From: Clostridium sp.
Lineage (GTDB): Bacteria; Bacillota; Clostridia; Lachnospirales; Lachnospiraceae
NCBI GenBank assembly: GCA_023664775.1
Contig: JAMPEW010000006.1
Coordinates: 22,415 to 86,414 of the forward strand
Direction of reading: 5' to 3'
DNA: 64,000 nt
The notes under the pieces are model-generated. The model was given only the letters and a program-made list of their open reading frames with translations. It did no database searches and was not told the DNA's origin. Numbering within the stretch: the first letter of the stretch is position 1; each line of letters opens with the position of its first letter. A program made the translations under genes and the position numbers. Shown piece by piece: positions 1 through 64,000 of the stretch.

Positions 1-88
1 AAGTTCCATAAAAATATAGGGAAAATCTAAGAAATGACACAAGGGCTAATTTGCCTGACAATGTATCTTGATGACAATAATAAAATTT

Positions 89-122
89 GGGCTGCCGCAG
101 TAAGGATTTAAGCGACAGCCCC
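89..122 (-). terminator. Rho-independent terminator after iscU
   Basis: Arms GGGCTGCCGC and GCGACAGCCCC pair around a 13-nt loop. On the minus strand the hairpin is followed by AAATTTTATT, so it would end the iscS-iscU transcript. The GGGCTGYCGC core recurs in hairpins elsewhere in this window. Confidence 0.75.
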
Positions 123-152
123 TTCAAATACCAATTATAACCAGTGAAAGAT

Positions 153-617
153 TTAGGCTTCCTCTCCCATTGCATAAAATTCTTCCGTCTCGTCAATGTC
201 CTTTACGGGAGGCTTTAAGCCTTCTATCTTAATATTATTTTTCTCAGCATAATCCCAAAGTGCGGCATGTATTGCCTCCTCCGCAAGCAGGGAGCAGTGA
301 ACCTTTACAGGCGGAAGTCCTCCTAATGCCTCCATAACCGCCTTGTTTGTAACCTCAAGCGCCTCCTGTATGGTCTTGCCCTTTACAAGCTCAGTTGCCA
401 TGCTGCTTGTGGCAACAGCGGCGCCACAGCCAAAGGTTTTAAACTTCGCCTCGGTTATTATGCCGTTTTCATCCACGTCAATATACATTCTCATAATGTC
501 TCCACATTTTGCATTTCCCACTGTGCCTACACCGCTTGGGTTTTCTATTTCTCCAACATTTCTTGGATTTGTAAAATGATCCATGACCTTTTCGCTATAT
601 TCAGTAACCTGACTCAT
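153..617 (-). CDS. iscU: Fe-S cluster assembly scaffold protein (NifU/IscU family)
   Basis: A cytoplasmic scaffold on which [2Fe-2S]/[4Fe-4S] clusters are built from sulfur delivered by the cysteine desulfurase encoded just upstream. The 154 residues contain the NifU N-terminal signatures: GNAKCGDIMRMYI (first ligand Cys), KFKTFGCGAAVATSS (second Cys) and PVKVHCSLLAEEAI (third Cys). Length fits a single-domain IscU with a short C-terminal extension. The start follows the RBS GCGGAGG, 16 bp after iscS ends, so the two are co-transcribed. No Rrf2/IscR-type regulator gene is adjacent. Confidence 0.93.
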   Translation of the reverse strand: MSQVTEYSEKVMDHFTNPRNVGEIENPSGVGTVGNAKCGDIMRMYIDVDENGIITEAKFKTFGCGAAVATSSMATELVKGKTIQEALEVTNKAVMEALGGLPPVKVHCSLLAEEAIHAALWDYAEKNNIKIEGLKPPVKDIDETEEFYAMGEEA

Positions 618-633
618 CTTTTCGTACCTCCGC

Positions 634-1818
634 TTAATTCTTATTTGACCTTACAAAATCTTCATATAAAGGCGACATGCTTCTAAGTCTCTCCACTATT
701 TCCTTAAGCCTGTCAACAACAAAATCCATTTCTTCCTTTGTGTTTTCATCTGAAAGGGTAAGTCTCAACGACCCGTGGGCTATCTCATGCGGCAGTCCGA
801 TTGCAAGAAGCACATGTGACGGATCCAGCGAGCCTGACGTACATGCCGAGCCGCTTGACCCACAAATTCCGTTTCGGTCAAGCATAATCAGCAGCGACTC
901 TCCCTCAATAAACTGAAAGCTGAAGTTTGCGTTGTTTGAAAGTCTTTCATTTCTATGTCCGTTTACCTTAGTGTAAGGTATCTCATTTTCCACCCTGCTT
1001 ATAAGATAATCCCGAAGCTTTGTCTCATAAGCCATACGCTCCTTCATTTTTCTTTCTGCAAGCTCTGTAGCCTTTGCAAAGCCTATGATACCAGGGGTAT
1101 TGTGCGTACCTGCCCGCCTATTTTTTTCCTGTGCGCCGCCATGAATCAGCGGGGTTATTTTTACATTTTTTCTAATGTACATAATGCCAATTCCCTTTGG
1201 CCCATTGATTTTATGTCCACTTGCGGAAAGCATGTCAATGTTCATTTCATTAACATTGATAGGCACATGACCGTATGCCTGTACTGCATCCGTGTGGAAA
1301 AGCACGCCATGTCTTTTTGCCAATTCTCCTATTTCCTTAATTGGCTCTATTGTACCTATTTCATTGTTTGCAAACATAATGGATATCAGTATTGTCTCAG
1401 GCTTTATCGCAGCCTCAAGCTCATCCAGCTTAACAACTCCGTTTTCGTCTACGTCAACATATGTTATTTCATATCCATTTTTTTCGAGAAATTCACAGGT
1501 GTGTAAAACCGCATGGTGCTCTATCTTCGACGTAATGATATGGTTTCCCTTTGATTTATTTGCCAAAGCAACACCCTTAAGCGCCCAATTATCAGACTCG
1601 CTTCCGCCGCCTGTAAAATATATTTCCCCAGACTCTGCACCTATGAAATCTGCAACTGTCTTTCGTGCCTTATCAACCTCATTATTTATCTTGCCTGCAA
1701 ATGTGTATACACTGGCAGGATTTCCGTAGCTCTCCTCAAAATACGGATGCATAGCCTCATATACTTCCTTATCCACCTTTGTTGTAGCGGCATTATCCAA
1801 ATATATAAATTCTTTCAT
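634..1818 (-). CDS. iscS: Cysteine desulfurase (NifS/IscS family)
   Basis: A PLP enzyme that removes sulfur from L-cysteine as an enzyme persulfide for Fe-S assembly. The protein starts MKEFIYLDNAATTKVD, the typical NifS N-terminus. The PLP lysine is in SASGHKINGPKG, and the persulfide cysteine lies in CGSSGSACTSGS, a group I-type loop. The reading frame stays open 30 codons further upstream, but ATG 1818 has AGGAGG at ideal spacing and the family N-terminus, and the longer form would run through the promoter. About 394 aa, a normal length. It heads the iscS-iscU pair. Confidence 0.94.
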   Translation of the reverse strand: MKEFIYLDNAATTKVDKEVYEAMHPYFEESYGNPASVYTFAGKINNEVDKARKTVADFIGAESGEIYFTGGGSESDNWALKGVALANKSKGNHIITSKIEHHAVLHTCEFLEKNGYEITYVDVDENGVVKLDELEAAIKPETILISIMFANNEIGTIEPIKEIGELAKRHGVLFHTDAVQAYGHVPINVNEMNIDMLSASGHKINGPKGIGIMYIRKNVKITPLIHGGAQEKNRRAGTHNTPGIIGFAKATELAERKMKERMAYETKLRDYLISRVENEIPYTKVNGHRNERLSNNANFSFQFIEGESLLIMLDRNGICGSSGSACTSGSLDPSHVLLAIGLPHEIAHGSLRLTLSDENTKEEMDFVVDRLKEIVERLRSMSPLYEDFVRSNKN

Positions 1819-1866
1819 CCATGTTTCCTCCTGTACAACAATATAGTATACCAATCTAACAATTGT

Positions 1867-1895
1867 AGTATAAGCCACGCATTTCCTTATGTCAA
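1867..1895 (-). promoter_or_regulatory. Sigma-A promoter for iscS-iscU
   Basis: On the minus strand TTGACA is followed after exactly 17 nt by TATACT, about 49 nt upstream of the iscS ATG. The palindrome ACAATTGT lies just downstream of the -10 box and could bind a regulator; no known IscR box was recognised. Confidence 0.75.
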
Positions 1896-1942
1896 CGAAT
1901 ATAGGCAATTACAAATTGATAGAATTTCTCAAAAAGAAGGCT

Positions 1943-2479
1943 CTAATAATTTTCTGCCTTAATTTCAAAATATCCCTGCGAATGTTTACATACAGGACAA
2001 ATACCGGGAGCCTCCAGTCCCACTACAATATGTCCACAATTTCTGCACTCCCAAATCTTAACCTCACTTCTTGCAAACACCTGTGCCATTTCAATGTTGT
2101 TTATAAGGGCACGATAGCGTTCCTCATGATGCTTTTCAATTGCCGCCACCATCCTGAACATATGCGCAAGCTCCTTAAAGCCTTCCTCCTCCGCAGTCTT
2201 TGCAAAGCCGTCATACATATCTGTCCACTCATAATTTTCCCCCTCAGCAGCAGACTCAAGGTTTGCCTTTGTATCGCTTATTCCGTCAAGCTCCTTAAAC
2301 CATAGCTTGGCATGCTCCCTCTCATTTTCTGCCGTTTCAAGGAATATTTCAGCCATTTGCTCATAGCCTTCCTTTTGTGCCACCGCGGCAAAATAAGTAT
2401 ATTTACATCTTGCCTGTGACTCCCCCGCAAATGCAGCCTTTAAATTCTCATACGTTTTCGTTCCATCATATTTACCCAT
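1943..2479 (-). CDS. rbr: Rubrerythrin
   Basis: A non-haem iron peroxidase of anaerobes that reduces hydrogen peroxide. The N-terminal part is a four-helix ferritin-like diiron domain with the ligand patterns [25 protein letters not shown] and [11 protein letters not shown]. The C-terminus is a rubredoxin-like domain with two Cys pairs, WECRNCGH and GICPVCKH. At 178 aa it is a typical short-form rubrerythrin. ATG 2479 is preceded by AAAGGAGG. It sits alone between iscS and a long hairpin repeat, consistent with an oxidative-stress function next to Fe-S assembly. Confidence 0.95.
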
Positions 2480-2550
2480 AAAAAAGTTCCTCCTTTAATG
2501 TTATTACTTCCCAGTAAATATTCCCATTAAAAAAAGAACATATACAAAAA

Positions 2551-2655
2551 GAGGCTTTCGCAGTAAGAATATTTATATCATAATAACAAAAATGCTTTCG
2601 CTCGCCTTCAAACATTTTTATATAATGAAATAAATACGCTTCGTGCGGCAGCCTC
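2551..2655. repeat. 105-bp imperfect hairpin repeat element
   Basis: The ends GAGGCT and AGCCTC pair, and the similarity continues inward: CGCAGTAAG/CGCACGAAG, TATTTAT and AAAAATG pair with interruptions, so the whole segment can fold into one long hairpin. The stretch TAAGAAT...TATATCATAAT...GCTTTCGCTCG also occurs in the 160-bp element at 34120-34279. A small open frame crosses it but has no family resemblance and is treated as spurious. Confidence 0.7.
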
Positions 2656-2670
2656 AAAAAATCAATATGA

Positions 2671-2952
2671 CTACGCTGTATGTACTGTTTTGTCCGCTTT
2701 ATGCATATCTAATATTACATGCACCCTTTCCACTTCATCAAGAATCATACTATCCATGGTTTTTAGTTCCTTGACTGATTTGTTCAGCTTGTTATTTAGC
2801 TTCCTGTAATCTCTCTTTAGTCCACGGACATCCTCCTTTAAGCCACTCACATCCTCCTTCAGTACACGGACATCCTCTTTTAAGCCGCTTATATCGTTTT
2901 CCATAGATCCAAATTTTACCAAAAGCAAATCCAGTTTTTCACTATCTGTCAT
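2671..2952 (-). CDS. Small coiled-coil protein with heptad repeats
   Basis: About 93 residues, almost entirely alpha-helical and charged. It contains three consecutive seven-residue repeats of the form LKEDVxG, encoded by 21-bp near-repeats, which predicts a parallel coiled coil of about 60 residues. There is no signal peptide or membrane segment. ATG 2952 was chosen because GAGGAGGGG precedes it; an in-frame ATG 33 bp upstream lacks an RBS. Similar short proteins with LKxDVxxLKxDV repeats are common in Lachnospiraceae and have no assigned function. Confidence 0.65.
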   Translation of the reverse strand: MTDSEKLDLLLVKFGSMENDISGLKEDVRVLKEDVSGLKEDVRGLKRDYRKLNNKLNKSVKELKTMDSMILDEVERVHVILDMHKADKTVHTA

Positions 2953-3146
2953 AATATCCCCTCCTCTTGTCTGAATATCCCCCATGTCATAATTGTATTA
3001 ATAGTTTAACTGTATCATCACATCGCTCAATCCGAACGTGTTGTATCTACTATAATGTATTTAGCAGCATATGTCAATAAGTATAAAAAAATATTCTGTC
3101 CAAACTGCCACATTAAAAATATTGACATCATAAACCGGCAACCCCT

Positions 3147-5039
3147 TTATCCAAGCATGGCAAACAGCAAATATATTATGGTGGCAAGAAATGCCGTTGC
3201 AAACATGATAAGCCCAAAGGAAACGGACCTTGCAAGCAAATTCCCCGTCGCCATAAATTCATGAAGCTTGATATGCTTTTTACGCGGCTTTTGAGTAATG
3301 CTGTTATCCTTTAGTATTGTTTTCCTGATTAAGTACACAGGACCCTCTATGCACCAATCACATATCCGCATAAAAAATGTACATATAGCCGGCAGTATTC
3401 CAAAGAGTATCGGCTTATAAAGCATTTTCTCAAGCGAAAACCATGCAGGAATAATTCTTTTCCTTACATTTCCGGCAATTGCAACATAAAGGATCACTCC
3501 AATCGCAAGCGATATTCCTGCCCCTTTCAAATTGTCCCATGAAAAATATGCAAAGTCCTTAAGCGATGCAGCCCCAAAAAATGACATTCCCTCATTTCCA
3601 AGCTTTTCAAGCGTAGCATAAGGTGCAGCACCGCATACAACCACAAACGCTGTCAAAAGTCCAAGCATGATATATACGAATACTGACAGCTTGCCAGCCG
3701 CTTTATTTCCATCTGCTTTCTCATCATCCGGTTTTAGTTCATTATCAGCTTTTACAGCTTCCACTACAATCTCTGCATCCCTGTCATCCTGCTTCGGTTT
3801 ACACCAAAAAACAGGAATATATATCTTAAGCATATAGGCAAACGTACAGCCTCCACCAATCAAAAACAGTATCTCAAGCGTTCTCACAAAGGAGGCTGAG
3901 CCTTGTGCCATTCCTGAATTAATAAGCGTAAGATATTCTAAAATCCCCTCATGTATCAATGTCTTGCTCACATATCCCGACAAGAAAGGAACGCCTGATA
4001 TGCCGAGAACTGCTATCGTAAACACAATTTTCAAAAAAATTTTATTGCAGCCCCAGCCCTTAATCTTGTTAATGTCAAGGTTTCTTCCACATTCCATTGA
4101 AATAATACCTATAATAATAAAGAATATCATCTTATATACGGAATGATTTATCATATGGAGAAATACGCCTTCCGGTGCAAGCGCATTGCAATCCACACCT
4201 GACACGGAACCTCCAAGTATACAAAAAACCCCTAATGCCACAATGATATACCCAATCTGTGACATGGAGGAATAAGCAATCACCTTTTTTGCATCAACAG
4301 AAAGCATAGCCCAAAGACCGCCCACAAGCATCGTTATAATACCTAAAACAAGTATCATCATTCCCCACTCGTATAAGCCTCTCATAATGCCTGCACAAAC
4401 TACAATCATGCCGATAATACCGGTTTTTGAAAGCACGGCTGAAAGAAGTGCCGCAGCAGGCGCAGGCGCCGCAGTATAGGATGGCGCAAGCCACGTATGA
4501 AGCGGAAACATGCCAGCCTTTGCCGCATAACCGAATATGATAAGGACACACGGCACAAAAAGCTTAAATTTTTCATCATGGCTCATTGTCATTCCAAGCT
4601 TAGAAAGTTCATCATAATAAAGAGTTCCTGTATGCCTTGCCAAAAGCAGTATTCCCGTCAGTGTTGCAAGTCCCCCCAGCACAGCATATGTAAGGTAAGA
4701 GGCAGCAGCCCGCATATCCTTTGCAGTGCCGAAATGCGCAACCCACGGATATGAGCTAAGAGACATAACCTCAAAAAAGATAAACGCAGAAAGCATATCA
4801 TTGCTCAAAACCATGCCAAGAGCAGCTACAAGCACAAGCATGCTAAAAAATACAAAGCCTGACGCCCCGCCGTCCTCCTTGCCGGTTATCTCATCGGTAT
4901 AGCCCTTCTTAAAATAATCCTTGGAAAATTCCATTGCAATAATCCACATTATAATTGTGAGTGAGCAAAATATTATTCTGAAGCCGTCAAGCTTAAAGGA
5001 AATTCCCATTCCGAAAAGTCCATCTATAACCAATTCCAT
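3147..5039 (-). CDS. NuoL/MrpA-like proton-conducting subunit (antiporter subunit 4)
   Basis: A polytopic membrane protein of the complex I antiporter-subunit family, 630 aa, last gene of the Mrp-type operon. The TM5 glutamate is in FIFFEVMSLSSYPWV (about residue 90). The TM7 lysine motif is GYAAKAGMFPLHTWL, followed by APAPAAALLS and the TM8 region DAKKVIAYSSMSQIGYI. It is longer than its paralogues because it carries a charged loop (KPKQDDRDAEIV to GNKAAGK, about residues 415-445) and extra C-terminal helices, resembling hydrogenase-4 component B or MbhH-like proteins. It probably moves H+ or Na+ within the complex. Confidence 0.85.
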   Translation of the reverse strand: MELVIDGLFGMGISFKLDGFRIIFCSLTIIMWIIAMEFSKDYFKKGYTDEITGKEDGGASGFVFFSMLVLVAALGMVLSNDMLSAFIFFEVMSLSSYPWVAHFGTAKDMRAAASYLTYAVLGGLATLTGILLLARHTGTLYYDELSKLGMTMSHDEKFKLFVPCVLIIFGYAAKAGMFPLHTWLAPSYTAAPAPAAALLSAVLSKTGIIGMIVVCAGIMRGLYEWGMMILVLGIITMLVGGLWAMLSVDAKKVIAYSSMSQIGYIIVALGVFCILGGSVSGVDCNALAPEGVFLHMINHSVYKMIFFIIIGIISMECGRNLDINKIKGWGCNKIFLKIVFTIAVLGISGVPFLSGYVSKTLIHEGILEYLTLINSGMAQGSASFVRTLEILFLIGGGCTFAYMLKIYIPVFWCKPKQDDRDAEIVVEAVKADNELKPDDEKADGNKAAGKLSVFVYIMLGLLTAFVVVCGAAPYATLEKLGNEGMSFFGAASLKDFAYFSWDNLKGAGISLAIGVILYVAIAGNVRKRIIPAWFSLEKMLYKPILFGILPAICTFFMRICDWCIEGPVYLIRKTILKDNSITQKPRKKHIKLHEFMATGNLLARSVSFGLIMFATAFLATIIYLLFAMLG

Positions 5040-5050
5040 TCAGATACCTC

Positions 5051-6520
5051 CTATAATCCCTGCGCCATCTGCTGTAAAAAGTCTGTAATCGGCTCCGCAA
5101 AAAAGCTCAAAGCCACGACCACAGCAGTGATTACCGCAAAAGGAAGCTTCATTCGAATGCCTGTGCGTTTTACATTGTCAAATGTATCAGGCACTCCCGC
5201 TTTTTCATCGTAAACAAACGCCCGTATGGCAATTGACAAAACATACATTGCCGTAAGCAGTCCCGATATAAGCAAAATTACTGCGCCTGCATATGCAAAG
5301 CCTCCCTCTAAAACAGCAGCCTTTATCAGGCTCCATTTACTGATAAAGCCGAACAGTGGCGGCACTCCCGTTATTGCTAGGGCGCATATTGTAAAGCATA
5401 CCATGGTAAACGGCATGGCTCGACCTATTCCTGCCATTTCATAAACATACTGCTTTCCCGACTTTACCATGATTGCTCCTACACAGGCAAACAGCACTAT
5501 TTTTATAAAGGCATGGGCTATCATGTGGGTCATGCCTCCCACAAGACCCTGCTCACTCATAAGGGTAAATCCAAACACGATGTAGGACAGATTACTCACG
5601 GTTGAATAGGCAAGCCTCCTCTTAATATGCTGCTCCTTAAATGCCATGCAGGAGCCGAACAGTATCGTTATTAATGAAGCTGACATAACAAGATACTGCA
5701 CCCACGTTCCCTTTAAAATTTCAGTTCCATAGCTGAAATAAGTAATTCTTCCAATGGCAAATGCACCTGATTTAACAACTGCAACCGCATGAAGAAGTGC
5801 CGTTACCGGGGTCGGTGCGACAGATGCCTTTGGAAGCCATCCGTGGAACGGAAATACTGCCGCCTTAACCCCAAAGCCAAAGAAGGCAAAGGCATACCAA
5901 ACCCTCATAAGCTGCTCCTTGTCCTTCGGCAGATTATCAAGCACACCGCCCCACATAAATGACGAGGTTTCCCCATAGTTCAGTATAAACATAAGGCTTA
6001 TAAATCCAAAGCTTGCCCCTGCTATGGAATAAACCATGTACCTTCTCGCCGCCCTGATAGACTCCTTGTTCATCTCATGCATTACAAGCGGCAGGGTGAC
6101 AAGCGTAAGCATCTCATAAAATAGATACATCGTCTCTATATTTCCTGCAAACGCAATGCCGATTGTAATTCCATATGTCATTGTATAAAAGGCAAAAAAG
6201 GAATTTTTACGCGATTCCTCCTCCATGTATTCAAAGGCATAAAGGCTTGCAAAAGGCCACAGAAAGGATACGATACCCGCAAACACGGCAGCCATTTTAT
6301 CAATATGAAATTCTATCGTCAATTCATTTGTAAGACGGAACAATATATAGGTCCCCTCAGGCGGTGCAAAAAGAAGCAGGAAAACAACGATTGTATTTAT
6401 CATAACACCTGTCTCAATATATATGTTTCTCCTTCTGTCGCTGTCAAACTGAAATACAAAAGCCAAAAGACCTACAAGCATCGGAAACAGCACCGGAAAA
6501 TAAATTAATATGTCTGGCAT
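5051..6520 (-). CDS. MrpD/NuoM-like antiporter subunit (antiporter subunit 3)
   Basis: 489 aa with about 13-14 membrane helices. It keeps the ion-translocation residues of the family: Glu in TMYLFYEMLTLVTLP, Lys in FGVKAAVFPFHGWLP, Lys in LLHAVAVVKSGAFAI and Lys in the late helix GFISKWSLIKA. It lies 11 bp after the preceding paralogue gene ends and 11 bp before the next begins, so it is part of the same polycistron. It is clearly paralogous to its neighbours but not a recent copy. The name mrpD is withheld because four such subunits are present. Confidence 0.87.
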   Translation of the reverse strand: MPDILIYFPVLFPMLVGLLAFVFQFDSDRRRNIYIETGVMINTIVVFLLLFAPPEGTYILFRLTNELTIEFHIDKMAAVFAGIVSFLWPFASLYAFEYMEEESRKNSFFAFYTMTYGITIGIAFAGNIETMYLFYEMLTLVTLPLVMHEMNKESIRAARRYMVYSIAGASFGFISLMFILNYGETSSFMWGGVLDNLPKDKEQLMRVWYAFAFFGFGVKAAVFPFHGWLPKASVAPTPVTALLHAVAVVKSGAFAIGRITYFSYGTEILKGTWVQYLVMSASLITILFGSCMAFKEQHIKRRLAYSTVSNLSYIVFGFTLMSEQGLVGGMTHMIAHAFIKIVLFACVGAIMVKSGKQYVYEMAGIGRAMPFTMVCFTICALAITGVPPLFGFISKWSLIKAAVLEGGFAYAGAVILLISGLLTAMYVLSIAIRAFVYDEKAGVPDTFDNVKRTGIRMKLPFAVITAVVVALSFFAEPITDFLQQMAQGL

Positions 6521-6532
6521 AATCCCACCACC

Positions 6533-7843
6533 TTACATAAGAGCTGTCGCAAAAGAGGCAAGCTCATCAAAAATCAAATCAGGGTAAACAGCTAAAATCA
6601 GTATCAATATAACAAGCACAATCAAAGGAGCAGTCATGGAAGCCGCCGGCTCACATTTAGTCTGCGCATGCTCCTCATATTGCCGTTTCCCAAAATATCC
6701 CTTTATAAAAACAGGAAACAGATATCCTGCTGTCAAAAGGGCGCTTATCATAATCACGATCATTCCTGCAAAAGCAAGCTGTGATACGGCACCTGAAAAT
6801 TCAAGTGCGCCGCTTGATATATACCACTTGCTTAAGAATGTTCCCGCAGGCGGAATACCCACAAGAGTTATGCCTGCAATTGTGTAACAGCAAAACGTAA
6901 CCGGCATATATTTTCCCAAACCGTCAAACTCATCCACAAGCTTTTTCCCTGTCTGATGGATGATATTTCCTGCCACAAGGAAAAGCACTATCTTGACCAT
7001 TGCGTGCATAATAACATGAATGAGCGATCCCATAACCCCAGCCTCATTTAAAAGCGATAACCCAAACATGATATAATTCATTTGGCTGACCGTAGAGTAA
7101 GCCAGCCTTTTCTTAAATATCTTTTCCCGGTATGCAAGCATGCTTCCCAACAGTATTGATACAATGGCAAGTGCCATCCATGCCGTCTGCACCCATGTAT
7201 TCATAATAAAGCCTGACCCAAAAACATAAAAAACAGTTCTGATAACCGCAAATACCCCACATTTTACGACAACTCCTGACAGCAGTGCTGAGCCCGGTGC
7301 AGGTGCGACAGGATGTGCCTCAGGAAGCCATGCATGATACGGCAGGATTGCCGCCTTGACGCCAAAGCCAATTATCATAAGAAACGCACATGCCAAAAAC
7401 AGCGTCTTATTTCCATTCAAAAAATCGATTCCAAGAGAGCCACCTTTTACAAACGGAATGTCCGCCCCTTTATTTGCATAGAGGGCAAAAACACCAAAAA
7501 GCGCCGTAAATGCTCCTGCTATGGAGAAATAAAGTATTCTGAAGCCGCCCTTTTCCGATGCCTTATTTCTGTCGTGAAAAACAAGCATCGCCGTGGAAAG
7601 GGATATTAATTCAAAGCTTATGTACATTGTAATAAGATTATCCGCAAAAAACTGGGACAGCATTGACAAATAGCTGATACAATAAAATACATAATATATT
7701 TTTTTATGGTTATCCTTCTTAAAATATCCTGCATGATATATGCCGATAAGCACATACATTACAGTGGCAAGAATTGCAAATATAACACCAAGCTCATCCA
7801 TGCGGTATCTGATTATGAACTCACTGTTAAGCCTTACTTCCAT
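6533..7843 (-). CDS. MrpD/NuoN-like antiporter subunit (antiporter subunit 2)
   Basis: 436 aa, the shortest of the four antiporter paralogues. It shows the TM5 Glu in TMYISFELISLSTAM, the TM7 motif GFGVKAAILPYHAWLPEAHPV, the TM8 motif APAPGSALLSGVVVKCG and a late Lys in GTFLSKWYISSG. All residues needed for proton transfer in the family appear to be retained. The start has a clear AAAGGAGAG. It begins 76 bp after the previous gene ends, the largest gap inside the operon; that gap contains a weak hairpin (AGTCC arms) but no obvious promoter. Confidence 0.87.
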   Translation of the reverse strand: MEVRLNSEFIIRYRMDELGVIFAILATVMYVLIGIYHAGYFKKDNHKKIYYVFYCISYLSMLSQFFADNLITMYISFELISLSTAMLVFHDRNKASEKGGFRILYFSIAGAFTALFGVFALYANKGADIPFVKGGSLGIDFLNGNKTLFLACAFLMIIGFGVKAAILPYHAWLPEAHPVAPAPGSALLSGVVVKCGVFAVIRTVFYVFGSGFIMNTWVQTAWMALAIVSILLGSMLAYREKIFKKRLAYSTVSQMNYIMFGLSLLNEAGVMGSLIHVIMHAMVKIVLFLVAGNIIHQTGKKLVDEFDGLGKYMPVTFCCYTIAGITLVGIPPAGTFLSKWYISSGALEFSGAVSQLAFAGMIVIMISALLTAGYLFPVFIKGYFGKRQYEEHAQTKCEPAASMTAPLIVLVILILILAVYPDLIFDELASFATALM

Positions 7844-7919
7844 AACTTTTTCTCTCCTTTATTTGAACATAAGTCCTTCCAAGCTTTCGCTTTTTACAAA
7901 GGGACTGGCGCTGTATATA

Positions 7920-9413
7920 TTAATCAAACATGCCAATTCCTTCAAATATAAAATCAATGATAGGCTGCGCATGCGTTCCGAGAAATACATTTAAAGCAAC
8001 AAAAATAATACATGCAGCTATAAATAACGGATCTGCCTTATATATAACCGCCTTATCCTCATCCTTGACAGGTCTGTAAATTGATATAATTGCCCTCATA
8101 AAATAAACAGCATTTAAAAGCGTACTAAAGGCAAGCGCAAGCATAACAATTACAAGCTTTACGGTAGAGGCATTAATTGCAGCATCCGCAAAGCAAACCT
8201 TCGAGATAAATCCCGCAAGCATCGGAATACCTATCATGGAGCAGGCGCCAACAGTAAACGTGGCTCCCGCTATCGGATTTTTTATTGCAGAGCCGCTCAA
8301 ATCCCGAAATTCCTTACTGTCATTTGAAACATAGGAAAGTCCGTCAGCAGCTATAAACATCATTGATTTTGCAGATGAATGTGCAAATATATGGAATACC
8401 GCCGCCATCATTCCAAGCTCGGTTCCAAGTCCCATGCCCATGTAAATATAACCAATCTGCGCCACTGAGGAATAGGCAATCATCCGTCTTACATCCGTCT
8501 GCGCAATTGCCCTTGCGGAGCCTGCAATCATGCCGATTACGCCAAAGGCAAAAAAAACATTTCCTATTTTTGATGACACGATGATATCCATGCCGATTAC
8601 CCTGTACATAATCTTTATGAGCAGAAAAATGTACCCCTTTGATATAAGTGATGAAAGCAGGGCAGATGATGTGGCAGTTGAATATCCATATGCGTCAGGA
8701 AGCCATGCGTGAAATGGAAAAAGCGCACTTTTTATTGCAATTCCCACACACAAAAGTCCTACCGTAATCGTAAGTGGAAGCTCATACTCGCCAATTGCCA
8801 CATTAGCAGCGATAGCTTCTTTTATATTGGACATGAGAAGATGTCCTGTCAGGTCATAAAGCATGGAAAGTCCAAGCAGGATAAGACCTGAACCGATAAG
8901 ACTCATAATCATATACTTCATGGCAGACACAAGACAATGTCCATTATCCCTGCTCATAATAAGGGCGCATGCGGAAATTGTCATAATCTCTATAAAAACA
9001 TACCCCGTAAAAAGGTCGTTTGTATAAATCATTGCAAGAAGCGCCGCAAGAAGCAGGTCAACCATAATATAATAAAGATTTCTTTTCTTAGGCGCAACAT
9101 CTATAAATACGCGCTTCATTCCTCCAAGGACAGATGCAAACATAACGATGGAAAATATTGTCGCCGTAAGTGCCTCAAGTATGCCTACCCTGATTTCATT
9201 TCCCCATGGCGCCGGAAAATGACCCATATAATATGTATAGGACTGGTCAAGCCCTGCCACGTAAAAAAATGTAATGGCTGACATAACCGAAACTGCACCT
9301 ATGACGCAGAGAGAAAACACTCTTGCTGCCCTGTCGCTCATAATTGATATGATTACCGCCGATACCATGGAAAGTATGATACAGAAAAACGGCAAATTTC
9401 TAAGGAAGTCCAT
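7920..9413 (-). CDS. mrpD: Mrp antiporter subunit D-like (antiporter subunit 1)
   Basis: About 497 aa, immediately downstream of mrpC in the position of mrpD/mbhH. TM5 Glu is in GYVFIEIMTISACAL. The TM7 lysine is in AIKSALFPFHAWLPDAYG, the TM8 lysine in LLSSLISKGYIFLL, and a late Lys in AGFISKVCFAD. ATG 9413 was chosen because AAGGGAGG precedes it and it begins one base after the mrpC stop; the frame is open 13 codons further into mrpC without an RBS. Probable role: H+/Na+ exchange across the membrane. Confidence 0.88.
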   Translation of the reverse strand: MDFLRNLPFFCIILSMVSAVIISIMSDRAARVFSLCVIGAVSVMSAITFFYVAGLDQSYTYYMGHFPAPWGNEIRVGILEALTATIFSIVMFASVLGGMKRVFIDVAPKKRNLYYIMVDLLLAALLAMIYTNDLFTGYVFIEIMTISACALIMSRDNGHCLVSAMKYMIMSLIGSGLILLGLSMLYDLTGHLLMSNIKEAIAANVAIGEYELPLTITVGLLCVGIAIKSALFPFHAWLPDAYGYSTATSSALLSSLISKGYIFLLIKIMYRVIGMDIIVSSKIGNVFFAFGVIGMIAGSARAIAQTDVRRMIAYSSVAQIGYIYMGMGLGTELGMMAAVFHIFAHSSAKSMMFIAADGLSYVSNDSKEFRDLSGSAIKNPIAGATFTVGACSMIGIPMLAGFISKVCFADAAINASTVKLVIVMLALAFSTLLNAVYFMRAIISIYRPVKDEDKAVIYKADPLFIAACIIFVALNVFLGTHAQPIIDFIFEGIGMFD

Positions 9414-9414
9414 G

Positions 9415-9801
9415 CTATATGCCTCCCTTCCTTGATATAATGGCAATCTCATCTATATCAAGCGTGTGGTACCTTCTATAAAGCTTTACCGTAAGGGCAA
9501 GCATAATGGCAGTAACGCTTACGGACACAACGATACCCGTAAGAACAAGCCCCGCAGGAATAGGATTTATGTATGCCTCCATATCCCTTACGCCATCCAC
9601 GACGATAGGCGCCTTCCTGCTTTCAATATACCCCTTTGATGCAAGAAAGAGATATACCGCATTATCCATAAGATTAAAGCCGATTATTTTCTTTATGAGA
9701 TTTTTATTGAGCAGGAGGGTCGTAAAGCCGATTCCAAATATGACTACCGCCGCCGTCTCATAATAGTTCGTCATAAGATGACTCAAAAGCTCCTTAAGCA
9801 T
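9415..9801 (-). CDS. mrpC: Mrp/Mbh antiporter subunit C (NuoK-like)
   Basis: 128 aa with three membrane helices, the NuoK/MrpC fold. GFTTLLLNKNLIKKIIGFNLMDNAVYLFL matches the conserved helix region of the family (described, not quoted at length: key features are the NLIKKIIG and MDNAVYLFL stretches), and the GLVLTGIVVSVSVTAIML helix carries the family TGIVV signature. It sits between the MbhE/MrpB-like fusion gene and the first MrpD-like subunit, the conserved order in Mrp and Mbh operons. MrpC subunits are needed for assembly of the complex. Confidence 0.9.
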   Translation of the reverse strand: MLKELLSHLMTNYYETAAVVIFGIGFTTLLLNKNLIKKIIGFNLMDNAVYLFLASKGYIESRKAPIVVDGVRDMEAYINPIPAGLVLTGIVVSVSVTAIMLALTVKLYRRYHTLDIDEIAIISRKGGI

Positions 9802-9804
9802 ATC

Positions 9805-10761
9805 CTATATCCTCCCTCTCTTAAATAGTGCATAAAATCCATACATGGTACACGCAACAACAAGACCCACGCATATATTCAGATACAATATAAGCCCACT
9901 GCTAAGTATTGCTCCCGGCGTACCGAGCGGTATCATGCTCCCTATATGATTTGCTCCCGTAAAAAAGGAATAGCTCTTTGCAAGACCATAAAAAAGAAGC
10001 GCTCCGAAGGTTATTCTCCTGAAGGTTTTATAGGAAAACAGCCGTTCCATTTTCTCAAAGCCATATGCATTTGCAAAAAGGATCAGTCCCGCTCCCATAA
10101 TCGCACCACCGGAAAAGCCCCCGCCTGGGGACAAATGTCCGTTTAAAACGACATAAATTCCAAACACCAAAATAACCGGCACAAGAAATTTTGCCACCTT
10201 CTCAAGTATAATATCTCTCCTGAAATCAACCACGTCCTCATCTGCAAGAGGCTCCCCGCCGTCATTTCTAAGCAAAATAAGCACGCAGCAGCAGGCAATA
10301 AACAAAACATTTGACTCGCCAAATGTATCAAATGCCCTGTAATCAAGTATCATGCCGGCAACTATGTTTACTGCGCCCGTTTCATCTAAGCCGTCCTCTA
10401 TATATCTTTCTGAAACCTCATTGTTTACAGGATTATCCTTATCTCCAAATGTAGGCAGTGAGGAAACCGTAAAAAGCAGGACGCATATAATGATAATTGC
10501 AACAACAACCGAAATGATATTATACGCCTTGTTCAGCCGCCCCACGAATTTTCTGCTTCTGAACGCCTGATAAAGCTCCCGCCTTTTGATATCATTTGCA
10601 TCGGTAAATTCAGAAAAAAATTCATTCGACTGAACAACCTTATCATTTTTTTCCTGTTTTTTTCTTGGATGAACCTCGTCAGGAATTTCCAAGTCTCCGG
10701 TCATAAAATCAGAGAATTTTTGACTGAAGCTATCCTTATAATTCTCCTTTAGCTTACTCAT
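9805..10761 (-). CDS. mrpB: Fusion of MbhE-like segment and MrpB (MnhB domain)
   Basis: 318 aa, much longer than a normal MrpB (about 140 aa). After a charged cytoplasmic N-terminus of about 85 residues comes a membrane helix and the MbhE/MrpA-C-terminal motif DETGAVNIVAGMILDYRAFD. Next is a second helix and a linker with DVVDFRRDIILEKVAKF. The last 150 residues form the MnhB domain with GHLSPGGGFSGGAIMGA. Two separate genes of Mbh-type operons thus appear joined in one frame. It overlaps the preceding gene by 8 bp, indicating translational coupling. Confidence 0.85.
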   Translation of the reverse strand: MSKLKENYKDSFSQKFSDFMTGDLEIPDEVHPRKKQEKNDKVVQSNEFFSEFTDANDIKRRELYQAFRSRKFVGRLNKAYNIISVVVAIIIICVLLFTVSSLPTFGDKDNPVNNEVSERYIEDGLDETGAVNIVAGMILDYRAFDTFGESNVLFIACCCVLILLRNDGGEPLADEDVVDFRRDIILEKVAKFLVPVILVFGIYVVLNGHLSPGGGFSGGAIMGAGLILFANAYGFEKMERLFSYKTFRRITFGALLFYGLAKSYSFFTGANHIGSMIPLGTPGAILSSGLILYLNICVGLVVACTMYGFYALFKRGRI

Positions 10762-11065
10762 GACCTTTTTCCTCTCCTTTTGCTATATTATTTTCCACAT
10801 TATCATCATGTTCCTCATCCTCAATATACACGTTTAACGCATCTATCTTCCTAAGAACAAGGAAAAATAAAATACTCGTCACGCCTGCACCGACTGCCGC
10901 CTCCGTTATGGCAAGATCAGGCGACTCCAAAAGAAACCATATGATACACATAACAAGGGAAAAGGACATAAAAATAACAACTGAATTAATAAGCTTTTTT
11001 GATGTACATGCAGCTATGGCGCACACAATTAAAAGCACAAGCAGCACAATATGAAATACAGTCAT
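10754..11065 (-). CDS. MbhD-like subunit (DUF4040; MrpA C-terminal segment)
   Basis: 103 aa with three helices. The diagnostic motif is SPDLAITEAAVGAGVTSILF, found in the C-terminal half of MrpA and in free-standing MbhD. Its presence as a separate gene, between mrpG and the MbhE-MrpB fusion, is the arrangement of Mbh/Mbx/archaeal-type Mrp modules rather than of the seven-gene mrpABCDEFG operon. The start overlaps the mrpG stop as TAATG, and the RBS GAGGTG lies in the end of mrpG. Confidence 0.85.
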   Translation of the reverse strand: MTVFHIVLLVLLIVCAIAACTSKKLINSVVIFMSFSLVMCIIWFLLESPDLAITEAAVGAGVTSILFFLVLRKIDALNVYIEDEEHDDNVENNIAKGEEKGHE

Positions 11066-11403
11066 TATTTTTTCACCTCACATTCATCCTTAAAATTTTC
11101 ATTTGTCTCTATCTCCATCTTCGAAACAAGATGTGCCGATACAGGCGATGCAAACATAAATACGATAAGCACAATCAAAAGCTTTAATGTCGTATAGCTA
11201 AAGCCTGCTATAATCATAATTCCGATAAGCACCATATCAAGTCCTAAGGTGTCCCCGATTGCCGAGCAGTGCATTCTGTTCAGCACATACTTAAATCTGT
11301 ATACTCCGATTATGGCAAGAATTTCGGCAAGCATGCCGCACACAATAAATAATGCCGCTATAATAAATCTAATCCACTGTAATACTTCCATAAGCTGCTC
11401 CAT
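11065..11403 (-). CDS. mrpG: Mrp/Mbh antiporter subunit G
   Basis: 112 aa with three membrane helices and the MrpG features: an N-terminal helix, the IGVYRFKYVLNRMHCSAIGD loop (family YRFxD..RMHA type), and TLGLDMVLIGIMI. The C-terminal SPVSAHLVSKM matches the family tail in which residues after helix 3 are conserved. It follows mrpF by 15 bp and overlaps the next start. A small structural subunit of the cation antiporter complex; the individual role of MrpG is poorly defined in any organism. Confidence 0.88.
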   Translation of the reverse strand: MEQLMEVLQWIRFIIAALFIVCGMLAEILAIIGVYRFKYVLNRMHCSAIGDTLGLDMVLIGIMIIAGFSYTTLKLLIVLIVFMFASPVSAHLVSKMEIETNENFKDECEVKK

Positions 11404-11418
11404 CTCTTTTCCTTAATT

Positions 11419-11850
11419 TTATCCTTCCATGCCGCCCTTAGAGCGCATTCTTTTTTTAGACCTTTTGGGCGTATTTCTTCTTTTGTATCTGTTTCTTCTT
11501 GTCATGATTTTCCTATTGTCATCCTCAATTTTTGCCTTTGCACCCGGAATTGCCTCAAGGGTTTTTATGTCAATCCTTCTGTATTTATTGGTATAAACCC
11601 TGTAAAGCACAACTACAGCAACAAAGCTTATGGCGGCATATATAATACAGATATCCGCAAGATACCCCTCGCCAATCCATTGGGAAAGAATTGCAATTAT
11701 CATGATAACGACCGTCCCTGCCATATTTGAACATACAATTCTGTCCGTAAGCCTCGGCCCCCTGATTGCCCTGATTAAAATAAACAATATGCAAAGTGCC
11801 AAAATACTCATGGACACCACATACAAAACCATATAAGCCTTATCCAGCAT
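11419..11850 (-). CDS. mrpF: Mrp/Mbh antiporter subunit F
   Basis: About 143 aa. The first 90 residues are a standard three-helix MrpF with RAIRGPRLTDRIVCSNM, the family RGP..DR motif. The remaining 50 residues are a highly basic extension rich in Arg and Lys (RRNRYKRRNTPKRSKKRMRS) not found in typical 90-aa MrpF proteins, probably cytoplasmic. ATG 11850 forms a TGATG overlap with the mrpE stop; a GTG one codon upstream (11853) is an alternative start with slightly better RBS spacing. Confidence 0.87.
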   Translation of the reverse strand: MLDKAYMVLYVVSMSILALCILFILIRAIRGPRLTDRIVCSNMAGTVVIMIIAILSQWIGEGYLADICIIYAAISFVAVVVLYRVYTNKYRRIDIKTLEAIPGAKAKIEDDNRKIMTRRNRYKRRNTPKRSKKRMRSKGGMEG

Positions 11851-12332
11851 CACACGTTTTCCCCCTCACACTTTATCTTCTCAATTTTTGTGAGAAGCCT
11901 TACAAATACCGAATTTTCCATACCCTCTGCAAGCTCCTTGTCAAAGCAGTGCACCAGATAGGTATCTTCATTTACATCAACCGTTATTGTACCCGGTGTC
12001 AGTGTAATTGAATTTGCAAGCATGACCTTACAGCTCTCATCCGTAAGCGTCGTTTTAAAACTTACAAGCTCAGGCTCATTTTCATATTTATCAAGTACAA
12101 TAAAGCGCAGCATGGTAATATTTGCCTTCACAATCTCCCAAATGAGCACAAAGAAATATGCGGAAATAAGGGGCAGCAGCCTGTAAAATTTCATTTCTTT
12201 TTTTATGCTGTAATCCATGCATTTGCATAAAAAAACAAATATGACCACAGTAATTACAATTCCGAAAATTACAATTTCAAGGGTAATATTTGCATTAAAA
12301 ACAATCCATGCCAAAAATAAAAGCGCTAACAT
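11850..12332 (-). CDS. mrpE: Mrp/Mbh antiporter subunit E
   Basis: 160 aa, first gene of the antiporter operon. Two N-terminal membrane helices precede a cytoplasmic domain with VLANSITLTPGTITVDV and VHCFDKELAEGM, both hallmark MrpE motifs. ATG 12332 has the RBS AGGAG. It is transcribed divergently from spoVAA. In other bacteria Mrp complexes exchange Na+ for H+ in pH and salt homeostasis, while Mbh-type complexes couple to hydrogenases; no hydrogenase genes are linked here. Confidence 0.9.
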   Translation of the reverse strand: MLALLFLAWIVFNANITLEIVIFGIVITVVIFVFLCKCMDYSIKKEMKFYRLLPLISAYFFVLIWEIVKANITMLRFIVLDKYENEPELVSFKTTLTDESCKVMLANSITLTPGTITVDVNEDTYLVHCFDKELAEGMENSVFVRLLTKIEKIKCEGENV

Positions 12333-12393
12333 CTTATCACTCCTGTTTCAACATAAAAATAACGAGATAAATCCCGCCCCAAAAACTACCATC

Positions 12394-12422
12394 AATATAT
12401 ACCTATTAAATTCAAAATGCAA
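12394..12422 (-). promoter_or_regulatory. Candidate sigma-A promoter for the mrp operon
   Basis: On the minus strand TTGCAT is followed after 17 nt by TATATT, about 60 nt upstream of the mrpE start codon. This is the only good match in the divergent mrpE-spoVAA interval. Confidence 0.55.
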
Positions 12423-12433
12423 CTAAAAATTTT

Positions 12434-12464
12434 AGAATAATATGGACAAATGCAAGAAATAATA
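12434..12464 (+). promoter_or_regulatory. Possible sigma-G-type promoter for spoVA
   Basis: AGAATA, an 18-nt spacer and AATAATA resemble the sigma-G consensus (TGAATA, about 18 nt, CATACTA) with one and two mismatches. The position, 25 nt before the spoVAA ATG, fits known forespore control of spoVA. The AT-rich background makes chance matches likely. Confidence 0.35.
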
Positions 12465-12488
12465 AAAAATAAAAAAGGAAGAACAGCA

Positions 12489-13127
12489 ATGGAAAATAAA
12501 ACTCTGTATTTTTCCCTGGAGCAAAGTACATTGGTTCCTTCAAGAAAGGTACATGTAGGTGATATAGCATCAATATTTTGCTCTGATATGGATATCAGCC
12601 ATGCTGCTGAGAAAACGCTTATCACGACGCTGACAAACACGGAGCAGGATCAGATTGTTATAACGGCAATGAAAATTGTTGAGCTTATTTCCCTTCAATA
12701 TAAGGATTTAAGCATCGTCAGCATAGGCTGTCCTGAAACAATCGTATACTACCGTAATCTTAAACCGGTATCGAAGTTTAAGGGAAAATTAAAAAGCGCA
12801 CTTATGATACTGCTTGCCTTTTTTGGGACTGCCTACTCAATCATGTCCTATAACGGTGACGTTGATGCCGTAAAGCTCTTAAACGACCTATACATTTTGT
12901 TTACCGGTGACAGAAACGGAAACACCCTAGGGCAAATACTTGGAATTGTTGCATATTCCCTGGGACTTTGTGCCGGCATGATTATTTTCTTTAATCATGG
13001 CATTAACAAGAAAAAAACGGACGACCCGACTCCCCTTCAGGTACAGATGCGTCTATACGAGCAGGATGTTAATACCTGTATTATCGTTGACAGCACAAGG
13101 GATAACAAAACCTTAGATGTTAATTAA
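12489..13127 (+). CDS. spoVAA: Stage V sporulation protein AA
   Basis: About 212 aa. The N-terminal half (residues 1-95) is the soluble SpoVAA domain with LVPSRKVHVGDIASIFC, and the rest holds two membrane helices (ALMILLAFFGTAYSIM; ILGIVAYSLGLCAGMIIFF). SpoVAA is part of the SpoVA channel that loads dipicolinic acid into the forespore and releases it at germination. ATG 12489 is preceded by AAGGAAG; an upstream in-frame ATG at 12450 has no RBS. The first gene of a five-gene plus-strand operon. Confidence 0.9.
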   Translation: MENKTLYFSLEQSTLVPSRKVHVGDIASIFCSDMDISHAAEKTLITTLTNTEQDQIVITAMKIVELISLQYKDLSIVSIGCPETIVYYRNLKPVSKFKGKLKSALMILLAFFGTAYSIMSYNGDVDAVKLLNDLYILFTGDRNGNTLGQILGIVAYSLGLCAGMIIFFNHGINKKKTDDPTPLQVQMRLYEQDVNTCIIVDSTRDNKTLDVN

Positions 13128-13530
13128 AAACTCTGCCTACGTTTTATTCTGCCTGGTTGCAGGGGGAGCTATCTCGGCAGGATATGTAGCATTTATAACC
13201 TTGCTTGGTGTTTTTGACAAATTATCGGAAAAGCTCAAGGCAGTAAAATACAGCTATGTCATAGAAACATTAATCATCATCGGGGTAACCATCGGCAATT
13301 TTGTATACCTGCTCCAGCTTAAATTACCCTTCGGACTTACAGGTTATGTATTTTTTGAGCTTATGGGCGGTATATTTACAGGCTGTCTTGCAGGCGCACT
13401 TGCAGAAACCATAAATATTTTTCCAATACTTTCAAGGAGATTTTCAATCAGGAAAAATCTTCACTATGCACTTATTGCAGCAGCCTTGGGAAAGGCGGCA
13501 GGTTCCCTAATCCAGCTTCTGCTGCTTTAA
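13117..13530 (+). CDS. spoVAB: Stage V sporulation protein AB
   Basis: 137 aa with four predicted membrane helices. The segments GGAISAGYVAFITLLGVFDK and FELMGGIFTGCLAGALAETI match the SpoVAB family. The start overlaps the end of spoVAA by 11 bp, with translation probably coupled. A membrane component of the dipicolinate-handling SpoVA complex in the forespore inner membrane; the separate role of AB is not known in model organisms. Confidence 0.88.
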   Translation: MLIKNSAYVLFCLVAGGAISAGYVAFITLLGVFDKLSEKLKAVKYSYVIETLIIIGVTIGNFVYLLQLKLPFGLTGYVFFELMGGIFTGCLAGALAETINIFPILSRRFSIRKNLHYALIAAALGKAAGSLIQLLLL

Positions 13531-13548
13531 ATGAAAAAGGAGGTAACT

Positions 13549-14010
13549 ATGAAGGTAAAACAAAACGACGAGGAATACAACAAATATGTTGATGCCGTAA
13601 CTCCGAAGCACAACCCGTTTAAAAACTGCTTCAATGCTTTTTGGATAGGCGGACTTATCTGTGTCATCGGACAGGCAATCAATAATTTCATGATGTCATA
13701 TTTTGAATTTAACAAGGATGACGCAGGAAGCTACACATCACTTATCTTAGTTTTATTAAGCGTGCTTCTGACAAGCTTTAACCTTTACAAAAAAATTGCC
13801 AAATACGGAGGGGCAGGAGCCCTTGTTCCAATTACCGGCTTTGCCAACTCTGTAGCCTCACCGACAATTGAGTATAAAAAGGAGGGGGAGGTTTTTGGAA
13901 AGGGCGTCAAGGTATTTACCATTGCCGGTCCCGTAATCCTGTTCGGAATTGTAACAAGCTTTATACTCGGTTTTATTTACTGGGTGGTAAAGCTGATAGG
14001 CTTAGTATAG
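13549..14010 (+). CDS. spoVAC: Stage V sporulation protein AC
   Basis: About 153 aa, an integral membrane protein with motifs YGGAGALVPITGFANSVASP and GLICVIGQAINNF, typical of SpoVAC and shared with SpoVAE. In Bacillus, SpoVAC acts as a mechanosensitive channel for dipicolinate. ATG 13549 follows AAGGAGG at 6-7 nt; the frame also contains an ATG at 13531 that would start inside the RBS region, so the later start is preferred. A charged cytoplasmic N-terminus precedes the first helix. Confidence 0.93.
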   Translation: MKVKQNDEEYNKYVDAVTPKHNPFKNCFNAFWIGGLICVIGQAINNFMMSYFEFNKDDAGSYTSLILVLLSVLLTSFNLYKKIAKYGGAGALVPITGFANSVASPTIEYKKEGEVFGKGVKVFTIAGPVILFGIVTSFILGFIYWVVKLIGLV

Positions 14011-14022
14011 GAGGAAATGTAT

Positions 14023-15054
14023 ATGAATAATCAGTCAGTGGGAAAACAAAGCATAAAATTTGAAAATCCTCCCGTCATCATCAGTCAGGCGTCAGTTGTC
14101 GGAGAAATGGAGGGGCAGGGACCTCTCGGCTCATATTTTGACCAAATTGAAACCGACCCTTCCTTCGGACAGGAGTCATGGGAGCTTGGAGAGTCTGAAA
14201 TGGTAAGACGGGCAGTATCTACAGCCATAACAAAATCAGGGCTGGAACAAAGTAAAATAAAATATATTTTCGGCGGCGACCTCTTGGGACAGCTTATCGG
14301 TACAACCTTCGGGCTGAAGGATTTTAATATACCGCTTTTCGGTCTTTACGGTGCATGCTCCACATGTGGAGAATCACTTTCGCTTGCCGCAATGACGGTA
14401 GCGGCAGGCTATGCAGAAAACGTCCTTGCCGTTACAAGCAGTCATTACGGTGGTGCTGAAAAGCAGTTCCGTTTTCCGCTTGAATACGGAAATCAGCGTC
14501 CCTTGAGCGCTACATGGACTGTCACGGGAAGCGGCGCATTTATTGTAAGCCAGACAAATGGGGAACAGCCCATGCTCCAATATCCGCGCATAACCGCAAT
14601 CACGACAGGAAAGGTAGTGGATTACGGCGTGCGGGACAGCCTTAATATGGGGGCATGCATGGCACCTGCGGCGGCGGACGTTATCTATCAATGCTTCGAG
14701 GACTTAAACATGAAGGAAACCCAGTTTGATAAAATCATAACCGGCGATTTAGGTAAGGTTGGAAGTGAAATTTTAATTAAGCTTCTAAAGGATAACGGTC
14801 ATGACATCAGCAAACAGCATATGGACTGCGGTGTTAATATATACAACAATGAACAGCAGGATACACACAGCGGAGGAAGCGGCTGCGGCTGTTCTGCCGT
14901 GACGCTTGCAGGCTACATTATTCACAACCTCAAGCAGCATATGTGGAAAAAGGTTCTTTTTGTTCCTACCGGAGCGCTTTTATCAACGGTAAGCTACAAC
15001 GAGGGACAGACAATCCCCGGAATCGCTCATGCACTTGTGATTGAACAGCAATAA
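14023..15054 (+). CDS. spoVAD: Stage V sporulation protein AD
   Basis: About 343 aa, a thiolase-fold protein. Family segments include IISQASVVGEMEGQGPLG, FGLYGACSTCGESLSLAAM, VTGSGAFIVS and DYGVRDSLNMGACMAPAA. SpoVAD in Bacillus binds dipicolinic acid directly and is essential for its uptake into spores. ATG 14023 lies 8 nt after AGGAGG; the ATG at 14017 is too close to the RBS. The C-terminal GGSGCGCSAVTLAGYI matches the family end. Highly conserved, so the assignment is secure. Confidence 0.95.
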   Translation: MNNQSVGKQSIKFENPPVIISQASVVGEMEGQGPLGSYFDQIETDPSFGQESWELGESEMVRRAVSTAITKSGLEQSKIKYIFGGDLLGQLIGTTFGLKDFNIPLFGLYGACSTCGESLSLAAMTVAAGYAENVLAVTSSHYGGAEKQFRFPLEYGNQRPLSATWTVTGSGAFIVSQTNGEQPMLQYPRITAITTGKVVDYGVRDSLNMGACMAPAAADVIYQCFEDLNMKETQFDKIITGDLGKVGSEILIKLLKDNGHDISKQHMDCGVNIYNNEQQDTHSGGSGCGCSAVTLAGYIIHNLKQHMWKKVLFVPTGALLSTVSYNEGQTIPGIAHALVIEQQ

Positions 15055-15082
15055 AAAATAAAAAAATTATCAGGAGAATACT

Positions 15083-15442
15083 ATGGATTATATAAAAGCA
15101 TTTATCATTGGCGGCATTATATGTATCTTGGCACAAATATTAATGGACACGACAAAGCTTATGCCCGGTCGGGTCATGGTTATCCTTGTATGTACAGGCG
15201 CAATCTTAGGCTCCGTCGGAATTTATAAGCCATTTCTTGAGTTTGCAGGAGCCGGTGCCTCCGTACCACTTACAGGCTTTGGCTATAACCTTTGGAAGGG
15301 AATAAAGGAAGCAGTTGATACAGATGGATTTATAGGATTATTCCGGGGCGGATTTACAATGGCTGCGGTTGGAACCTCAGCGGCGCTTATCCTGTCCTAC
15401 TTTGCATCTCTTATATTCCAACCTAAAATGCCGAAAAATTAA
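15083..15442 (+). CDS. spoVAE: Stage V sporulation protein AE
   Basis: 119 aa with three to four membrane helices. FAGAGASVPLTGFGYNLWKG is the SpoVAE/SpoVAC family signature, and the N-terminal FIIGGIICILAQILMD matches the SpoVAEb type. The RBS AGGAG precedes the ATG, 28 bp after spoVAD. It is the last gene of the operon; a palindrome and a bidirectional terminator follow. No spoVAF or separate spoVAEa gene is present. Confidence 0.92.
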   Translation: MDYIKAFIIGGIICILAQILMDTTKLMPGRVMVILVCTGAILGSVGIYKPFLEFAGAGASVPLTGFGYNLWKGIKEAVDTDGFIGLFRGGFTMAAVGTSAALILSYFASLIFQPKMPKN

Positions 15443-15498
15443 CTTATTATCTGCATATGTTAATTATAAGCAAACAAGCATATGCTTTTAATATAGAT

Positions 15499-15520
15499 AT
15501 TGTATGTTTAAACATACAAT
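15499..15520. repeat. 22-bp perfect palindrome beside a terminator
   Basis: The half-site ATTGTATGTTT is followed directly by its exact reverse complement, with no loop. It lies between spoVAE and the terminator at 15523. It could be a protein-binding dyad or simply part of the transcription-end structure. Confidence 0.6.
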
Positions 15521-15522
15521 AA

Positions 15523-15552
15523 GGGGCTGACGCAGGCATATGCGGCAGCCCC
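15523..15552. terminator. Bidirectional terminator between spoVAE and the PBP gene
   Basis: Arms GGGGCTGACGCA and TGCGGCAGCCCC (one mismatch) surround a 6-nt loop. The plus strand continues TTTTCATT and the minus strand TTATTGTATG, so it can end both convergent transcripts. It shares the GGGGCTGYCGCA core with other hairpins here. Confidence 0.8.
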
Positions 15553-15566
15553 TTTTCATTATTATA

Positions 15567-18455
15567 TTATTGTGCAGGTGGTGCTTCCGTTGGCGGTGCT
15601 TCTGTCGGCGGAGCCTCCGTTGGCGGTGTAGCCGTAGTCGGCGCTTCCGTTGGTGGCGGCGCAACTGTTGTAGCAGGAGGCGGTGTCGTACCCCCGTCGA
15701 TTTTTCTAAAGGTTGCTGAAATTGTTGCATCTGCCTCAATGTTTTCAAATTTATAAGTGCCTACAGCGCCCTGACTCACCCCATTGACAAGAACATCCTG
15801 AATAACATATCCGTTGTATGGTGTTATATAGTAGACAACTGTTGTTCCCTTATCAACTGAGGCTGAGGCGGATATGGTGCCACCCTCGCCTGCCTGAGAG
15901 GTTATCATAACCTGTTCTGCCTGCTCAGGGTGCAGATCACATATTTCCTCCGTATATTTGTAATCATCATGACCATCTCCCACATATTCCTTTGTGCCGT
16001 CATCCTTTACCCTGACAACAAACTCAACTACCTCAGGACAGGTGTTTGTTGCTATTTTCTTTGACTCCTTACATAGCTTTACAGGCTCATGTCCCGGACA
16101 GGTTCCTCCTCTAAAAGTTCCTGTTGCGCAATAGTCAGTAAATGTAGGACATGTTTCAAGTGGAATTTGTCCTGTTATCTGACAGAGGGTTATCGTGCTT
16201 ATGCCGTCCGGTCTTTCCATGATAACCCTTGAGGTATCCTGCCCCTCAAGCTCTGCAATCCTATCCATAACGTCACGCCACATACACTTTGGTGCATTCG
16301 TACCGTATCTGGCAAGATCCACATTTGAATCACAGCCCATCCAAACCGCACCTGTATAATACGGTGTCATACCACAAAACCAAAGGTCGTAGTTGCTTGA
16401 TGTTGTACCGGTCTTACCCGAACAGGCAACTCCTGACCGAAGATGCGCCATACTTCCCGTTCCTGCCGTAAGGGTGGTTCTCATTGCCTCAAGAAGGAGC
16501 CACGCCGTCGTAGGCTTCATAACCGTATGGGAGGTCGGTGTTGTATTATCTATAATCACATTTCCGTCGTGATCCAAAACCTTAGAATAAAATACAGGCT
16601 TATTATAAACGCCTCCATTGGCAATTGTGGCATATGCCGCAGTTATCTCAAGGTTTGTGATTCCATAGGTAAGTCCGCCAAGTGCTACGGACTGCGTTGC
16701 ATCAGTATATACGGTGCCGTCCGAACCGGTTTCACCTCCAGCAAGGGTTGTAAAGCCATAATCAAGCAGATATTGGTACGCAACATCCGGCGTCACTGCC
16801 GTAATTGCCTTAACCGCACAAATATTCGCAGACTGCTCAATCGCCTCTCTCAATGAAAAATATCCTCTATATGAAAATCCCCACCAGTTTTTAACCTGTA
16901 TGCCATTGTCATAGAAAAATTCCTCATCAAGGAACGGAGAGGCAAGAGAGCCTCCATAGGAATCTATATAAGGCGTATATGCTGCAAGTATTTTAAAGGT
17001 GGAGCCTGCCTGACGCTCTGCCATGGTTGCCCTGTTAAATGCCCTGTCAACCTTTTTTTCTCCACGTCCACTGAATATTGCTTTCACATAGCCGTTATGC
17101 TGGTCTATAATCGTCATCGTAAACTGAGGCTGTGGGTCAACCTGATAGGACTCTGCAAAAAACGTGCCGCCTGTTTCCTCAAGCATTGCCTCCTTATATG
17201 CATCTGCAGCAGCCCTTGCGGATGTTTCATCAGGGTATATTTCATTATACTTCGGATTGCCTGTCTGTTCCCTGTAATATGAGAGCAGATTTTCTATGCT
17301 GAAATTCATAGGCTCATTGTTTTCGTCCGTCAGGGTAAGCTCATATTTTAATGCAACACTTGTTCCCTCATAATAATAGTCCGTCTTATTCAGCTCCTCG
17401 TCAAGGATTGCCTGAATATCGTCGTCCTGAACAGAGTATATGGTATAGCCTCCCGTAAATACCTCAATAGACGCCTGTGCTTTTGTAAATCCATATAACT
17501 CCATAAGATCATTCTCAAATGCATCAATAAGGGCATCCGTGTAATAGGAATTAGCAGAATAGCTTTCCTTCTGAATACGGTCAATCTCCGCTATTCTTGT
17601 ATATACGTCGTCAGCCATGGCTGTATCGTATTGCTCCTGCGTGATATATTCAAGCTCAAGCATCTTATCAAGCACATCCTCACGTCTGTGGGCATTTGCC
17701 TCCGGAAAAATCGTAGGATCATAGCCATATGGATTTTTTGTTATTCCCGCAATAACTGCTATTTCAGATATGGTAAGATCCTTTATATCCTTGTCAAAAT
17801 ACGCTTCCGCAGCAGCCTGAATGCCGTGAACACCGCTGCCTAAGTATATTGTATTCAGGTAATATTCAAGTATCGCTTCCTTGTCATACTTTTTTTCCAG
17901 CTCAAGGGCAAGGTACTGCTCCTGAACCTTTCTCTCTACCTTATCAAGGAAAGAGGTTTCATCCATACCTACATTAAACACATGGTTTTTGATAAGCTGC
18001 TGTGTTATTGTACTTGCTCCCTGGTCAAAATCTCCCGTAGTAATTCCATGTATTCCTGCACGGAATATACCTCTCACGTCAATTCCATTATGCGTCCAAA
18101 AACGCTGATCCTCTATTGCCACAAAAGCATTCACCCAATCCTCCGGTATATCCTCATAATAAACATATACCCTGTTGGAATCTATGGTTGCAATCTCATT
18201 TTTAACATTTCCATCTTGGTCACATATAACTGTCCGAAAGCCCTTTGGTACAATATTGATATCATTCACATCCGGTGCCCCATCCAAAATGCCCTTCATC
18301 ATTCCAAATGCAGCGCCTGCTCCCGCAACAATAACAGCTATAAATGAAACTAATATTAACTTAAAAAAATTGACTAAAATTTTCCGTCTGGTCCGTTGTG
18401 CCTTGGAGACCAGTTTTCTCTGCTTCTTCTCAGTCTCCTGTATTGAAAAGCCCAT
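15567..18455 (-). CDS. Class A penicillin-binding protein (transglycosylase/transpeptidase) with InlB-like repeat
   Basis: A bifunctional peptidoglycan synthase of the PBP1A family, 962 aa. Order: a basic cytoplasmic segment, a signal anchor at about 28-52, a GT51 glycosyltransferase at about 75-260 with AIEDQRFWTHNGID and GASTITQQLIKN, then a penicillin-binding domain. The latter has SxxK in RQAGSTFK (about 486), SAN in QSANIC and KTGTTSS (about 681). After a Cys-rich stretch (about 755-800) comes an InlB B-repeat-like module (about 850-920; TPYNGYVIQDVLVNG) and a Pro/Thr tail of TEAPP units. The start has AAGGAGG. Confidence 0.92.
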   Translation of the reverse strand: MGFSIQETEKKQRKLVSKAQRTRRKILVNFFKLILVSFIAVIVAGAGAAFGMMKGILDGAPDVNDINIVPKGFRTVICDQDGNVKNEIATIDSNRVYVYYEDIPEDWVNAFVAIEDQRFWTHNGIDVRGIFRAGIHGITTGDFDQGASTITQQLIKNHVFNVGMDETSFLDKVERKVQEQYLALELEKKYDKEAILEYYLNTIYLGSGVHGIQAAAEAYFDKDIKDLTISEIAVIAGITKNPYGYDPTIFPEANAHRREDVLDKMLELEYITQEQYDTAMADDVYTRIAEIDRIQKESYSANSYYTDALIDAFENDLMELYGFTKAQASIEVFTGGYTIYSVQDDDIQAILDEELNKTDYYYEGTSVALKYELTLTDENNEPMNFSIENLLSYYREQTGNPKYNEIYPDETSARAAADAYKEAMLEETGGTFFAESYQVDPQPQFTMTIIDQHNGYVKAIFSGRGEKKVDRAFNRATMAERQAGSTFKILAAYTPYIDSYGGSLASPFLDEEFFYDNGIQVKNWWGFSYRGYFSLREAIEQSANICAVKAITAVTPDVAYQYLLDYGFTTLAGGETGSDGTVYTDATQSVALGGLTYGITNLEITAAYATIANGGVYNKPVFYSKVLDHDGNVIIDNTTPTSHTVMKPTTAWLLLEAMRTTLTAGTGSMAHLRSGVACSGKTGTTSSNYDLWFCGMTPYYTGAVWMGCDSNVDLARYGTNAPKCMWRDVMDRIAELEGQDTSRVIMERPDGISTITLCQITGQIPLETCPTFTDYCATGTFRGGTCPGHEPVKLCKESKKIATNTCPEVVEFVVRVKDDGTKEYVGDGHDDYKYTEEICDLHPEQAEQVMITSQAGEGGTISASASVDKGTTVVYYITPYNGYVIQDVLVNGVSQGAVGTYKFENIEADATISATFRKIDGGTTPPPATTVAPPPTEAPTTATPPTEAPPTEAPPTEAPPAQ

Positions 18456-18498
18456 GGAGCCACCTCCTTATTACTGTATGTACACTCAATTATTCATA

Positions 18499-18527
18499 AG
18501 TATATCAAAAAAAAACTACAAATACAA
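18499..18527 (-). promoter_or_regulatory. Promoter for the PBP gene
   Basis: On the minus strand TTGTAT, 17 nt, TATACT, about 44 nt before the start codon. Two exact 23-bp direct repeats lie immediately upstream of the -35 box, where an activator would be expected to bind. Confidence 0.55.
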
Positions 18528-18531
18528 GTAC

Positions 18532-18577
18532 CGTAAAATTCTAACATAAAACCACGTAAAATTCTAACATAAAACCA
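18532..18577. repeat. Two exact 23-bp tandem repeats upstream of the PBP promoter
   Basis: The unit beginning CGTAAAATTCTAACATAAAA occurs twice back to back with no spacer and no mismatch (18532-18554, 18555-18577). The period of 23 bp is about two helical turns. The nearby TTACATGTAA palindrome may belong to the same regulatory region. Confidence 0.85.
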
Positions 18578-18617
18578 TGTTCAAAATGTGACTTACATGT
18601 AATTTTTGACTTATATT

Positions 18618-19286
18618 TTAAATGTTATTCCATTTTAAAAACTCTGCAGCAATATTTGCGATAAGCTCGTCCATTTCCTCCAGTACAAAAACCATAAGCG
18701 GTCCATCTGCCTTCTTCCTCCTCATAACCCTGTCTATTTCATTCCTTACCCGTTCCATGCTAAAGCCGTCATTTTCTATGATTGCCTGACAATCCTTCAG
18801 CTTAAGCGTTCTTAGTCCATACCGTTCAATATAACGGCTGTTCATTCTCGTATAATCCCCGTAATACATTTCCTCAGAAAAAAAGAGCTTCCTTGGATAA
18901 ATCCTTCCGTTGTCAATCAGCTTTACCTGTGTTACCTCATCATACAAAAAAGCAGGCTCAAGCTTGTCATTAAAGAAACGAAAATGCTTCGTCCAATACA
19001 GCTCCAAAAATTTCAAATCAAAAATAAGGTGATGGTAATATCCCCTCACAAAAGGTTCATTTATTCTATCACCGTGCTTTTCAAGAAATACATTCATATC
19101 CGGTTTTCTTACGAACTGCGCAAACGCCCGATCACTCCAAAAGTGGCTCTGCTTTTTATTGTTTCCTGCCACAATATCCGGTGCAACGCTTCCAACAATA
19201 TAATCGTTTATATAGGTTTCATCCCGAATGCCGCACAACCTCAAATATTCCTTGGCGGCCGCCATGTGAATTATAAAGCCCGGCAT
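18618..19286 (-). CDS. Zinc-dependent phospholipase C-like protein
   Basis: 222 aa. The N-terminus MPGFIIHMAAAKEYL, the GSVAPDIVAG motif, SHFW and the GYYHHLIFD histidine cluster match the zinc-dependent phospholipase C/S1-P1 nuclease-like family, where Trp/His/Asp residues bind zinc. There is no signal peptide, so the protein is probably cytoplasmic and its substrate is unknown; many such genes in Clostridia have no confirmed phospholipase activity. It overlaps the flavodoxin-like gene by 16 bp and is the last gene of the tetR operon. Confidence 0.6.
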   Translation of the reverse strand: MPGFIIHMAAAKEYLRLCGIRDETYINDYIVGSVAPDIVAGNNKKQSHFWSDRAFAQFVRKPDMNVFLEKHGDRINEPFVRGYYHHLIFDLKFLELYWTKHFRFFNDKLEPAFLYDEVTQVKLIDNGRIYPRKLFFSEEMYYGDYTRMNSRYIERYGLRTLKLKDCQAIIENDGFSMERVRNEIDRVMRRKKADGPLMVFVLEEMDELIANIAAEFLKWNNI

Positions 19287-19951
19287 AATCTCACTCCCGC
19301 AAGCATATCTTCATCAAGATATACATTATTTAACTTTTTTCGTACCGTATCCGCACCGGTCTTTTCTGCTTTTACCATATCAGAAGCAATATCCTGCCGT
19401 ACCTTTTTATCCTCCGGGCGTCCACTAATCCTTTCAAGGCTTTTAATATTGTACATAAGCAGACCTGACAGTATTTTTTCTATGGACATTTCCACTGCCT
19501 CCTGCCTCCTTAATTTCATTTCAGTATAATCTATGCTTCTCGGAATATCTATGCACCTTACATATATATCCTTGTCCGTTCCAAGCTTATTTTTCATAAA
19601 TTGCTTTCTGAGCGTATTTAAGTTCAAAAGCCTTATATCTATATTTTTGTCAGAACATTCTGACAGTGTTTCCCCCACGACGGAAATATACACATAGGTT
19701 TTGCTGCTGACTCTTAAGTTTTGCAAAAAGGAATACACTGCAAGGGAAAGTCCCCACCTATATGCAGGAACCACAAGCCCTACGCTGTCACAGGAAAGCA
19801 TTTCGCCTTCATATTCCGTATATTTTTTTACCACGCAGTCAGAAAGTCCTTTTTGTAAATGCAGTGCAATGACTCTGCCAGCGTCCATTTTTCTGATATG
19901 CTCTGACCTGTAATCTGTATCGGTATCACATACATAAAACACAAGATTCAT
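19271..19951 (-). CDS. Flavodoxin-like protein (EFR1-like N-terminal domain), function unknown
   Basis: 226 aa. The segment VGLVVPAYRWGLSLAVYSFL followed by KTYVYISVVGET resembles the flavodoxin-like half of EFR1-type ferrodoxins, where PVYxxGLP and a following beta strand line the FMN site. The expected N-terminal phosphate loop is degenerate (FYVCDTDTDYRS) and no ferredoxin cysteines follow, so flavin binding is doubtful. The C-terminal 80 residues are helical and charged. The start follows GGGGG at 6 nt, directly after the tetR stop. A cytoplasmic protein of unassigned role. Confidence 0.45.
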   Translation of the reverse strand: MNLVFYVCDTDTDYRSEHIRKMDAGRVIALHLQKGLSDCVVKKYTEYEGEMLSCDSVGLVVPAYRWGLSLAVYSFLQNLRVSSKTYVYISVVGETLSECSDKNIDIRLLNLNTLRKQFMKNKLGTDKDIYVRCIDIPRSIDYTEMKLRRQEAVEMSIEKILSGLLMYNIKSLERISGRPEDKKVRQDIASDMVKAEKTGADTVRKKLNNVYLDEDMLAGVRLCRAL

Positions 19952-19954
19952 ACA

Positions 19955-20581
19955 CTACCCCCTGACTAAAGAATCAAAAAACATTCTAAAGGAATAGCGT
20001 AAATATTCTTCCTTCGTCATATTTAACCTACTGTGTATATAGTCCTTTTTTCTTCCTGCAACCTGTATAATTCCACTTATGGCAGACCACACATATAATA
20101 CGGTCGGTTCAGGCTCAATATCCTTTCTCAGGGCATTGCCCTTTATTCCCTTTTCTATCAGCTCCATTATGAGAAGCCTAAGCTCCTTTCCCATATCGTG
20201 CTTTATCATGCCCTGCCCCTTTTTTTGGTTATTGAGACGGACATCTCCCGTAAGCCCCGCAAAGTATCTTGGATATTTTTCCTCAAAGGCCACAAGACAT
20301 TCGCACAGCCTGTAATAGCTTTTCTCAAAGTCCTGTTCTTCGTCTATTTCCTGCCTAATTTCAGCACTAAGCTCCTCAAGATACTCAGACACAATAGAAT
20401 TAAAAATATCCTCTTTGCTCTTGAAATAAACATATATAGTTGATTTGCTGTAATCAGCGTGCCTTGCAATATCATCCATGGTGGTCTTATCAATGCCGTT
20501 GATATCAAACAATTCCTTTGCCGCAGTAAGAATATTGTCACGATTAAATTGTTCCAAGGCTTCTTTTTTTCTTGCGCCCAT
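19955..20581 (-). CDS. TetR/AcrR family transcriptional regulator
   Basis: 208 aa. The N-terminal helix-turn-helix domain is clear: ILTAAKELFDINGIDKTTMDDIARHADYSK in sense (key parts AAKELF, TTMDDIARHA and STIYVYFKSKEDIF). The rest is an all-helical ligand/dimerisation domain with no recognised ligand signature. It heads a three-gene operon with the flavodoxin-like and PLC-like genes and probably controls its own promoter. A dyad and repeated AACTGATAGT motifs lie upstream. The RBS is GAGGT. Confidence 0.9.
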   Translation of the reverse strand: MGARKKEALEQFNRDNILTAAKELFDINGIDKTTMDDIARHADYSKSTIYVYFKSKEDIFNSIVSEYLEELSAEIRQEIDEEQDFEKSYYRLCECLVAFEEKYPRYFAGLTGDVRLNNQKKGQGMIKHDMGKELRLLIMELIEKGIKGNALRKDIEPEPTVLYVWSAISGIIQVAGRKKDYIHSRLNMTKEEYLRYSFRMFFDSLVRG

Positions 20582-20596
20582 AAAAATACCTCAAAT

Positions 20597-20619
20597 TAAA
20601 CTGATAGTGTCACTTTATC
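20597..20619. promoter_or_regulatory. Candidate TetR operator next to the tetR start
   Basis: GATAGTG-T-CACTTTATC is an imperfect dyad about 22 bp upstream of the tetR ATG. It overlaps AACTGATAGT, which recurs in inverted orientation inside the promoter at 20909-20918. TetR regulators commonly bind such dyads beside their own gene. Confidence 0.45.
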
Positions 20620-20903
20620 TTTATAGGAAATCCCTTCCATATCCATACAAACAAAAATCTATATAAACATACTAAAAGTACAATTTATATAACAAAAGTA
20701 CAATAAATAAATTTTAGTTCAATTTTCAAATTTATAGTATATTTACTATACTTATAATCTAAAAAAAAATTAAAAGTGTTATAATAATACAATTAGTTTT
20801 TATATTATATTCTATGTATTATTTTCATATTCTTTGTTCAAAATACAAAATTGTAATATAATTTATATACTTTTATATTATTTTTCAAACTTAATTGTTT
20901 TTT

Positions 20904-20932
20904 ATTGTACTATCAGTTCGATTTTTTGTCAA
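20904..20932 (-). promoter_or_regulatory. Sigma-A promoter upstream of tetR
   Basis: TTGACA, exactly 17 nt, TACAAT on the minus strand, immediately downstream of the sigF stop. The spacer contains AACTGATAGT, also present near the tetR start codon, so a repressor could block it here. Confidence 0.7.
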
Positions 20933-20949
20933 CAGTATTGTTAAATTTT

Positions 20950-21675
20950 TTATACATTTAGGGTTTCTCTCATCTTCTCCAAAAGCTTTTTTTCCAGTCT
21001 GCTTACCTGTACCTGACTGATTCCCAGCTCCCTTGCAACCTCACTTTGGGTTTTGTCCTGAAAATATCTCATGTTTATAAGCTTCCTCTGCTTACTGTCC
21101 AGCTCGCTCATTGCCTGCTCTATCATTAAGTGGTTTATCATTCCCTCCGCTGCAATTTCCGCCCCTGCATCATCTGCAACCTGATCTACAATGTACATCT
21201 CCTTTCCATCATGCCCGTATACGGTCTGATACAGCGACTCTATCTCCCTGTTTGCCTCCGTTGCCATGACAATATCTTCAATCTCAAGCTGCGTTTCCCT
21301 TGAAAGCTCCTCCAAGGTTGCCTCCCTGCCCAGCTTATTTGAAAGCTTTTCCCTTGCCATTGAAAGCTTATAGCCGTTCTGCTTTAAAATTCTCGATACC
21401 TTTATCATTCCGTTGTCCCTTAAAAATCTTTTTATTTCCCCGGAAATAAGCGGTACGGCATAGGTGGAAAATTTTACCTGATACTCCATTGAAAATCTGT
21501 CTATTGCTTTTAGCATCCCGATACAGCCTATCTGATATATTTCCTCCAAATCATAGCCCCGCCCCATATATCTTCTCGCTATGCTCCATATTAGTCCGGC
21601 ATTGTCCGAAACTATCTTTTCCTTAGCAGCCTTATCACCTTTTCTTGCCAGTTCAAATAGTTTCATTTCATTCAT
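20950..21675 (-). CDS. sigF: RNA polymerase sigma-F factor (SpoIIAC)
   Basis: 241 aa, the first forespore-specific sigma factor. Region 2 has DLEEIYQIGCIGMLKAIDRF and FSTYAVPLISGEIKRFLRD; region 4 has the helix-turn-helix KTQSEVARELGISQVQVSRLEKK. It begins five bases after the spoIIAB stop, and no clear RBS is visible, which suggests coupled translation. In Bacillus the activity is held by SpoIIAB and released by SpoIIAA; both genes lie upstream in the standard order. Confidence 0.96.
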   Translation of the reverse strand: MNEMKLFELARKGDKAAKEKIVSDNAGLIWSIARRYMGRGYDLEEIYQIGCIGMLKAIDRFSMEYQVKFSTYAVPLISGEIKRFLRDNGMIKVSRILKQNGYKLSMAREKLSNKLGREATLEELSRETQLEIEDIVMATEANREIESLYQTVYGHDGKEMYIVDQVADDAGAEIAAEGMINHLMIEQAMSELDSKQRKLINMRYFQDKTQSEVARELGISQVQVSRLEKKLLEKMRETLNV

Positions 21676-21679
21676 TTAT

Positions 21680-22123
21680 TTAATCAAACTGATGCTTCGA
21701 CACACCAATCTCCTTCCACATTTTTACTATGGTGCCCACCCCGTATTCCGATTCGACGGTAAGACCATCCATAAATGCCTCCATAAAGGAAAATCCCATG
21801 CCTGACCTGTCCTCCTGAGGTTTGCTTGTATACAACGGCTCCATCGCTTTTTTTATATCCTCTATGCCCTTTCCGTTATCCTTTACCTCTATGTACACCA
21901 TACGTCCGTCAACCCTCGTCCGTATGCTTATCGTTCCGCTGGATTTTTCATACCCATGTATAATGGAATTTGTCACTGCCTCCGAAACAGCCGTTTTTAT
22001 GTCCGACACCTCCTCCAATGTGGGATTTGTTCTTGTTATAAATGCGGCGACAACCATTCTTGCAAAGCTTTCATTTTGAGCCTCCCCTGAAAATTCAACC
22101 ATCATTTCGCTTGTGTTATTCAT
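21680..22123 (-). CDS. spoIIAB: Anti-sigma F factor SpoIIAB
   Basis: 147 aa, a GHKL-type ATPase/serine kinase that binds sigma F and phosphorylates SpoIIAA. The N box is SEAVTNSIIHGYE, the G1 box EVKDNGKGIED and the G2 box DRSGMGFSFME. Length equals that of Bacillus SpoIIAB. RBS GGAGG precedes ATG 22123, which overlaps the end of spoIIAA by 8 bp, as is common for this operon. Confidence 0.96.
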   Translation of the reverse strand: MNNTSEMMVEFSGEAQNESFARMVVAAFITRTNPTLEEVSDIKTAVSEAVTNSIIHGYEKSSGTISIRTRVDGRMVYIEVKDNGKGIEDIKKAMEPLYTSKPQEDRSGMGFSFMEAFMDGLTVESEYGVGTIVKMWKEIGVSKHQFD

Positions 22124-22469
22124 AGTAACCTCCCTTTAACATTTCCTTAATTATCTCCTCCTTAGAGCTTTTCTTTTTTACGATCCTGTATATGCCTGAC
22201 ATTGTGAGAACCTTATCTATATTTGCATTTATGTTTATTACATAGACCTGTCCACCCGCATCATGAACCTTTCGGTATCTTCCCGTTATCAGCCCTATTC
22301 CTGAGCTGTCCATAAAGGTTGTCTTGTCAAAGTCAAATATAAGATGCTTTATATCCCCATCCTTAAAGCAGCTCTCCGTCTTTCTCTTAATCCTGTCCGC
22401 CGCAAAGTGGTCAAGCTCCTGCGGCAGGTAGTAAATCATTACACCATTACTTACCTCAAATGCTTCCAT
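22116..22469 (-). CDS. spoIIAA: Anti-sigma F factor antagonist SpoIIAA
   Basis: A STAS-domain protein; when unphosphorylated it captures SpoIIAB and frees sigma F. The target serine is in FMDSSGIGLI (Ser55 in this numbering). ATG 22469 gives 117 aa, the length of Bacillus SpoIIAA, and is preceded by GGAG at 9 nt. An in-frame ATG at 22484 would add five residues but has a poor RBS. The first gene of the spoIIAA-spoIIAB-sigF operon. Confidence 0.94.
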   Translation of the reverse strand: MEAFEVSNGVMIYYLPQELDHFAADRIKRKTESCFKDGDIKHLIFDFDKTTFMDSSGIGLITGRYRKVHDAGGQVYVININANIDKVLTMSGIYRIVKKKSSKEEIIKEMLKGGYYE

Positions 22470-22514
22470 TTCATATCTCTCCATTTCATTTTTTTACCGT
22501 GGTTTTGGCAGCTA

Positions 22515-22615
22515 AAAAAGGACTATCCCTATGGTTAGCCGTATAGAAACATTAAAACCCTGTCGTTTTACTTTTCCTGTGTTCTTTACAGCCTGCCATA
22601 AGGACAGTCCTTTTT
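22515..22615. repeat. Long-loop inverted repeat upstream of spoIIAA
   Basis: Arms of 20 nt, AAAAAGGACTATCCCTATGG (22515-22534) and the complement of AAAAAGGACTGTCCTTATGG (22596-22615), match at 18 of 20 positions around a 61-nt loop. On the minus strand the second arm ends in CCTTTTT, so it could end the TPR-gene transcript. The 22600 arm is itself a small palindrome AAGGAC-A-GTCCTT. Confidence 0.7.
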
Positions 22616-22627
22616 ATTTTTGTATAT

Positions 22628-23767
22628 TTACTCGTTATCTATCATATTTTGTATATCGTCAGCCGACATACCGGTTTTCACGGTTGAATAATCCGGCATC
22701 GAATCATTCGCCATGGTTACGTCATTTTCCAGATTTTCAATCCTGACATTCAGCTCTGCAATCTGATCGTTTAAAGCCATAATTGTGGCATTTTTAACAG
22801 CCAGCTCCTCACTGTAGTATTTAATTTCATCCCTGTTTTCATTTCTTATTTTTTTCCTTTGTGCAGGGACTACTACAAAGAACAGAATAAGTATACCCAG
22901 CACAAGCCCTACTATTACATATGTACCTGAATATTTTGCAAAGCTTACCTCGCCGTACTCTCCAGTCTTAACGGTTTTGTCAATGTTATTTTTCTTAAAT
23001 TCCTTAAATACATTTGTTTTATCCTCAGGCGGCGCCTCAAGATTACCGTTTTGTGTAACGGAAAGCTCCTCCACATAAACGTCGTCCAAAAGTCCGTCGT
23101 TTTCTATGGACTGCTCACGCATCATAATAATATTTTCATCTGTGTGTCCCATTTCATGCAGATACCGTATTGCCTGCGGATTCGCCTTGTCTATTTTTAA
23201 CACACGCCTTAAGGTGGTGCCTGCCTTTTCATAGTTTTCTACCTTAAGATACAAAAGCGCAAGCAGAAGATACCCCTTTACAAAATGAGGGTTTTCACCG
23301 AGAACGCTCTTTAGCTGCATAATTGCAAGGTCATAGTCCGCCGTGTTTGCATATCCAAGCGCCATATTATATTTTTTTGCAATTTGGTCAATAAACTCAA
23401 GTCTTCCCGGATCCTTCTTAAGCTCCTTCAAATACTTGGACGCAATATTATTACTCGGCTCATAATTGACGCTCATCACAAAATGGCTTATGGCTTCAAC
23501 GACTTCGCCCATCTCGTAGTAAATCAGCCCCAAAAGATTTCTTGTCATAATGTTCTTTTTGTTATATCTAAGAGACATATTAAGTGACTCAATGGCTCCC
23601 GACAAATCCCTGGCAATCGCTTTATCATATCCTATGTTGTAATGGTAGTCTGACGTATTAAATGCTTTCCATGTGACATTTACATGCATATTACAGCCAC
23701 TGCAATATCCATTTTTCAAAATTCTTTTGCCACAGCTTGGACAAACGAAGGGTTTTGAATCAGCCAT
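22628..23767 (-). CDS. Zinc-ribbon, TPR and membrane-anchored protein
   Basis: 379 aa. The N-terminus has a zinc ribbon, FVCPSCGKRILKNGYCSGC (two Cys-x2-Cys pairs). Residues 35-215 form tetratricopeptide repeats such as NIMTRNLLGLIYYEMGEVVE and GYLLLALLYLKVENYEKAG. A single membrane helix at about 275-297 (YVIVGLVLGILILFFVVV) is followed by an external coiled coil and an acidic tail. The architecture suggests a membrane scaffold with a cytoplasmic TPR head. Function is not known. It follows the 60-aa ORF by 2 bp and ends the addB-addA-queF-folC run. Confidence 0.7.
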   Translation of the reverse strand: MADSKPFVCPSCGKRILKNGYCSGCNMHVNVTWKAFNTSDYHYNIGYDKAIARDLSGAIESLNMSLRYNKKNIMTRNLLGLIYYEMGEVVEAISHFVMSVNYEPSNNIASKYLKELKKDPGRLEFIDQIAKKYNMALGYANTADYDLAIMQLKSVLGENPHFVKGYLLLALLYLKVENYEKAGTTLRRVLKIDKANPQAIRYLHEMGHTDENIIMMREQSIENDGLLDDVYVEELSVTQNGNLEAPPEDKTNVFKEFKKNNIDKTVKTGEYGEVSFAKYSGTYVIVGLVLGILILFFVVVPAQRKKIRNENRDEIKYYSEELAVKNATIMALNDQIAELNVRIENLENDVTMANDSMPDYSTVKTGMSADDIQNMIDNE

Positions 23768-23769
23768 AA

Positions 23770-23952
23770 TTAAAACCTCGTTCTTCCCGGCATTTGAACA
23801 TATGCTGCCGATGTTGTGCTTCTAAGATCCGTTGTCATCTGCGTCACAATGTCGCTGATATCCTTCAGGTCATTGCTGTATATAGCTTCCTCCGCCTGAC
23901 TAACCTCAGGTATCGGCTTAAACCGCTTTAGTTCTTCCTCGAAATTTATCAT
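23770..23952 (-). CDS. Small conserved-looking protein of unknown function
   Basis: 60 aa, acidic N-terminus (MINFEEELKRFKPIPEVSQ), helical middle and a basic end (MPGRTRF). The start has AGGAGG at ideal spacing, overlaps the folC stop as ATGA and ends 2 bp before the TPR gene, so it is very likely translated. No known domain was recognised. The tight coupling to the TPR gene suggests the two products act together, which is inference only. Confidence 0.6.
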   Translation of the reverse strand: MINFEEELKRFKPIPEVSQAEEAIYSNDLKDISDIVTQMTTDLRSTTSAAYVQMPGRTRF

Positions 23953-25292
23953 TGAATGTTCCTCCTATTATTGAACTCCTTTATATCTCCCACAAGATAT
24001 AAGGAGCCGACACAATAAAGCATTGTATCTTCACGCATGGCTTCGCAAAAGGCTTCCTGAAATGACGTCTTGATATCCCTGTCACTGCTGATGCATACGC
24101 TTTTATCCTTCAGGTTTCTGTCAAATATCTTACCGATTATCTCTGTCTGTAAGCCTCTCTCATTAGAAGCTTGTGTTATGTAAACCTTTTTCAGATTCAG
24201 ATTATTGCAAATATAGTTTATAATATTTTCATAATCCTTATCATCACTTGACCCATAAAGCAGCATGATAGGCTTCTCCTGATTGGTAAGCCTTACTGTT
24301 TCCACAAATCTTTTTATTGCATCAAGATTGTGGGCGCCGTCAAGTATAACCCTCTCATGGATACGCTCCATTCTTCCTGCCCAAAAAAAATCCTGCAATG
24401 ATTTTTTTATGGCTGTCCGGTCCATAACCTTTTTTTCTAACTCAGTATTTTTAAATAACGTATGGCATGCTTCTATTGCTGTTACCGCATTGTCAACCTG
24501 ATATACGGCACATGTGTTTATCTTCAGGTTGTCATAACTATAATACCTACCTGAAACCGAAAAATCAATGGTTTTATCTGTTATTTCATTTATTATATAT
24601 TTTGTTTTTGCGACATTAATTGCATCTGCGCCAAGTGTATCTGCAATCCCACAAATAATTTTATCAGCCTGCTCATCACCCGTATTATATACGACAGGCA
24701 CATTTTTTTTAATAATTCCCGCCTTTTCGTAAGCAATTTTTTCTATTGTACCGCCTAAATATTTTGTGTGGTCAAGTCCAATTGAGGTTATGATGCTTAT
24801 CTCAGGCATAAGGACATTTGTCGCATCAAGCCGACCTCCCAAGCCGGTCTCATAAATTACAAAATCAAGGTCTTTTTTTGCAAAATACACTGCTGCCATT
24901 GCAAATATAAATTCAAAAAAAGAAATATGTGGATTTCCGTCTGCCACAAGCATGTCATTCTTTTCCTTTACCTCATGAAAAGCCGCAAGAAATGCATCAT
25001 CATCTATCATCATTTCCCTGCCTGCAAAGGCAGTAACAATTCTCTCATTTACCCTTACAAGATGCGGCGAGGTAAATATCCCTACGTTCATGCCTGCCGA
25101 TACGAGTATGTTTTTTACAAGCTGTGCCGTTGAGCCCTTTCCATTTGTGCCTGCAATATGGATGCAGCGATGTGCCTTATGGGGCATATGAAGCATGGCA
25201 AGCACCTGCATCAGATTTTCATTCCCCGTTTTTCCCCTGTCCGAAAATCGTGGAATATTAAAAATATAGTTTACCGCTTCCTCATAATTCAT
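23949..25292 (-). CDS. folC: Folylpolyglutamate synthase / dihydrofolate synthase
   Basis: 447 aa, a Mur-ligase-family enzyme that adds glutamate to folates. The nucleotide-binding P-loop is HIAGTNGKGSTAQLV, followed by GIFTSPHLVRVNERI, YETGLGGRLDATNV and TSIGLDHTKYLGGTIE, all FolC signatures; the C-terminal domain contains RMERIHERVILDGAHN. ATG 25292 begins just after the queF stop with only a distant AAGGTGG, so coupling is likely. It lies in the addB-addA-queF-folC run; no other folate biosynthesis gene is in the window. Confidence 0.95.
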   Translation of the reverse strand: MNYEEAVNYIFNIPRFSDRGKTGNENLMQVLAMLHMPHKAHRCIHIAGTNGKGSTAQLVKNILVSAGMNVGIFTSPHLVRVNERIVTAFAGREMMIDDDAFLAAFHEVKEKNDMLVADGNPHISFFEFIFAMAAVYFAKKDLDFVIYETGLGGRLDATNVLMPEISIITSIGLDHTKYLGGTIEKIAYEKAGIIKKNVPVVYNTGDEQADKIICGIADTLGADAINVAKTKYIINEITDKTIDFSVSGRYYSYDNLKINTCAVYQVDNAVTAIEACHTLFKNTELEKKVMDRTAIKKSLQDFFWAGRMERIHERVILDGAHNLDAIKRFVETVRLTNQEKPIMLLYGSSDDKDYENIINYICNNLNLKKVYITQASNERGLQTEIIGKIFDRNLKDKSVCISSDRDIKTSFQEAFCEAMREDTMLYCVGSLYLVGDIKEFNNRRNIQ

Positions 25293-25294
25293 AC

Positions 25295-25789
25295 TTATCT
25301 GTTGTCCACCTTTTCCGGATACATGTCATGATTTACAAGCCTGTCCCAGGCAGCCGCTTCCCATTTGGTTTCAGGTCTTCCATAGTTACAGTACGGATCT
25401 ATGGAAATTCCTCCCCTTGGCAGAAATTTACCCCACACCTCAATATATTTTGGGTTCATAAGCTTTATCAGATCCTTCATAATGATATTGACACAATCCT
25501 CATGAAAATCGCCATGATTTCGGAAGCTGAATAAATACAGCTTCAGCGACTTGCTTTCCACCATAAGCTCATCCGGCACATAGGATATATAAATTGTGGC
25601 AAAGTCGGGCTGTCCCGTTATTGGGCAGAGACTTGTAAATTCAGGACAGTTAAATTTTACAAAGTAATCATTTTCACGATGCTTGTTGACAAATGTCTCC
25701 AGCACCTCCGGGCTGTAATCCGATTTATATTCCACATTTCTATTTCCTAAAAGACTTAGTTTATTTGTTTCATTCTCTCTTTGTGACAT
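25295..25789 (-). CDS. queF: NADPH-dependent 7-cyano-7-deazaguanine reductase QueF
   Basis: About 164 aa, a type I (unimodular) QueF that reduces preQ0 to preQ1 in queuosine biosynthesis. The nucleophilic cysteine is in [14 protein letters not shown], the NADPH/substrate motif is [20 protein letters not shown], and [11 protein letters not shown] completes the T-fold family pattern. ATG 25789 has AAGGAG at 7 nt; the open frame extends seven codons into addA without an RBS. No queC, queD or queE is nearby, so preQ0 must be made elsewhere or scavenged. Confidence 0.95.
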
Positions 25790-25802
25790 TTTGTTTCTCC
25801 TT

Positions 25803-28800
25803 TCAGACATCCTCCATAACCTCTATCGTCTTATCAAGGTAAAAGGAATATATAAGCTTCTCCTTTACCTTAAGTCCCGTAAGACGGGTTAATGTCAGGG
25901 CATAATATGTAAGCTGCGCATGATAACGTCCGATAAGCTCCGTCTCGTCTGCCCTGTCGGTTTTGTAATCCATAAGCACGATTTTGTCATCCTCATAAAA
26001 AAATGCATCTATAATACCCTGAACTATTACTATATCATCACTGTCAATATTTTTGTATATTTCTTTTACGGGAATGCCTATGGAAAACTGCTGTTCCTTC
26101 TTAAGCCTGCCACATTTAGCAGCCGCTATCATCCTCTGACCCAAATCAGATTTAAGCATGCTGTTTATTTTTGCTTCATCTACGGCGTTTTTCTCCTCCT
26201 CCGTGAACATCTTAGCCTCCACAAGCCTCTGCATGGAATTTTGTATGTCCTTCATATAATCCCCTGCTCCGAGGGAAGCAAAATCCAAAAGCTCCATAAA
26301 TTTATGTACAATGGTTCCCCGTTCGGCACCCGTAAGATTTTTTTCCGGACCCGCAGTATATTCTCCCTGCTTACATATTTCCTCTTTGTCGCTTTCCTTC
26401 TGACCTGCCGCAACAGGGTATTCCTCCACGTCGTAGCGTTCCCCGTCAAACGCCTTCATCTTCTTTATTTCCGATATTGGCATTTTACTCTTTATTTTCG
26501 TTAAAGCCTCATATGGATAAACATAGTCAAAGCTTTCCTTAAATTTTTTGTAGGCTTCATTTTCACCGTACAGCATGGCATTCTCAACAAATTCCTCCAT
26601 GCCGATTCCCCGGTCTGTCTCCTCCTTTACCTTCCTTGCCAAAAGCTGCTCCGGACTTACAAGCTTTGTCTCAATTATCGCCTTTGTAAGTCCTTTTTTC
26701 AAATAATAGTCATATCTTTTCATGGAGGCTGTTATCCAGTTTAAAAAACCCTTTCCCGAATTTCTTATACTGTAAGGCAAAAGCATTTTTTCATATCCAA
26801 TGTCAAGCCCTTCCATGATGTCCTCGTAATCCTTGATATAGCCTGTAAGGATAAGCTTTTCCTTTGCCCTTGTCATGGCAACATAAAGGATTCTCTGCTC
26901 CTCGGCAAAGGACTCCTGTTTTGCAAGCAGGATGACCGCCTCCCGCATAACGGAATTTTTCCTATATCTTTTTTCCATGTCAATCAGCTTTGAGGAAATG
27001 TAATAATCCGAGTGAAGCTGTATATTGCGGCGCACGTCATTTGTATTGAACTGCCTCCCCAGTCCGCTCACAAACACAACGGGGTACTCAAGTCCCTTGC
27101 TCCTGTGCATAGTCATAATCCGGACAATATTCTCGTCCTCACCCTGTTTCCCTGCCTCGCCAAAATCCACCTCATTAATCTTAAGCTTATCCACGTATCT
27201 GAGGAAATTGAACAGTCCCTTATACACTCCATTTTCAAATCTTCTCGCCTTGTCCACGAGCATGTCAAGATTGCTTTTCCTCCTTTTTCCTGCCGGCATT
27301 GCCGCGGCATAGTGATAATAGCCCGTAATATTATAAACCTTAAGTATAAGCTGTGAAATTGACAGCGTAGTCTTTTCCTCCTTAAGCATATCCACCATTG
27401 CAAAAAATGTGTTCAGCTTGTCTGCTGTGCCATCAGACACAGTTTCCGCATAATAAAGGCATTTATCATATAAAATCGTTTTCCCGCCAAGATTTTTTTC
27501 TGCATAAGAGCATATGCGCGCCAGCTCATTTTCATTCAGCCCTGCAATCGGAGAAAGCAATGCGGCTGAAAGCGGAATATCCTGTCTTGAATTATCAATG
27601 ACAGCCAAAAGGGACATAACAACCCTGATTTCAGTTGCCTCAAAGTACCCTTGCGGGTCATCAATATATGCAGGAATCCCCTGTGCAGTAAGGGTGTTGT
27701 AAATGATGTCGCCATAGCCCGATACACTTCTCAATAGTATAACGATGTCACCATAACATGCGTTTCTGTATTTGGATATTTTTTCATCATAAACGCAAAG
27801 AGGCTGATTGGAATTTACCAGCTCGTTGATTCGGTTTGCAATCATCACCGCCTCCAATTCCTGCTTGCTTTCCTCCTGTATCTCATCGTCATCGTCGGTC
27901 CGTTCCTTATCAGTGACACAGACAAGCACAAGCTCCGTTGAACGGCTTATGTTCAAACCTCCTGCATCCTCAAACTGTCTTGCAGGCACAAGTGCCACAG
28001 CTTCCGTATAGTCAATTCCTCCCATATCAGCGCCCATAAGCTGATAAAAGAAATAATTTACCGCATCAAGAACAACTGCCCTTGAACGGAAGTTATTTTT
28101 AAGCTCAAGCTTTACCCTGCCCGCATCATTATCCGCCTCATACTTGGGAAATGTATTATATTTCCCGATAAAAAGATCAGGTCTTGCCATACGGAATTTG
28201 TATATGCTCTGCTTTACGTCCCCAACCATAAACAGATTATTTTCTCCCCGTGCTATCCCCGAAACGGCAGTTAAAATATACTCCTGAAGGTAATTGCTGT
28301 CCTGATACTCGTCAATATATATTTCCCTGTACTTTTCGCCTATCTCCCTGCCAATTTCCGTAGGAATGACAGTTTCCGTCTCCCTGCCGGCATCGTCCTT
28401 ATCTTTTTTGATGCCTTCACACACAAGCCTATATGCCATGTGCTCAACATCGGCAAACTCCACAATATGCCTTTGCTTTTTTTCCTCCATATAGCGAAGC
28501 GAAAAAGCTTCTACAATGTCAATCAGGGGCAGCAGATACTCTCCCATGCTGTTAAGCTGTATCAAAATTTCCTCACATGGGGTTTTGCAAATATCAAGCT
28601 GCTTTATCAGCTTCTTATAATCTCCCCTAATTTTTGCAAATCTGCTTACAAGCGCCTCGTCAAACTCATCTCCCTTACAGCTTTTCAGACGCTGCCATGA
28701 AATATTTTTTACTGCATTGCCAAGCTCCTCATAGCTTTTTACATCTGCAAGCTCCTCTAAAAGCTCTATGTCAGATTTGCTTACCACGGCATTTTTGTAT

Positions 28801-29537
28801 GGTCCACGGGCGGCATTTGTAAGTGTTTCCGCCTCCTTTGCCATAAAAAGCGCCTCATTTATAACCTTTTTTGCATACCCAAAAAGCTCCTTCATCCACA
28901 AGGTATGTTCCAAGGCTTCCTTCTCTTTTATTTCAAGGGTAGTTCTCGATTCCTCCAGCCATTTTTCAGGCATTGGATAGCTCGATGCAAGGGTATGTAT
29001 TTTTAAAATCAGCTCCCGAAGCCCGCTGTCATCCCTGTCCCCTCCGAATATACTGACAAGCCTGCAAAAACAGGTCCGCTCCATTTCATCCTCGCAATTA
29101 TATTTTTCCTCAAATAAATCCTCCAGCACGTCAGCCTTCAAAAGCTCCGTTTCTCCCCTGTCTCCTATGTTAAAGTCGGCATCAATGTCCAAAACGCTGA
29201 AGTATTCCTTTACGATTCTTAAACAAAAGCTGTCTATTGTTGTTATGTCCGCCCTGTTTATGAGAACTGTCTGCCTCATAAGATGCTCATTGTCAGGTGT
29301 TTTTTCAAGCTCGCTCCACAGCCTGTCGGATATTTTATCCCGCATTTGTGCTGCCGCTGCCTTAGTAAACGTCACCACAAGAAACTCGTCTATGTCTACG
29401 GGATTTTCCTTATCAAGCACTCTGTTTATTATTCTTTCGACCAGCACGGCAGTCTTTCCGGAGCCTGCCGCCGCAGATACGAGAATACTTTTCCCCCTTA
29501 TGTCTATTGCATTTTGCTGTTCCCTAGTCCAAGGCAT
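25803..29537 (-). CDS. addA: ATP-dependent helicase/nuclease subunit A
   Basis: About 1244 aa, the UvrD/RecB-like helicase-nuclease of AddAB, which resects double-strand breaks for RecA. Walker A is [15 protein letters not shown] (about residues 22-29), helicase motif II lies in [10 protein letters not shown], motif IV-VI regions include [18 protein letters not shown] and [12 protein letters not shown]. The C-terminal RecB-type nuclease has GIIDAFF and [12 protein letters not shown] 29537 has GGAGGTGAGG and fits the family N-terminus MPWTREQQ; the frame is open 39 codons into addB. It overlaps addB by 14 bp. Confidence 0.96.
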
Positions 29538-32500
29538 CTTCCTCACCTCCAAGCCCCTCAAGAATTTTTTTGTACACCAAATCCCGCTCCTTATCCTTAT
29601 ATTTCTTATATCTGTAATGATTGCCGCCATACTTATCATCAAAGCGGCAAACATCCTGATACGGGCAGTAAGTACATGCCGTTTTATCCCCTGCCTGCAT
29701 TGGAGCTTTCTCTATCATTCCCTCAAGCATAACATTTGCAAGCGCCCTCGTTTTTTTCATTGCAAAATCCGAAACATTTTTGATATATTCCGGATTGTCG
29801 GAAATGCCTTTCAAAGCAAGCTTCTTATCCCTTGCCGCCTTAATATCCTCGTCGCTGTCAGATGCCACGTCCACAAACGGATCCTGCATTTGAAAATAAT
29901 ACATGCCCTCAGGAATAACCTCAGCAGTTTCGCCGTTCCTCTTATTCTGCTCTCTTACAAGGTCAAGCATGACATTCATATAAACGGAAAGCTGAAGCTG
30001 TAAGCCCTCGTACAGCTCGCTTATTTTAAAATCATGGTTTCCCGATTTGTAATCTATAATCCTTAATTTTATGCTATTTTCCTCGCTGCTGTAATAAACA
30101 TCCCCCCTGTCAACAATTCCCGTAAGGGTAATGGTTTCTTCAAGCTGTTCTTTAAACCTGTACTCAAAATATTCGGGCTTTAACCTGTCGCTTACGGTTA
30201 TGTCACATAAAGCAGCGGCGGTTCTTTTCCCTATCCTCTTTAACGTATCCTTAAAATAGAGCAGCTTTCCGTCAGCAGCATCAAATTCCTTGTCAAAAAC
30301 CTCCTCAACAAAGCCCTCAACAAGTCTGTCTCTTTCAGTATCGCTGACCGTTTCCCATGCGTTGCCAAGATTATCGTGTACATGTCTGTAAAGCTTTTCC
30401 ATTGCGGCATGAAGCAGCGTTCCGATATTCCTGTCGTCTAGGACATTCATTTCCCGCTCCTTAAGTCCAAGCACATACTTGAGGAAATATCCGTAGGAGC
30501 AGCTTGCGTACTGCTCAAGCCTTGATACGGAAAGGGATGTAAGCTTTAGCTTTATAAGCTCATGTACATCATCTGCAAGCCGCTCTGGCAGATTATGGTA
30601 AAGAAGCCCTGCCCTTACTTGTTCCAAAAGCTTTTTTTCGCCACTGTCATAGTAAAGCCTGTACAAGCCGTAAAGCTGGTAAAGCCTTTCATCATTTCCC
30701 GCCATAAGCGTTTTAAGTCCATCTATTAAAATATCAACACCCGTCGCCTTTGTTCCCGAAAAATCTATCGTCTTTCCCCCATCCGCAGCTTCCAGCAGTG
30801 GAAATATATTACATACCCTGTTTATAATATATGACGGTCTCATTTCCTCATTTTCACTGTTTGCAGTTATATACGATATGTATAGCCTGTCACTTGGCTT
30901 TGTCATATTGACGTAAAGATAAAATTGCTCAATATATGCATTTTGCTTTTCCGTATCAGCAAGCTCAAAGCCGAAGCGGGAAAGCTTTTCCTTATCCCTG
31001 TCGCTTATAATTTGTGCAGCGGCAGGCCTTGCACATAAAATGCCGTCATTTGCATCAAGAATAAACAGTACCTTTATGCCGTCAAGCCTTGTTCTTGTTA
31101 TATCTCCTATTGTAATCATATCAAGGCACGTCGGTATGATGCCAAGAGACAAATCCTTAAGCCCAAGCAGAAACAGCTCCTCAAAATCACGGATATCGAT
31201 TATGTCATTCCCCATAATCTGTTCCATCTTGTCAAGAAGCTCACATATTTTCGCATAAAGCATTCCATAAAGCTTTGACATTTCAACATTGTCATCCTGA
31301 AGGAATTTTTCAGCCTCCATGGCAAGCCTGTTTTCATAGTCAAGGATTTCCATAAACTCCAATATAATAGATGTAAATTTTTTTACTGACGCAGTTTTAA
31401 TCAGCCTGCCGTTTTCCATGATAAATGGCGTTGCAATTTCAATGATATACTCTCTTGCAAAGTCTGTTTCATCCTTCCACTTCCTGTTCCACATCCATAA
31501 GCCCTTTATTCCATGCGCAAGGACATAATTTTCCAGTATTTCCACGTCACAGCAGCTTAATTTTGATACAACGCCTGATTTTATGAAGGCAAATATGGCG
31601 TCATAGGAAAAATTTTCCCTGACAGCTTTAAGTATATGACATATGGCATCAATATATGGATTATTTTTTACGGGCCTGCTGTAATCCAAAAAGAAAGGAA
31701 TGTCATACAACGGCATAATCTGTTTTACAATTTCCTCAGTTTCCTCAAAATTGGCAGTAATTATGGCAAAATCCTTATATCTGTAGCCCTCCCGCATGAC
31801 AAGTCCCCTTATCACATCTGCCACGCCTGCTATTTCGCTCCTCAAGTTTACATAACTCGAAATATGAATATTGTCAGGCTGCGCTTCATATTTTTTATAA
31901 GGGTATCTAAACAAATTTCTTTCAAGATGGCAAAGCTCCTCATTTTTGCCAAAACCGCTTCCCTCTATCAATATATCATCACACAGCTCTACCCCATGGC
32001 TTATGGCTTTCTCCTTGAGTTTTGTCATGGTTTTTCTTGTGAGATAAAACAGCTCATGCTCCTTCACCATTTTTTTATCATAAAAGGCTTTATCTATCGT
32101 AAAAACGCCGTATACCTTCCTTGCATTGTACAAAAGCTTTTCAATTACCCTGTACTGTATCGGCGTAAAGCCCGTAAAGCCGTCCATGACGATAATACTA
32201 TTTTTTATAAGCATGGATCCGTCGATACAATCTGCCAAAAGCTCTGTGATTTCCTCAGCAACGATGTACTGCTTGCCAAGCTTATTTAAAAAGGCATCAA
32301 AAATAACGGACATGTCAGCTATTTTTTTTCCAAGGAGCGTATCCTCCTCATTGTTTTCTTTCAGGGCTTCCGCTATCGCCCCAATTTTGCCATGTCCCAA
32401 ATCATACTGATAAAGCTCCGACATTAGAGATTTTACTTCATCAATAAAGCCGGGCTTATCCAAGGAGCTTCCATATATTTTAAGCTTATCCTTTACGCTT

Positions 32501-32799
32501 CCTGCTACCTGCCGTATCAGCATGCTTTTTCCAAAGTCCTCAAGCACCTTGGCAGTCTTAACTCCCTGCTCATCGAAAACACGGTAGGCAAGCCTGTTAA
32601 AGCCGATGACATCTATATTCATTGCACCGCCTACAGGATTGAGCATCACCATTTTCCTCTGCAAAAGCATGGAATACTGCTCAGGAACAAGAAGTATGTA
32701 ATTCGTATCAGGATTTGCCATTGCTTCGTTTATTATTTTATTGTAAATATAGTGGGATTTGCCTGCGCCTGAGGCGCCCAATATAAGCTGTAGGGACAT
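29524..32799 (-). CDS. addB: ATP-dependent helicase/nuclease subunit B
   Basis: About 1091 aa, partner of AddA. Walker A is GASGAGKSHYIYN at the N-terminus. The C-terminal nuclease domain contains RIIDYKSGNHDF and the iron-sulfur cysteines: one in EQYASCSYGYFLKY and three in ACTYCPYQDVC, the 4Fe-4S staple of AddB. ATG 32799 follows AAAGGAGG; eight further upstream codons are in frame but lack an RBS. The first gene of a long run, read divergently from the PRTase-like gene. Confidence 0.95.
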   Translation of the reverse strand: MSLQLILGASGAGKSHYIYNKIINEAMANPDTNYILLVPEQYSMLLQRKMVMLNPVGGAMNIDVIGFNRLAYRVFDEQGVKTAKVLEDFGKSMLIRQVAGSVKDKLKIYGSSLDKPGFIDEVKSLMSELYQYDLGHGKIGAIAEALKENNEEDTLLGKKIADMSVIFDAFLNKLGKQYIVAEEITELLADCIDGSMLIKNSIIVMDGFTGFTPIQYRVIEKLLYNARKVYGVFTIDKAFYDKKMVKEHELFYLTRKTMTKLKEKAISHGVELCDDILIEGSGFGKNEELCHLERNLFRYPYKKYEAQPDNIHISSYVNLRSEIAGVADVIRGLVMREGYRYKDFAIITANFEETEEIVKQIMPLYDIPFFLDYSRPVKNNPYIDAICHILKAVRENFSYDAIFAFIKSGVVSKLSCCDVEILENYVLAHGIKGLWMWNRKWKDETDFAREYIIEIATPFIMENGRLIKTASVKKFTSIILEFMEILDYENRLAMEAEKFLQDDNVEMSKLYGMLYAKICELLDKMEQIMGNDIIDIRDFEELFLLGLKDLSLGIIPTCLDMITIGDITRTRLDGIKVLFILDANDGILCARPAAAQIISDRDKEKLSRFGFELADTEKQNAYIEQFYLYVNMTKPSDRLYISYITANSENEEMRPSYIINRVCNIFPLLEAADGGKTIDFSGTKATGVDILIDGLKTLMAGNDERLYQLYGLYRLYYDSGEKKLLEQVRAGLLYHNLPERLADDVHELIKLKLTSLSVSRLEQYASCSYGYFLKYVLGLKEREMNVLDDRNIGTLLHAAMEKLYRHVHDNLGNAWETVSDTERDRLVEGFVEEVFDKEFDAADGKLLYFKDTLKRIGKRTAAALCDITVSDRLKPEYFEYRFKEQLEETITLTGIVDRGDVYYSSEENSIKLRIIDYKSGNHDFKISELYEGLQLQLSVYMNVMLDLVREQNKRNGETAEVIPEGMYYFQMQDPFVDVASDSDEDIKAARDKKLALKGISDNPEYIKNVSDFAMKKTRALANVMLEGMIEKAPMQAGDKTACTYCPYQDVCRFDDKYGGNHYRYKKYKDKERDLVYKKILEGLGGEEDALD

Positions 32800-32816
32800 T
32801 TTTACCTCCTTTTTTC

Positions 32817-32845
32817 TTGCCATAACAAGGTATAGATTGTATAAT
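32817..32845 (+). promoter_or_regulatory. Sigma-A promoter for the PRTase-like gene
   Basis: TTGCCA, exactly 17 nt, TATAAT on the plus strand, 32 nt before the ATG. It overlaps the addB leader, so the two divergent promoters probably share this 78-bp interval. On the opposite strand TTACAC-17-TTATAC is a weaker candidate for addB. Confidence 0.65.
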
Positions 32846-32877
32846 AGCCTTAACTATCAAAGTGTAAGGGGGATACT

Positions 32878-33525
32878 ATGGAAAATAATACTAATAGTCT
32901 AAATATTTATTCGCAATACAATAATCTGATTGCATTGCACGTTACACCGGGGCATTTTGTTACCTCGTCCTCTCATATCAATTACTACATTGACATGACT
33001 TCTCTTAAAACAAGAAGAAATGAGGCAAAGGCGGCTGCAAAGGCGCTTGTACAGGAATATGTTACCAGCACCATCATTGACACAATCGTCTGTCTTGACG
33101 GAACTGACATTATAGGCGCTTATCTTGCCGATGAGCTTACAAGTGCAGGCATCATGTCCGCAAACATAAACAATACAGTTTATATTATTACGCCTGAGCA
33201 AAACTCAGTGGGACAGCTTATTTTTAGGGAAAATTATATGTCCATGATCAGGGACAAAAATATTCTCGTGCTTTTGGCAACTGCCACAACAGGAAAAACC
33301 GTCCGTACCGCACTTGAGTGTATCGAGTATTACGGTGGAAAAATTGCAGGCGTTTCCTCTATATTCTCTGCTGCCTCGGAGATACATGGTCAGAAAATCA
33401 ACACAATTTTCACAAGTGCCGACATACCTGACTACGCAACCTATCGTGCATCCGAATGTCCTCTCTGCCAGGGAAACCAAACAATCAATGCGATAGTCAA
33501 CAGTTTTGGGTATGCCAAATTTTAA
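32878..33525 (+). CDS. Phosphoribosyltransferase-fold protein (orotate PRTase-like)
   Basis: 215 aa. The core resembles type I phosphoribosyltransferases: CLDGTDIIGAYLADELT as the substrate loop, and NILVLLATATTGKTVRTALECI as the strand and PRPP loop, where the classical acidic pair (DD/ED) is replaced by LLATATTG. The C-terminus ends in a CPLCQGN cysteine pair. The missing acidic residues make true PRTase activity uncertain. A good RBS (AGGGGG) precedes the start. It is divergent from addB and has no functional partner nearby. Confidence 0.6.
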   Translation: MENNTNSLNIYSQYNNLIALHVTPGHFVTSSSHINYYIDMTSLKTRRNEAKAAAKALVQEYVTSTIIDTIVCLDGTDIIGAYLADELTSAGIMSANINNTVYIITPEQNSVGQLIFRENYMSMIRDKNILVLLATATTGKTVRTALECIEYYGGKIAGVSSIFSAASEIHGQKINTIFTSADIPDYATYRASECPLCQGNQTINAIVNSFGYAKF

Positions 33526-33585
33526 ATTTCATTATTAGCATAAATACTCCTCATTAAGAATATATTTTATACAAAAGGTAACAGT

Positions 33586-33618
33586 CCTCAAAGGCATCCT
33601 TCAAAAGCTGCTTTGAGG
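33586..33618 (+). promoter_or_regulatory. Hairpin in the leader of the small membrane protein gene
   Basis: Perfect 8-bp arms CCTCAAAG and CTTTGAGG surround a 17-nt loop, ending 13 nt before the GGGGAG ribosome binding site region. It may terminate upstream transcription or influence translation; there is no T-run directly after it. Confidence 0.45.
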
Positions 33619-33640
33619 GCATATAATGGGGAGTTTTATT

Positions 33641-34087
33641 ATGTCTTCAAACACAAAAATAGTTGTCCTAAAGTCAAAGGAGCTTATTTACACCGGCATA
33701 TTTATCATACTTGGGGTGCTCTTGGTGTTGCTTTTGTTTTATATGTTTTCTCCAAATGATAAGCAAAAAGCTGAAACAGATAACACCGAAGCCGTAACTA
33801 CATATGCTCCCGGCATTTACACATCTTCTATTAACCTTGGCGGAGCCTCACTTCAGGTTTCTGTGACAGTTGACAAGGACTCTGCATCCCATGTATCGAT
33901 AGAGAATCTTGACGAAACCGTAACTGCCATGTACCCGCTTATCACACCTTCACTGGATGAGATTAACTCACAAATAAACAGCGTCAGCTCTCTTGATGAT
34001 ATTACATACTCCGGCGACACCCAATATACCACCATTATACTAATGGAGGCTGTTAAGCAGGCACTGGAGCAGGCGGAAGTGCAGTAG
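33641..34087 (+). CDS. Small membrane-anchored extracytoplasmic protein, unknown function
   Basis: About 148 aa. One N-terminal membrane helix (GIFIILGVLLVLLLFYMF) follows a short basic segment, so the remaining 110 residues are outside. That domain starts APGIYTSSINLGGASLQVSV and has alternating beta strands ending in a helix, recalling FMN-binding-like or similar small secreted domains seen in Lachnospiraceae, but the conserved FMN residues are not identifiable. ATG 33641 lies 7 nt after GGGGAG; an upstream in-frame ATG at 33626 overlaps the RBS. Confidence 0.6.
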   Translation: MSSNTKIVVLKSKELIYTGIFIILGVLLVLLLFYMFSPNDKQKAETDNTEAVTTYAPGIYTSSINLGGASLQVSVTVDKDSASHVSIENLDETVTAMYPLITPSLDEINSQINSVSSLDDITYSGDTQYTTIILMEAVKQALEQAEVQ

Positions 34088-34119
34088 GCTGCATTATATT
34101 GATTACTCTTTGTAGTCAC

Positions 34120-34279
34120 GGGCTTGCCCCCACTAAGAATTTTATATCATAATGACGAAAACACGCTTTCGCTCGTCTCCGACGTAACGGTACCTAAGGT
34201 GCTAAAGTACAGCACCTAAGTACCGACGTCTTCAAACGGTTTTCTTATTATGATATAAAATTCTTAGTGCGGCAAGCCC
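34120..34279. repeat. 160-bp long hairpin repeat element
   Basis: Ends GGGCTTGCC and GGCAAGCCC pair, followed by near-perfect pairing of CACTAAGAATTTTATATCAT with its complement at 34242-34270. At the apex AGGTGCT pairs with AGCACCT around seven bases. The left arm carries about 15 extra bases containing GCTTTCGCTCGTCT, a stretch shared with the 2551-2655 element. It lies between convergent genes. No transposase or coding capacity is present. Confidence 0.8.
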
Positions 34280-34383
34280 TGTCTTACGCTTAATGCCTAT
34301 TTCTGAAATTCTTTTTCTGTTTTTTCATATATAGTGAACGTCAAACATAATATTTTTCTTTGCACGTAATGTTTTATCCTTTC

Positions 34384-35073
34384 TTACGCTTTCTTTGTTA
34401 TAACGCCTCCGGTTTTGTATATGCTGTCTGACGGTACATATCCTCTTACAGGGGACAGTGGATATATGTTTGTGTTTTTTCCGATTACGCTTCCCGGATT
34501 TAAGACGCTGTTGCAGCCAACCTCAACGTGGTCGCCAAGCATGGCTCCGAATTTTTTAAGTTCTGTATTTATGTCAAAGTCTCCATCTGAATTTTTACCC
34601 TTTACATGTACATGTGTTTTGTCGCTTTTTACGTTTGAGGTTATTGAGCCTGCGCCCATATGGGATTTGTACCCCAGTATGGAATCCCCAACATAATTGT
34701 AGTGCGGAACCTGCACATTATCAAAAATAATTACGTTTTTAAGCTCCGTGGAATTACCGACAACGCAGCCAGCCCCCACAAGCGCATTTCCTCTTATAAA
34801 TGCACACTGCCTTACCTCCGTGTCTGCACCAATAATTGTTGGACCTGCAATATATGCCGAAGCAAATACCTTTGCAGTTTTGTGTATCCATACCTGTGGC
34901 GAAGCCTCATCATATTCGTTTTTGTCAAGACGGCTTCCAAGTTCAAGAATATAGTCCTTTATGTTCGGTAACGCCTCCCACGGATAAGCAAGCTTCTCCA
35001 AGTATTCCTTTGCCATCGTATGTTCAAGGCTGTACATGCTTTTTATTGCCAGCTCCGAAATCATGCCATTCAT
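34384..35073 (-). CDS. Left-handed beta-helix (hexapeptide) acyltransferase-like protein
   Basis: 229 aa. The first 50 residues are helical; the rest is a hexapeptide beta-helix: VWIHKTAKVFASAYIAGPTI, FIRGNALVGAGCVVGNS, DSILGYKSHMGAGSI and GCNSVLNPGSVIGKN. This resembles the C-terminal acetyltransferase half of GlmU and related nucleotidyltransferases, without any pyrophosphorylase domain. The family includes sugar and dihydrodipicolinate acyltransferases; the substrate cannot be read from the sequence. The start has GGAGG at 10 nt. Confidence 0.7.
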   Translation of the reverse strand: MNGMISELAIKSMYSLEHTMAKEYLEKLAYPWEALPNIKDYILELGSRLDKNEYDEASPQVWIHKTAKVFASAYIAGPTIIGADTEVRQCAFIRGNALVGAGCVVGNSTELKNVIIFDNVQVPHYNYVGDSILGYKSHMGAGSITSNVKSDKTHVHVKGKNSDGDFDINTELKKFGAMLGDHVEVGCNSVLNPGSVIGKNTNIYPLSPVRGYVPSDSIYKTGGVITKKA

Positions 35074-35205
35074 TTTATTTATTCCTCCACTTCATTTCCT
35101 TTATAGCCATGTGCAAAGCTCTTTCGCAATAATAGGCTTTGCTCTGTATCATTTAACACCCATAGCATTTATTTCAACCTGCATACTAATTAATATTATG
35201 TAAAC

Positions 35206-37248
35206 TTATCTTTTTGCTTTTTCTTCCTTTTTCTTCCGTGGCTTAGCACTTTTTTTCTCAGCATAATAAGGCTTTGTCATATCAAATATCGTTGTTATTT
35301 TGTACTGATTGTCAAGCTGCTTTACAAGCTCCGTATTTTTTATGACAAAGCTATTCATTTTTTCCGTGTATTCTTCCTTTGATATGGTTCCCTCCGCAAC
35401 GCCTGTAAGTCCCTTTTCCCAGCTTGCTGTCATCTCTGCCCGAAGAAGGTTGTTGATGGAATAATATACAACATCATAGATAATCTCGCCGAGAAATGTA
35501 GGCGTTACGATCTGCGTTTTTTTATTGAGGGCTATGTATTTGTTTGTAACGAGCTTCGTAATGATGCTGTCACGGGTTGCGCTTGTTCCTATGCCGCTTC
35601 CCTTTATCTGACTTCTAAGCTCCTCATCCTCAATCAGTTGTCCTGCATTTTCCATTGCAAGTATAAGCGTTCCCGAGGAATATCGTTTCGGTGGGGTCGT
35701 CTCCCCCTCCTTAATGTTACATTCCTTTACCAAAAGCTGCTGTCCCTTTTTCAGTCCGTTCAACATATCCATCACGGCAGGCGTAAGCTTTTCCTCGTTT
35801 TCCTTTTTACCCGTCCCCGCTATCTGAAGATACCCGGGTGATACAAGCCTTTTGAAATTAGAAAAGAAATGCTCAGGCTTCTTATCCTTGTCATCTGTTA
35901 TGGCTCTTGTTAATACAAGCGCTATTTTTTCATATGCTGCAGCAGGATAAAATATGCTTAAAAACCGTCTTGCTATGATATCATAAACCTTTTTTGCAGT
36001 TTCCGAAACACTGTTTAATGCTCCGAGCCCCTGCCCTGTCGGTATGATTGCATAATGGTCGGTAATCTGCTTGTCGTTTACATATTTTGATTTTGCGATA
36101 CCCTTATATCCGCCCTGATTCATAATATTGTCGGCAAAGGCAGAAAGTGGAGCGTATTTCCTAAGTCCACCGATATTTTTGTGTATTTCCTTGGAAACGG
36201 CAGTGGAAAGCACTCTTGCATCCGTTCTCGGATATGTGACAAGCTTTTTCTCATAAAGCTCCTGCACAATATTTAATGTATCTGTCGGACTTATTTTAAA
36301 CATGGCAGAGCAGTCGTTTTGCAGCTCTGCTAAGTTATAAAGCATAGGCGGTGCCTTTTTTTCCGTCTTTTTTTCAACCTTTTCTACTGTGAGGCATAGG
36401 GGAGGATTTTTCATAAGCAGTGCAATCAGCTCCCTTGCAGACTCCTCCTTTTTAAAACCATTTTCCTTGTAAAGCAGCGGCGACTTATCATAGGTACTTC
36501 CCTCCACTGCCTTCCACTCTGCCTCAAATCCGTCAAGCTGTGCCACAACCCTGTAAAACGGCGTAGGAACAAACTCCCTGATTTCCCTTTCACGCTTTAC
36601 AATCATACCCAACACACACGTCATGACACGCCCCACGGCAATCACGCATTTTTCAAGCTTTAAATAATTTTTTACCGTATAACTGTACTTTAATGTAAGG
36701 GCTCTTGAAAAGTTAATCCCCATAAGGTAATCCTCCTTCGCCCTTAAATATGCCGAGTCACTTAAGCTGTCATATTCCGAAAGCTCCTTTGCTTCACGTA
36801 TTCCCCTTAATATTTCCTCCTCTGTCTGTGAGTCAATCCAAACCCTCTTTTTTGTTTTGTCATCACCCACATTTGCCATTTGATCCACAAGCCTGTATAT
36901 ATATTCTCCCTCACGTCCTGAGTCTGTACAAACGTAGATACATGCCACATCCTCACGGTTCAGCAATCTTTTCACAACATTAAACTGATTGCTTGCGGCA
37001 GGGATTATCTCATACTGAAATATATCGGGAACAAATGGAATCGTATCCATGCTCCACCTTTTTAATTCAGGGTTATATGCATCAGGATAGCTCATCGTAA
37101 CTAAATGTCCCACACACCATGTCACGATAGAATCCTCCGTCTCTATAAAGCCTGTTTTTGCTCCTGCACTATCAGCGCCCTTTACTCCCAATGCCTTGGC
37201 AAATTCCCTTGCCACACTGGGCTTCTCGGCTATATATAAATTCTTCAA
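35206..37248 (-). CDS. topB: DNA topoisomerase III
   Basis: 680 aa, a type IA topoisomerase that decatenates DNA. The TOPRIM start is YIAEKPSVAREFAKALGV with CTDSGREGEYIYR further on. The active-site tyrosine is in KLVTYPRTDARVLS, and the C-terminal half contains KGSGIGTSATRDSIITKL, typical of TopB. The start codon is TTG (37248), preceded by GGAGG at 7 nt; no ATG fits the family N-terminus. The basic Lys-rich tail replaces zinc fingers. Confidence 0.95.
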   Translation of the reverse strand: MKNLYIAEKPSVAREFAKALGVKGADSAGAKTGFIETEDSIVTWCVGHLVTMSYPDAYNPELKRWSMDTIPFVPDIFQYEIIPAASNQFNVVKRLLNREDVACIYVCTDSGREGEYIYRLVDQMANVGDDKTKKRVWIDSQTEEEILRGIREAKELSEYDSLSDSAYLRAKEDYLMGINFSRALTLKYSYTVKNYLKLEKCVIAVGRVMTCVLGMIVKREREIREFVPTPFYRVVAQLDGFEAEWKAVEGSTYDKSPLLYKENGFKKEESARELIALLMKNPPLCLTVEKVEKKTEKKAPPMLYNLAELQNDCSAMFKISPTDTLNIVQELYEKKLVTYPRTDARVLSTAVSKEIHKNIGGLRKYAPLSAFADNIMNQGGYKGIAKSKYVNDKQITDHYAIIPTGQGLGALNSVSETAKKVYDIIARRFLSIFYPAAAYEKIALVLTRAITDDKDKKPEHFFSNFKRLVSPGYLQIAGTGKKENEEKLTPAVMDMLNGLKKGQQLLVKECNIKEGETTPPKRYSSGTLILAMENAGQLIEDEELRSQIKGSGIGTSATRDSIITKLVTNKYIALNKKTQIVTPTFLGEIIYDVVYYSINNLLRAEMTASWEKGLTGVAEGTISKEEYTEKMNSFVIKNTELVKQLDNQYKITTIFDMTKPYYAEKKSAKPRKKKEEKAKR

Positions 37249-37344
37249 ATTATTTCCTCCAAAATCAGGTCATGCAAGCTACCATGGGCTGCACCATTTA
37301 CTTTTTGCAGCATACAGCATTACGTAATGTGTACAACAAAAAAC

Positions 37345-37373
37345 ATTATACCAACATTAAGGGAAAAAAACAA
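37345..37373 (-). promoter_or_regulatory. Promoter for topB
   Basis: TTGTTT, 17 nt, TATAAT on the minus strand gives a leader of about 90 nt before the TTG start codon. Confidence 0.6.
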
Positions 37374-37404
37374 TTGAAATAACATAGGAAAATAACATGC
37401 TTTA

Positions 37405-37413
37405 TGATATAAT
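37405..37413 (+). promoter_or_regulatory. Extended -10 promoter for the duplicated membrane protein gene
   Basis: TGATATAAT on the plus strand is a TGn extended -10 box, 57 nt upstream of the ATG at 37470. No good -35 hexamer is seen. It faces away from the topB promoter 30 bp upstream. Confidence 0.4.
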
Positions 37414-37469
37414 TGTTGAAGCAGCATATTTTGTTCATGGTGGAAAGATTTTGTTTTGGGAGGTTTTTC

Positions 37470-38399
37470 ATGGAGTCTAAGGCTATTCGCGCAATTCGGT
37501 ATTTATCTCTTGTTTCTTCAATTGCAAGTATATTTATGGCATATGTAGGTGCATGTATTGTAAACAATTTTTTTCTTACGTTTTTATATAAATATTTTAC
37601 AGCTTCTGCTTTAGGAATTTTTAGAACTTTAATCATGCTCATTTTTATTCTTCAGGCAATTTTAGGATTTATCCTTTTACATAAAAACAAGCTTCTCTTA
37701 CGCTCACATGGTCAAAGCCAAGCACCACAAGCCATAAATCCATACAGATTTTTAAAGGCTGACAATATTATAAAAGCTTGTACATCAGGTGTTCTTTTGA
37801 TATTGGCTGGTCTTATTTTGTGCACTGGTATTATTTTTTCTCTGGACGTGATACTTCTTTTATTGCCAATTGCTGTGATGCTTATATTATCCATAAGCAG
37901 TCTTACTATAATGAAAAGAAGCCGTACAGAAAATTTTGGAAATACTGCTGAAAATAATATTATTTCAATCAGATGGCTATCCCTTGTGTCAACAATTATC
38001 AGCCTTGCTTTGACAATTCTATATTTATATCTTGCAATTTCTTGTTTTATCTCCGGAAATTTTTGGGTTTATTTTCTTTTGGGCTTATTTTCCTTTTGCG
38101 TCTTTGTTATTTTCTGTGCGCAGACAATTTTAAGCTTTAGCTTTTTTAATAAAAACAAGCTTCTCTTACGCTCGCATAGTCAAATTCAAGCACCACAAGA
38201 CATAAATCCATACAGATTTTTAAAGGCTGACAATATTTTAAAAACCGTTATATCAATTATTTTTTTCATCTTTTACTTTATTGTGCTTTTTATGCTATTG
38301 AGATTTACCGCAGGCGGGTTAATGCTTGTACTGTTCCCGCATGTTATCATACTGTCGCTGTCCATAAAATGCCTTAGCATGATGAAACCGGCTGCATAG
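37470..38399 (+). CDS. Integral membrane protein with internal duplication, unknown function
   Basis: About 309 aa and eight or so membrane helices. Residues about 5-150 and 165-305 are two copies of one unit: each has an IRxxSLVS helix, a 4-helix layout and the loop NKLLLRSH-Q-QAPQ-INPYRFLKADNI. The loops are encoded by 87-bp segments (37683-37769 and 38151-38237) with only 5 mismatches. ATG 37470 follows GGGAGG at 6 nt; the frame is open upstream from a TTG without an RBS. No known family was recognised. Confidence 0.65.
   Translation: MESKAIRAIRYLSLVSSIASIFMAYVGACIVNNFFLTFLYKYFTASALGIFRTLIMLIFILQAILGFILLHKNKLLLRSHGQSQAPQAINPYRFLKADNIIKACTSGVLLILAGLILCTGIIFSLDVILLLLPIAVMLILSISSLTIMKRSRTENFGNTAENNIISIRWLSLVSTIISLALTILYLYLAISCFISGNFWVYFLLGLFSFCVFVIFCAQTILSFSFFNKNKLLLRSHSQIQAPQDINPYRFLKADNILKTVISIIFFIFYFIVLFMLLRFTAGGLMLVLFPHVIILSLSIKCLSMMKPAA
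37683..37769. repeat. 87-bp direct repeat, copy 1 (inside membrane protein gene)
   Basis: It matches 38151-38237 at 82 of 87 positions. The two copies are in frame 468 bp (156 codons) apart, so recombination between them would delete one unit without changing the frame. Confidence 0.85.
38151..38237. repeat. 87-bp direct repeat, copy 2 (inside membrane protein gene)
   Basis: Second copy of the segment beginning AAAAACAAGCTTCTCTTACG. It encodes the conserved loop between the membrane units; the flanking sequences of the two copies are much more diverged than the loop. Confidence 0.85.
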
Positions 38400-38400
38400 C

Positions 38401-39051
38401 CTATGCGTCATTGAGACGCATAATTTGAATCGCCAGTGCTATATGCTCCATCCCAAGTATTCGCATATGTGGATAAAGCTTCGTTACAGGGTCAATCAAA
38501 AGCAACAGTGCAAGCGTAATTTGCAGAATTGTCTGCAGCATATCTGCAACCCATTTTTTCTTGTGGGTAAGATTATAAATGGTAACATTCAGGCTTTCCG
38601 TCCCCTCAATTAAACCAAATATGCCCCATATAACCCCAATTAAACCATCAGCCCGGTTTCCATGTACAATAATGGAAATACCGATTACAATCAAAAGAAT
38701 GCCCGCAGAGGAAAGCTTTGTGTCCAGCCTTTTATATTCCTTGGTTATTATGGCACAAAAAAGGGAGCTGACACCGATTGCAATCATAAGGCTTCCCATC
38801 GTATATGGCAGAACCTTATAAATAAAATCAACAAAAAACAGGCACAAAAAACCAACAATCAATAATATGCCAACAATAATATATCCAATTCTTTTACTTA
38901 AAGGCGTACCAAATACATGCCGACTGTAAAATTTCCATGTGGACATATCCGTTTCCAGCTCCTGCACTGCCTGTCCCTGATAAAACGGAGCATACCCCAA
39001 ATCGGAAGGGGAATCCGTATACAGCTTTTCATTCTTTTCTTTCCCTGCCAT
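38401..39051 (-). CDS. DUF308/HdeD-like membrane protein
   Basis: About 216 aa. A 45-residue polar N-terminus precedes six predicted helices: YIIVGILLIVGFLCLFFVDF, TMGSLMIAIGVSSLFCAII, GILLIVIGISIIVHG, VIWGIFGLIEGTESLN and a late pair. The helix pairs with GIxLIxxGI and GxxxIxxG patterns match the DUF308 family, which includes the acid-resistance protein HdeD; its role in Firmicutes is unknown. ATG 39051 has GGAGAG; an upstream GTG (39057) is possible. It is convergent with the duplicated membrane protein gene, with stop codons 1 bp apart. Confidence 0.65.
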   Translation of the reverse strand: MAGKEKNEKLYTDSPSDLGYAPFYQGQAVQELETDMSTWKFYSRHVFGTPLSKRIGYIIVGILLIVGFLCLFFVDFIYKVLPYTMGSLMIAIGVSSLFCAIITKEYKRLDTKLSSAGILLIVIGISIIVHGNRADGLIGVIWGIFGLIEGTESLNVTIYNLTHKKKWVADMLQTILQITLALLLLIDPVTKLYPHMRILGMEHIALAIQIMRLNDA

Positions 39052-39139
39052 CAACACTCTCCAAAAAATGCTTATCCCTTATTATGTGCGCAAACCGGCT
39101 GCATATGCATAAGAAACATATTTTTGTGAAGCATATACC

Positions 39140-40834
39140 CTATATGATATCTTCCTCAATGCTATCTAAAAATTCTTTAAATTCTTTTCTTGCGCTTTCA
39201 ATCTTAAGCTTGTCCTGTTTGTCAAGAATTTCCTCAAAGGCATTCATCTGCAATTCAATAATGTGCCTTGTATCTCCCGTTGCCTCCTCATACATGCGGT
39301 CACCACGCAAAAGCAGCAGCTTATTTTCCTCCTGCTCTCTCGGATGTATCTTTAAGGACGCTAAGGATTCAAGCCTTGCAGCGATTTCCTCGTCGCTCAT
39401 ATCCGTATCTTCATTTTTTATGACGACACGCTTTGATATTTTTGTTGATAATACCTTAACCTCAACCTCCAAAATAGCGTTCACGTCATAGGTATAGGTC
39501 ACGTCAACTGCCTCTTTCCCTGCCGGGCCAATTGGCACAGGCACCTCTAACTCGCCTAAATATACGTTGTTTCTTGCATACCTGCTCTCTCCCTGAAGGA
39601 TTTTGACAAGTATGTGGCTTTGATTGTCAGAAGCTGTATAAAGACGTTCTGTCCTGCTCACAGGTATTACCGTATTTCTTTCTATGATAGGCAGATAATG
39701 ACCGTTTTCCTTGTAGCCGCCGCTTCTTGTGACAACAATGTCCGTTCCAAGGGTAAACGGACATACATCCGTAAGAATTATCTCCTTTACTGCCTCGTCC
39801 CGCTCCTTCATGGCTGCCTGTGTCGCTGCACCCACAGCAACAACCTCGTCAGGATTTATGCTTGTGTTGGGAAGCCTGCCGAAAAGACGGCTTACAAACC
39901 TTCTGACAATGGATAACTTTGTGGCGCCTCCTACCAATATAACCTCCTCAATATCAGCAAGCTTTATCTGAGCGTCCTTAAGACTTCTCTCTATCGGTTT
40001 TTTTATCTTGCCAAGCAAAAGCTGGCAGGACTTTTCATAGTCGTCTATGTTTATCTCGTACTCATATTTTTCCTCGCCTATCCTGCATTTAAACACGGAG
40101 GTTCTGCTTTCCTCAAAGCCAAGCTTACATAGCTCTGCCTGCTTTCTTATATGGGCAAGTGTTTTTGCATCAAGCTCATCCTGGTCTATTTCCTTTTCCC
40201 TGAAAAACATCTGCTCAAGAACCTCTGTAAAGTCCTCTCCTCCAAGATAGTTGTCGCCTGCAACTGCACGAACCTCCATAATATTTTGATACAGCTCAAG
40301 TATTGATACGTCAAATGTACCGCCGCCCAAATCAAAAACAAGGAATTTGGTATCTGCATTTTTCTTGTTTAAGCCATAGGCAATCGCAGCAGCAGTCGGC
40401 TCACTGACAATACGCTCAACTACAAAGCCTGCCATTTCTCCTGCCTTCTTTGTAGCCTTTCTCTGTGCATCATTAAAATAGGCTGGAACGCTGATAACAG
40501 CCTCTGTTACCTCATGTCCAAAAAACGCCTCCGCATCCTCCTTCAGGGATTTTATAACAAGGCTTGATAATTCTTCTGCCGTAAATTCCCTTTCGCCAAG
40601 CATGAACTTTTTGCCTGTTCCCATGCTTCTCTTAAAGACAGAGGCAGTCTGAGACGGGTTTGTCATACCTCGCTCCCTTGCGGTCTTTCCTACATAAACC
40701 ACACCTTCGTCATCCACGCTTACGACAGAAGGCGTAAGCATTTCTCCCAGCTTATTCGGTATAACCTTAGCCTCATCCTTATCAAAATATGCAATTAAAC
40801 TGTTTGTTGTTCCAAGGTCGATTCCTACTATCAT
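39140..40834 (-). CDS. HscC-like Hsp70 chaperone
   Basis: 564 aa, shorter than DnaK (about 610) and similar in length to HscC. The ATPase domain has [51 protein letters not shown] and [15 protein letters not shown]. The substrate domain is short, with [11 protein letters not shown] and [10 protein letters not shown], and the C-terminal lid is truncated to about 90 residues. The start overlaps the J/TPR gene stop as ATGA. Hsp70 and J-type partner genes are thus coupled, as for HscC and its J partners in proteobacteria. Confidence 0.87.
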
Positions 40835-43800
40835 TTATTCTCAATCCTTTTTAGTTTTTCTTCTATGACAGCATTATGTCCAAATATGCTTAACGCTTTT
40901 TTGTAACACATTTTTGCCATTTCATAGTCCTTCATCTGTTCATAAACAAGTGCCTTTTCATACCATAGCTCATGACATTCGCCATAGAAACAGCCCTCAC
41001 ATCTCAGGTGCTTCAAGCCCTCATCTGCTATGGCTACAGCCTGTTTTGCTTTTTTTGTAACCCTGTAAAGCCTCGCCATTTTAACATAGTCCAAAGGCGT
41101 GTGCATTTTCTCCTTTGGAATTGTGGCACGTTCAAGGTAAACTCTTATGTCCGGCTTGAATAATGTTTTTTTGCTTAAAATAGTTTCTATCAAACTACTA
41201 TAATAATTTGCTTTATTGTTGATGTCAAGCTTTACAGCCTTCTCAAAATGCTTCCGCGCATCCTCCATGAGACCATGATCCTTAAAAACATCTCCCATGC
41301 TTACATATGCCCTCTTATCATCTCCCTGCTTGCTTATGGCAAGCTTAAAGCTTTCATGCGCCTTGTCTATATAGCCCTCCAAGCCATATACATAGCAGAG
41401 CTGTCTTATGCACATCTGTATGTCCTCATCGTATGGCAGCTCATCGATGCATTTCCTAAGCACCTTAACGGAATCCTCCATTCTTCCCATTCGGAGTAAA
41501 AGCTCCGAATAGTCGTACATGACATCGGCATTTAATCCAAATATTTCAAGGTATTCCTGATATACTGCTTCGCTTTCCTCAAAATGGTTCATGCACTGCA
41601 GGGTTCTTGCTTTATATGCATATATATTTGCCTTCATATCATTATCCGCGTCCTGCATATTTATATAAAGCAGCGCCTTATTATAATTTTCCACTGCCAT
41701 GTCAAACTGTCTATGCTGCTCATAAATAAGTCCCATCCTACTGTAACAGTAATAATTGTCAGGCTCATATTTAATCGCCTCCTGAAAATCAGAAAGAGCG
41801 CTTTTGTAATTGCCTAAAAATCTGTTTAGGATTCCCTTGTTTATATAAAAATATGCACTTGGTCTTAGCTCCAACTGTTTTTCAAACAGCTCTATCGCCT
41901 CTGCATACCTTCCTTTATGCTTAAAGGCAAGTCCCTTTTGCCCGTAAACGTACTCATTATCCGGCCAAAGACTGATTACCTTATCATAAATGCCAATTGC
42001 ATCATCAACCATGCCTCTTTTTATAAGCAGACCTGCAAGCTCCATATACACATCCCCAAATTCCTCCATGTCGCTTTCATCAGGCTTACTTTTTTCAATT
42101 ATTCCATTTAATATATCCTCAGCTTTTCTATATTCCTCCTCATACTTATATATCATGGCTTCCTGAAAGCTTATGCTGTCACTTTCTATCTCAAAGCTGT
42201 TATATCGTTCGATAACCCTCCTGGCACTATCCGGCTGATTATATCTTAAATATACCTTTATCTCCTGAACATACGGCTCAGCCACAAAAGGATAGATCAT
42301 GATGGCATGCTCACATGCATTCATCGTCTCCTTTATGTAGTCTAAATGAAAGGCTGCCTTTGCCATAAAGCTATAAGCAATATAGTTACTGTCATCCTTT
42401 TCAATTAGCTGCTCGCATGCTTCAAGGCATTTCTCATAATGATTCAGCTTATATTCAAGCTCACATTTAGCCTCATAGGAGAGCATAATCTCCTCGTGCT
42501 CCTTTGAAAGGGCAATTTCCAAAAACTGTCCTGCCTGCTCATAGCGCTTTGTCTTTATATAGCAGTCTGATATAAGGAAATTGACGTATTCATAGCGCTT
42601 TCTTTTTGCAACAGTGTCCTCGCTATCATCCTCCGCAGGAAGTGACTCAATCTCATTTTTCCATATAAAGAAGCAATTTAAAGCCTCGTCATATTTAAAA
42701 AGGCACAAATAGGTTCTTCCCTTTACATTATTGTACTCACACACCTTTTCTTTCCTTGGTGTAAAGCTGTCAAGCACCTCTATGGCTTCGTCAAATTTGT
42801 AGGACTGATAATAGCTCCAAGCCATCTCCATACGTATGTCGTCATCTGCCGGATTTTCCTCAAGCTGCTTTTTATATTGCTCAATCAAAGAAAAGTTTGC
42901 CCTTATCATTCCTGCCCGGACGCCGTTGTCATAATGGTTAATCTTCAAAAGGTCCATGTACATATCTCTGGACTTTTCAAAATCACCGTTATAAAATGCA
43001 AGGTCTGCCTGTTTACCATTTACAATGTATTTATCATCGGAAAGCTCCTCCGCCCTGTCATAGTACTCCTTTGCCCTATCATAATCTCTATTATTTTTGG
43101 CAATGTCGCCGCATACAAGCAAAATTGCGGCATCCTCCGGAAAATCCTCTGCAAGTGCATCAACATCTTGCTGTATTTCGAGCATCTCATTTTGGCATAA
43201 GTCATAGAGGGTTTTTTCCTCATTTTCAAGCTGCTCCTGATACTGATTGTGTAGCTTTTGAAGCTTATTTTTCACTATGGCAATCTCCAAATACGGATGA
43301 TATGCGTCACTATCCTGAAGCTCAGAAATTATTTTATCCTGTTCTTCAATATTGCCTGCCCGTATGACGGAATCCAACTTATAATACCGTTCAATAAATT
43401 TATCTATATCCTCCGTCTCGCCCTCGAATAGATAATAATTTATTAAGTCATCGTATGTTGAATTGGTTATAATATAGTCTAAAAAATCTACAGGATATTC
43501 CTCAGACAGCTCCTTCCTCCTGCTCTTTATATCGAAAGAGTCAATAATATATTTCCATACCTTTTTCGGAATATAGAAATAATCCATAAGGAATTTCATA
43601 AGTGTATCAAAGGCATCCTCGGAGGAATCAAGAGATACAAACTCGTCCCGGTCAAAAAGCTCCTGCCACTTATTTACATCTATTCTTGAGAAAAAGTCAA
43701 AATACATATCCTCAAGTGCAAGCAGCAACGGCGATTTTTCCTCATCGTCATTCCCCTGCTCCCCCTCATCAACATCAGCAAGGCGCATTGCCTCCTCGTA

Positions 43801-43932
43801 TGCAGAACGAAGCTCCTTAAAGCCCTCAGGATCATCCTCCGGATTTACCTTAGACAGCTTTTCCCTATATACGGTTTTTAATTCAGTTTTGTCCTTTGTA
43901 GGTGCAATACCCAGTATCTGCCAAATTTCCAT
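40831..43932 (-). CDS. J-domain-like TPR repeat protein (co-chaperone candidate)
   Basis: 1033 aa. The N-terminal 55 residues, [19 protein letters not shown] to [11 protein letters not shown], have the J-domain shape of DjlB/DjlC-type proteins. In place of the HPD signature it has [10 protein letters not shown], so the key histidine is Asn. The rest is about 20 tetratricopeptide repeats, such as [19 protein letters not shown] and [20 protein letters not shown], with no membrane helix. It lies between icd (11 bp upstream) and the Hsp70 gene (overlapping), so it probably feeds substrates to that Hsp70. Confidence 0.75.
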
Positions 43933-43943
43933 TTACATTCCTC

Positions 43944-45152
43944 TTATAAACTTTTTTCCAAGGTTTCACGTATCGCCTTAATAAAATCCTCACTGTTAAG
44001 AACGGTGACATTTTCAAGGGTGGTAATCAGCGCCAAATCCTTCGTCATCCTGCCATCCTCTATTGTCTTTATCGTTGCAGCCTCAAGCTTGTCTGCAAAT
44101 TCCATAAGTGCAGGAATATTGTCAAGCTCTCCTCTTTTTCTTAAAGCGCCTGTCCATGCAAATATTGTTGCAACGGAATTTGTTGAGGTTTCCTCCCCTG
44201 CAAGGTACTTGTAGTAATGTCTCTGTACCGTTCCATGTGCCGCCTCGTACTCATATTTTCCATCAGGTGATACAAGCACAGACGTCATCATTGCAAGAGA
44301 GCCAAAGGCTGAGGAAATCATGTCACTCATAACGTCTCCATCATAGTTTTTACAAGCCCATATATATCCTCCCTCAGATTTCATAACTCTTGCAACCGCA
44401 TCATCTATCAGTGTATAAAAATACTCTATGCCTGCCGCATCAAATTTTTCCTTGTACTCCTCATCAAATATCTGCTGAAAAATATCCTTAAAGGTATGGT
44501 CATATTTCTTTGAAATTGTATCCTTTGTAGCAAACCAAAGCGTCTGCTTTGTGTCAAGGGCATAGTTAAAACAGCTTCTTGCAAAGCTTTCAATGGAGCT
44601 GTCAATGTTGTGCTGTCCCTGTATGACACCCGCGCCTTCAAATTTATGTATTGTCTCCTTTATGACCGTTCCATCCTTACCTGTAAATACAAGCTCCGCC
44701 GTACCTGCTCCCGGAACATCTATCTCAACACTCTTATAAACATCACCATATGCATGTCTTGCGATTGTAATCGGCTTCTTCCAGTTCTTGACACATGGCT
44801 CTATTCCCTTTACAACAATAGGAGCACGAAATACTGTACCGTCAAGAATTGCACGAATTGTACCATTTGGACTTTTCCACATTTCCTTTAGGTTATACTC
44901 TGTCATACGGGCTGCATTTGGTGTGATTGTTGCACATTTCACGGCAACACCGTATTTCTGTGTGGCATATGCAGAATCGAAGGTAACCTTATCCTCCGTT
45001 TCATTTCTATACTCAAGTCCCAAATCATAATATTCCGACTTTAAATCAATAAACGGATATATCAGCTCATCCTTTATCAGCTTCCAAAGTATTCTTGTCA
45101 TTTCGTCTCCGTCCATCTCTACAAGGGGCGTTGTCATTTTAATTTTTTCCAT
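43944..45152 (-). CDS. icd: Isocitrate dehydrogenase (NADP+), subfamily II
   Basis: 402 aa. It oxidatively decarboxylates isocitrate to 2-oxoglutarate, giving NADPH. The sequence is the eukaryote-like homodimeric type: [60 protein letters not shown] and [20 protein letters not shown]. Catalytic Tyr and Lys lie in HAYGDVYK and nearby. ATG 45152 has GGAGG at 10 nt; an internal ATG at 45137 is less likely. The neighbouring chaperone genes suggest a shared transcript, but no functional link is known. Confidence 0.95.
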
Positions 45153-45220
45153 TCTTATTTTTCCTCCAACTATATCGGTATTTTATGTTTATCGGAAAGC
45201 TCCCTGTTCTTTCCATAAGA

Positions 45221-45237
45221 CAGGATGAAACATCCTG
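45221..45237. terminator. Short perfect hairpin after the HAD-gene-distal region, upstream of icd
   Basis: CAGGATG-AAA-CATCCTG, a 7-bp stem with a 3-nt loop, lies 70 bp upstream of icd and 13 bp after the end of the HAD gene. No T-run follows, so termination is uncertain. Confidence 0.35.
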
Positions 45238-45249
45238 AATCATTACATG

Positions 45250-46050
45250 TTATGTGTTCAATATCTCCTTTTTTATTGTTTTAATAACACCTTGATTTGC
45301 CATAGTATCTGCGACAAAACGTGCAGCCGCTTTCACCTCCTGCCTGGCGCTTCCCACTGCATAACTATATTTTGCACACCTTAGCATGCCGATGTCATTT
45401 ATGTTGTCTCCAAATGCCATAACCTCGTCATCTGTTACATGAAGCTCATCCATAATAAGCTTTAAAGCATTTCCCTTATTTATGTCACTGCGGTTACAAT
45501 CCACCCAATTTACGCCTGCACAGGCAATGGCTGCTTTATCCTGCCACTTGTCATAAAACCATGCTCTGACAACTCCCTCCGCATCGCTTGGATGATACAG
45601 AGAAACCTTTGCAATGTCATCGTCCACAAGTGTCAAATCCTCCACACGCTTTATATCAAATCTATACTCATCATGAATCCATCTGTAAAGCTGTTCGCTG
45701 CTTTTGTCAAGATATACAAAATCTCTGCCTGCAAGCATAATGCTCACGCAAGAAAGTCTCATAGCATCTCTTACAATATCCTTAACAAGCTGCTTATCCA
45801 TTGCATTTGCCGCAAGTGTATGGTCGTTTCTGTCTATCACAAAGCCGCCGTTATCACTGATATAAAATATATCCTCTGCAACCGGAGCAAACAATCTTTT
45901 TATGCTTGCATACTGCCTCCCGCTCGCAGCAACAAATACAATGCCTTTTTCCTTCAGCTTTTTTATTATATCATAGATTTCAGGATTGATGTTAAAGGTG
46001 CCATCAGGAACTAAGGTTCCGTCCACATCACTGGCTATTAATTTAATCAT
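45250..46050 (-). CDS. Cof-type HAD-IIB family phosphatase
   Basis: About 266 aa. The HAD motif I is IASDVDGTLVPDG (nucleophile Asp), motif II is VFVAASGRQYAS, and motif III/IV is NKGNALKLIMDELHVTDDEVMAFGDNINDIGML (key parts KGNAL and FGDNINDIGM). These proteins dephosphorylate sugar phosphates or flavin/pyridoxal phosphate; the substrate cannot be told. ATG 46050 follows AGAGGAGG; an earlier start adds eight codons without an RBS. A stand-alone gene. Confidence 0.9.
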   Translation of the reverse strand: MIKLIASDVDGTLVPDGTFNINPEIYDIIKKLKEKGIVFVAASGRQYASIKRLFAPVAEDIFYISDNGGFVIDRNDHTLAANAMDKQLVKDIVRDAMRLSCVSIMLAGRDFVYLDKSSEQLYRWIHDEYRFDIKRVEDLTLVDDDIAKVSLYHPSDAEGVVRAWFYDKWQDKAAIACAGVNWVDCNRSDINKGNALKLIMDELHVTDDEVMAFGDNINDIGMLRCAKYSYAVGSARQEVKAAARFVADTMANQGVIKTIKKEILNT

Positions 46051-46177
46051 TCCTATCCTCCTCTTTATGTACATACAGCAAATTGTGTCAAATGAAAAAG
46101 GCTATAATATTTTATCATAAACAAAGCCAATAGACAAGATTGGGAATTTTAATAGTATGTGCATCAGATAAAAAAGC

Positions 46178-46227
46178 AGGGCTGCCACACAAAGATATCA
46201 GTACCGACACCTTCGTGCAACAACCCT
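46178..46227 (-). terminator. Terminator after the OFA transporter gene
   Basis: AGGGCTGCCACAC and the complement of AGGGTTGTTGCAC form an imperfect stem; on the minus strand the hairpin is followed by GCTTTTTTATC. It contains GTACCGAC, also found in the 34-kb repeat, and the GGGCTG core. Confidence 0.7.
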
Positions 46228-46256
46228 ATTTTATTTATCCTCTGCCTAATGTATCA

Positions 46257-47630
46257 TTAAGCCTTTGCTTCCTTTTTTGCTTTCTTTGCCTCAATTGCCT
46301 TATCGGTAGGTCTTACCATAACAAGACATATAATAAGCGCTATGATGTACAACACGATTGTGGCATATAAAACATGCTGGTATCCTGTAGGATTTACCGT
46401 AATCATCTCCGTTGTTCCATCTGCAAGCTCATGTGCAATCTGAACCTCTTTTCCAAAATGATTTACAATCCATGTAGCCATCTGATTTCCCGTAAGCCCT
46501 GCAAATGCCCATGCAGAAAGCGTAATACCGTGTATTGCACTGATGCTTCCCATTCCATAATGGTCGGAAAGAAGTGTCGGCACATTTGAGAAACCACCGC
46601 CGTAGCCTGCATTTACAACAAAGATAAGTCCCAAAACCAAAATCATGAGAAGTGTATTTCCCTCTCCGTTTTCGATACCCTTTGTAAGCATAACGATTGC
46701 AGTAAATGCAATTGAAAGTATAAATATAAGCTTGTAAATTGTATTTCTGTCCTTCATTGTATCAGCCCATGCAGAAAATCCAAGCCGTCCACCTGCATTA
46801 AACACTGCCGATACCGTTGAGATAATACCTACAACCCCTGCAAGACCTATACACTTTACAATCATTTTCTCCTGTGAAATAAGTGCAAGACCACAAGTAA
46901 TATTTATATAGAACATAAGCCAAATTCCAATATAATTTGTAACAGGCTTTGTCTTTATCACTGAAATAATACTCGCCTTTTCCCCTTTGCCCTGAGGCTC
47001 ATGCCAGCCGTCCGGCTTCTTTAAAAGAAGATGACCTGCAAACATCATGACAAAGTAAACGCCTGCAAGAATAATAAACATTTTATAAATTCCACCCTCG
47101 CCGAGGTTGTCAAGCATAGCCTGCATAATCGGACTTGCGATAGCCTTTGCAGCTCCAAAGCCTGCAACTGCAAGTCCCGTAGCAAGACCCTTTCTGTCCT
47201 CAAACCAAAGCATAAGCGTTTTTACAGGCGATAAATACCCTGTACCAAGACCGATACCCATAATAAAGCCATAGCATAGATAGATGCCGATAAGAGCCAG
47301 CTTGCTACCCTGATGTGCACCGCCGTAGTATATAAAAAATCCAGTGCCTGCCATGCCTGCCGCAAAACAGATAGCGGCAATCAGCGAGGATTTATGTATA
47401 TCCTTCTCCACAACATTTCCTAAAAATGCCGCTGACATTCCGAGGAAAAATATTGCAAAGGAAAATGCCCATTCCGTTGCGCCCTTTGAAAATCCAATAT
47501 AATCTGCAATCTCCTGACTAAAAATTGACCAACAATAAACCGTACCGATACTGCAATGTAAAAGCAATGCAGGAATGGCTGCACGTATCCATTTATTTGT
47601 ACGCCAACCGCCTTTCTTTGTTTCTTCCAT
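46257..47630 (-). CDS. MFS transporter, OFA (oxalate/formate antiporter) family
   Basis: 457 aa with 12 predicted membrane helices. Family marks include CSIGTVYCWSIFSQEIADYI, GFIMGIGLGTGYLSPVKTLMLWF and LATGLAVAGFGAAKAIASPI, all typical of OFA-family proteins, whose known members exchange oxalate, formate or other monocarboxylates. The substrate here is not clear. The RBS GAGGAGG precedes ATG 47630. The C-terminus is a short basic helix (KAIEAKKAKKEAKA). Not in an operon; a rho-independent terminator follows. Confidence 0.88.
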   Translation of the reverse strand: MEETKKGGWRTNKWIRAAIPALLLHCSIGTVYCWSIFSQEIADYIGFSKGATEWAFSFAIFFLGMSAAFLGNVVEKDIHKSSLIAAICFAAGMAGTGFFIYYGGAHQGSKLALIGIYLCYGFIMGIGLGTGYLSPVKTLMLWFEDRKGLATGLAVAGFGAAKAIASPIMQAMLDNLGEGGIYKMFIILAGVYFVMMFAGHLLLKKPDGWHEPQGKGEKASIISVIKTKPVTNYIGIWLMFYINITCGLALISQEKMIVKCIGLAGVVGIISTVSAVFNAGGRLGFSAWADTMKDRNTIYKLIFILSIAFTAIVMLTKGIENGEGNTLLMILVLGLIFVVNAGYGGGFSNVPTLLSDHYGMGSISAIHGITLSAWAFAGLTGNQMATWIVNHFGKEVQIAHELADGTTEMITVNPTGYQHVLYATIVLYIIALIICLVMVRPTDKAIEAKKAKKEAKA

Positions 47631-47804
47631 TTTAAGCTACTCCTCCTCAAATTTATATTTGCTTTGTTGTATTATATATTAATGCAATCTTATGTCTTAC
47701 CCATGCAAAATCCTACAAATTCCACTGTGTACCGACATAAACCTTTGTTATTATACGCTCAATTTTTGTGACTTTCAAGAAAAAAATAAAAGTACATAAA
47801 TATG

Positions 47805-48251
47805 TCATTCCACCTCTATAACAAGACTGTGGGGCAGACATACGATCGTCTCCCCCGTTTTGCTTATGGCACTATGCTTTACGCATATCTGCTCATGGCA
47901 GTCAGCCTCGGATATATATGCACATCCACTTTCTATAACAAGAATATTATACTCCTCAAAACCATCTGCATCATCTGACAGCCCGCCGCCTGAAGCCGCA
48001 GCAATTTTATATTCTGTATCCTCATCAAGCGAAAAGCACTTTACTTCCGTTCCATCTATATAGACCTTTACCGTTCCTCCCGTTTTCATGGACAAGCGCT
48101 GAACCATAAGTGCAAGGACTCCAACAAAAAAGGCGATAACGATAAGTATAATATCTGACCTGTACCTTTTTAAAAAGCTTTTTTTTGTGCCTTCTGCCTG
48201 CATAGTTTGTTTGTCTGTTACAGCTTCCGGTTTATTCATTTCTAAGCGCAT
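47805..48251 (-). CDS. NusG domain II-containing membrane protein
   Basis: 148 aa. One membrane helix ([20 protein letters not shown]) precedes an external domain, [17 protein letters not shown] to [11 protein letters not shown]. The pattern [29 protein letters not shown], with a conserved ADCxxxxCxxxG-like Cys pair (DCHEQIC), is typical of NusG-domain-II (DUF1312-like) extracytoplasmic proteins of unknown function. It overlaps the MCP gene end by 20 bp, so it is translated from the same mRNA; a second start at 48239 is possible. RBS weak. Confidence 0.75.
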
Positions 48252-49725
48252 TTAACCTGTCTGCCAATGCTTGAAGCTCCTCAACCATATTTCCTACATC
48301 ATTGACAATGTTGGAATTTACATCACTTGACTCTAAGGTTGCCTGTGAGTGGGCAGTTACCTCCTCAGTGGCAGCCGATATTGTCTGTATGCTCTCAACA
48401 ATCGCCTCATTTGAATTTGCAAGCTCATTTACCAATTGTGACAGCTCCTCCGTCTGCTGCTGAATATCAGATGTTTTGCTTGCAATTGTTTCAAAGCTGG
48501 AAGCCGTTTCAGTAGCTGCAATGCCCTGAAGCTTGCTGTTATCCATAAGATAATTTATAACCTTTACAACCATATCAAGCTCGGATGAAATGTTCTCGAT
48601 AAGGTCTGCTATATCAACCGTTGCACCCTGTGTCTGGTCAGCAAGATTTGTTATCTCTGACGCAACAACCGCAAAGCCCTTTCCTGCCTCTCCTACTCTT
48701 GCCGCCTCTATGGAAGCGTTCAGTGCAAGCAGGCTTGTCTGTGATGTGATATTATCTATAATCTCAATGATGGACTGCATCTGTCCGTTATATTCCATAA
48801 GCTTTGCAAGCTCCTCAGAAACCTTTTTGCTGGCATCGTCTGAAATATTAACCTGCTTAATCAGATCATCAATTTTTTCCTTGCCTGCTGCAACCTCAGC
48901 ACTGGCATCCTCCATGCCGTTTTCAATCTGTGATGTAACATCCTCAACCCTGCGGACAAAATCCTGAATTTCCTCTGTTTTCATAAGCTGTGACTGTATA
49001 GAATCCGCAGTATCGTTTGTTCCGTTTGAAACCTCAGTCATGGAATTTTTCGTATTTACAAAGGAAGCTTCAAGGTTATCCATTTTCTCAGATACTATAT
49101 TGATATTTCCAGACATATGTGAGGATATATCCATAATCTGATTGAGCATTGCCGTAACCTTTGCCTTGTCTTCCTCCATGCGGATAAGCTTATCCTCATT
49201 ATTCTGCATCATAACCTTTGACATGAACAGCATATACACAAAATATATAATGATGAAAGCAACTCTTATCTCAACATTCGGCATATCCTCTGACGTAATT
49301 TTCCCCTGAACACCCATATAGATAACATTTAAAATATTTATTACGATAAGTCCTGTACCCATTCTAATTGTGTATTTGATATCACTGTATACAAGTACAA
49401 ACAGCGAAATGAGTATTCCATATACAAATGCAACAGGTGAGTATGTAGTGAAAACCGTAAACGAATAGAATATTGCATAGCCTATGCCAAGCACCAGACG
49501 AATATACATACTGCTTTTGTCACGTCGGTATACAGCAGACATAATAACAAGCGGAATTAAGGAAAGCGCCGCAAACACACAAAAATATAATAAGGTTCTG
49601 CTTTTTTTCACAACCTCTATTATGTATGCTCCCAAAAGCACAATATTGTATATTGTGTAACCAATCAGTACAAATCTGTTGTTTCTTGCCATCTCACGCT
49701 GTGAGGCAGACATGTTTTCATTCAT
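48232..49725 (-). CDS. Methyl-accepting chemotaxis protein
   Basis: About 497 aa. Residues 15-180 contain about six membrane helices with no periplasmic sensor domain, and no HAMP domain is evident. The cytoplasmic signalling domain includes the conserved tip [20 protein letters not shown] and [17 protein letters not shown]. It may sense membrane or cytoplasmic state. ATG 49725 follows GGAGG at 9 nt; the frame is open 16 codons further upstream without an RBS. It has its own promoter and carries the NusG-II gene downstream. Confidence 0.9.
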
Positions 49726-49778
49726 TATTTCAACCTCCGTCAAATGTTTTATATTTTTTAAGTTAAACCCCAACCTTT

Positions 49779-49807
49779 ATTTTACCATATCGGAAAAAAT
49801 TTTGCAA
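49779..49807 (-). promoter_or_regulatory. Sigma-A promoter for the chemoreceptor gene
   Basis: TTGCAA, 17 nt, TAAAAT on the minus strand, about 50 nt before the MCP start codon. The -35 region sits inside a 20-bp perfect palindrome (49795-49814), so binding of a protein to the dyad would block the promoter. Confidence 0.55.
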
Positions 49808-49814
49808 AATTTTT
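49795..49814. repeat. 20-bp perfect palindrome over the MCP promoter -35 box
   Basis: The sequence is AAAAATTTTGCAAAATTTTT, identical to its reverse complement. It could be an operator, or the stem of a terminator for nspC. Confidence 0.6.
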
Positions 49815-49822
49815 CTGCTGCA

Positions 49823-49853
49823 TATCTATGTATATCTATGTATCTATGTATCT
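49823..49853. repeat. Short tandem repeat of TATCTATG
   Basis: ATCTATGTATATCTATGTAT followed by CTATGTATC: three to four imperfect copies of an 8-10 bp unit in the 70-bp non-coding interval between nspC and the MCP gene. Confidence 0.55.
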
Positions 49854-49881
49854 TTCTCTCGTTCCAATTACATGCCCGCCT

Positions 49882-51009
49882 TTATAGTCTGCCTTTAAAA
49901 TCCTCATAGGAAAACATTTTATGTAAACTGATTGTATTTCCCTCCTTAATATAGATGGCCGGCAGGGGCATGCCGTTAAAGGTATTATTTTTTACCATTG
50001 TATAAATAGCCATGTCAGTAAACACAAGCTTATCTCCAACAGCAAGCGGCTTGTCAAAGGAATAGTCGCCAATGATATCTCCTGCAAGGCACGTTGGTCC
50101 GCCCAAACGATAGGTATATTTCTTTTCCTTTGACATACCCGCGCCTACAATCATAGGTCTGTAGGGCATTTCAAGTACATCGGGCATATGACATGCCGCC
50201 GAAGCATCAGCTATGGCTATATCTATCCCGTTATTCATAATTTCTCGAATCCCCGCTACGAGATAACCTGCATTGAAAGCCACAGCCTCCCCAGGCTCTA
50301 TATATACCTCCAGCTCATACGTTTCCCTGAGACGTTTCACACGCTCCACGAGAAGCTGGATGTTATATCCCTCTTTTGTAATGTGATGGCCGCCCCCTAT
50401 ATTGATCCACGCAAACCTTTTCAGGTACGCACCAAATTTTTCCTCAACCACATCCAGCGTCCTTGCAAGCACCTCTGCGCCCTGCTCACACATTGTATGA
50501 AAATGTATTCCACTAATTCCCGTCATATCCATTTTGTCGAGGTCAGCCTTTTTCGTTCCAAGCCTCGACCCGGTTATGCAGGGATTGTAAATGTCAGTTT
50601 CTATCTCCGAATACTCAGGATTAATTCTGATGCCGCATTTTATGCTTCTTTCTGAAGCCTTTACTTTGCCCTTAAACCGTTCCCACTGTGCAGGCGTATT
50701 AAACACGATATGGTCGGCAAATGTTACAAGCTCATCCATTTCCTCCTCGCCATATGCGGGCGAGAAAACATGAACCTCCTTATCCGGCATCTCCTCGTGT
50801 CCAAGCCTTGCCTCGTAAAGTCCACTTGCAGTTGTCCCACAAAGATATTCGCCCATAAACGGGTACAGCGCATATGCAGAAAATGCCTTTTGCGCCAAAA
50901 GTATTTTTGCGCCGCTTTGTCTTTGTACGTCAAGGAGTATTTCCAAATTGGATTTCAGCTTGTCCTTGTCTATGATATATGCAGGGGTTTTTATATTATC
51001 GTAATTCAT
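49882..51009 (-). CDS. nspC: Carboxynorspermidine/carboxyspermidine decarboxylase (NspC)
   Basis: About 375 aa, a fold III PLP enzyme (alanine-racemase type) that decarboxylates carboxyspermidine to spermidine. The PLP lysine is in KILLAQKAFSAYALYP, the family segment is GLYEARLGHEEM, and the partner-subunit cysteine loop is GGPTCLAGDIIGDYSFDKPL. EPGEAVAFNAGYLV marks the phosphate-binding region. ATG 51009 has GGAG at 7-8 nt; the frame remains open 47 codons upstream over the M24 gene end. It is the last gene of the polyamine run. Confidence 0.92.
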   Translation of the reverse strand: MNYDNIKTPAYIIDKDKLKSNLEILLDVQRQSGAKILLAQKAFSAYALYPFMGEYLCGTTASGLYEARLGHEEMPDKEVHVFSPAYGEEEMDELVTFADHIVFNTPAQWERFKGKVKASERSIKCGIRINPEYSEIETDIYNPCITGSRLGTKKADLDKMDMTGISGIHFHTMCEQGAEVLARTLDVVEEKFGAYLKRFAWINIGGGHHITKEGYNIQLLVERVKRLRETYELEVYIEPGEAVAFNAGYLVAGIREIMNNGIDIAIADASAACHMPDVLEMPYRPMIVGAGMSKEKKYTYRLGGPTCLAGDIIGDYSFDKPLAVGDKLVFTDMAIYTMVKNNTFNGMPLPAIYIKEGNTISLHKMFSYEDFKGRL

Positions 51010-51020
51010 TGCTTTCTCCA

Positions 51021-52112
51021 CTATAATATGATGAGTGCTTTGGTTGACGCTGCCAAATTCCGATATCCGTCCTCTGTTACGATTATCATGTCCTCGATGC
51101 GGACGCCAAATTTGCCTGGCAGATAAATTCCAGGCTCTACGGTTATACATACCCCCGGTTCAAGAATGTAATCACATTTTTGTGAAAATCTAGGTTCCTC
51201 GTGAATGTAAAGACCTACGCCGTGTCCCAGCCCATGTCCAAAATAGTCTCCGTAGCCTGCGTCTGCAATTATGTTTCTTGCAACGGCATCTACGTCAGAG
51301 CATTTTGCACCTGCCTTAACAGACTTTAATGCTTCCGTCTGTGCAAGCAATACCGTATTGTATACTGCAAGCTTTTCCCCCTCAGGCTCCTCACCCATCA
51401 TTATCGTTCTCGTCATATCGGAGCAGTAGCCCTCATAAATACAGCCAAAGTCCATTGTTACAAAGTCACCTCTCGTTATGACCTTATCCGTTGGGACAGC
51501 ATGAGGAAGTGATGAATTTTTGCCCGATGCTACGATGGTGTCAAAGCTAAGTCCCGATGCACCAAGGGACTTCATCGTGTATTCAAGCTCTAAGGCAGCC
51601 TCCTTTTCGGTCATGCCCTCCTCAATAAATGTCAGCATATGAGCAAATGCCTTATCGCCTATTGCCTCCGCCTTTGCAAGCATCTCTATCTCATCAGCCG
51701 TTTTTACTCTCCGTAAATTGCTTACCGCATCATCCAGTCCGTTAAGTTCTGCCATATCAGTTAATTCCCGACAGAATTTGTCATACATGTTATAGGATAT
51801 GTGCAGATTTTCAAAGCCCACATTTAGTTTTCTCTTGGGATTATTAAAAAGTCCCTCCAACAGCTCCCTGACGGTTTTTGCATATCCTTTAGACGCTATA
51901 TCGATACATGTATAATCAGGTGCCTGTATCGTAACCATTTCCGTGTATCTTGAGTCAGTCAGTATATATGCCGCACCGCCTGTTACAAGCATACATCCCT
52001 CGTGGCCTGCATACCCTGATATAAAATGTATGTTATAGCCGTCTGTAAGAAGCAGGGCATCCTGCTTTTTTTCTTCCATTATTTTTCTTAAAACATCTAT
52101 TTTGTCTTTCAT
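51021..52112 (-). CDS. M24 family metallopeptidase (Xaa-Pro aminopeptidase/dipeptidase-like)
   Basis: 363 aa, creatinase-fold peptidase. Metal ligands: two Asp in TMDFGCIYEGYCSDMTRTI, His in FGHGLGHGVGLYIHEE, Glu in CITVEPGIY and Glu in GVRIEDMIIV. The N-terminal domain (residues 1-130) is the creatinase N-terminal domain. It cleaves N-terminal Xaa-Pro bonds in related proteins. RBS GGGGAG. It lies between aroB and nspC in the polyamine operon, with no obvious role in that pathway. Confidence 0.92.
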   Translation of the reverse strand: MKDKIDVLRKIMEEKKQDALLLTDGYNIHFISGYAGHEGCMLVTGGAAYILTDSRYTEMVTIQAPDYTCIDIASKGYAKTVRELLEGLFNNPKRKLNVGFENLHISYNMYDKFCRELTDMAELNGLDDAVSNLRRVKTADEIEMLAKAEAIGDKAFAHMLTFIEEGMTEKEAALELEYTMKSLGASGLSFDTIVASGKNSSLPHAVPTDKVITRGDFVTMDFGCIYEGYCSDMTRTIMMGEEPEGEKLAVYNTVLLAQTEALKSVKAGAKCSDVDAVARNIIADAGYGDYFGHGLGHGVGLYIHEEPRFSQKCDYILEPGVCITVEPGIYLPGKFGVRIEDMIIVTEDGYRNLAASTKALIIL

Positions 52113-52169
52113 GATAAAACTCCCCTATTGAATATTTGACCATTCCATATTTGCTTTTGGCAGATAGGT

Positions 52170-53282
52170 TTACATATCCATAATAATTTCCCTTACAACG
52201 CTTTCCTCTATCGGCGCAGCAAACACGCCCTCACTAAATTCAACCACAGCGCCGATTCCCTTTTGCAGGACGAATCTAAGGCGTCCGTCCCTTACTTTTT
52301 TATCGGTATACAGCTTTTTAACGAGTGCTTCCCTGTCGATATAATCCGGTATTTCCACAGGAAGCTGTGCCTTTTTCAGTAATGCAATAACCTCGTTTTG
52401 CTCGTCAAGGGAAACATATCCCAGCTTGTTCGCTAATTTCACCTGCGCCACCATGCCGATTGACACGGCTTCTCCGTGAAGCAGCCTGTAATCACTTACA
52501 GTTTCTATTGCCCTGCCAACAGTGTGTCCAAGATTAAGAATTTCTCTAAGCCCGCTTTCACGCTCATCCTTCATGACAACCTGATATTTTATCCTGCAAT
52601 TTTCATTTGCGATATGCTCACAAACAGCTTGGTCAAAGGAAAGGATGTCCTCCATATGCTCGTTTAAATAATCAAAAAATTCCCTGCTGTCAAGGCATGC
52701 GTGCTTTATTGTTTCTGCAAGTCCACTATAGAGCTGTTTCTGCGGCAGGGTTTTCCATGCTTCTATATCTATGTATACCTTTTTTGGCTGATTGAACAGT
52801 CCAATTAAATTTGTTGCCAAAGGGGTGTCAACTGCCGTTTTCCCTCCAATTGAGGCATCTGCTGCGGAAAGCAGCGTGGTTGAGTAATTGATAAATGGTA
52901 CCCCCCTGCCAAAGGTTCCTGCAACAAAGCCTGCTAAATCAGACACGACGCCGCCGCCTATGGCAAGAATACAGCAATCCCTGCGATAACCCTTTTCAAG
53001 CATTGCGTCCTCAATTTCCTCTTTTGTCTTTCTCGTCTTACTTTTTTCTCCTGCCTCAAAGGAAAAAAGGTCCACGCAAAAGCCCTCGTCCTCAAGCCTT
53101 TGCAAAATATCCTTCACATACAGCTCCTTAACAATACTGTCAGTAATTACGGCAAATTTTTTTATGTTCCCCACCAAGCCGCTTTTTATATCTGAAACCA
53201 ATTTATCTGCCAGTCCAAAGCCAATTTCTATATCGTAGCTGTCATCCACAACTCTTTTTAGTTCAACATTAAATGTCGCCAT
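52170..53282 (-). CDS. aroB: 3-dehydroquinate synthase
   Basis: 370 aa. It converts DAHP to 3-dehydroquinate in the shikimate pathway. Diagnostic parts are CCILAIGGGVVSDLAGFVAG, FINYSTTLLSAADASIGGKTAVD and AETIKHACL, with metal ligands in LNLGHTVGRAIETVS and YRLLHGEAVSIGM. Start follows GGAGGTGA at 5 nt. No other shikimate gene is near; it appears as an insertion between MATE and M24 genes in the polyamine run, with 34-bp and 57-bp gaps. Confidence 0.95.
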   Translation of the reverse strand: MATFNVELKRVVDDSYDIEIGFGLADKLVSDIKSGLVGNIKKFAVITDSIVKELYVKDILQRLEDEGFCVDLFSFEAGEKSKTRKTKEEIEDAMLEKGYRRDCCILAIGGGVVSDLAGFVAGTFGRGVPFINYSTTLLSAADASIGGKTAVDTPLATNLIGLFNQPKKVYIDIEAWKTLPQKQLYSGLAETIKHACLDSREFFDYLNEHMEDILSFDQAVCEHIANENCRIKYQVVMKDERESGLREILNLGHTVGRAIETVSDYRLLHGEAVSIGMVAQVKLANKLGYVSLDEQNEVIALLKKAQLPVEIPDYIDREALVKKLYTDKKVRDGRLRFVLQKGIGAVVEFSEGVFAAPIEESVVREIIMDM

Positions 53283-53315
53283 AATTCACCTCCACATATA
53301 CTTTTTTCGCAGTTT

Positions 53316-54671
53316 TCATGTTAATTGTCCATCTGCCCGATCCATCCTTTTTATGATTGTAAGCGTAATTCCCAGTGCTATCAAAATGGAAATAAAATCC
53401 GCCGAGCACTGCGCATAGATTGCGCCATTCATTCCAAATAATCCGTCCAAAATGTAAAGCATAGGAATAAATGCGACGCCCTGCCTGCATAATGTAAGTA
53501 CAAGTGACGGAAGCGCCTTTCCCATTCCCTGAAGTGTATTGACACATAAGAACAAAATACCAATGACAGGACACGAAATTTGAAGTGCCATCATCATTTT
53601 AATTCCTATTTCAACAACATCAGGCTTATCGATAAAGCTGCTTATAATGCTCTCACGGAACACTGCCAGTAATACGGTAAGTGCAGTTCCCATTACAATT
53701 GCACATAACGCAGTAAATTTAAAGACGGATTTCAGCCTCTTTTTGTTGCCTGCACCATAGCTGTAGCCGATAAGCGGCTGTATTCCCGTACATAGTCCTA
53801 TCTGCAAAAGCACGGCAAGCATATTTGCCTTCATTGCAACGCCCATTCCCGCAACAGGGATGTCGCCGTATTTGCCGAGAACATTATTTAACAGTATATT
53901 TGCAACGCTCATAAGCATATTATTTAAGGATGCAGGTACTCCTATGGCAAGGACACTAAATGCAATATTTTCCCTTGCTGAAAAATACTTTAGCCTTATG
54001 GAAAGTGCAGTATTTTTTTTGAAAATAAAATAACCAATGTAAAAAATGCTTGCACATATATTTCCGATAACGGTGGCGATTGCAGCTCCTTTAACCCCCA
54101 TGTCAAGCGCAAGTATCATAATCGGGTCAAGTATGATGTTGACTACTGTTCCGATGAGATTTCCAATCATGGAGGATTTTGTTGCACCCTCCCCTCTTAC
54201 AATATTACCAAATGCAGTGGCAAACATGATAAAGGGTGCGCCGTAAGCAACATAGGTAAGGTACTCTCTTGCATAGTCTATCGTGTTTGGACTTGCCTTT
54301 ATGATTTTCAAAATCCAGTCCATACAGGTCATAAATAAGATTATCATAATAATTCCGATACAAACAGAGCTGTAACAGCAAAACGCTGAAATCTTTTTTG
54401 CACGTGCGTCATTTTTTTCTCCAAGCGCTCTTGATATTGAGGAGCATCCGCCTATACCAAACAGATTTCCCAGCGCCATAAAAAGCATGAATACAGGCGT
54501 GGCAAGAGAAACCGCCGCCACCTGCATTTCATCGTTTGTTTTTCCTATAAAATATGTGTCTGCCATGTTATATACAACTACAACAAGCATTGATATTATG
54601 GTGGGAATTGCCATAGTAAATACGGCTTTTCTCACTGGTGCATTTTCAAATATTTCTTTTCTGTCGTTCAT
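53316..54671 (-). CDS. MATE family efflux transporter
   Basis: 451 aa with 12 predicted helices. MAIPTIISMLVVVVYNMADTYFI and the mirrored second half (LAIGVPASLNNMLMSVANILLNN) match MATE multidrug/sodium-antiport transporters; the helix-1 end is IGKTNDEMQVAAVSL. MATE proteins export cationic compounds. Its position within the polyamine gene run makes polyamines or agmatine plausible substrates, which is inference only. RBS AAAGG is modest; the gap to the upstream gene is 27 bp. Confidence 0.9.
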   Translation of the reverse strand: MNDRKEIFENAPVRKAVFTMAIPTIISMLVVVVYNMADTYFIGKTNDEMQVAAVSLATPVFMLFMALGNLFGIGGCSSISRALGEKNDARAKKISAFCCYSSVCIGIIMIILFMTCMDWILKIIKASPNTIDYAREYLTYVAYGAPFIMFATAFGNIVRGEGATKSSMIGNLIGTVVNIILDPIMILALDMGVKGAAIATVIGNICASIFYIGYFIFKKNTALSIRLKYFSARENIAFSVLAIGVPASLNNMLMSVANILLNNVLGKYGDIPVAGMGVAMKANMLAVLLQIGLCTGIQPLIGYSYGAGNKKRLKSVFKFTALCAIVMGTALTVLLAVFRESIISSFIDKPDVVEIGIKMMMALQISCPVIGILFLCVNTLQGMGKALPSLVLTLCRQGVAFIPMLYILDGLFGMNGAIYAQCSADFISILIALGITLTIIKRMDRADGQLT

Positions 54672-54698
54672 TTTTTTTGCCTTTCTAAATGTAATATA

Positions 54699-55901
54699 TT
54701 ATTCAACCATAACAGGCTGAAAGTTCTCCTTCCAAGGAAGCCCCCACCTGTTAAGCGCCTCCATAAATGGGTCAGGGTCAAATTCCTCCACATTGTAAAC
54801 ACCCGGCTTACACCATGTTCCGTTCATGACAAGCATAGCGCCAATCATAGCAGGGACACCGGTTGTGTAGGATATTGCCTGCGAGCCTACCTCCTTGTAA
54901 CATTCCTGATGGTCGCATATATTATAAACATAGTAATGCTTTTCCTGTCCATCCTTTGTACCCTTAAAGATACAGCCTATATTTGTCTTTCCCACGGTTC
55001 TCGGTCCAAGGGACGCAGGGTCAGGAAGCACTGCCTTTAAAAACTGTAACGGCACAATTTCCCTGCCCTCATACATGATAGGCTCAATGGAGGTCATTCC
55101 CACATTTTCAAGACATTTTAAATGTGTGAGATAACTCTCCCCAAATGTCATAAAAAATCGTATGCGCTTTATTCCTTTTATATTGATTCCGAGAGACTCA
55201 AGCTCCTCATGGTGCAAAAGATACATATCCTTTCTTCCTACCCCGTCAAAGTCGTACTCTCTCTTTATTTCCATTGGCTCAGTTTCAACCCATTTTCCGT
55301 TTTCCCAATAGCTTCCCTTTGCGCTCACCTCACGTATATTTATCTCCGGATTAAAGTTTGTGGCAAACGGATAGCCATGGTCGCCTCCGTTGCAGTCGAG
55401 TATGTCAATCTCCTGTATCTCATCAAAATAATGCTTTGCCGCATAAGCAGAAAATACGCCCGTTACGCCAGGGTCAAACCCACAGCCAAGAAGTGCCATG
55501 ATTCCCGCCTTTTCAAAACGCTCCCTGTAAGCCCACTGCCAGCTATATTCAAATTTTGCAGTGTCCTCCGGCTCGTAATTTGCAGTATCAAGGTAATGCG
55601 TCTTTGTTGCAAGACAGGCATCCATTATTGTAAGATCCTGATACGGAAGTGCAATATTCATTACAATGTCCGGCTTGTAGGAATGAATAAGCTGTATCAG
55701 CTCGTCCACGTTGTCAGCATCAACCTTTGCAGTTGTTATCTTTGTTGTGGTAGTACCCTGAAGCTTGTCACGAAGTGCATCACACTTTGATTTCGTTCTG
55801 CTTGCTATACATATCTCCTGAAATACCTCACTATTTTGACAGCATTTGTGGACAACAACACCTGCCACGCCTCCTGCTCCAATGATAAGCGCTCGTCCCA
55901 T
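54699..55901 (-). CDS. Carboxynorspermidine/carboxyspermidine dehydrogenase (saccharopine dehydrogenase family)
   Basis: 400 aa, a Rossmann enzyme that condenses aspartate semialdehyde with a diamine (putrescine giving carboxyspermidine) and reduces the imine. NAD(P) site: GRALIIGAGGVAGVVVHKC. Further family motifs: MNIALPYQDLTIMDACL, LDTANYE, LLGCGFDPGVTGVFSAYAAK and YTTGVPAMIGAMLVM. It pairs with NspC, encoded in the same run. ATG 55901 follows AGGAGG at about 9 nt. Putrescine as acceptor is inferred because the operon makes putrescine. Confidence 0.93.
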   Translation of the reverse strand: MGRALIIGAGGVAGVVVHKCCQNSEVFQEICIASRTKSKCDALRDKLQGTTTTKITTAKVDADNVDELIQLIHSYKPDIVMNIALPYQDLTIMDACLATKTHYLDTANYEPEDTAKFEYSWQWAYRERFEKAGIMALLGCGFDPGVTGVFSAYAAKHYFDEIQEIDILDCNGGDHGYPFATNFNPEINIREVSAKGSYWENGKWVETEPMEIKREYDFDGVGRKDMYLLHHEELESLGINIKGIKRIRFFMTFGESYLTHLKCLENVGMTSIEPIMYEGREIVPLQFLKAVLPDPASLGPRTVGKTNIGCIFKGTKDGQEKHYYVYNICDHQECYKEVGSQAISYTTGVPAMIGAMLVMNGTWCKPGVYNVEEFDPDPFMEALNRWGLPWKENFQPVMVE

Positions 55902-55947
55902 ATTATGTAAACCTCCTGTGTATGATTTGTTATACTAATCACCTGAT

Positions 55948-56796
55948 TTATTCAAGTCCCAACAGCTCCTTAACATAAGTAGGCAGATAAAATGCACCCT
56001 TATGCAAGTCCGTATTGTAGTACTTTGTTTTTATCCCCCTTTTTTTCCATTCCTCCTTGTTCATGTCATCAATCGGATGATACTTTTTGGAGGCAAAGCC
56101 GAACAGCCAGTGTCCCGAAGGATATGACGGGATGTGGCACTGATATATCATGCTGCATTCAAATGCTAACTGAATATTTCTATGTGCAAGCTGTACGCTT
56201 TTTGCATGCTGCCTGTAAAATGGACTTTCATGCTGATTAATCAAAATTCCATCGGATTTCAGTGCATTCCAGCATATGCCATAAAACTCCCTTGTGAAAA
56301 GCCCTTCTGCCGGTCCGTATGGGTCAGCACAGTCAACGATAATTAAATCGTATTTATCTCTCACCATTCTTGCAAACCGAATGCCCTCCTCAAAATAGAT
56401 TGATACCCGCGGGTCATCTAATTTGGCAGATAATTCAGGCAAATACTGTCTGCTTACCTCCACAAGCTTTGAATCAAGCTCAGCCACATCTATTGTTTCT
56501 ATTGTATCATACTTTGTAAGCTCCCTTACCGTCCCTCCATCGCCGCCGCCTATTACGAGAACGGTTTTTATGTCAGGGTGAACTGCCATAGGCACATGGA
56601 CTACCATTTCATGGTAAACAAACTCATCTCTCTCCGTTGTAAAAAGCTCGCCGTCAAGCACAAGCACCTTTCCATAATCCTTTGTTTTTAGAATTTCTAT
56701 CTGCTGAAAATAACTTTTCTCGGAAAAAAGCTGTTTTTCAACCTTCATGGAAAATCTCACATTATCCGTATGATTATCCGTATACCATAAATCCAT
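55948..56796 (-). CDS. speE: Spermidine synthase family aminopropyltransferase with altered motif
   Basis: 282 aa. The Rossmann methyltransferase-like fold is clear: VLVIGGGDGGTVRELTKYD, VAELDSKLVEVSRQYLP and IIVDCADPYGPAEGLFTREFY. Canonical SpeE has YQE in the TERDEF-YQEM substrate motif; here it is TERDEFVYHEM, with Gln replaced by His, and DSSDP/DSTDP is DCADP. The two Asp of Dxx-D remain. No speD (SAM decarboxylase) is in the window, so the substrate may not be decarboxylated SAM. RBS GGGGTGG. Confidence 0.85.
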   Translation of the reverse strand: MDLWYTDNHTDNVRFSMKVEKQLFSEKSYFQQIEILKTKDYGKVLVLDGELFTTERDEFVYHEMVVHVPMAVHPDIKTVLVIGGGDGGTVRELTKYDTIETIDVAELDSKLVEVSRQYLPELSAKLDDPRVSIYFEEGIRFARMVRDKYDLIIVDCADPYGPAEGLFTREFYGICWNALKSDGILINQHESPFYRQHAKSVQLAHRNIQLAFECSMIYQCHIPSYPSGHWLFGFASKKYHPIDDMNKEEWKKRGIKTKYYNTDLHKGAFYLPTYVKELLGLE

Positions 56797-56823
56797 ATTT
56801 CCACCCCGTTTCCATCACTATTT

Positions 56824-58281
56824 TTACTCTGCCACCACATTTAGATTTTCCATGCTCATATCCTCGGTGCCGAGCATCATACAGCCCTTTTCCTTCGCAT
56901 AAAACGTATAGCTTAGAATATCCCTTGTCACACGCTCGCCCGGTGCTAAAATCGGGATTCCCGGAGGATAACACATTACAAACTCACTGCATATCCGATT
57001 TTCGCTTTCGGCAAGCTTAACCGATTCCGTATCAGCATAAAATGCCTTTTGGGGCGGCATGATAACCTGCGGGTCTATATACTCCTGATCGAACATTCCC
57101 TTTGTGCTTTGCTGGTGATTGCGCTTTATCTCCGAGAGTGCTGCAATCAGCCTTTCTATCTCAATACGTCTTTCACCGCCTGAAACTATGGCAAGTATGT
57201 TTCCTATGTCGCCAAACTCTATCTGTATTCCGTATTCGTCACGCAGAAAATCATAAACCTCTATTCCTGCAAGCCCAATATCCTTTGTGTGTATGGAAAG
57301 CTTGATAGGGTCAAAATCAAATATATCCTTTCCATTTATCAGCTCCCTGCCAAACGCATAGTAGCCTCCAATCTGATTCATTTCACCTCTCGCATAGGTG
57401 GCAAGCTCCTTCGCCTTCGCATATATCTCCCTGCCGTTTTTATAAAGATTTCTCCTTGCAATGTCAAGAGAGGAAAGCAGAAGATAGGAAGCGCTTGTTG
57501 TCTGCGTCAGATTGATAACCTGTCTCACATAATCAGGATTTACGGTGTTTTTGGTAAGCAGCACAGAGCTTTGCGTCAGCGAACCACCTGTCTTGTGCAT
57601 GCTCACAGAGGACATATCTGCACCTGCCTCCATTGCCGAGATAGGAAGGTCATCTCCAAAATAAAAATGTGTGCCGTGTGCCTCGTCTGCAAGCACAAGC
57701 ATACCATGCGCATGTGCAAATTTTACAATATTAACAAGGTCAGAGCATATACCATAATATGTAGGGTTATTTACCATAACTGCCTTAGCGTCAGGATTTT
57801 CCTCTATGGCCTTTTTCACATCCTCAAAATCCATGCCAAGCGGTATGCCAAGCCTTTTATCTATACCGGGATTCACGTAGACGGGAACTGCGCCGTTTAT
57901 GACAAGTGCATTTATCGCTGAACGGTGGACATTTCTCGGCATTATAATTTTGTCTCCCGTTTTACAGGTCGACATAATCATAGCCTGAACTGCCGCCGTA
58001 GTACCGTTTGCTATAAAAAATGCCTCGTCTGCCCCGAAAAGCTCCGCAGTTAAAACCTGCGCATCCCTTATCACTGATGACGGATGGCAAAGGTTGTCAA
58101 GGGGCTTCATGGAATTTACATCAAGCTTAACGCAAGTTTCTCCAAGATATTTCTTTAAATCCTTGTTTCCCCGTCCTCCCTTGTGCCCAGGCACATCAAA
58201 ATGAACAAGCCTGTCTAACGCCTGTTTTTCAAGTGCCTCAAAAATTGGAAGTGACTCCTGACTTAATAAATGATTATCCAA
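56824..58281 (-). CDS. speA: Arginine decarboxylase (Orn/Lys/Arg decarboxylase family)
   Basis: 485 aa, fold I PLP decarboxylase of the compact Bacillus-SpeA type. The PLP lysine is in SSVSMHKTGGSLTQSS. Other motifs: HFDVPGHKGGRGNKDLKKYL, TTAAVQAMIMSTCKTGDKI and VLADEAHGTHFYFG. Followed by agmatine deiminase and amidase genes, arginine is the likely substrate. The start codon is TTG (58281), with AGGAG at 7 nt. No membrane or signal segment. Confidence 0.92.
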   Translation of the reverse strand: MDNHLLSQESLPIFEALEKQALDRLVHFDVPGHKGGRGNKDLKKYLGETCVKLDVNSMKPLDNLCHPSSVIRDAQVLTAELFGADEAFFIANGTTAAVQAMIMSTCKTGDKIIMPRNVHRSAINALVINGAVPVYVNPGIDKRLGIPLGMDFEDVKKAIEENPDAKAVMVNNPTYYGICSDLVNIVKFAHAHGMLVLADEAHGTHFYFGDDLPISAMEAGADMSSVSMHKTGGSLTQSSVLLTKNTVNPDYVRQVINLTQTTSASYLLLSSLDIARRNLYKNGREIYAKAKELATYARGEMNQIGGYYAFGRELINGKDIFDFDPIKLSIHTKDIGLAGIEVYDFLRDEYGIQIEFGDIGNILAIVSGGERRIEIERLIAALSEIKRNHQQSTKGMFDQEYIDPQVIMPPQKAFYADTESVKLAESENRICSEFVMCYPPGIPILAPGERVTRDILSYTFYAKEKGCMMLGTEDMSMENLNVVAE

Positions 58282-58349
58282 CTCTTATCTCCTATTTTCT
58301 ATCGTGATTTTACGCTGTGAGACGGCATATGCCGCATCACTGTATCTTA

Positions 58350-59228
58350 TTATCTCTTAGTAAGCATTGTGTAGCAGCTTGGTCTTCTGTCCCTGAAAAC
58401 GCCCCAGCTCAGCCTGTTTTCTGCAATCTCATCCAAATCAAATTCCTGCAATATGATTTCTTCCTTATCCCTTGAAGCAGCCTGCAGAATTTCGCCTGTT
58501 TCATCTGTTATAAAGGAGGAACCATAAAATTGAAGTGCCGAGCTTTGATTTGCATTTTCCTCACAGGCAGCAACGGTTTCCGTTCCTATTCTGTTTGCCG
58601 CGGCGACAGGCATTATGTTTGCGGCACTGTGTCCCTGCATACATCTTCTCCAATGCGGCATGCTGTCAGTTTCAAGTATCGGCTCTGAACCAATTGCCGT
58701 GGGATAAAGTAAAAGCTCCGCCCCTTCTAATGCCATGCATCTTGCAGCCTCAGGAAACCACTGGTCCCAGCATATGCCTACGCCGATTTTACAAAATGCA
58801 GTATTCCAAACCTGAAAGCCCGTATCGCCTGGGGTAAAATAAAATTTTTCCTGATAAAAATGGTCATCGGGTATATGGGTTTTCCGATATACACCCATAA
58901 TGCCTCCGTCAGCATCTATCATTGCAACGGAATTAAACAGGCTGTTTCCATCTTTTTCGTAAAAGCTTACAGGAATCACAACGTGAAGCTCCTTTGCAAG
59001 TGCCGACATTACATGAACAGCCGCATTTTCCGAAACGGGTACTGCAAGCTTATAGCTTTCATATTTTCTTTCCTGACAAAAATATGTATTTTCAAAAAGC
59101 TCAGGCAAAAGAACAATATTTGCTCCCATGCTTACTGCTTTCCTTACCATGTTTTCTGCCTTGGCAATATTTTTATCCGATAACTGCTCCATCATCATCT
59201 GAACTGCAGCCACAGTAATTTTTCTCAT
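58350..59228 (-). CDS. aguB: N-carbamoylputrescine amidase
   Basis: About 292 aa, a nitrilase-superfamily amidase that hydrolyses N-carbamoylputrescine to putrescine, CO2 and NH3. The catalytic triad is visible: Glu in LLPELFENTYFCQ, Lys in VYRKTHIPDD and Cys in GVGICWDQWFPEAAR. IPDDHFYQEKFYFTPGDTGF is characteristic of AguB. ATG 59228 has AAGGAG at 8 nt; an upstream in-frame ATG lacks an RBS. It lies between aguA and speA. Confidence 0.94.
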   Translation of the reverse strand: MRKITVAAVQMMMEQLSDKNIAKAENMVRKAVSMGANIVLLPELFENTYFCQERKYESYKLAVPVSENAAVHVMSALAKELHVVIPVSFYEKDGNSLFNSVAMIDADGGIMGVYRKTHIPDDHFYQEKFYFTPGDTGFQVWNTAFCKIGVGICWDQWFPEAARCMALEGAELLLYPTAIGSEPILETDSMPHWRRCMQGHSAANIMPVAAANRIGTETVAACEENANQSSALQFYGSSFITDETGEILQAASRDKEEIILQEFDLDEIAENRLSWGVFRDRRPSCYTMLTKR

Positions 59229-59351
59229 ATGATTTTCTCCTTGAACATCAGCCCATTCCAAATTTGCTTTCAGCATATGTTTTTATTTTGTAAATCGAGA
59301 ACTCATGGGCTGACTACGAGTCTCGGCTGTTTTGCCGCTGAACATACCATC

Positions 59352-59378
59352 TGTCAAGTTTTCATAGAAAACTTGACA
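59352..59378. repeat. Perfect 12-bp hairpin between aguA and aguB
   Basis: TGTCAAGTTTTC-ATA-GAAAACTTGACA: a flawless 12-bp stem with a 3-nt loop, six bases after the end of aguA. A second smaller stem (CGAGA-CTC) follows. There is no T-run, so transcription probably continues; it could protect the aguA mRNA or set the aguA/aguB ratio. Confidence 0.65.
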
Positions 59379-59384
59379 CATTTA

Positions 59385-60476
59385 TCACTCAGGTATTTGC
59401 TGGGTGATACAGTGTATGTTCCCTCCACCAATCAGTATGTTTCTTGCCTGTATCTGTATTATTTTTCTATCCTGAAAAACGCTTCTTAAAATATCTGCTG
59501 CCTCATCGTCCCTCGCATCATCAAATGCAGGCATTATGATTGCAGAATTTGATATATAGAAGTTTACATAAGATGCGGAAAGTCTTTCATTTTCTTTCCT
59601 TGTCGGCTCGCCGTCAAAATCAACAAGTCCCTCACATTCCTTCTTCGTTATGTACACAGGCTTTGGCAGCGGAAGCTTCGTTACCTTTATTTTTCTTCCC
59701 TGGGCGTCCCTCTCATTTTCAAGCACCTTTAAGCATTTAGCTGACATATTGTACTGTGGGTCATTTTTGTCATCCGTCCATGCAAGCACAACATGTGCAG
59801 GTGCAGCATATGCGCATATATTATCTACATGCTCATTTGTTTCATCAAGATATATTCCACATGGAAGCCATATTACCTTCGTCACTCCTAAATATGCTTT
59901 CAGCTCATTTTCTATTTCCTGCTTTGTCATTTGGGGATTTCTGCCTCTGCTTAACAGACAGGCTTCCGTCACAATCGCTGTTCCCTGTCCGTCAACATGA
60001 ACTGCACCGCCTTCCATGATAAAGGCTCGTTTGTCATACACGTCAAGCTCCAGCAAATCACAGCATTTTCTCGCCATACGGTTATCCTTATCCCATGGAA
60101 AATATAGTCCGTCAACAAGACCACCCCATGCGTTAAACCCCCAGTCTATGCCGCGTATTTCCCCCTCACTGTTTTTTACGAAGGTAGGCATAACATCCCG
60201 CGCCCACGAGTCGTCCGAGGACATCTCAACAACACGAATATGCGGTCCAAGCATTTTTCTTGCCGTGTCATAGCCGTCAAAGCTGGTAAACACGGTAAGC
60301 TTTTCAGATTGGGCAATTGCATGTGCAACCTCGGCAAATGCCTTTCTTGCCTCCACAGCGCCATACTGCCACGAATCTGCCCGCTCAGGCCATATCATCA
60401 GGCAGCCGCTATGACGTTCAAATTCAGCAGGCATGAAAAATCCGTCTTCAGTTGGGGTTGAATGTAATATTTGCAT
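59385..60476 (-). CDS. aguA: Agmatine deiminase
   Basis: About 363 aa, a guanidino-group hydrolase of the PAD/ADI fold, converting agmatine to N-carbamoylputrescine and ammonia. The catalytic cysteine is in GGGNIHCITQQIPE at the C-terminus; other signatures are RHSGCLMIWPERADSW, DWGFNAWGGL and MEGGAVHVDGQGT. ATG 60476 follows GGAGG and gives the family-like start MQILHSTPTEDGFFMPAEFE. First gene of the polyamine operon. Confidence 0.95.
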   Translation of the reverse strand: MQILHSTPTEDGFFMPAEFERHSGCLMIWPERADSWQYGAVEARKAFAEVAHAIAQSEKLTVFTSFDGYDTARKMLGPHIRVVEMSSDDSWARDVMPTFVKNSEGEIRGIDWGFNAWGGLVDGLYFPWDKDNRMARKCCDLLELDVYDKRAFIMEGGAVHVDGQGTAIVTEACLLSRGRNPQMTKQEIENELKAYLGVTKVIWLPCGIYLDETNEHVDNICAYAAPAHVVLAWTDDKNDPQYNMSAKCLKVLENERDAQGRKIKVTKLPLPKPVYITKKECEGLVDFDGEPTRKENERLSASYVNFYISNSAIIMPAFDDARDDEAADILRSVFQDRKIIQIQARNILIGGGNIHCITQQIPE

Positions 60477-60489
60477 TCCCTTTCCTCCA

Positions 60490-60601
60490 CATAAACGCTC
60501 ACCTTTCTGTTCCCGCATAAACACTCACATAGTTCCTTGAACATTCGATTGACTGCAAGCCGTCATCGAATGTTCTTCGTAACTGCGTGAGCGTTTATGC
60601 G
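60490..60601 (-). promoter_or_regulatory. Structured 5' leader of the polyamine operon
   Basis: The mRNA from the promoter at 60605 starts with a long hairpin. Arms 60514-60549 and 60565-60601 pair almost throughout: CGCATAAAC-CTCAC-AGTT and GAACATTCGAT are exact blocks. The loop is 15 nt. A third copy of CATAAACGCTCAC (60490-60502) lies between the hairpin and the RBS, so an alternative pairing with the 3' arm is possible. Confidence 0.65.
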
Positions 60602-60604
60602 TTC

Positions 60605-60633
60605 ATTGTACCATGCATGTGGCTACTTGTAAA
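60605..60633 (-). promoter_or_regulatory. Sigma-A promoter of the polyamine operon
   Basis: TTTACA, exactly 17 nt, TACAAT on the minus strand, placing the transcription start at about 60598, at the foot of the leader hairpin. Confidence 0.65.
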
Positions 60634-60640
60634 TGTCGGA

Positions 60641-61402
60641 CTATATTACCATTTGGCAATCCTTAATCCGGTTTTCACAGTTTACATTTTCACAGGTGCT
60701 GCATATGCCCTCGCATACCTGCTTTGGATTTTCAGTTAATATTGCATAGAAAACAACGCTCTTTGACGGGGTTAAAACGCCATATTCATTGGCAGTGATA
60801 TCATCCTCACATTCAATTGTTTTTTCATGTATACTGTCATATTCTTTTTTATCCTGTTCCTCTTTACCCTGTCCTGCTTTGTCAGGTTCCGTTTCTTCGT
60901 CAAGCGCTTTTGCACTTTCCCCACTTTCTTTTTCAACGTAAATACATGTATTTTTTGCCCCTTTTACTTCCTTTAAAAGCTTAGGCACTTCGGTAACCGG
61001 TATTTCCTCCCCTATAAATACATATCTTTCAACGTATCTTCTGTGAAATTTTGCATATTCCTTATTAAAATCACCATACATTGTAAGAAGCAGCTCTGCC
61101 GCAATACATTCCAACATATACGCCTCATCAAGCTTTCCTGCTGCTGTAAGCTGTTCTTCAAGACTATCAATTTCTTTTCCGAGTGTCATGGCAACAATTG
61201 CAGACTGCCTGCTGTCGATATCCTTAATGCCCGTATCCCTTTGGTTCATTCTGTAAACAGCGTACGGCTTCATACATGACTGCATTTTCTCATACACGGA
61301 AATAATATCATTTTCAGCCTCAGGCTCAAAATGATATTTGTTTATGATTCCTTTTATAAAACGCTCTCTATCCTGCTTACCCGCTGACATTCTGATTTTC
61401 AC
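60641..61402 (-). CDS. Methionine synthase activation-domain-like protein
   Basis: 253 aa. The middle (AIVAMTLGKEIDSLEEQLTAAGK, then EAYMLECIAAELLL) and the end (NEYGVLTPSKSVVFYAIL, then CEGICSTCENVNC) resemble stand-alone MetH reactivation-domain proteins of Clostridia, which have TLGxxxD, an AELL helix, a PxKS strand and a C-terminal Cys cluster. The acidic insert (about residues 155-200) is unusual. Start codon GTG 61402 with GGGGAAG; ATG at 61390 is an alternative. It lies between nth and the polyamine promoter, and metH itself is not in the window. Confidence 0.5.
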   Translation of the reverse strand: MKIRMSAGKQDRERFIKGIINKYHFEPEAENDIISVYEKMQSCMKPYAVYRMNQRDTGIKDIDSRQSAIVAMTLGKEIDSLEEQLTAAGKLDEAYMLECIAAELLLTMYGDFNKEYAKFHRRYVERYVFIGEEIPVTEVPKLLKEVKGAKNTCIYVEKESGESAKALDEETEPDKAGQGKEEQDKKEYDSIHEKTIECEDDITANEYGVLTPSKSVVFYAILTENPKQVCEGICSTCENVNCENRIKDCQMVI

Positions 61403-61488
61403 GTATCTTCCCCTAATTGATATTCTTTATTTGTTTCCTTATAGGAAGCCCTATTCTAAATATTCCCTGCTGTAGCACATTTCATACA

Positions 61489-62124
61489 CTATACACCATT
61501 TCTTTTACATACATCATACAGACAGCACTTATCACAGTAGGGATTGGTTCTCGCAGTGCAGACAGCCCTTCCGTGATGTACAAGCCTATGACAAAAATCG
61601 CTTCCCTCCTCAGGCGGTATAAGCTTCCATAGTGCCATTTCCACCTTTTTAGGCTCCTTTACATTGTCAACAAGCCCAAGGCGGTTACAAATTCTAATAC
61701 AGTGTGTATCTGTAACGATGGCAGGCTTTCCAAATATATCACCCATGATAAGATTTGCACTTTTTCTTCCTACGCCCGGAAGTGCCAGCAGCTTATCAAA
61801 ATCATCAGGCACATGTCCGTTGTATGTTTCATATATAACCTTCATACATGCACAAATATCCCTTGCCTTACTATGTCCCAAACCACAGGGCTTCACTATT
61901 TTTTCAATCTCCGCCACATCAGCCTTTGCAAGTGCCTCCACGGTAGGGAATTTTGCATACAAATCCTTTACAACAATATTAACCCTTGCGTCCGTACATT
62001 GTGCCGCAAGCCTTACCTCGACCAAAAGCTTCCATGCCTCATCATACTCTAATGTACATTCCGCAACAGGGTATTCTTTTTTTAACTTTTCAATAGCTTC
62101 CAACGCTCTTTGTTTTTTTGTCAT
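61489..62124 (-). CDS. nth: Endonuclease III
   Basis: 211 aa, a DNA glycosylase/AP lyase for oxidised pyrimidines. The HhH motif is LLALPGVGRKSANLIMGD with catalytic Lys in GVGRKSAN and catalytic Asp in VTDTHCIRICNRLG. The [4Fe-4S] cluster motif is CTARTNPYCDKCCLYDVC, with seven residues between the first two cysteines where Cys-x6-Cys is usual. The start has a weak RBS and sits directly after a terminator-like hairpin, so it may have its own promoter or depend on read-through. Confidence 0.94.
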   Translation of the reverse strand: MTKKQRALEAIEKLKKEYPVAECTLEYDEAWKLLVEVRLAAQCTDARVNIVVKDLYAKFPTVEALAKADVAEIEKIVKPCGLGHSKARDICACMKVIYETYNGHVPDDFDKLLALPGVGRKSANLIMGDIFGKPAIVTDTHCIRICNRLGLVDNVKEPKKVEMALWKLIPPEEGSDFCHRLVHHGRAVCTARTNPYCDKCCLYDVCKRNGV

Positions 62125-62144
62125 ATGCTTTCATTAAACAAATA

Positions 62145-62190
62145 GGGGGCTGTCGTAATAAACACATAAATTGCCAAAACGACAGCTCCC
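62145..62190 (-). terminator. Terminator after the lipoprotein gene
   Basis: Arms GGGGGCTGTCGT and ACGACAGCTCCC pair around a 22-nt loop; on the minus strand TATTTGTTT follows. It has the same GGGGCTGTCG core as the other hairpins in the window. Confidence 0.7.
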
Positions 62191-62224
62191 TTTGTCTGTT
62201 CCCTTTCAATTGTTTTGATTAAAT

Positions 62225-62851
62225 TTAGAACGTAATTGTATTCATCATGGAATCAAACTGCGACTCATCACCTGTTGTAGTAACATACTCTATGTAGATA
62301 ACTGTGCTATCCTCACAAAGTACAGCAGCCTGGCCTATAAACTGTCCGTTAGGGTCATCAATGTCCATTACGGTAAATTCATATCCGTTGTAGGTTTTCT
62401 TCTCATCTGTAACCTGAGAACCGTATACATTTCTAACCTGTGCAACATATGCATCTACAACCTGATCTGCATCATATCTGTTATCATCCTCAGCATAAAA
62501 GGCAAAGCTCTTGTCACCAGTCTCTGTTGCATATGCTATTGTTCCGTTCATATTCTGATAGAATCTGAACTCTTCAGGAAGGTCTATCGTTACATGCTTA
62601 ACCGTAAGCTTGCCGTTTTCCTCAACATATGCCTCAGTGGAAACCGGTTCATCGGTATCTGCGTTATCATCCTCCGTTGCTTCTTCTGACGTACTCTCAG
62701 TGGCAGCTTCTGTATCATCCTTAACAGCTTCTGTGGTAATTTCCTTTTCCGTATTTTCTTTATCATCATCACCGCAGGCAGCCATTGACAAGGACATTAC
62801 AAGCGCCATACTAAGTACTGCAAGCTTTTTTATCAAATTCTTTTTAATCAT
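62225..62851 (-). CDS. Predicted lipoprotein, acidic, unknown function
   Basis: 208 aa. A type II signal sequence MIKKNLIKKLAVLSMALV ends in the lipobox SMAAC, giving a lipid-anchored extracellular protein. The next 55 residues are an acidic Glu/Asp/Thr linker. The folded part, LTVKHVTIDLPEEFRFYQNM to SQFDSMMNTITF, has beta-strand character and a final FDSMMNTITF, as in short secreted stress or PsbP-like proteins. No known family was recognised. The RBS is AAAGGAG. Confidence 0.7.
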   Translation of the reverse strand: MIKKNLIKKLAVLSMALVMSLSMAACGDDDKENTEKEITTEAVKDDTEAATESTSEEATEDDNADTDEPVSTEAYVEENGKLTVKHVTIDLPEEFRFYQNMNGTIAYATETGDKSFAFYAEDDNRYDADQVVDAYVAQVRNVYGSQVTDEKKTYNGYEFTVMDIDDPNGQFIGQAAVLCEDSTVIYIEYVTTTGDESQFDSMMNTITF

Positions 62852-62886
62852 ATTAATTCTCCTTTAAAAATATTTAACAATGAAAC

Positions 62887-62914
62887 ATTATAATACAGAT
62901 TCATTTAAAATCAA
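62887..62914 (-). promoter_or_regulatory. Sigma-A promoter for the lipoprotein gene
   Basis: TTGATT, 16 nt, TATAAT on the minus strand, about 36 nt upstream of the ATG. Confidence 0.6.
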
Positions 62915-62989
62915 TATGCAAATTGAATTATTTTAATTCGTACTTTTATGCTTTATTTAGTAGATTTAACTACATACAATGCCCTACGA

Positions 62990-63008
62990 ACCCACTATCG
63001 TTCCTCCA
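62990..63008. repeat. 19-bp direct repeat, copy 1 (flanks the toxin-antitoxin genes)
   Basis: ACCCACTATCGTTCCTCCA, identical to 63921-63939. On the minus strand it reads as the end of the dehydrogenase gene (GGTIVG codons) followed soon by a stop, so it may be a remnant 3' end. Confidence 0.85.
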
Positions 63009-63032
63009 AAATCATTATTGTGCTTTGTTTTA

Positions 63033-63362
63033 CTACACTATATTACCCTGATTCTGTCCATTGTAAAGAAACCTTCTAACTTCCATAATCAAATCATTCG
63101 TATCGTCATCTATTACCACATAATAGATAATGTAATTATCCACATAAATGCGATAATAAGCGTATCTACGCTCCCGAACCGAATAATATGGTTCAAAAGA
63201 TTCTGCCACCGGAAGGCGCTCCATAATAGCAGACTCTACTTTATCCAATAAGCTATTTGCTGCTTCAAGATTCTTTAATTTCTCAACAATATAAGTTATT
63301 TTTTCATCAAGATCCTCGTAGAAAAGCGGCAAATACCTCAATCTGTACTTTCTACTGAGCAT
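63033..63362 (-). CDS. ParE/RelE-family toxin
   Basis: 109 aa. LRYLPLFYEDLDEKITYIVEKL and YYVVIDDDTNDLIMEVRRFLYN match the ParE/RelE toxin fold. Conserved features include the N-terminal beta strand with basic residues, RERRYAYYRIYVDNYIIYY and the terminal VRRFLYN strand. It would inhibit DNA gyrase or translation depending on subtype, which cannot be read from sequence. It overlaps the antitoxin gene by 11 bp and its ATG lies in the antitoxin 3' end. Confidence 0.82.
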   Translation of the reverse strand: MLSRKYRLRYLPLFYEDLDEKITYIVEKLKNLEAANSLLDKVESAIMERLPVAESFEPYYSVRERRYAYYRIYVDNYIIYYVVIDDDTNDLIMEVRRFLYNGQNQGNIV

Positions 63363-63612
63363 TTATTTTCCTCCGCAGATTTCCAAAAACTTCCTCATGG
63401 CTCATACGGGCATCATATTCTGCTACAAACCGGTCTGCTTTATCCAACGCAGTTTCCACCCCATCTGTTAGTTTAGAATACTCATCCAAACTAAGTACCA
63501 CCATTACTCCATATCCATTTTTGGTGAGATATACCGGTTCACCTGCATTTACAATTTTTTCAATATCGGGAAACTTATTTCTTAAATCTGAAACAGGTCT
63601 AATCTGTAACAT
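63352..63612 (-). CDS. Phd/YefM-family antitoxin
   Basis: About 86 aa. The N-terminal PVSDLRNKFPDIEKIVNAGEPVYLTKNGYGVMVVLSLDEY shows the YefM/Phd DNA-binding fold (key parts PVSDLR, PVYLTKNGYG and VLSLDEY). The helical C-terminus neutralises the toxin. ATG 63612 lies 9 nt after GGAG; ATG 63618 is too close to the RBS. Antitoxins of this kind usually repress their own operon. Confidence 0.87.
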   Translation of the reverse strand: MLQIRPVSDLRNKFPDIEKIVNAGEPVYLTKNGYGVMVVLSLDEYSKLTDGVETALDKADRFVAEYDARMSHEEVFGNLRRKINAQ

Positions 63613-63618
63613 GCACAT

Positions 63619-63917
63619 TTACTCCTTATCAAAATTTTATCTTAATTTTATCATTTTCTATATACTACTCTATTATTCTAAAAAAAACAAGTATAGTTAT
63701 ACATCTTTCCTCATTCCACTATATTTTATTAAAACTGTTATTTATTCACTATAAAGCAATAACAACTCCCTCTCCATAAAGAAAGCTGCCATTCATGCAT
63801 TTTTATTCATTTTGATTGTAAATTGCGTCATCTCTCAAGGTTCTTTCAAAAATGGTGCAGCATTTAATGCCATTTAACCGATTGTGTGCATCTGTTTGAT
63901 ATTCATGTACACAACAT
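63619..63917. other. Non-coding interval upstream of the antitoxin gene
   Basis: No gene is apparent. A candidate promoter for the antitoxin reads TTGTTT, 17 nt, TAGTAT on the minus strand (63662-63690), with the short palindrome GTATAGTTATAC at 63691-63702. The remainder is AT-rich, with two near copies of CATTTAA(T/C)CC upstream of the dehydrogenase stop. Confidence 0.45.
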
Positions 63918-64000
63918 TTAACCCACTATCGTTCCTCCATTTGGGTGAAGCACCTGCCCCGTCATATAGCTGGAATCATCTGACGCAAGAAATACATAAC
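63918..64000 (-). CDS. Short-chain dehydrogenase/reductase, C-terminal fragment (cut by window edge)
   Basis: Only the last 27 codons are in the window, reading YVFLASDDSSYMTGQVLHPN then GGTIVG and a TAA stop. FLASDDSSYMTGQVLHxNGG is the typical C-terminal end of the SDR family (the region that closes the cofactor site). The 5' part lies beyond position 64000 and its substrate cannot be told. Confidence 0.85.
   Translation of the reverse strand, partial: YVFLASDDSSYMTGQVLHPNGGTIVG
63921..63939. repeat. 19-bp direct repeat, copy 2 (inside the dehydrogenase 3' end)
   Basis: Exact match to 62990-63008. It covers the final codons of the dehydrogenase gene, a classic position for attachment sites, although no integrase is present. 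Confidence 0.85.

Follow-up and report, generated by a model that had tools for sequence, protein, structure and literature searches.

Does a membrane arm with four antiporter-like subunits (APLS) and no oxidoreductase encoded beside it work alone as an antiporter, or does it serve a redox enzyme encoded elsewhere? This question is raised by a run of ten genes on the minus strand at positions 3147–12332 of the window, a 64,000-nucleotide stretch of a Clostridium sp. (Lachnospiraceae) contig. Proton-pumping coupling along a row of APLS is a central open problem of complex I, and stand-alone Mrp antiporters, which have no redox part, form a series with two, three, and four or more APLS in which channel number varies while the driving reaction stays constant. 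The usual count of proton-channel subunits in an Mrp is one or two, whereas the window has four and its relatives two to seven.

The genes lie in the order MrpE, F, G, MbhD, fused MbhE+MrpB, C, and then APLS D1–D4 (Table 1), with the Pfam families MNHE, MrpF, MnhG, MbhD, MbhE+MnhB and Oxidored_q2 followed by four Proton_antipo_M proteins. Coordinates, Pfam matches and lengths confirm the gene order and the four APLS (630, 489, 436 and about 497 aa, the last being exactly 497) proposed in a reading made from the sequence alone. Intergenic gaps range from −8 to 76 nt, the widest separating D1 from D2, and all genes share one strand, indicating a single transcription-unit-like run; a division of the four subunits between two operons, which the sequence-only reading had named as the finding that would count against it, is thus ruled out. 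An artefact or pseudogene is also ruled out, as every open reading frame is intact and the gene order recurs in other genomes.

Table 1. Genes of the antiporter run, in gene order, with the evidence for each assignment.
Feature	Coordinates	Strand	Evidence
MrpE-like subunit, 160 aa	11850..12332	-	PF01899 E=7.8e-28
MrpF-like subunit, 144 aa	11419..11853	-	PF04066 E=9.1e-9; alignment to 6z16_F
MrpG-like subunit, 112 aa	11065..11403	-	PF03334 E=4.2e-18
MbhD-like subunit (= first part of MrpA C-terminal domain), 103 aa	10754..11065	-	PF13244 E=5.7e-21
Fused MbhE + MrpB subunit, 318 aa	9805..10761	-	PF20501, PF04039; best solved match 6u8y_E
MrpC/NuoK-like subunit, 128 aa	9415..9801	-	PF00420 E=5.6e-22; best solved match 6u8y_G
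APLS D1, 497 aa, MbsH/NuoN-like	7920..9413	-	PF00361; best solved match 6u8y_H E=2.7e-45; tree
APLS D2, 436 aa, duplicate of D3	6533..7843	-	PF00361; trees
APLS D3, 489 aa	5051..6520	-	PF00361; TM8 His
APLS D4, 630 aa	3147..5039	-	PF00361; best solved matches 6cfw_H, 7qru_A; alignment of D4 relatives

The arrangement had been described as the Mbh-type order E, F, G, MbhD, MbhE, B, C, D. This holds for the gene set, but MbhE and MrpB form a single fused gene, making the layout Mbs-like rather than strictly Mbh-like; MbsE, a subunit of the MBS complex, is fused in the same way (PMC8415708). Similarly, the proposed absence of MrpA is correct for the gene itself and incomplete for the protein, as the C-terminal part of MrpA is present in the form of MbhD and MbhE and D4 carries a NuoL/MrpA-like extension. 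Group 3 Mrp systems are defined by having no mrpA gene and only mrpD-type subunits, sometimes several (PMC8415708). The locus fits this description: MrpE, F, G, B and C stand with MbhD/MbhE in one operon, mrpA and a fused NuoL+MbhD/E gene are both absent, and the only PF00361 genes are the four APLS. A classical group 1/2 Mrp does not fit, with D4 unfused to MbhD/MbhE and devoid of the TM8 His.

The assembly (2.65 Mb, 96% complete) encodes exactly four PF00361 proteins, all within this run. An alignment of 14 sequences, comprising the window's four paralogues and near relatives, shows no variation at TM5 Glu, TM7 Lys, TM8 Lys or TM12 His/Lys, bearing out the earlier observation of TM5 Glu and TM7/TM8 Lys in all four. 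These residues are also nearly invariant in the 31–32 members of each D1–D4 clade, with TM7 Lys replaced by Asn in one of 32 D2 proteins and TM8 Lys by Asn in one of 32 D3 proteins; in this larger alignment only Mrp-type rows are used, since NuoM and NuoN of E. coli, which are distant, misalign at TM12. TM12 Lys is replaced by Glu in 2/8 distal subunits of three-APLS operons and in both f26 distal subunits, while in Halostagnicola one APLS lacks the TM7 Lys and another the TM8 Lys. The TM8 His typical of MrpA/NuoL is found in D3 (32/32), and Ser occupies its position in D4 (31/31). In the window's clade D2 is without TM1 and TM2: its open reading frame spans 436–453 aa in the four nearest relatives (L035–L038) and 479–554 aa in 22 of 26, these being longest-frame calls that may be over-extended at the start. 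Inspection by eye and alignment places TM15, an amphipathic linker and TM16 in the C-terminal extension of D4. The window's D4 lacks the N-terminal TM1-2, which the L037 D4 retains, and the loss of these helices from both D2 and D4 counts against a stand-alone antiporter.

The residues of the small subunits are mostly those expected of a cation path (L060 and L061 were omitted from the counts). MbhD Glu55 aligns with MbhD Glu69 in alignments to 6u8y_D and 6cfw_D and is kept in 44/44 rows, MrpF Asp37 is kept in 43/43, and MbhE Asp145 and Glu149 are kept in every row that has the domain. In four-APLS forms, MrpB Phe216 is found in 32/32 and His209 in 30/32, and MbhE Asp140 in just 27/32 rows, the last counting against an antiporter. 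MrpF Asn43 aligns with MrpF Asp35 of A. flavithermus and Asp38 of B. pseudofirmus on the proposed Na+ path: every one of the 43 rows from three- and four-APLS loci has Asn here, which likewise argues against antiport. Replacement of this Asp by Asn is mild in B. subtilis and detrimental when that complex is expressed in E. coli, while replacement by Leu inactivates (PMC7419157). Apart from this substitution the putative cation path is kept, as are the predicted proton-channel residues of all four APLS, and the residues are compatible with monovalent cation/H+ exchange. The complete small-subunit set, the channel and cation-path residues and the lack of NiFe- or complex-I-type redox genes together favor a stand-alone antiporter.

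The same gene order was sought in other genomes of the family, as the sequence-only reading had suggested. Of the 150 genomes drawn, 24, the window genome among them, have a verified run of four APLS in the same order, a recurrence that chance does not explain; four APLS were also verified in 6/20 loci fetched from a class-wide draw. Each paralogue forms a separate clade, and the four are kept together over the 13 operons sampled for the tree, a pattern that fits subunits holding fixed positions; D2 and D3 separate in a second tree as well. The trees show that a three-APLS operon gave rise to D2 and D3 when its middle subunit was duplicated. Clusters with two, three, four and up to seven APLS coexist in the phylum. 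Seven are found in two genomes of other classes (G801 and G930), each with two D4-type subunits, the second in G930 being a weak D4 match. BLAST found no E, F or G upstream in locus L048, and in L058 it found neither these three nor MbhD.

To identify a possible redox partner, we searched 50 neighborhoods (loci of at most 24 kb, some of them truncated where a contig stops). No homologue of Rnf, NuoH, NuoB, NuoCD, HyfC, HyfG or HyfI lies beside the 34 four-APLS loci or the 16 three-APLS or variant loci, in agreement with the reported lack of linked hydrogenase or quinone-module subunits; a conserved oxidoreductase module beside the locus in relatives, the other finding that reading had named against itself, was thus seen at none of the 50. 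Within the window genome, PF00374 (NiFe large subunit), PF00146 (NuoH) and PF01058 (NuoB) have no match, and hence a redox partner of the NiFe or complex-I type is rejected for this genome. The locus is accordingly no MBH (NiFe hydrogenase subunits and the NuoH-like MbhM were not found in the genome), no MBS/MBX (no linked NuoB/NuoD/NuoH-type module was matched) and no complex I membrane arm, its small subunits being of the Mrp/Mbh type.

The strongest competing explanation is that the arm translocates ions for an Rnf-linked redox system, with Rnf, encoded elsewhere, docked to it or functionally locked to it. In 8 genomes from four families, out of 21 examined in other classes of the phylum, versions with two or three APLS are preceded on the same strand by a complete rnfCDGEAB operon, which lies 85–648 nt from the first gene and whose RnfC/RnfB are confirmed by Pfam. 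The window genome itself carries Rnf on contig 31. The linkage in other classes gives redox coupling some standing, so that docking to an oxidoreductase encoded elsewhere, as first suggested, survives for Rnf and finds no support for complex-I-type enzymes. We nevertheless consider this explanation unlikely: rnf adjoins none of the 34 four-APLS loci and none of the three-APLS or variant loci, gene linkage indicates co-regulation or shared physiology rather than docking, and Rnf is no commoner in carriers than in non-carriers, PF03116 being present in 24/26 family carriers and 110/124 non-carriers (p=0.74) and without a match in carrier G114 (98% complete).

Alternatively, the locus may encode two or more separate antiporters, for example D1 with the small subunits, and D3-D4 or D2-D4 as alternative partners. 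This bears on the D4 linker between TM15 and TM16, which in the window measures 81 residues, equal to that of E. coli NuoL. In one MAFFT alignment the median is 108 residues for 13 four-APLS D4 proteins versus 117 for 11 three-APLS distal subunits, a set that runs from 49 to 160 and takes in the odd L101, the distant L060 and the Halostagnicola rows; two f26 loci have 186 and 204. A longer lateral helix accompanying the fourth APLS is therefore not borne out, which weakens the picture of a single row and favors separate units. The seven-APLS clusters, with their two D4-type subunits, resemble two stacks, and the rnf-linked loci L196 and L199 have two APLS with no small subunits found nearby. 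Against this, the window's clade carries a single D4 of the distal type and a single small-subunit set, and the four paralogues stay together throughout the 24 verified genomes; we regard separate antiporters as improbable. Docking to a complex-I/MBH-type oxidoreductase encoded elsewhere draws on MbhD, C, MbhE+B and D1 being closest to MBS/MBH parts among solved structures (MrpF is closest to an Mrp), and is largely refuted, with very little likelihood left, by the missing redox families in a 96%-complete genome and by NuoH occurring in just 1/26 family carriers (G010).

The energetics of the carriers may rest on Na+. The genome's only PF00137 match has a Q...ET motif. E...ET rings are of the Na+ type, and a Q/E...ET copy is present in all 21 four-APLS genomes whose F-type c gene could be read (15 Q and 6 E; 5 of the 26 carriers were not read), compared with 17/32 non-carriers read. 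The Q.....ES/T motif is Na+-binding (PMC4320612). The non-carriers were represented by one best-scoring F-type copy each (32 read out of 124, with 10 further ones lacking a recognised F-type c left out), while two carriers (G025 and G086) contributed a second copy; on the top copy alone the proportions are 20/21 and 17/32 (p=0.0016, with genera not independent). The association of the four-APLS operon with a Na+-type ATP synthase is thus suggestive only. In the window genome, the single Q...ET match and the presence of Rnf count in favor of a stand-alone Na+ antiporter.

On balance, we favor, with a probability of roughly 0.7, a stand-alone group 3 Mrp-type (CPA3) cation/proton antiporter with four H+ paths and one cation path, which is also the best-supported of the functions first proposed, there being one operon and no linked redox module. 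We infer that the four APLS, each with its own H+ path, would form one row on top of a single MrpE-F-G-B/MbhD-E/MrpC cation module, with D1 probably proximal, D2 and D3 in the middle and D4 distal, as judged by orthology. A unit of two APLS can grow to three or four while its mechanism stays unchanged (PMC7419157). Protons entering through the four APLS would be exchanged, in a coupled reaction, for a cation (most likely Na+) that leaves by way of the small subunits. Extrapolating from the published two-subunit Mrp scheme (2 H+ per Na+), about 4 H+ would enter per cation, giving a low-gear exchanger that could still move Na+ at very low proton-motive force in a cell energised by Na+ through Rnf and a Na+-type ATP synthase. 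In this way anaerobes whose proton gradients are small might sustain a Na+ economy. More tentatively, APLS number may be an evolvable gear in which each subunit adds one H+ per cation, the window, whose fourth APLS traces to the one D2/D3 duplication, running at 4 H+ to 1 cation, and Rnf being a genetic and perhaps a physical partner of the short versions; we hold this general rule to be doubtful. The APLS series nonetheless offers a test of channel number against exchange ratio and, by extension, of respiratory complex I, as the H+:cation ratio across it would bear directly on the charge-relay model.

Among related systems, clostridial three-APLS Mrp operons (e.g., on a plasmid of Peptoclostridium acidaminophilum DSM 3953) have orthologues of D1, D3, D4 and the small subunits, but lack D2 and keep MbhE and B separate. 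A plasmid of the haloarchaeon Halostagnicola larsenii has the same gene order, again without D2, and its three APLS branch deeper in the tree. MrpD-type subunits of S. meliloti pSymA, a locus that is presumably a green complex I, branch beside the haloarchaeal ones. Multi-pump arms as such are already known: 2M complex I, the rhizobial green complex I and Complex_I_3 of Manganitrophaceae have four or five APLS, and, unlike the window's arm, are redox-driven (PMC9040806). These enzymes gain ~26 residues in the lateral helix (the TM15-TM16 linker; PMC9040806), an insertion not seen in four-APLS D4 proteins. For a stand-alone Mrp with at least four APLS we found no printed statement in a search that scarcely covered subscription journals. 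The nearest case is the Nitrospira group 3 Mrp (mrpA-G), with two further NuoM/NuoL-like genes after mrpD (PMC7784846), which could make three or possibly four APLS, a count that the source does not itself give. The cyanobacterial mrpCD1D2EFGAB and Microbacterium mrpFGBCDDAE clusters (PMC5703873) share the E-F-G-B-C-D set and several mrpD copies, but have two mrpD plus mrpA in place of four APLS and no mrpA. Pyrococcus MBS and MBH (6u8y, 6cfw), the source of the best solved matches for MbhD, C, MbhE+B and D1, differ in having one or two APLS together with a hydrogenase or sulfane-reductase module and a NuoH homologue, both lacking in the window. The stand-alone group 3 Mrp (CPA3) of Pyrococcus furiosus (PMC8415708) has the E-F-G-B-C-D set, MbhD/MbhE-type parts and no mrpA, but one MrpD where the window has four APLS; relative to the cited group 3 systems, the window adds an extended distal subunit and a fused MbhE-B.

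The sequence-only reading of these genes as a Mrp/Mbh hybrid with four antiporter-like subunits (APLS, PF00361), either a stand-alone antiporter or an arm docking to an oxidoreductase, is best supported in its stand-alone form: the ten-gene run is real and conserved, the APLS quartet was verified in 24 family genomes, and no Rnf, Nuo or Hyf homologue was found beside the 34 four-APLS loci searched. The operon is a conserved four-APLS stand-alone Mrp that belongs to group 3 Mrp and not to a separate kind of system. Its APLS, named in gene order, measure 497 (D1), 436 (D2), 489 (D3) and 630 aa (D4), and intergenic gaps in the run are −8 to 76 nt. The downstream neighbours are unrelated (an ORF with no Pfam hit above the cut-off, rubrerythrin, and nifS-like and nifU-like genes). 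The window assembly (2.65 Mb, 96% complete) encodes no PF00361 protein beyond these four, and searches of it for the NiFe large subunit, NuoH and NuoB/NiFe small subunit families found nothing; its operon for Rnf (ferredoxin:NAD+ oxidoreductase) lies on another contig.

Positions of the operons discussed (L-numbers, loci fetched from relatives; G-numbers, sampled genomes)
Feature	Position	Strand	Content
Antiporter operon, window	3147-12332	-	ten-gene tight run: mrpE, mrpF, mrpG, mbhD, fused mbhE-mrpB, mrpC, D1, D2, D3, D4
spoVA operon, window	12450-15442	divergent	spoVAA-AB-AC-AD and a further SpoVAC/AEB-type gene, upstream of the antiporter operon
L196 (G847)	7077-16687		rnf and two APLS
L199 (G666)	2868-12091		rnf and two APLS
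L190 (G679)	3268-13754		fused MbhE-B with D1, D2-like and D4 only

An even draw of 150 family genomes, including the window's, gave D4 matches in 28 at 1e-20. We set two apart, G103 as a three-APLS form and G137 as an MBH-type locus with adjoining NuoH. Four APLS were verified in 24 of the remaining 26 (window genome counted), 20 of them with the complete set on a single contig; the loci of the other two, G006 and G128, lie on contigs cut short. Across the class, D4 matched 27 of 391 genomes at 1e-45; three were already covered, and we examined 20 of the other 24 loci. Six carry four APLS (one from the window's own family), with the fused MbhE-B visible in five and cut by a contig end in one. 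Ten have three APLS with separate MbhE and B (D1 split between frames in one), two from family f26 have four APLS of another make (one APLS frame-split in one), one combines D1 with two D4-type genes, and in one only two APLS genes are visible. The window's own genus carries the operon patchily, in 5 of 25 genomes (many being incomplete), and one of the five has a D4 just 41% identical to the window's; this pattern hints at loss and transfer. L190 looks like a four-APLS operon that has lost its D3, and upstream of it, on the opposite strand, is a NuoF/HydB-like gene (646 aa). L037 (JAMPBO010000008.1), titled Bacteroides sp., bears a Lachnospiraceae-type operon and looks like a mislabelled MAG.

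To look for a redox partner, flanks were searched with Rnf, NuoH, NuoB, NuoCD, HyfC, HyfG and HyfI queries (1e-8, 40% coverage). No homologue was found in 34 four-APLS loci, the window being cut to its first 24 kb and some loci being short, nor in 16 three-APLS and variant loci. PF03116-type Rnf is no commoner in family genomes with the operon (24/26) than in those without (110/124). When the flanking ORFs were clustered, six families turned up in at least three loci, and none of them recurs widely among four-APLS loci. A sigma-54-dependent activator gene (GAF-PAS-AAA-HTH, Pfam checked for L090 alone) lies upstream of eight three-APLS or f26 operons (L088, L090, L094, L096-L099 and L102). By eye, an ABC ATPase family occurs in five loci and a histidine kinase family in four; three families occur at three loci each, one resembling iron-type alcohol dehydrogenase.

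The origin of the fourth subunit was traced with two trees, one of 108 APLS with SH-aLRT support only and one of 50 APLS that was bootstrapped. In both, D2 and D3 each form a clade of their own with 13 sampled operons, as do D1 and D4 in the 108-APLS tree. The D2 and D3 clades pair as sisters (94 ultrafast bootstrap/99 SH-aLRT, 50-APLS tree) and adjoin the middle subunit of three-APLS operons, indicating that one duplication of that subunit made the fourth APLS; D1 groups with the first and D4 with the last subunit of those operons. The fourth APLS of the f26 loci branches elsewhere in the 50-APLS tree, at an exact place made unsure by long branches, and is an independent gain.

As first proposed, D1-D4 keep the TM5 Glu, TM7 Lys and TM8 Lys, together with a TM12 His/Lys, each position having at most one exception among the 31-32 sequences of a clade. 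Along the cation path, MbhD Glu55 (44/44) and MrpF Asp37 (43/43) are kept, as are MrpC Asp46 (32/32) in four-APLS forms, MrpB Phe216 (32/32) and MrpG His45 (28/30). MbhE Asp145 and Glu149 occur in every row having the domain, and Asp140 in 27 of 32 four-APLS rows. The MrpF position of Asp35 (A. flavithermus) or Asp38 (B. pseudofirmus), placed on the Na+ path in passages of PMC7419157 and PMC9568556, is Asn in 43/43, which counts against a plain cation-path reading. Asn or Glu there is described in part of PMC7419157 as mild in B. subtilis itself and detrimental in E. coli; the Asn is common to three- and four-APLS clostridial loci and not specific to the latter.

Two structural features are weak points of the proposed reading. 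The D4 lateral-helix linker is not longer in four-APLS than in three-APLS operons, unlike that of complex I with extra pumps, where a section of PMC9040806 describes a longer one. Furthermore, the first two TM helices, kept by most relatives, are missing from window D2 and its four nearest relatives and from window D4, L037 D4 retaining both.

A phylum-wide draw gave D4 matches in 47 of 398 genomes, 45 from other classes (the other two being the window genome and G189), and surroundings were examined in 21 of the 45. In eight of these, which span four families, the cluster is preceded on its own strand by a complete rnfCDGEAB operon, at a distance of 85-648 nt from the first cluster gene. Outside the class, Rnf therefore recurs next to short versions of the operon, whereas the window version has no such linkage. 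Three of the eight have two APLS and the full small-subunit set (G623, G661 and G577; L197, L200 and L203) and three have a three-APLS Mrp/Mbh-type operon (G823, G699 and G800; L194, L198 and L202). A moaC gene separates rnfCDGEAB from the Mrp/Mbh-type operon in L197. The last two, G847 and G666, carry two APLS (494 and about 800 aa), and no Mrp small subunit was found in their vicinity; these loci are candidates for an Rnf with extra ion-pump subunits. G590, G903 and G911 have just one or two Rnf-like genes within reach. APLS number two in five of the 21 genomes, three in seven, four in four and at least five in four, with one uncounted and two counts stopping at a contig end. G801 (L195+L211) and G930 (L207+L212) each have seven, all in the same orientation and two of them D4-type (one in G930 a weak match), alongside just one B-C-D-E-F-G-MbhD-MbhE set; these may be two stacks or alternative arms. 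G911 (L206+L217) has facing clusters, one strand carrying B-C-D-E-F-G-MbhD-MbhE and two more APLS genes and the other five APLS genes without small subunits.

On the most likely reading, D1-D4 would form one complex exchanging Na+, at the ratio and in the direction that follow. In a two-APLS Mrp coupling scheme that its authors, in a passage of PMC7419157, call extendable to three or four APLS, H+ entering each APLS would alter the charge of the next in the row. The last coupling point, MrpC/MbhD, would drive a cation the opposite way through MbhD, MbhE, MrpB, E, F and G. Four APLS on a single cation module would thus move about 4 H+ per cation. Forward exchange would then require only a cation-motive force smaller than four times the proton-motive force, and Na+ could be expelled even at very small proton-motive force. 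The window genome's single PF00137 match, an F-type c subunit, carries a Q...ET motif, the Na+-binding motif being given as Q.....ES/T in part of PMC4320612. Where a cell also has Rnf and a Na+-type ATP synthase, the exchanger would link the Na+ gradient to the H+ gradient.

The chief value of these operons lies in the naturally occurring range of APLS numbers (2, 3, 4 and up to 7) and in the Rnf linkage of short forms. Peptoclostridium acidaminophilum DSM 3953 is a three-APLS relative, and the haloarchaeon Halostagnicola larsenii a more distant one; the S. meliloti pSymA locus has MrpD-type subunits that cluster with haloarchaeal ones (108-APLS tree). Of the four subunits here, D3 (32/32) bears the TM8 His characteristic of MrpA and NuoL; D1, D2 and D4 lack it. 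A Mrp beside Rnf has been proposed as a gradient balancer in Methanosarcina acetivorans, according to a passage of PMC4500148.
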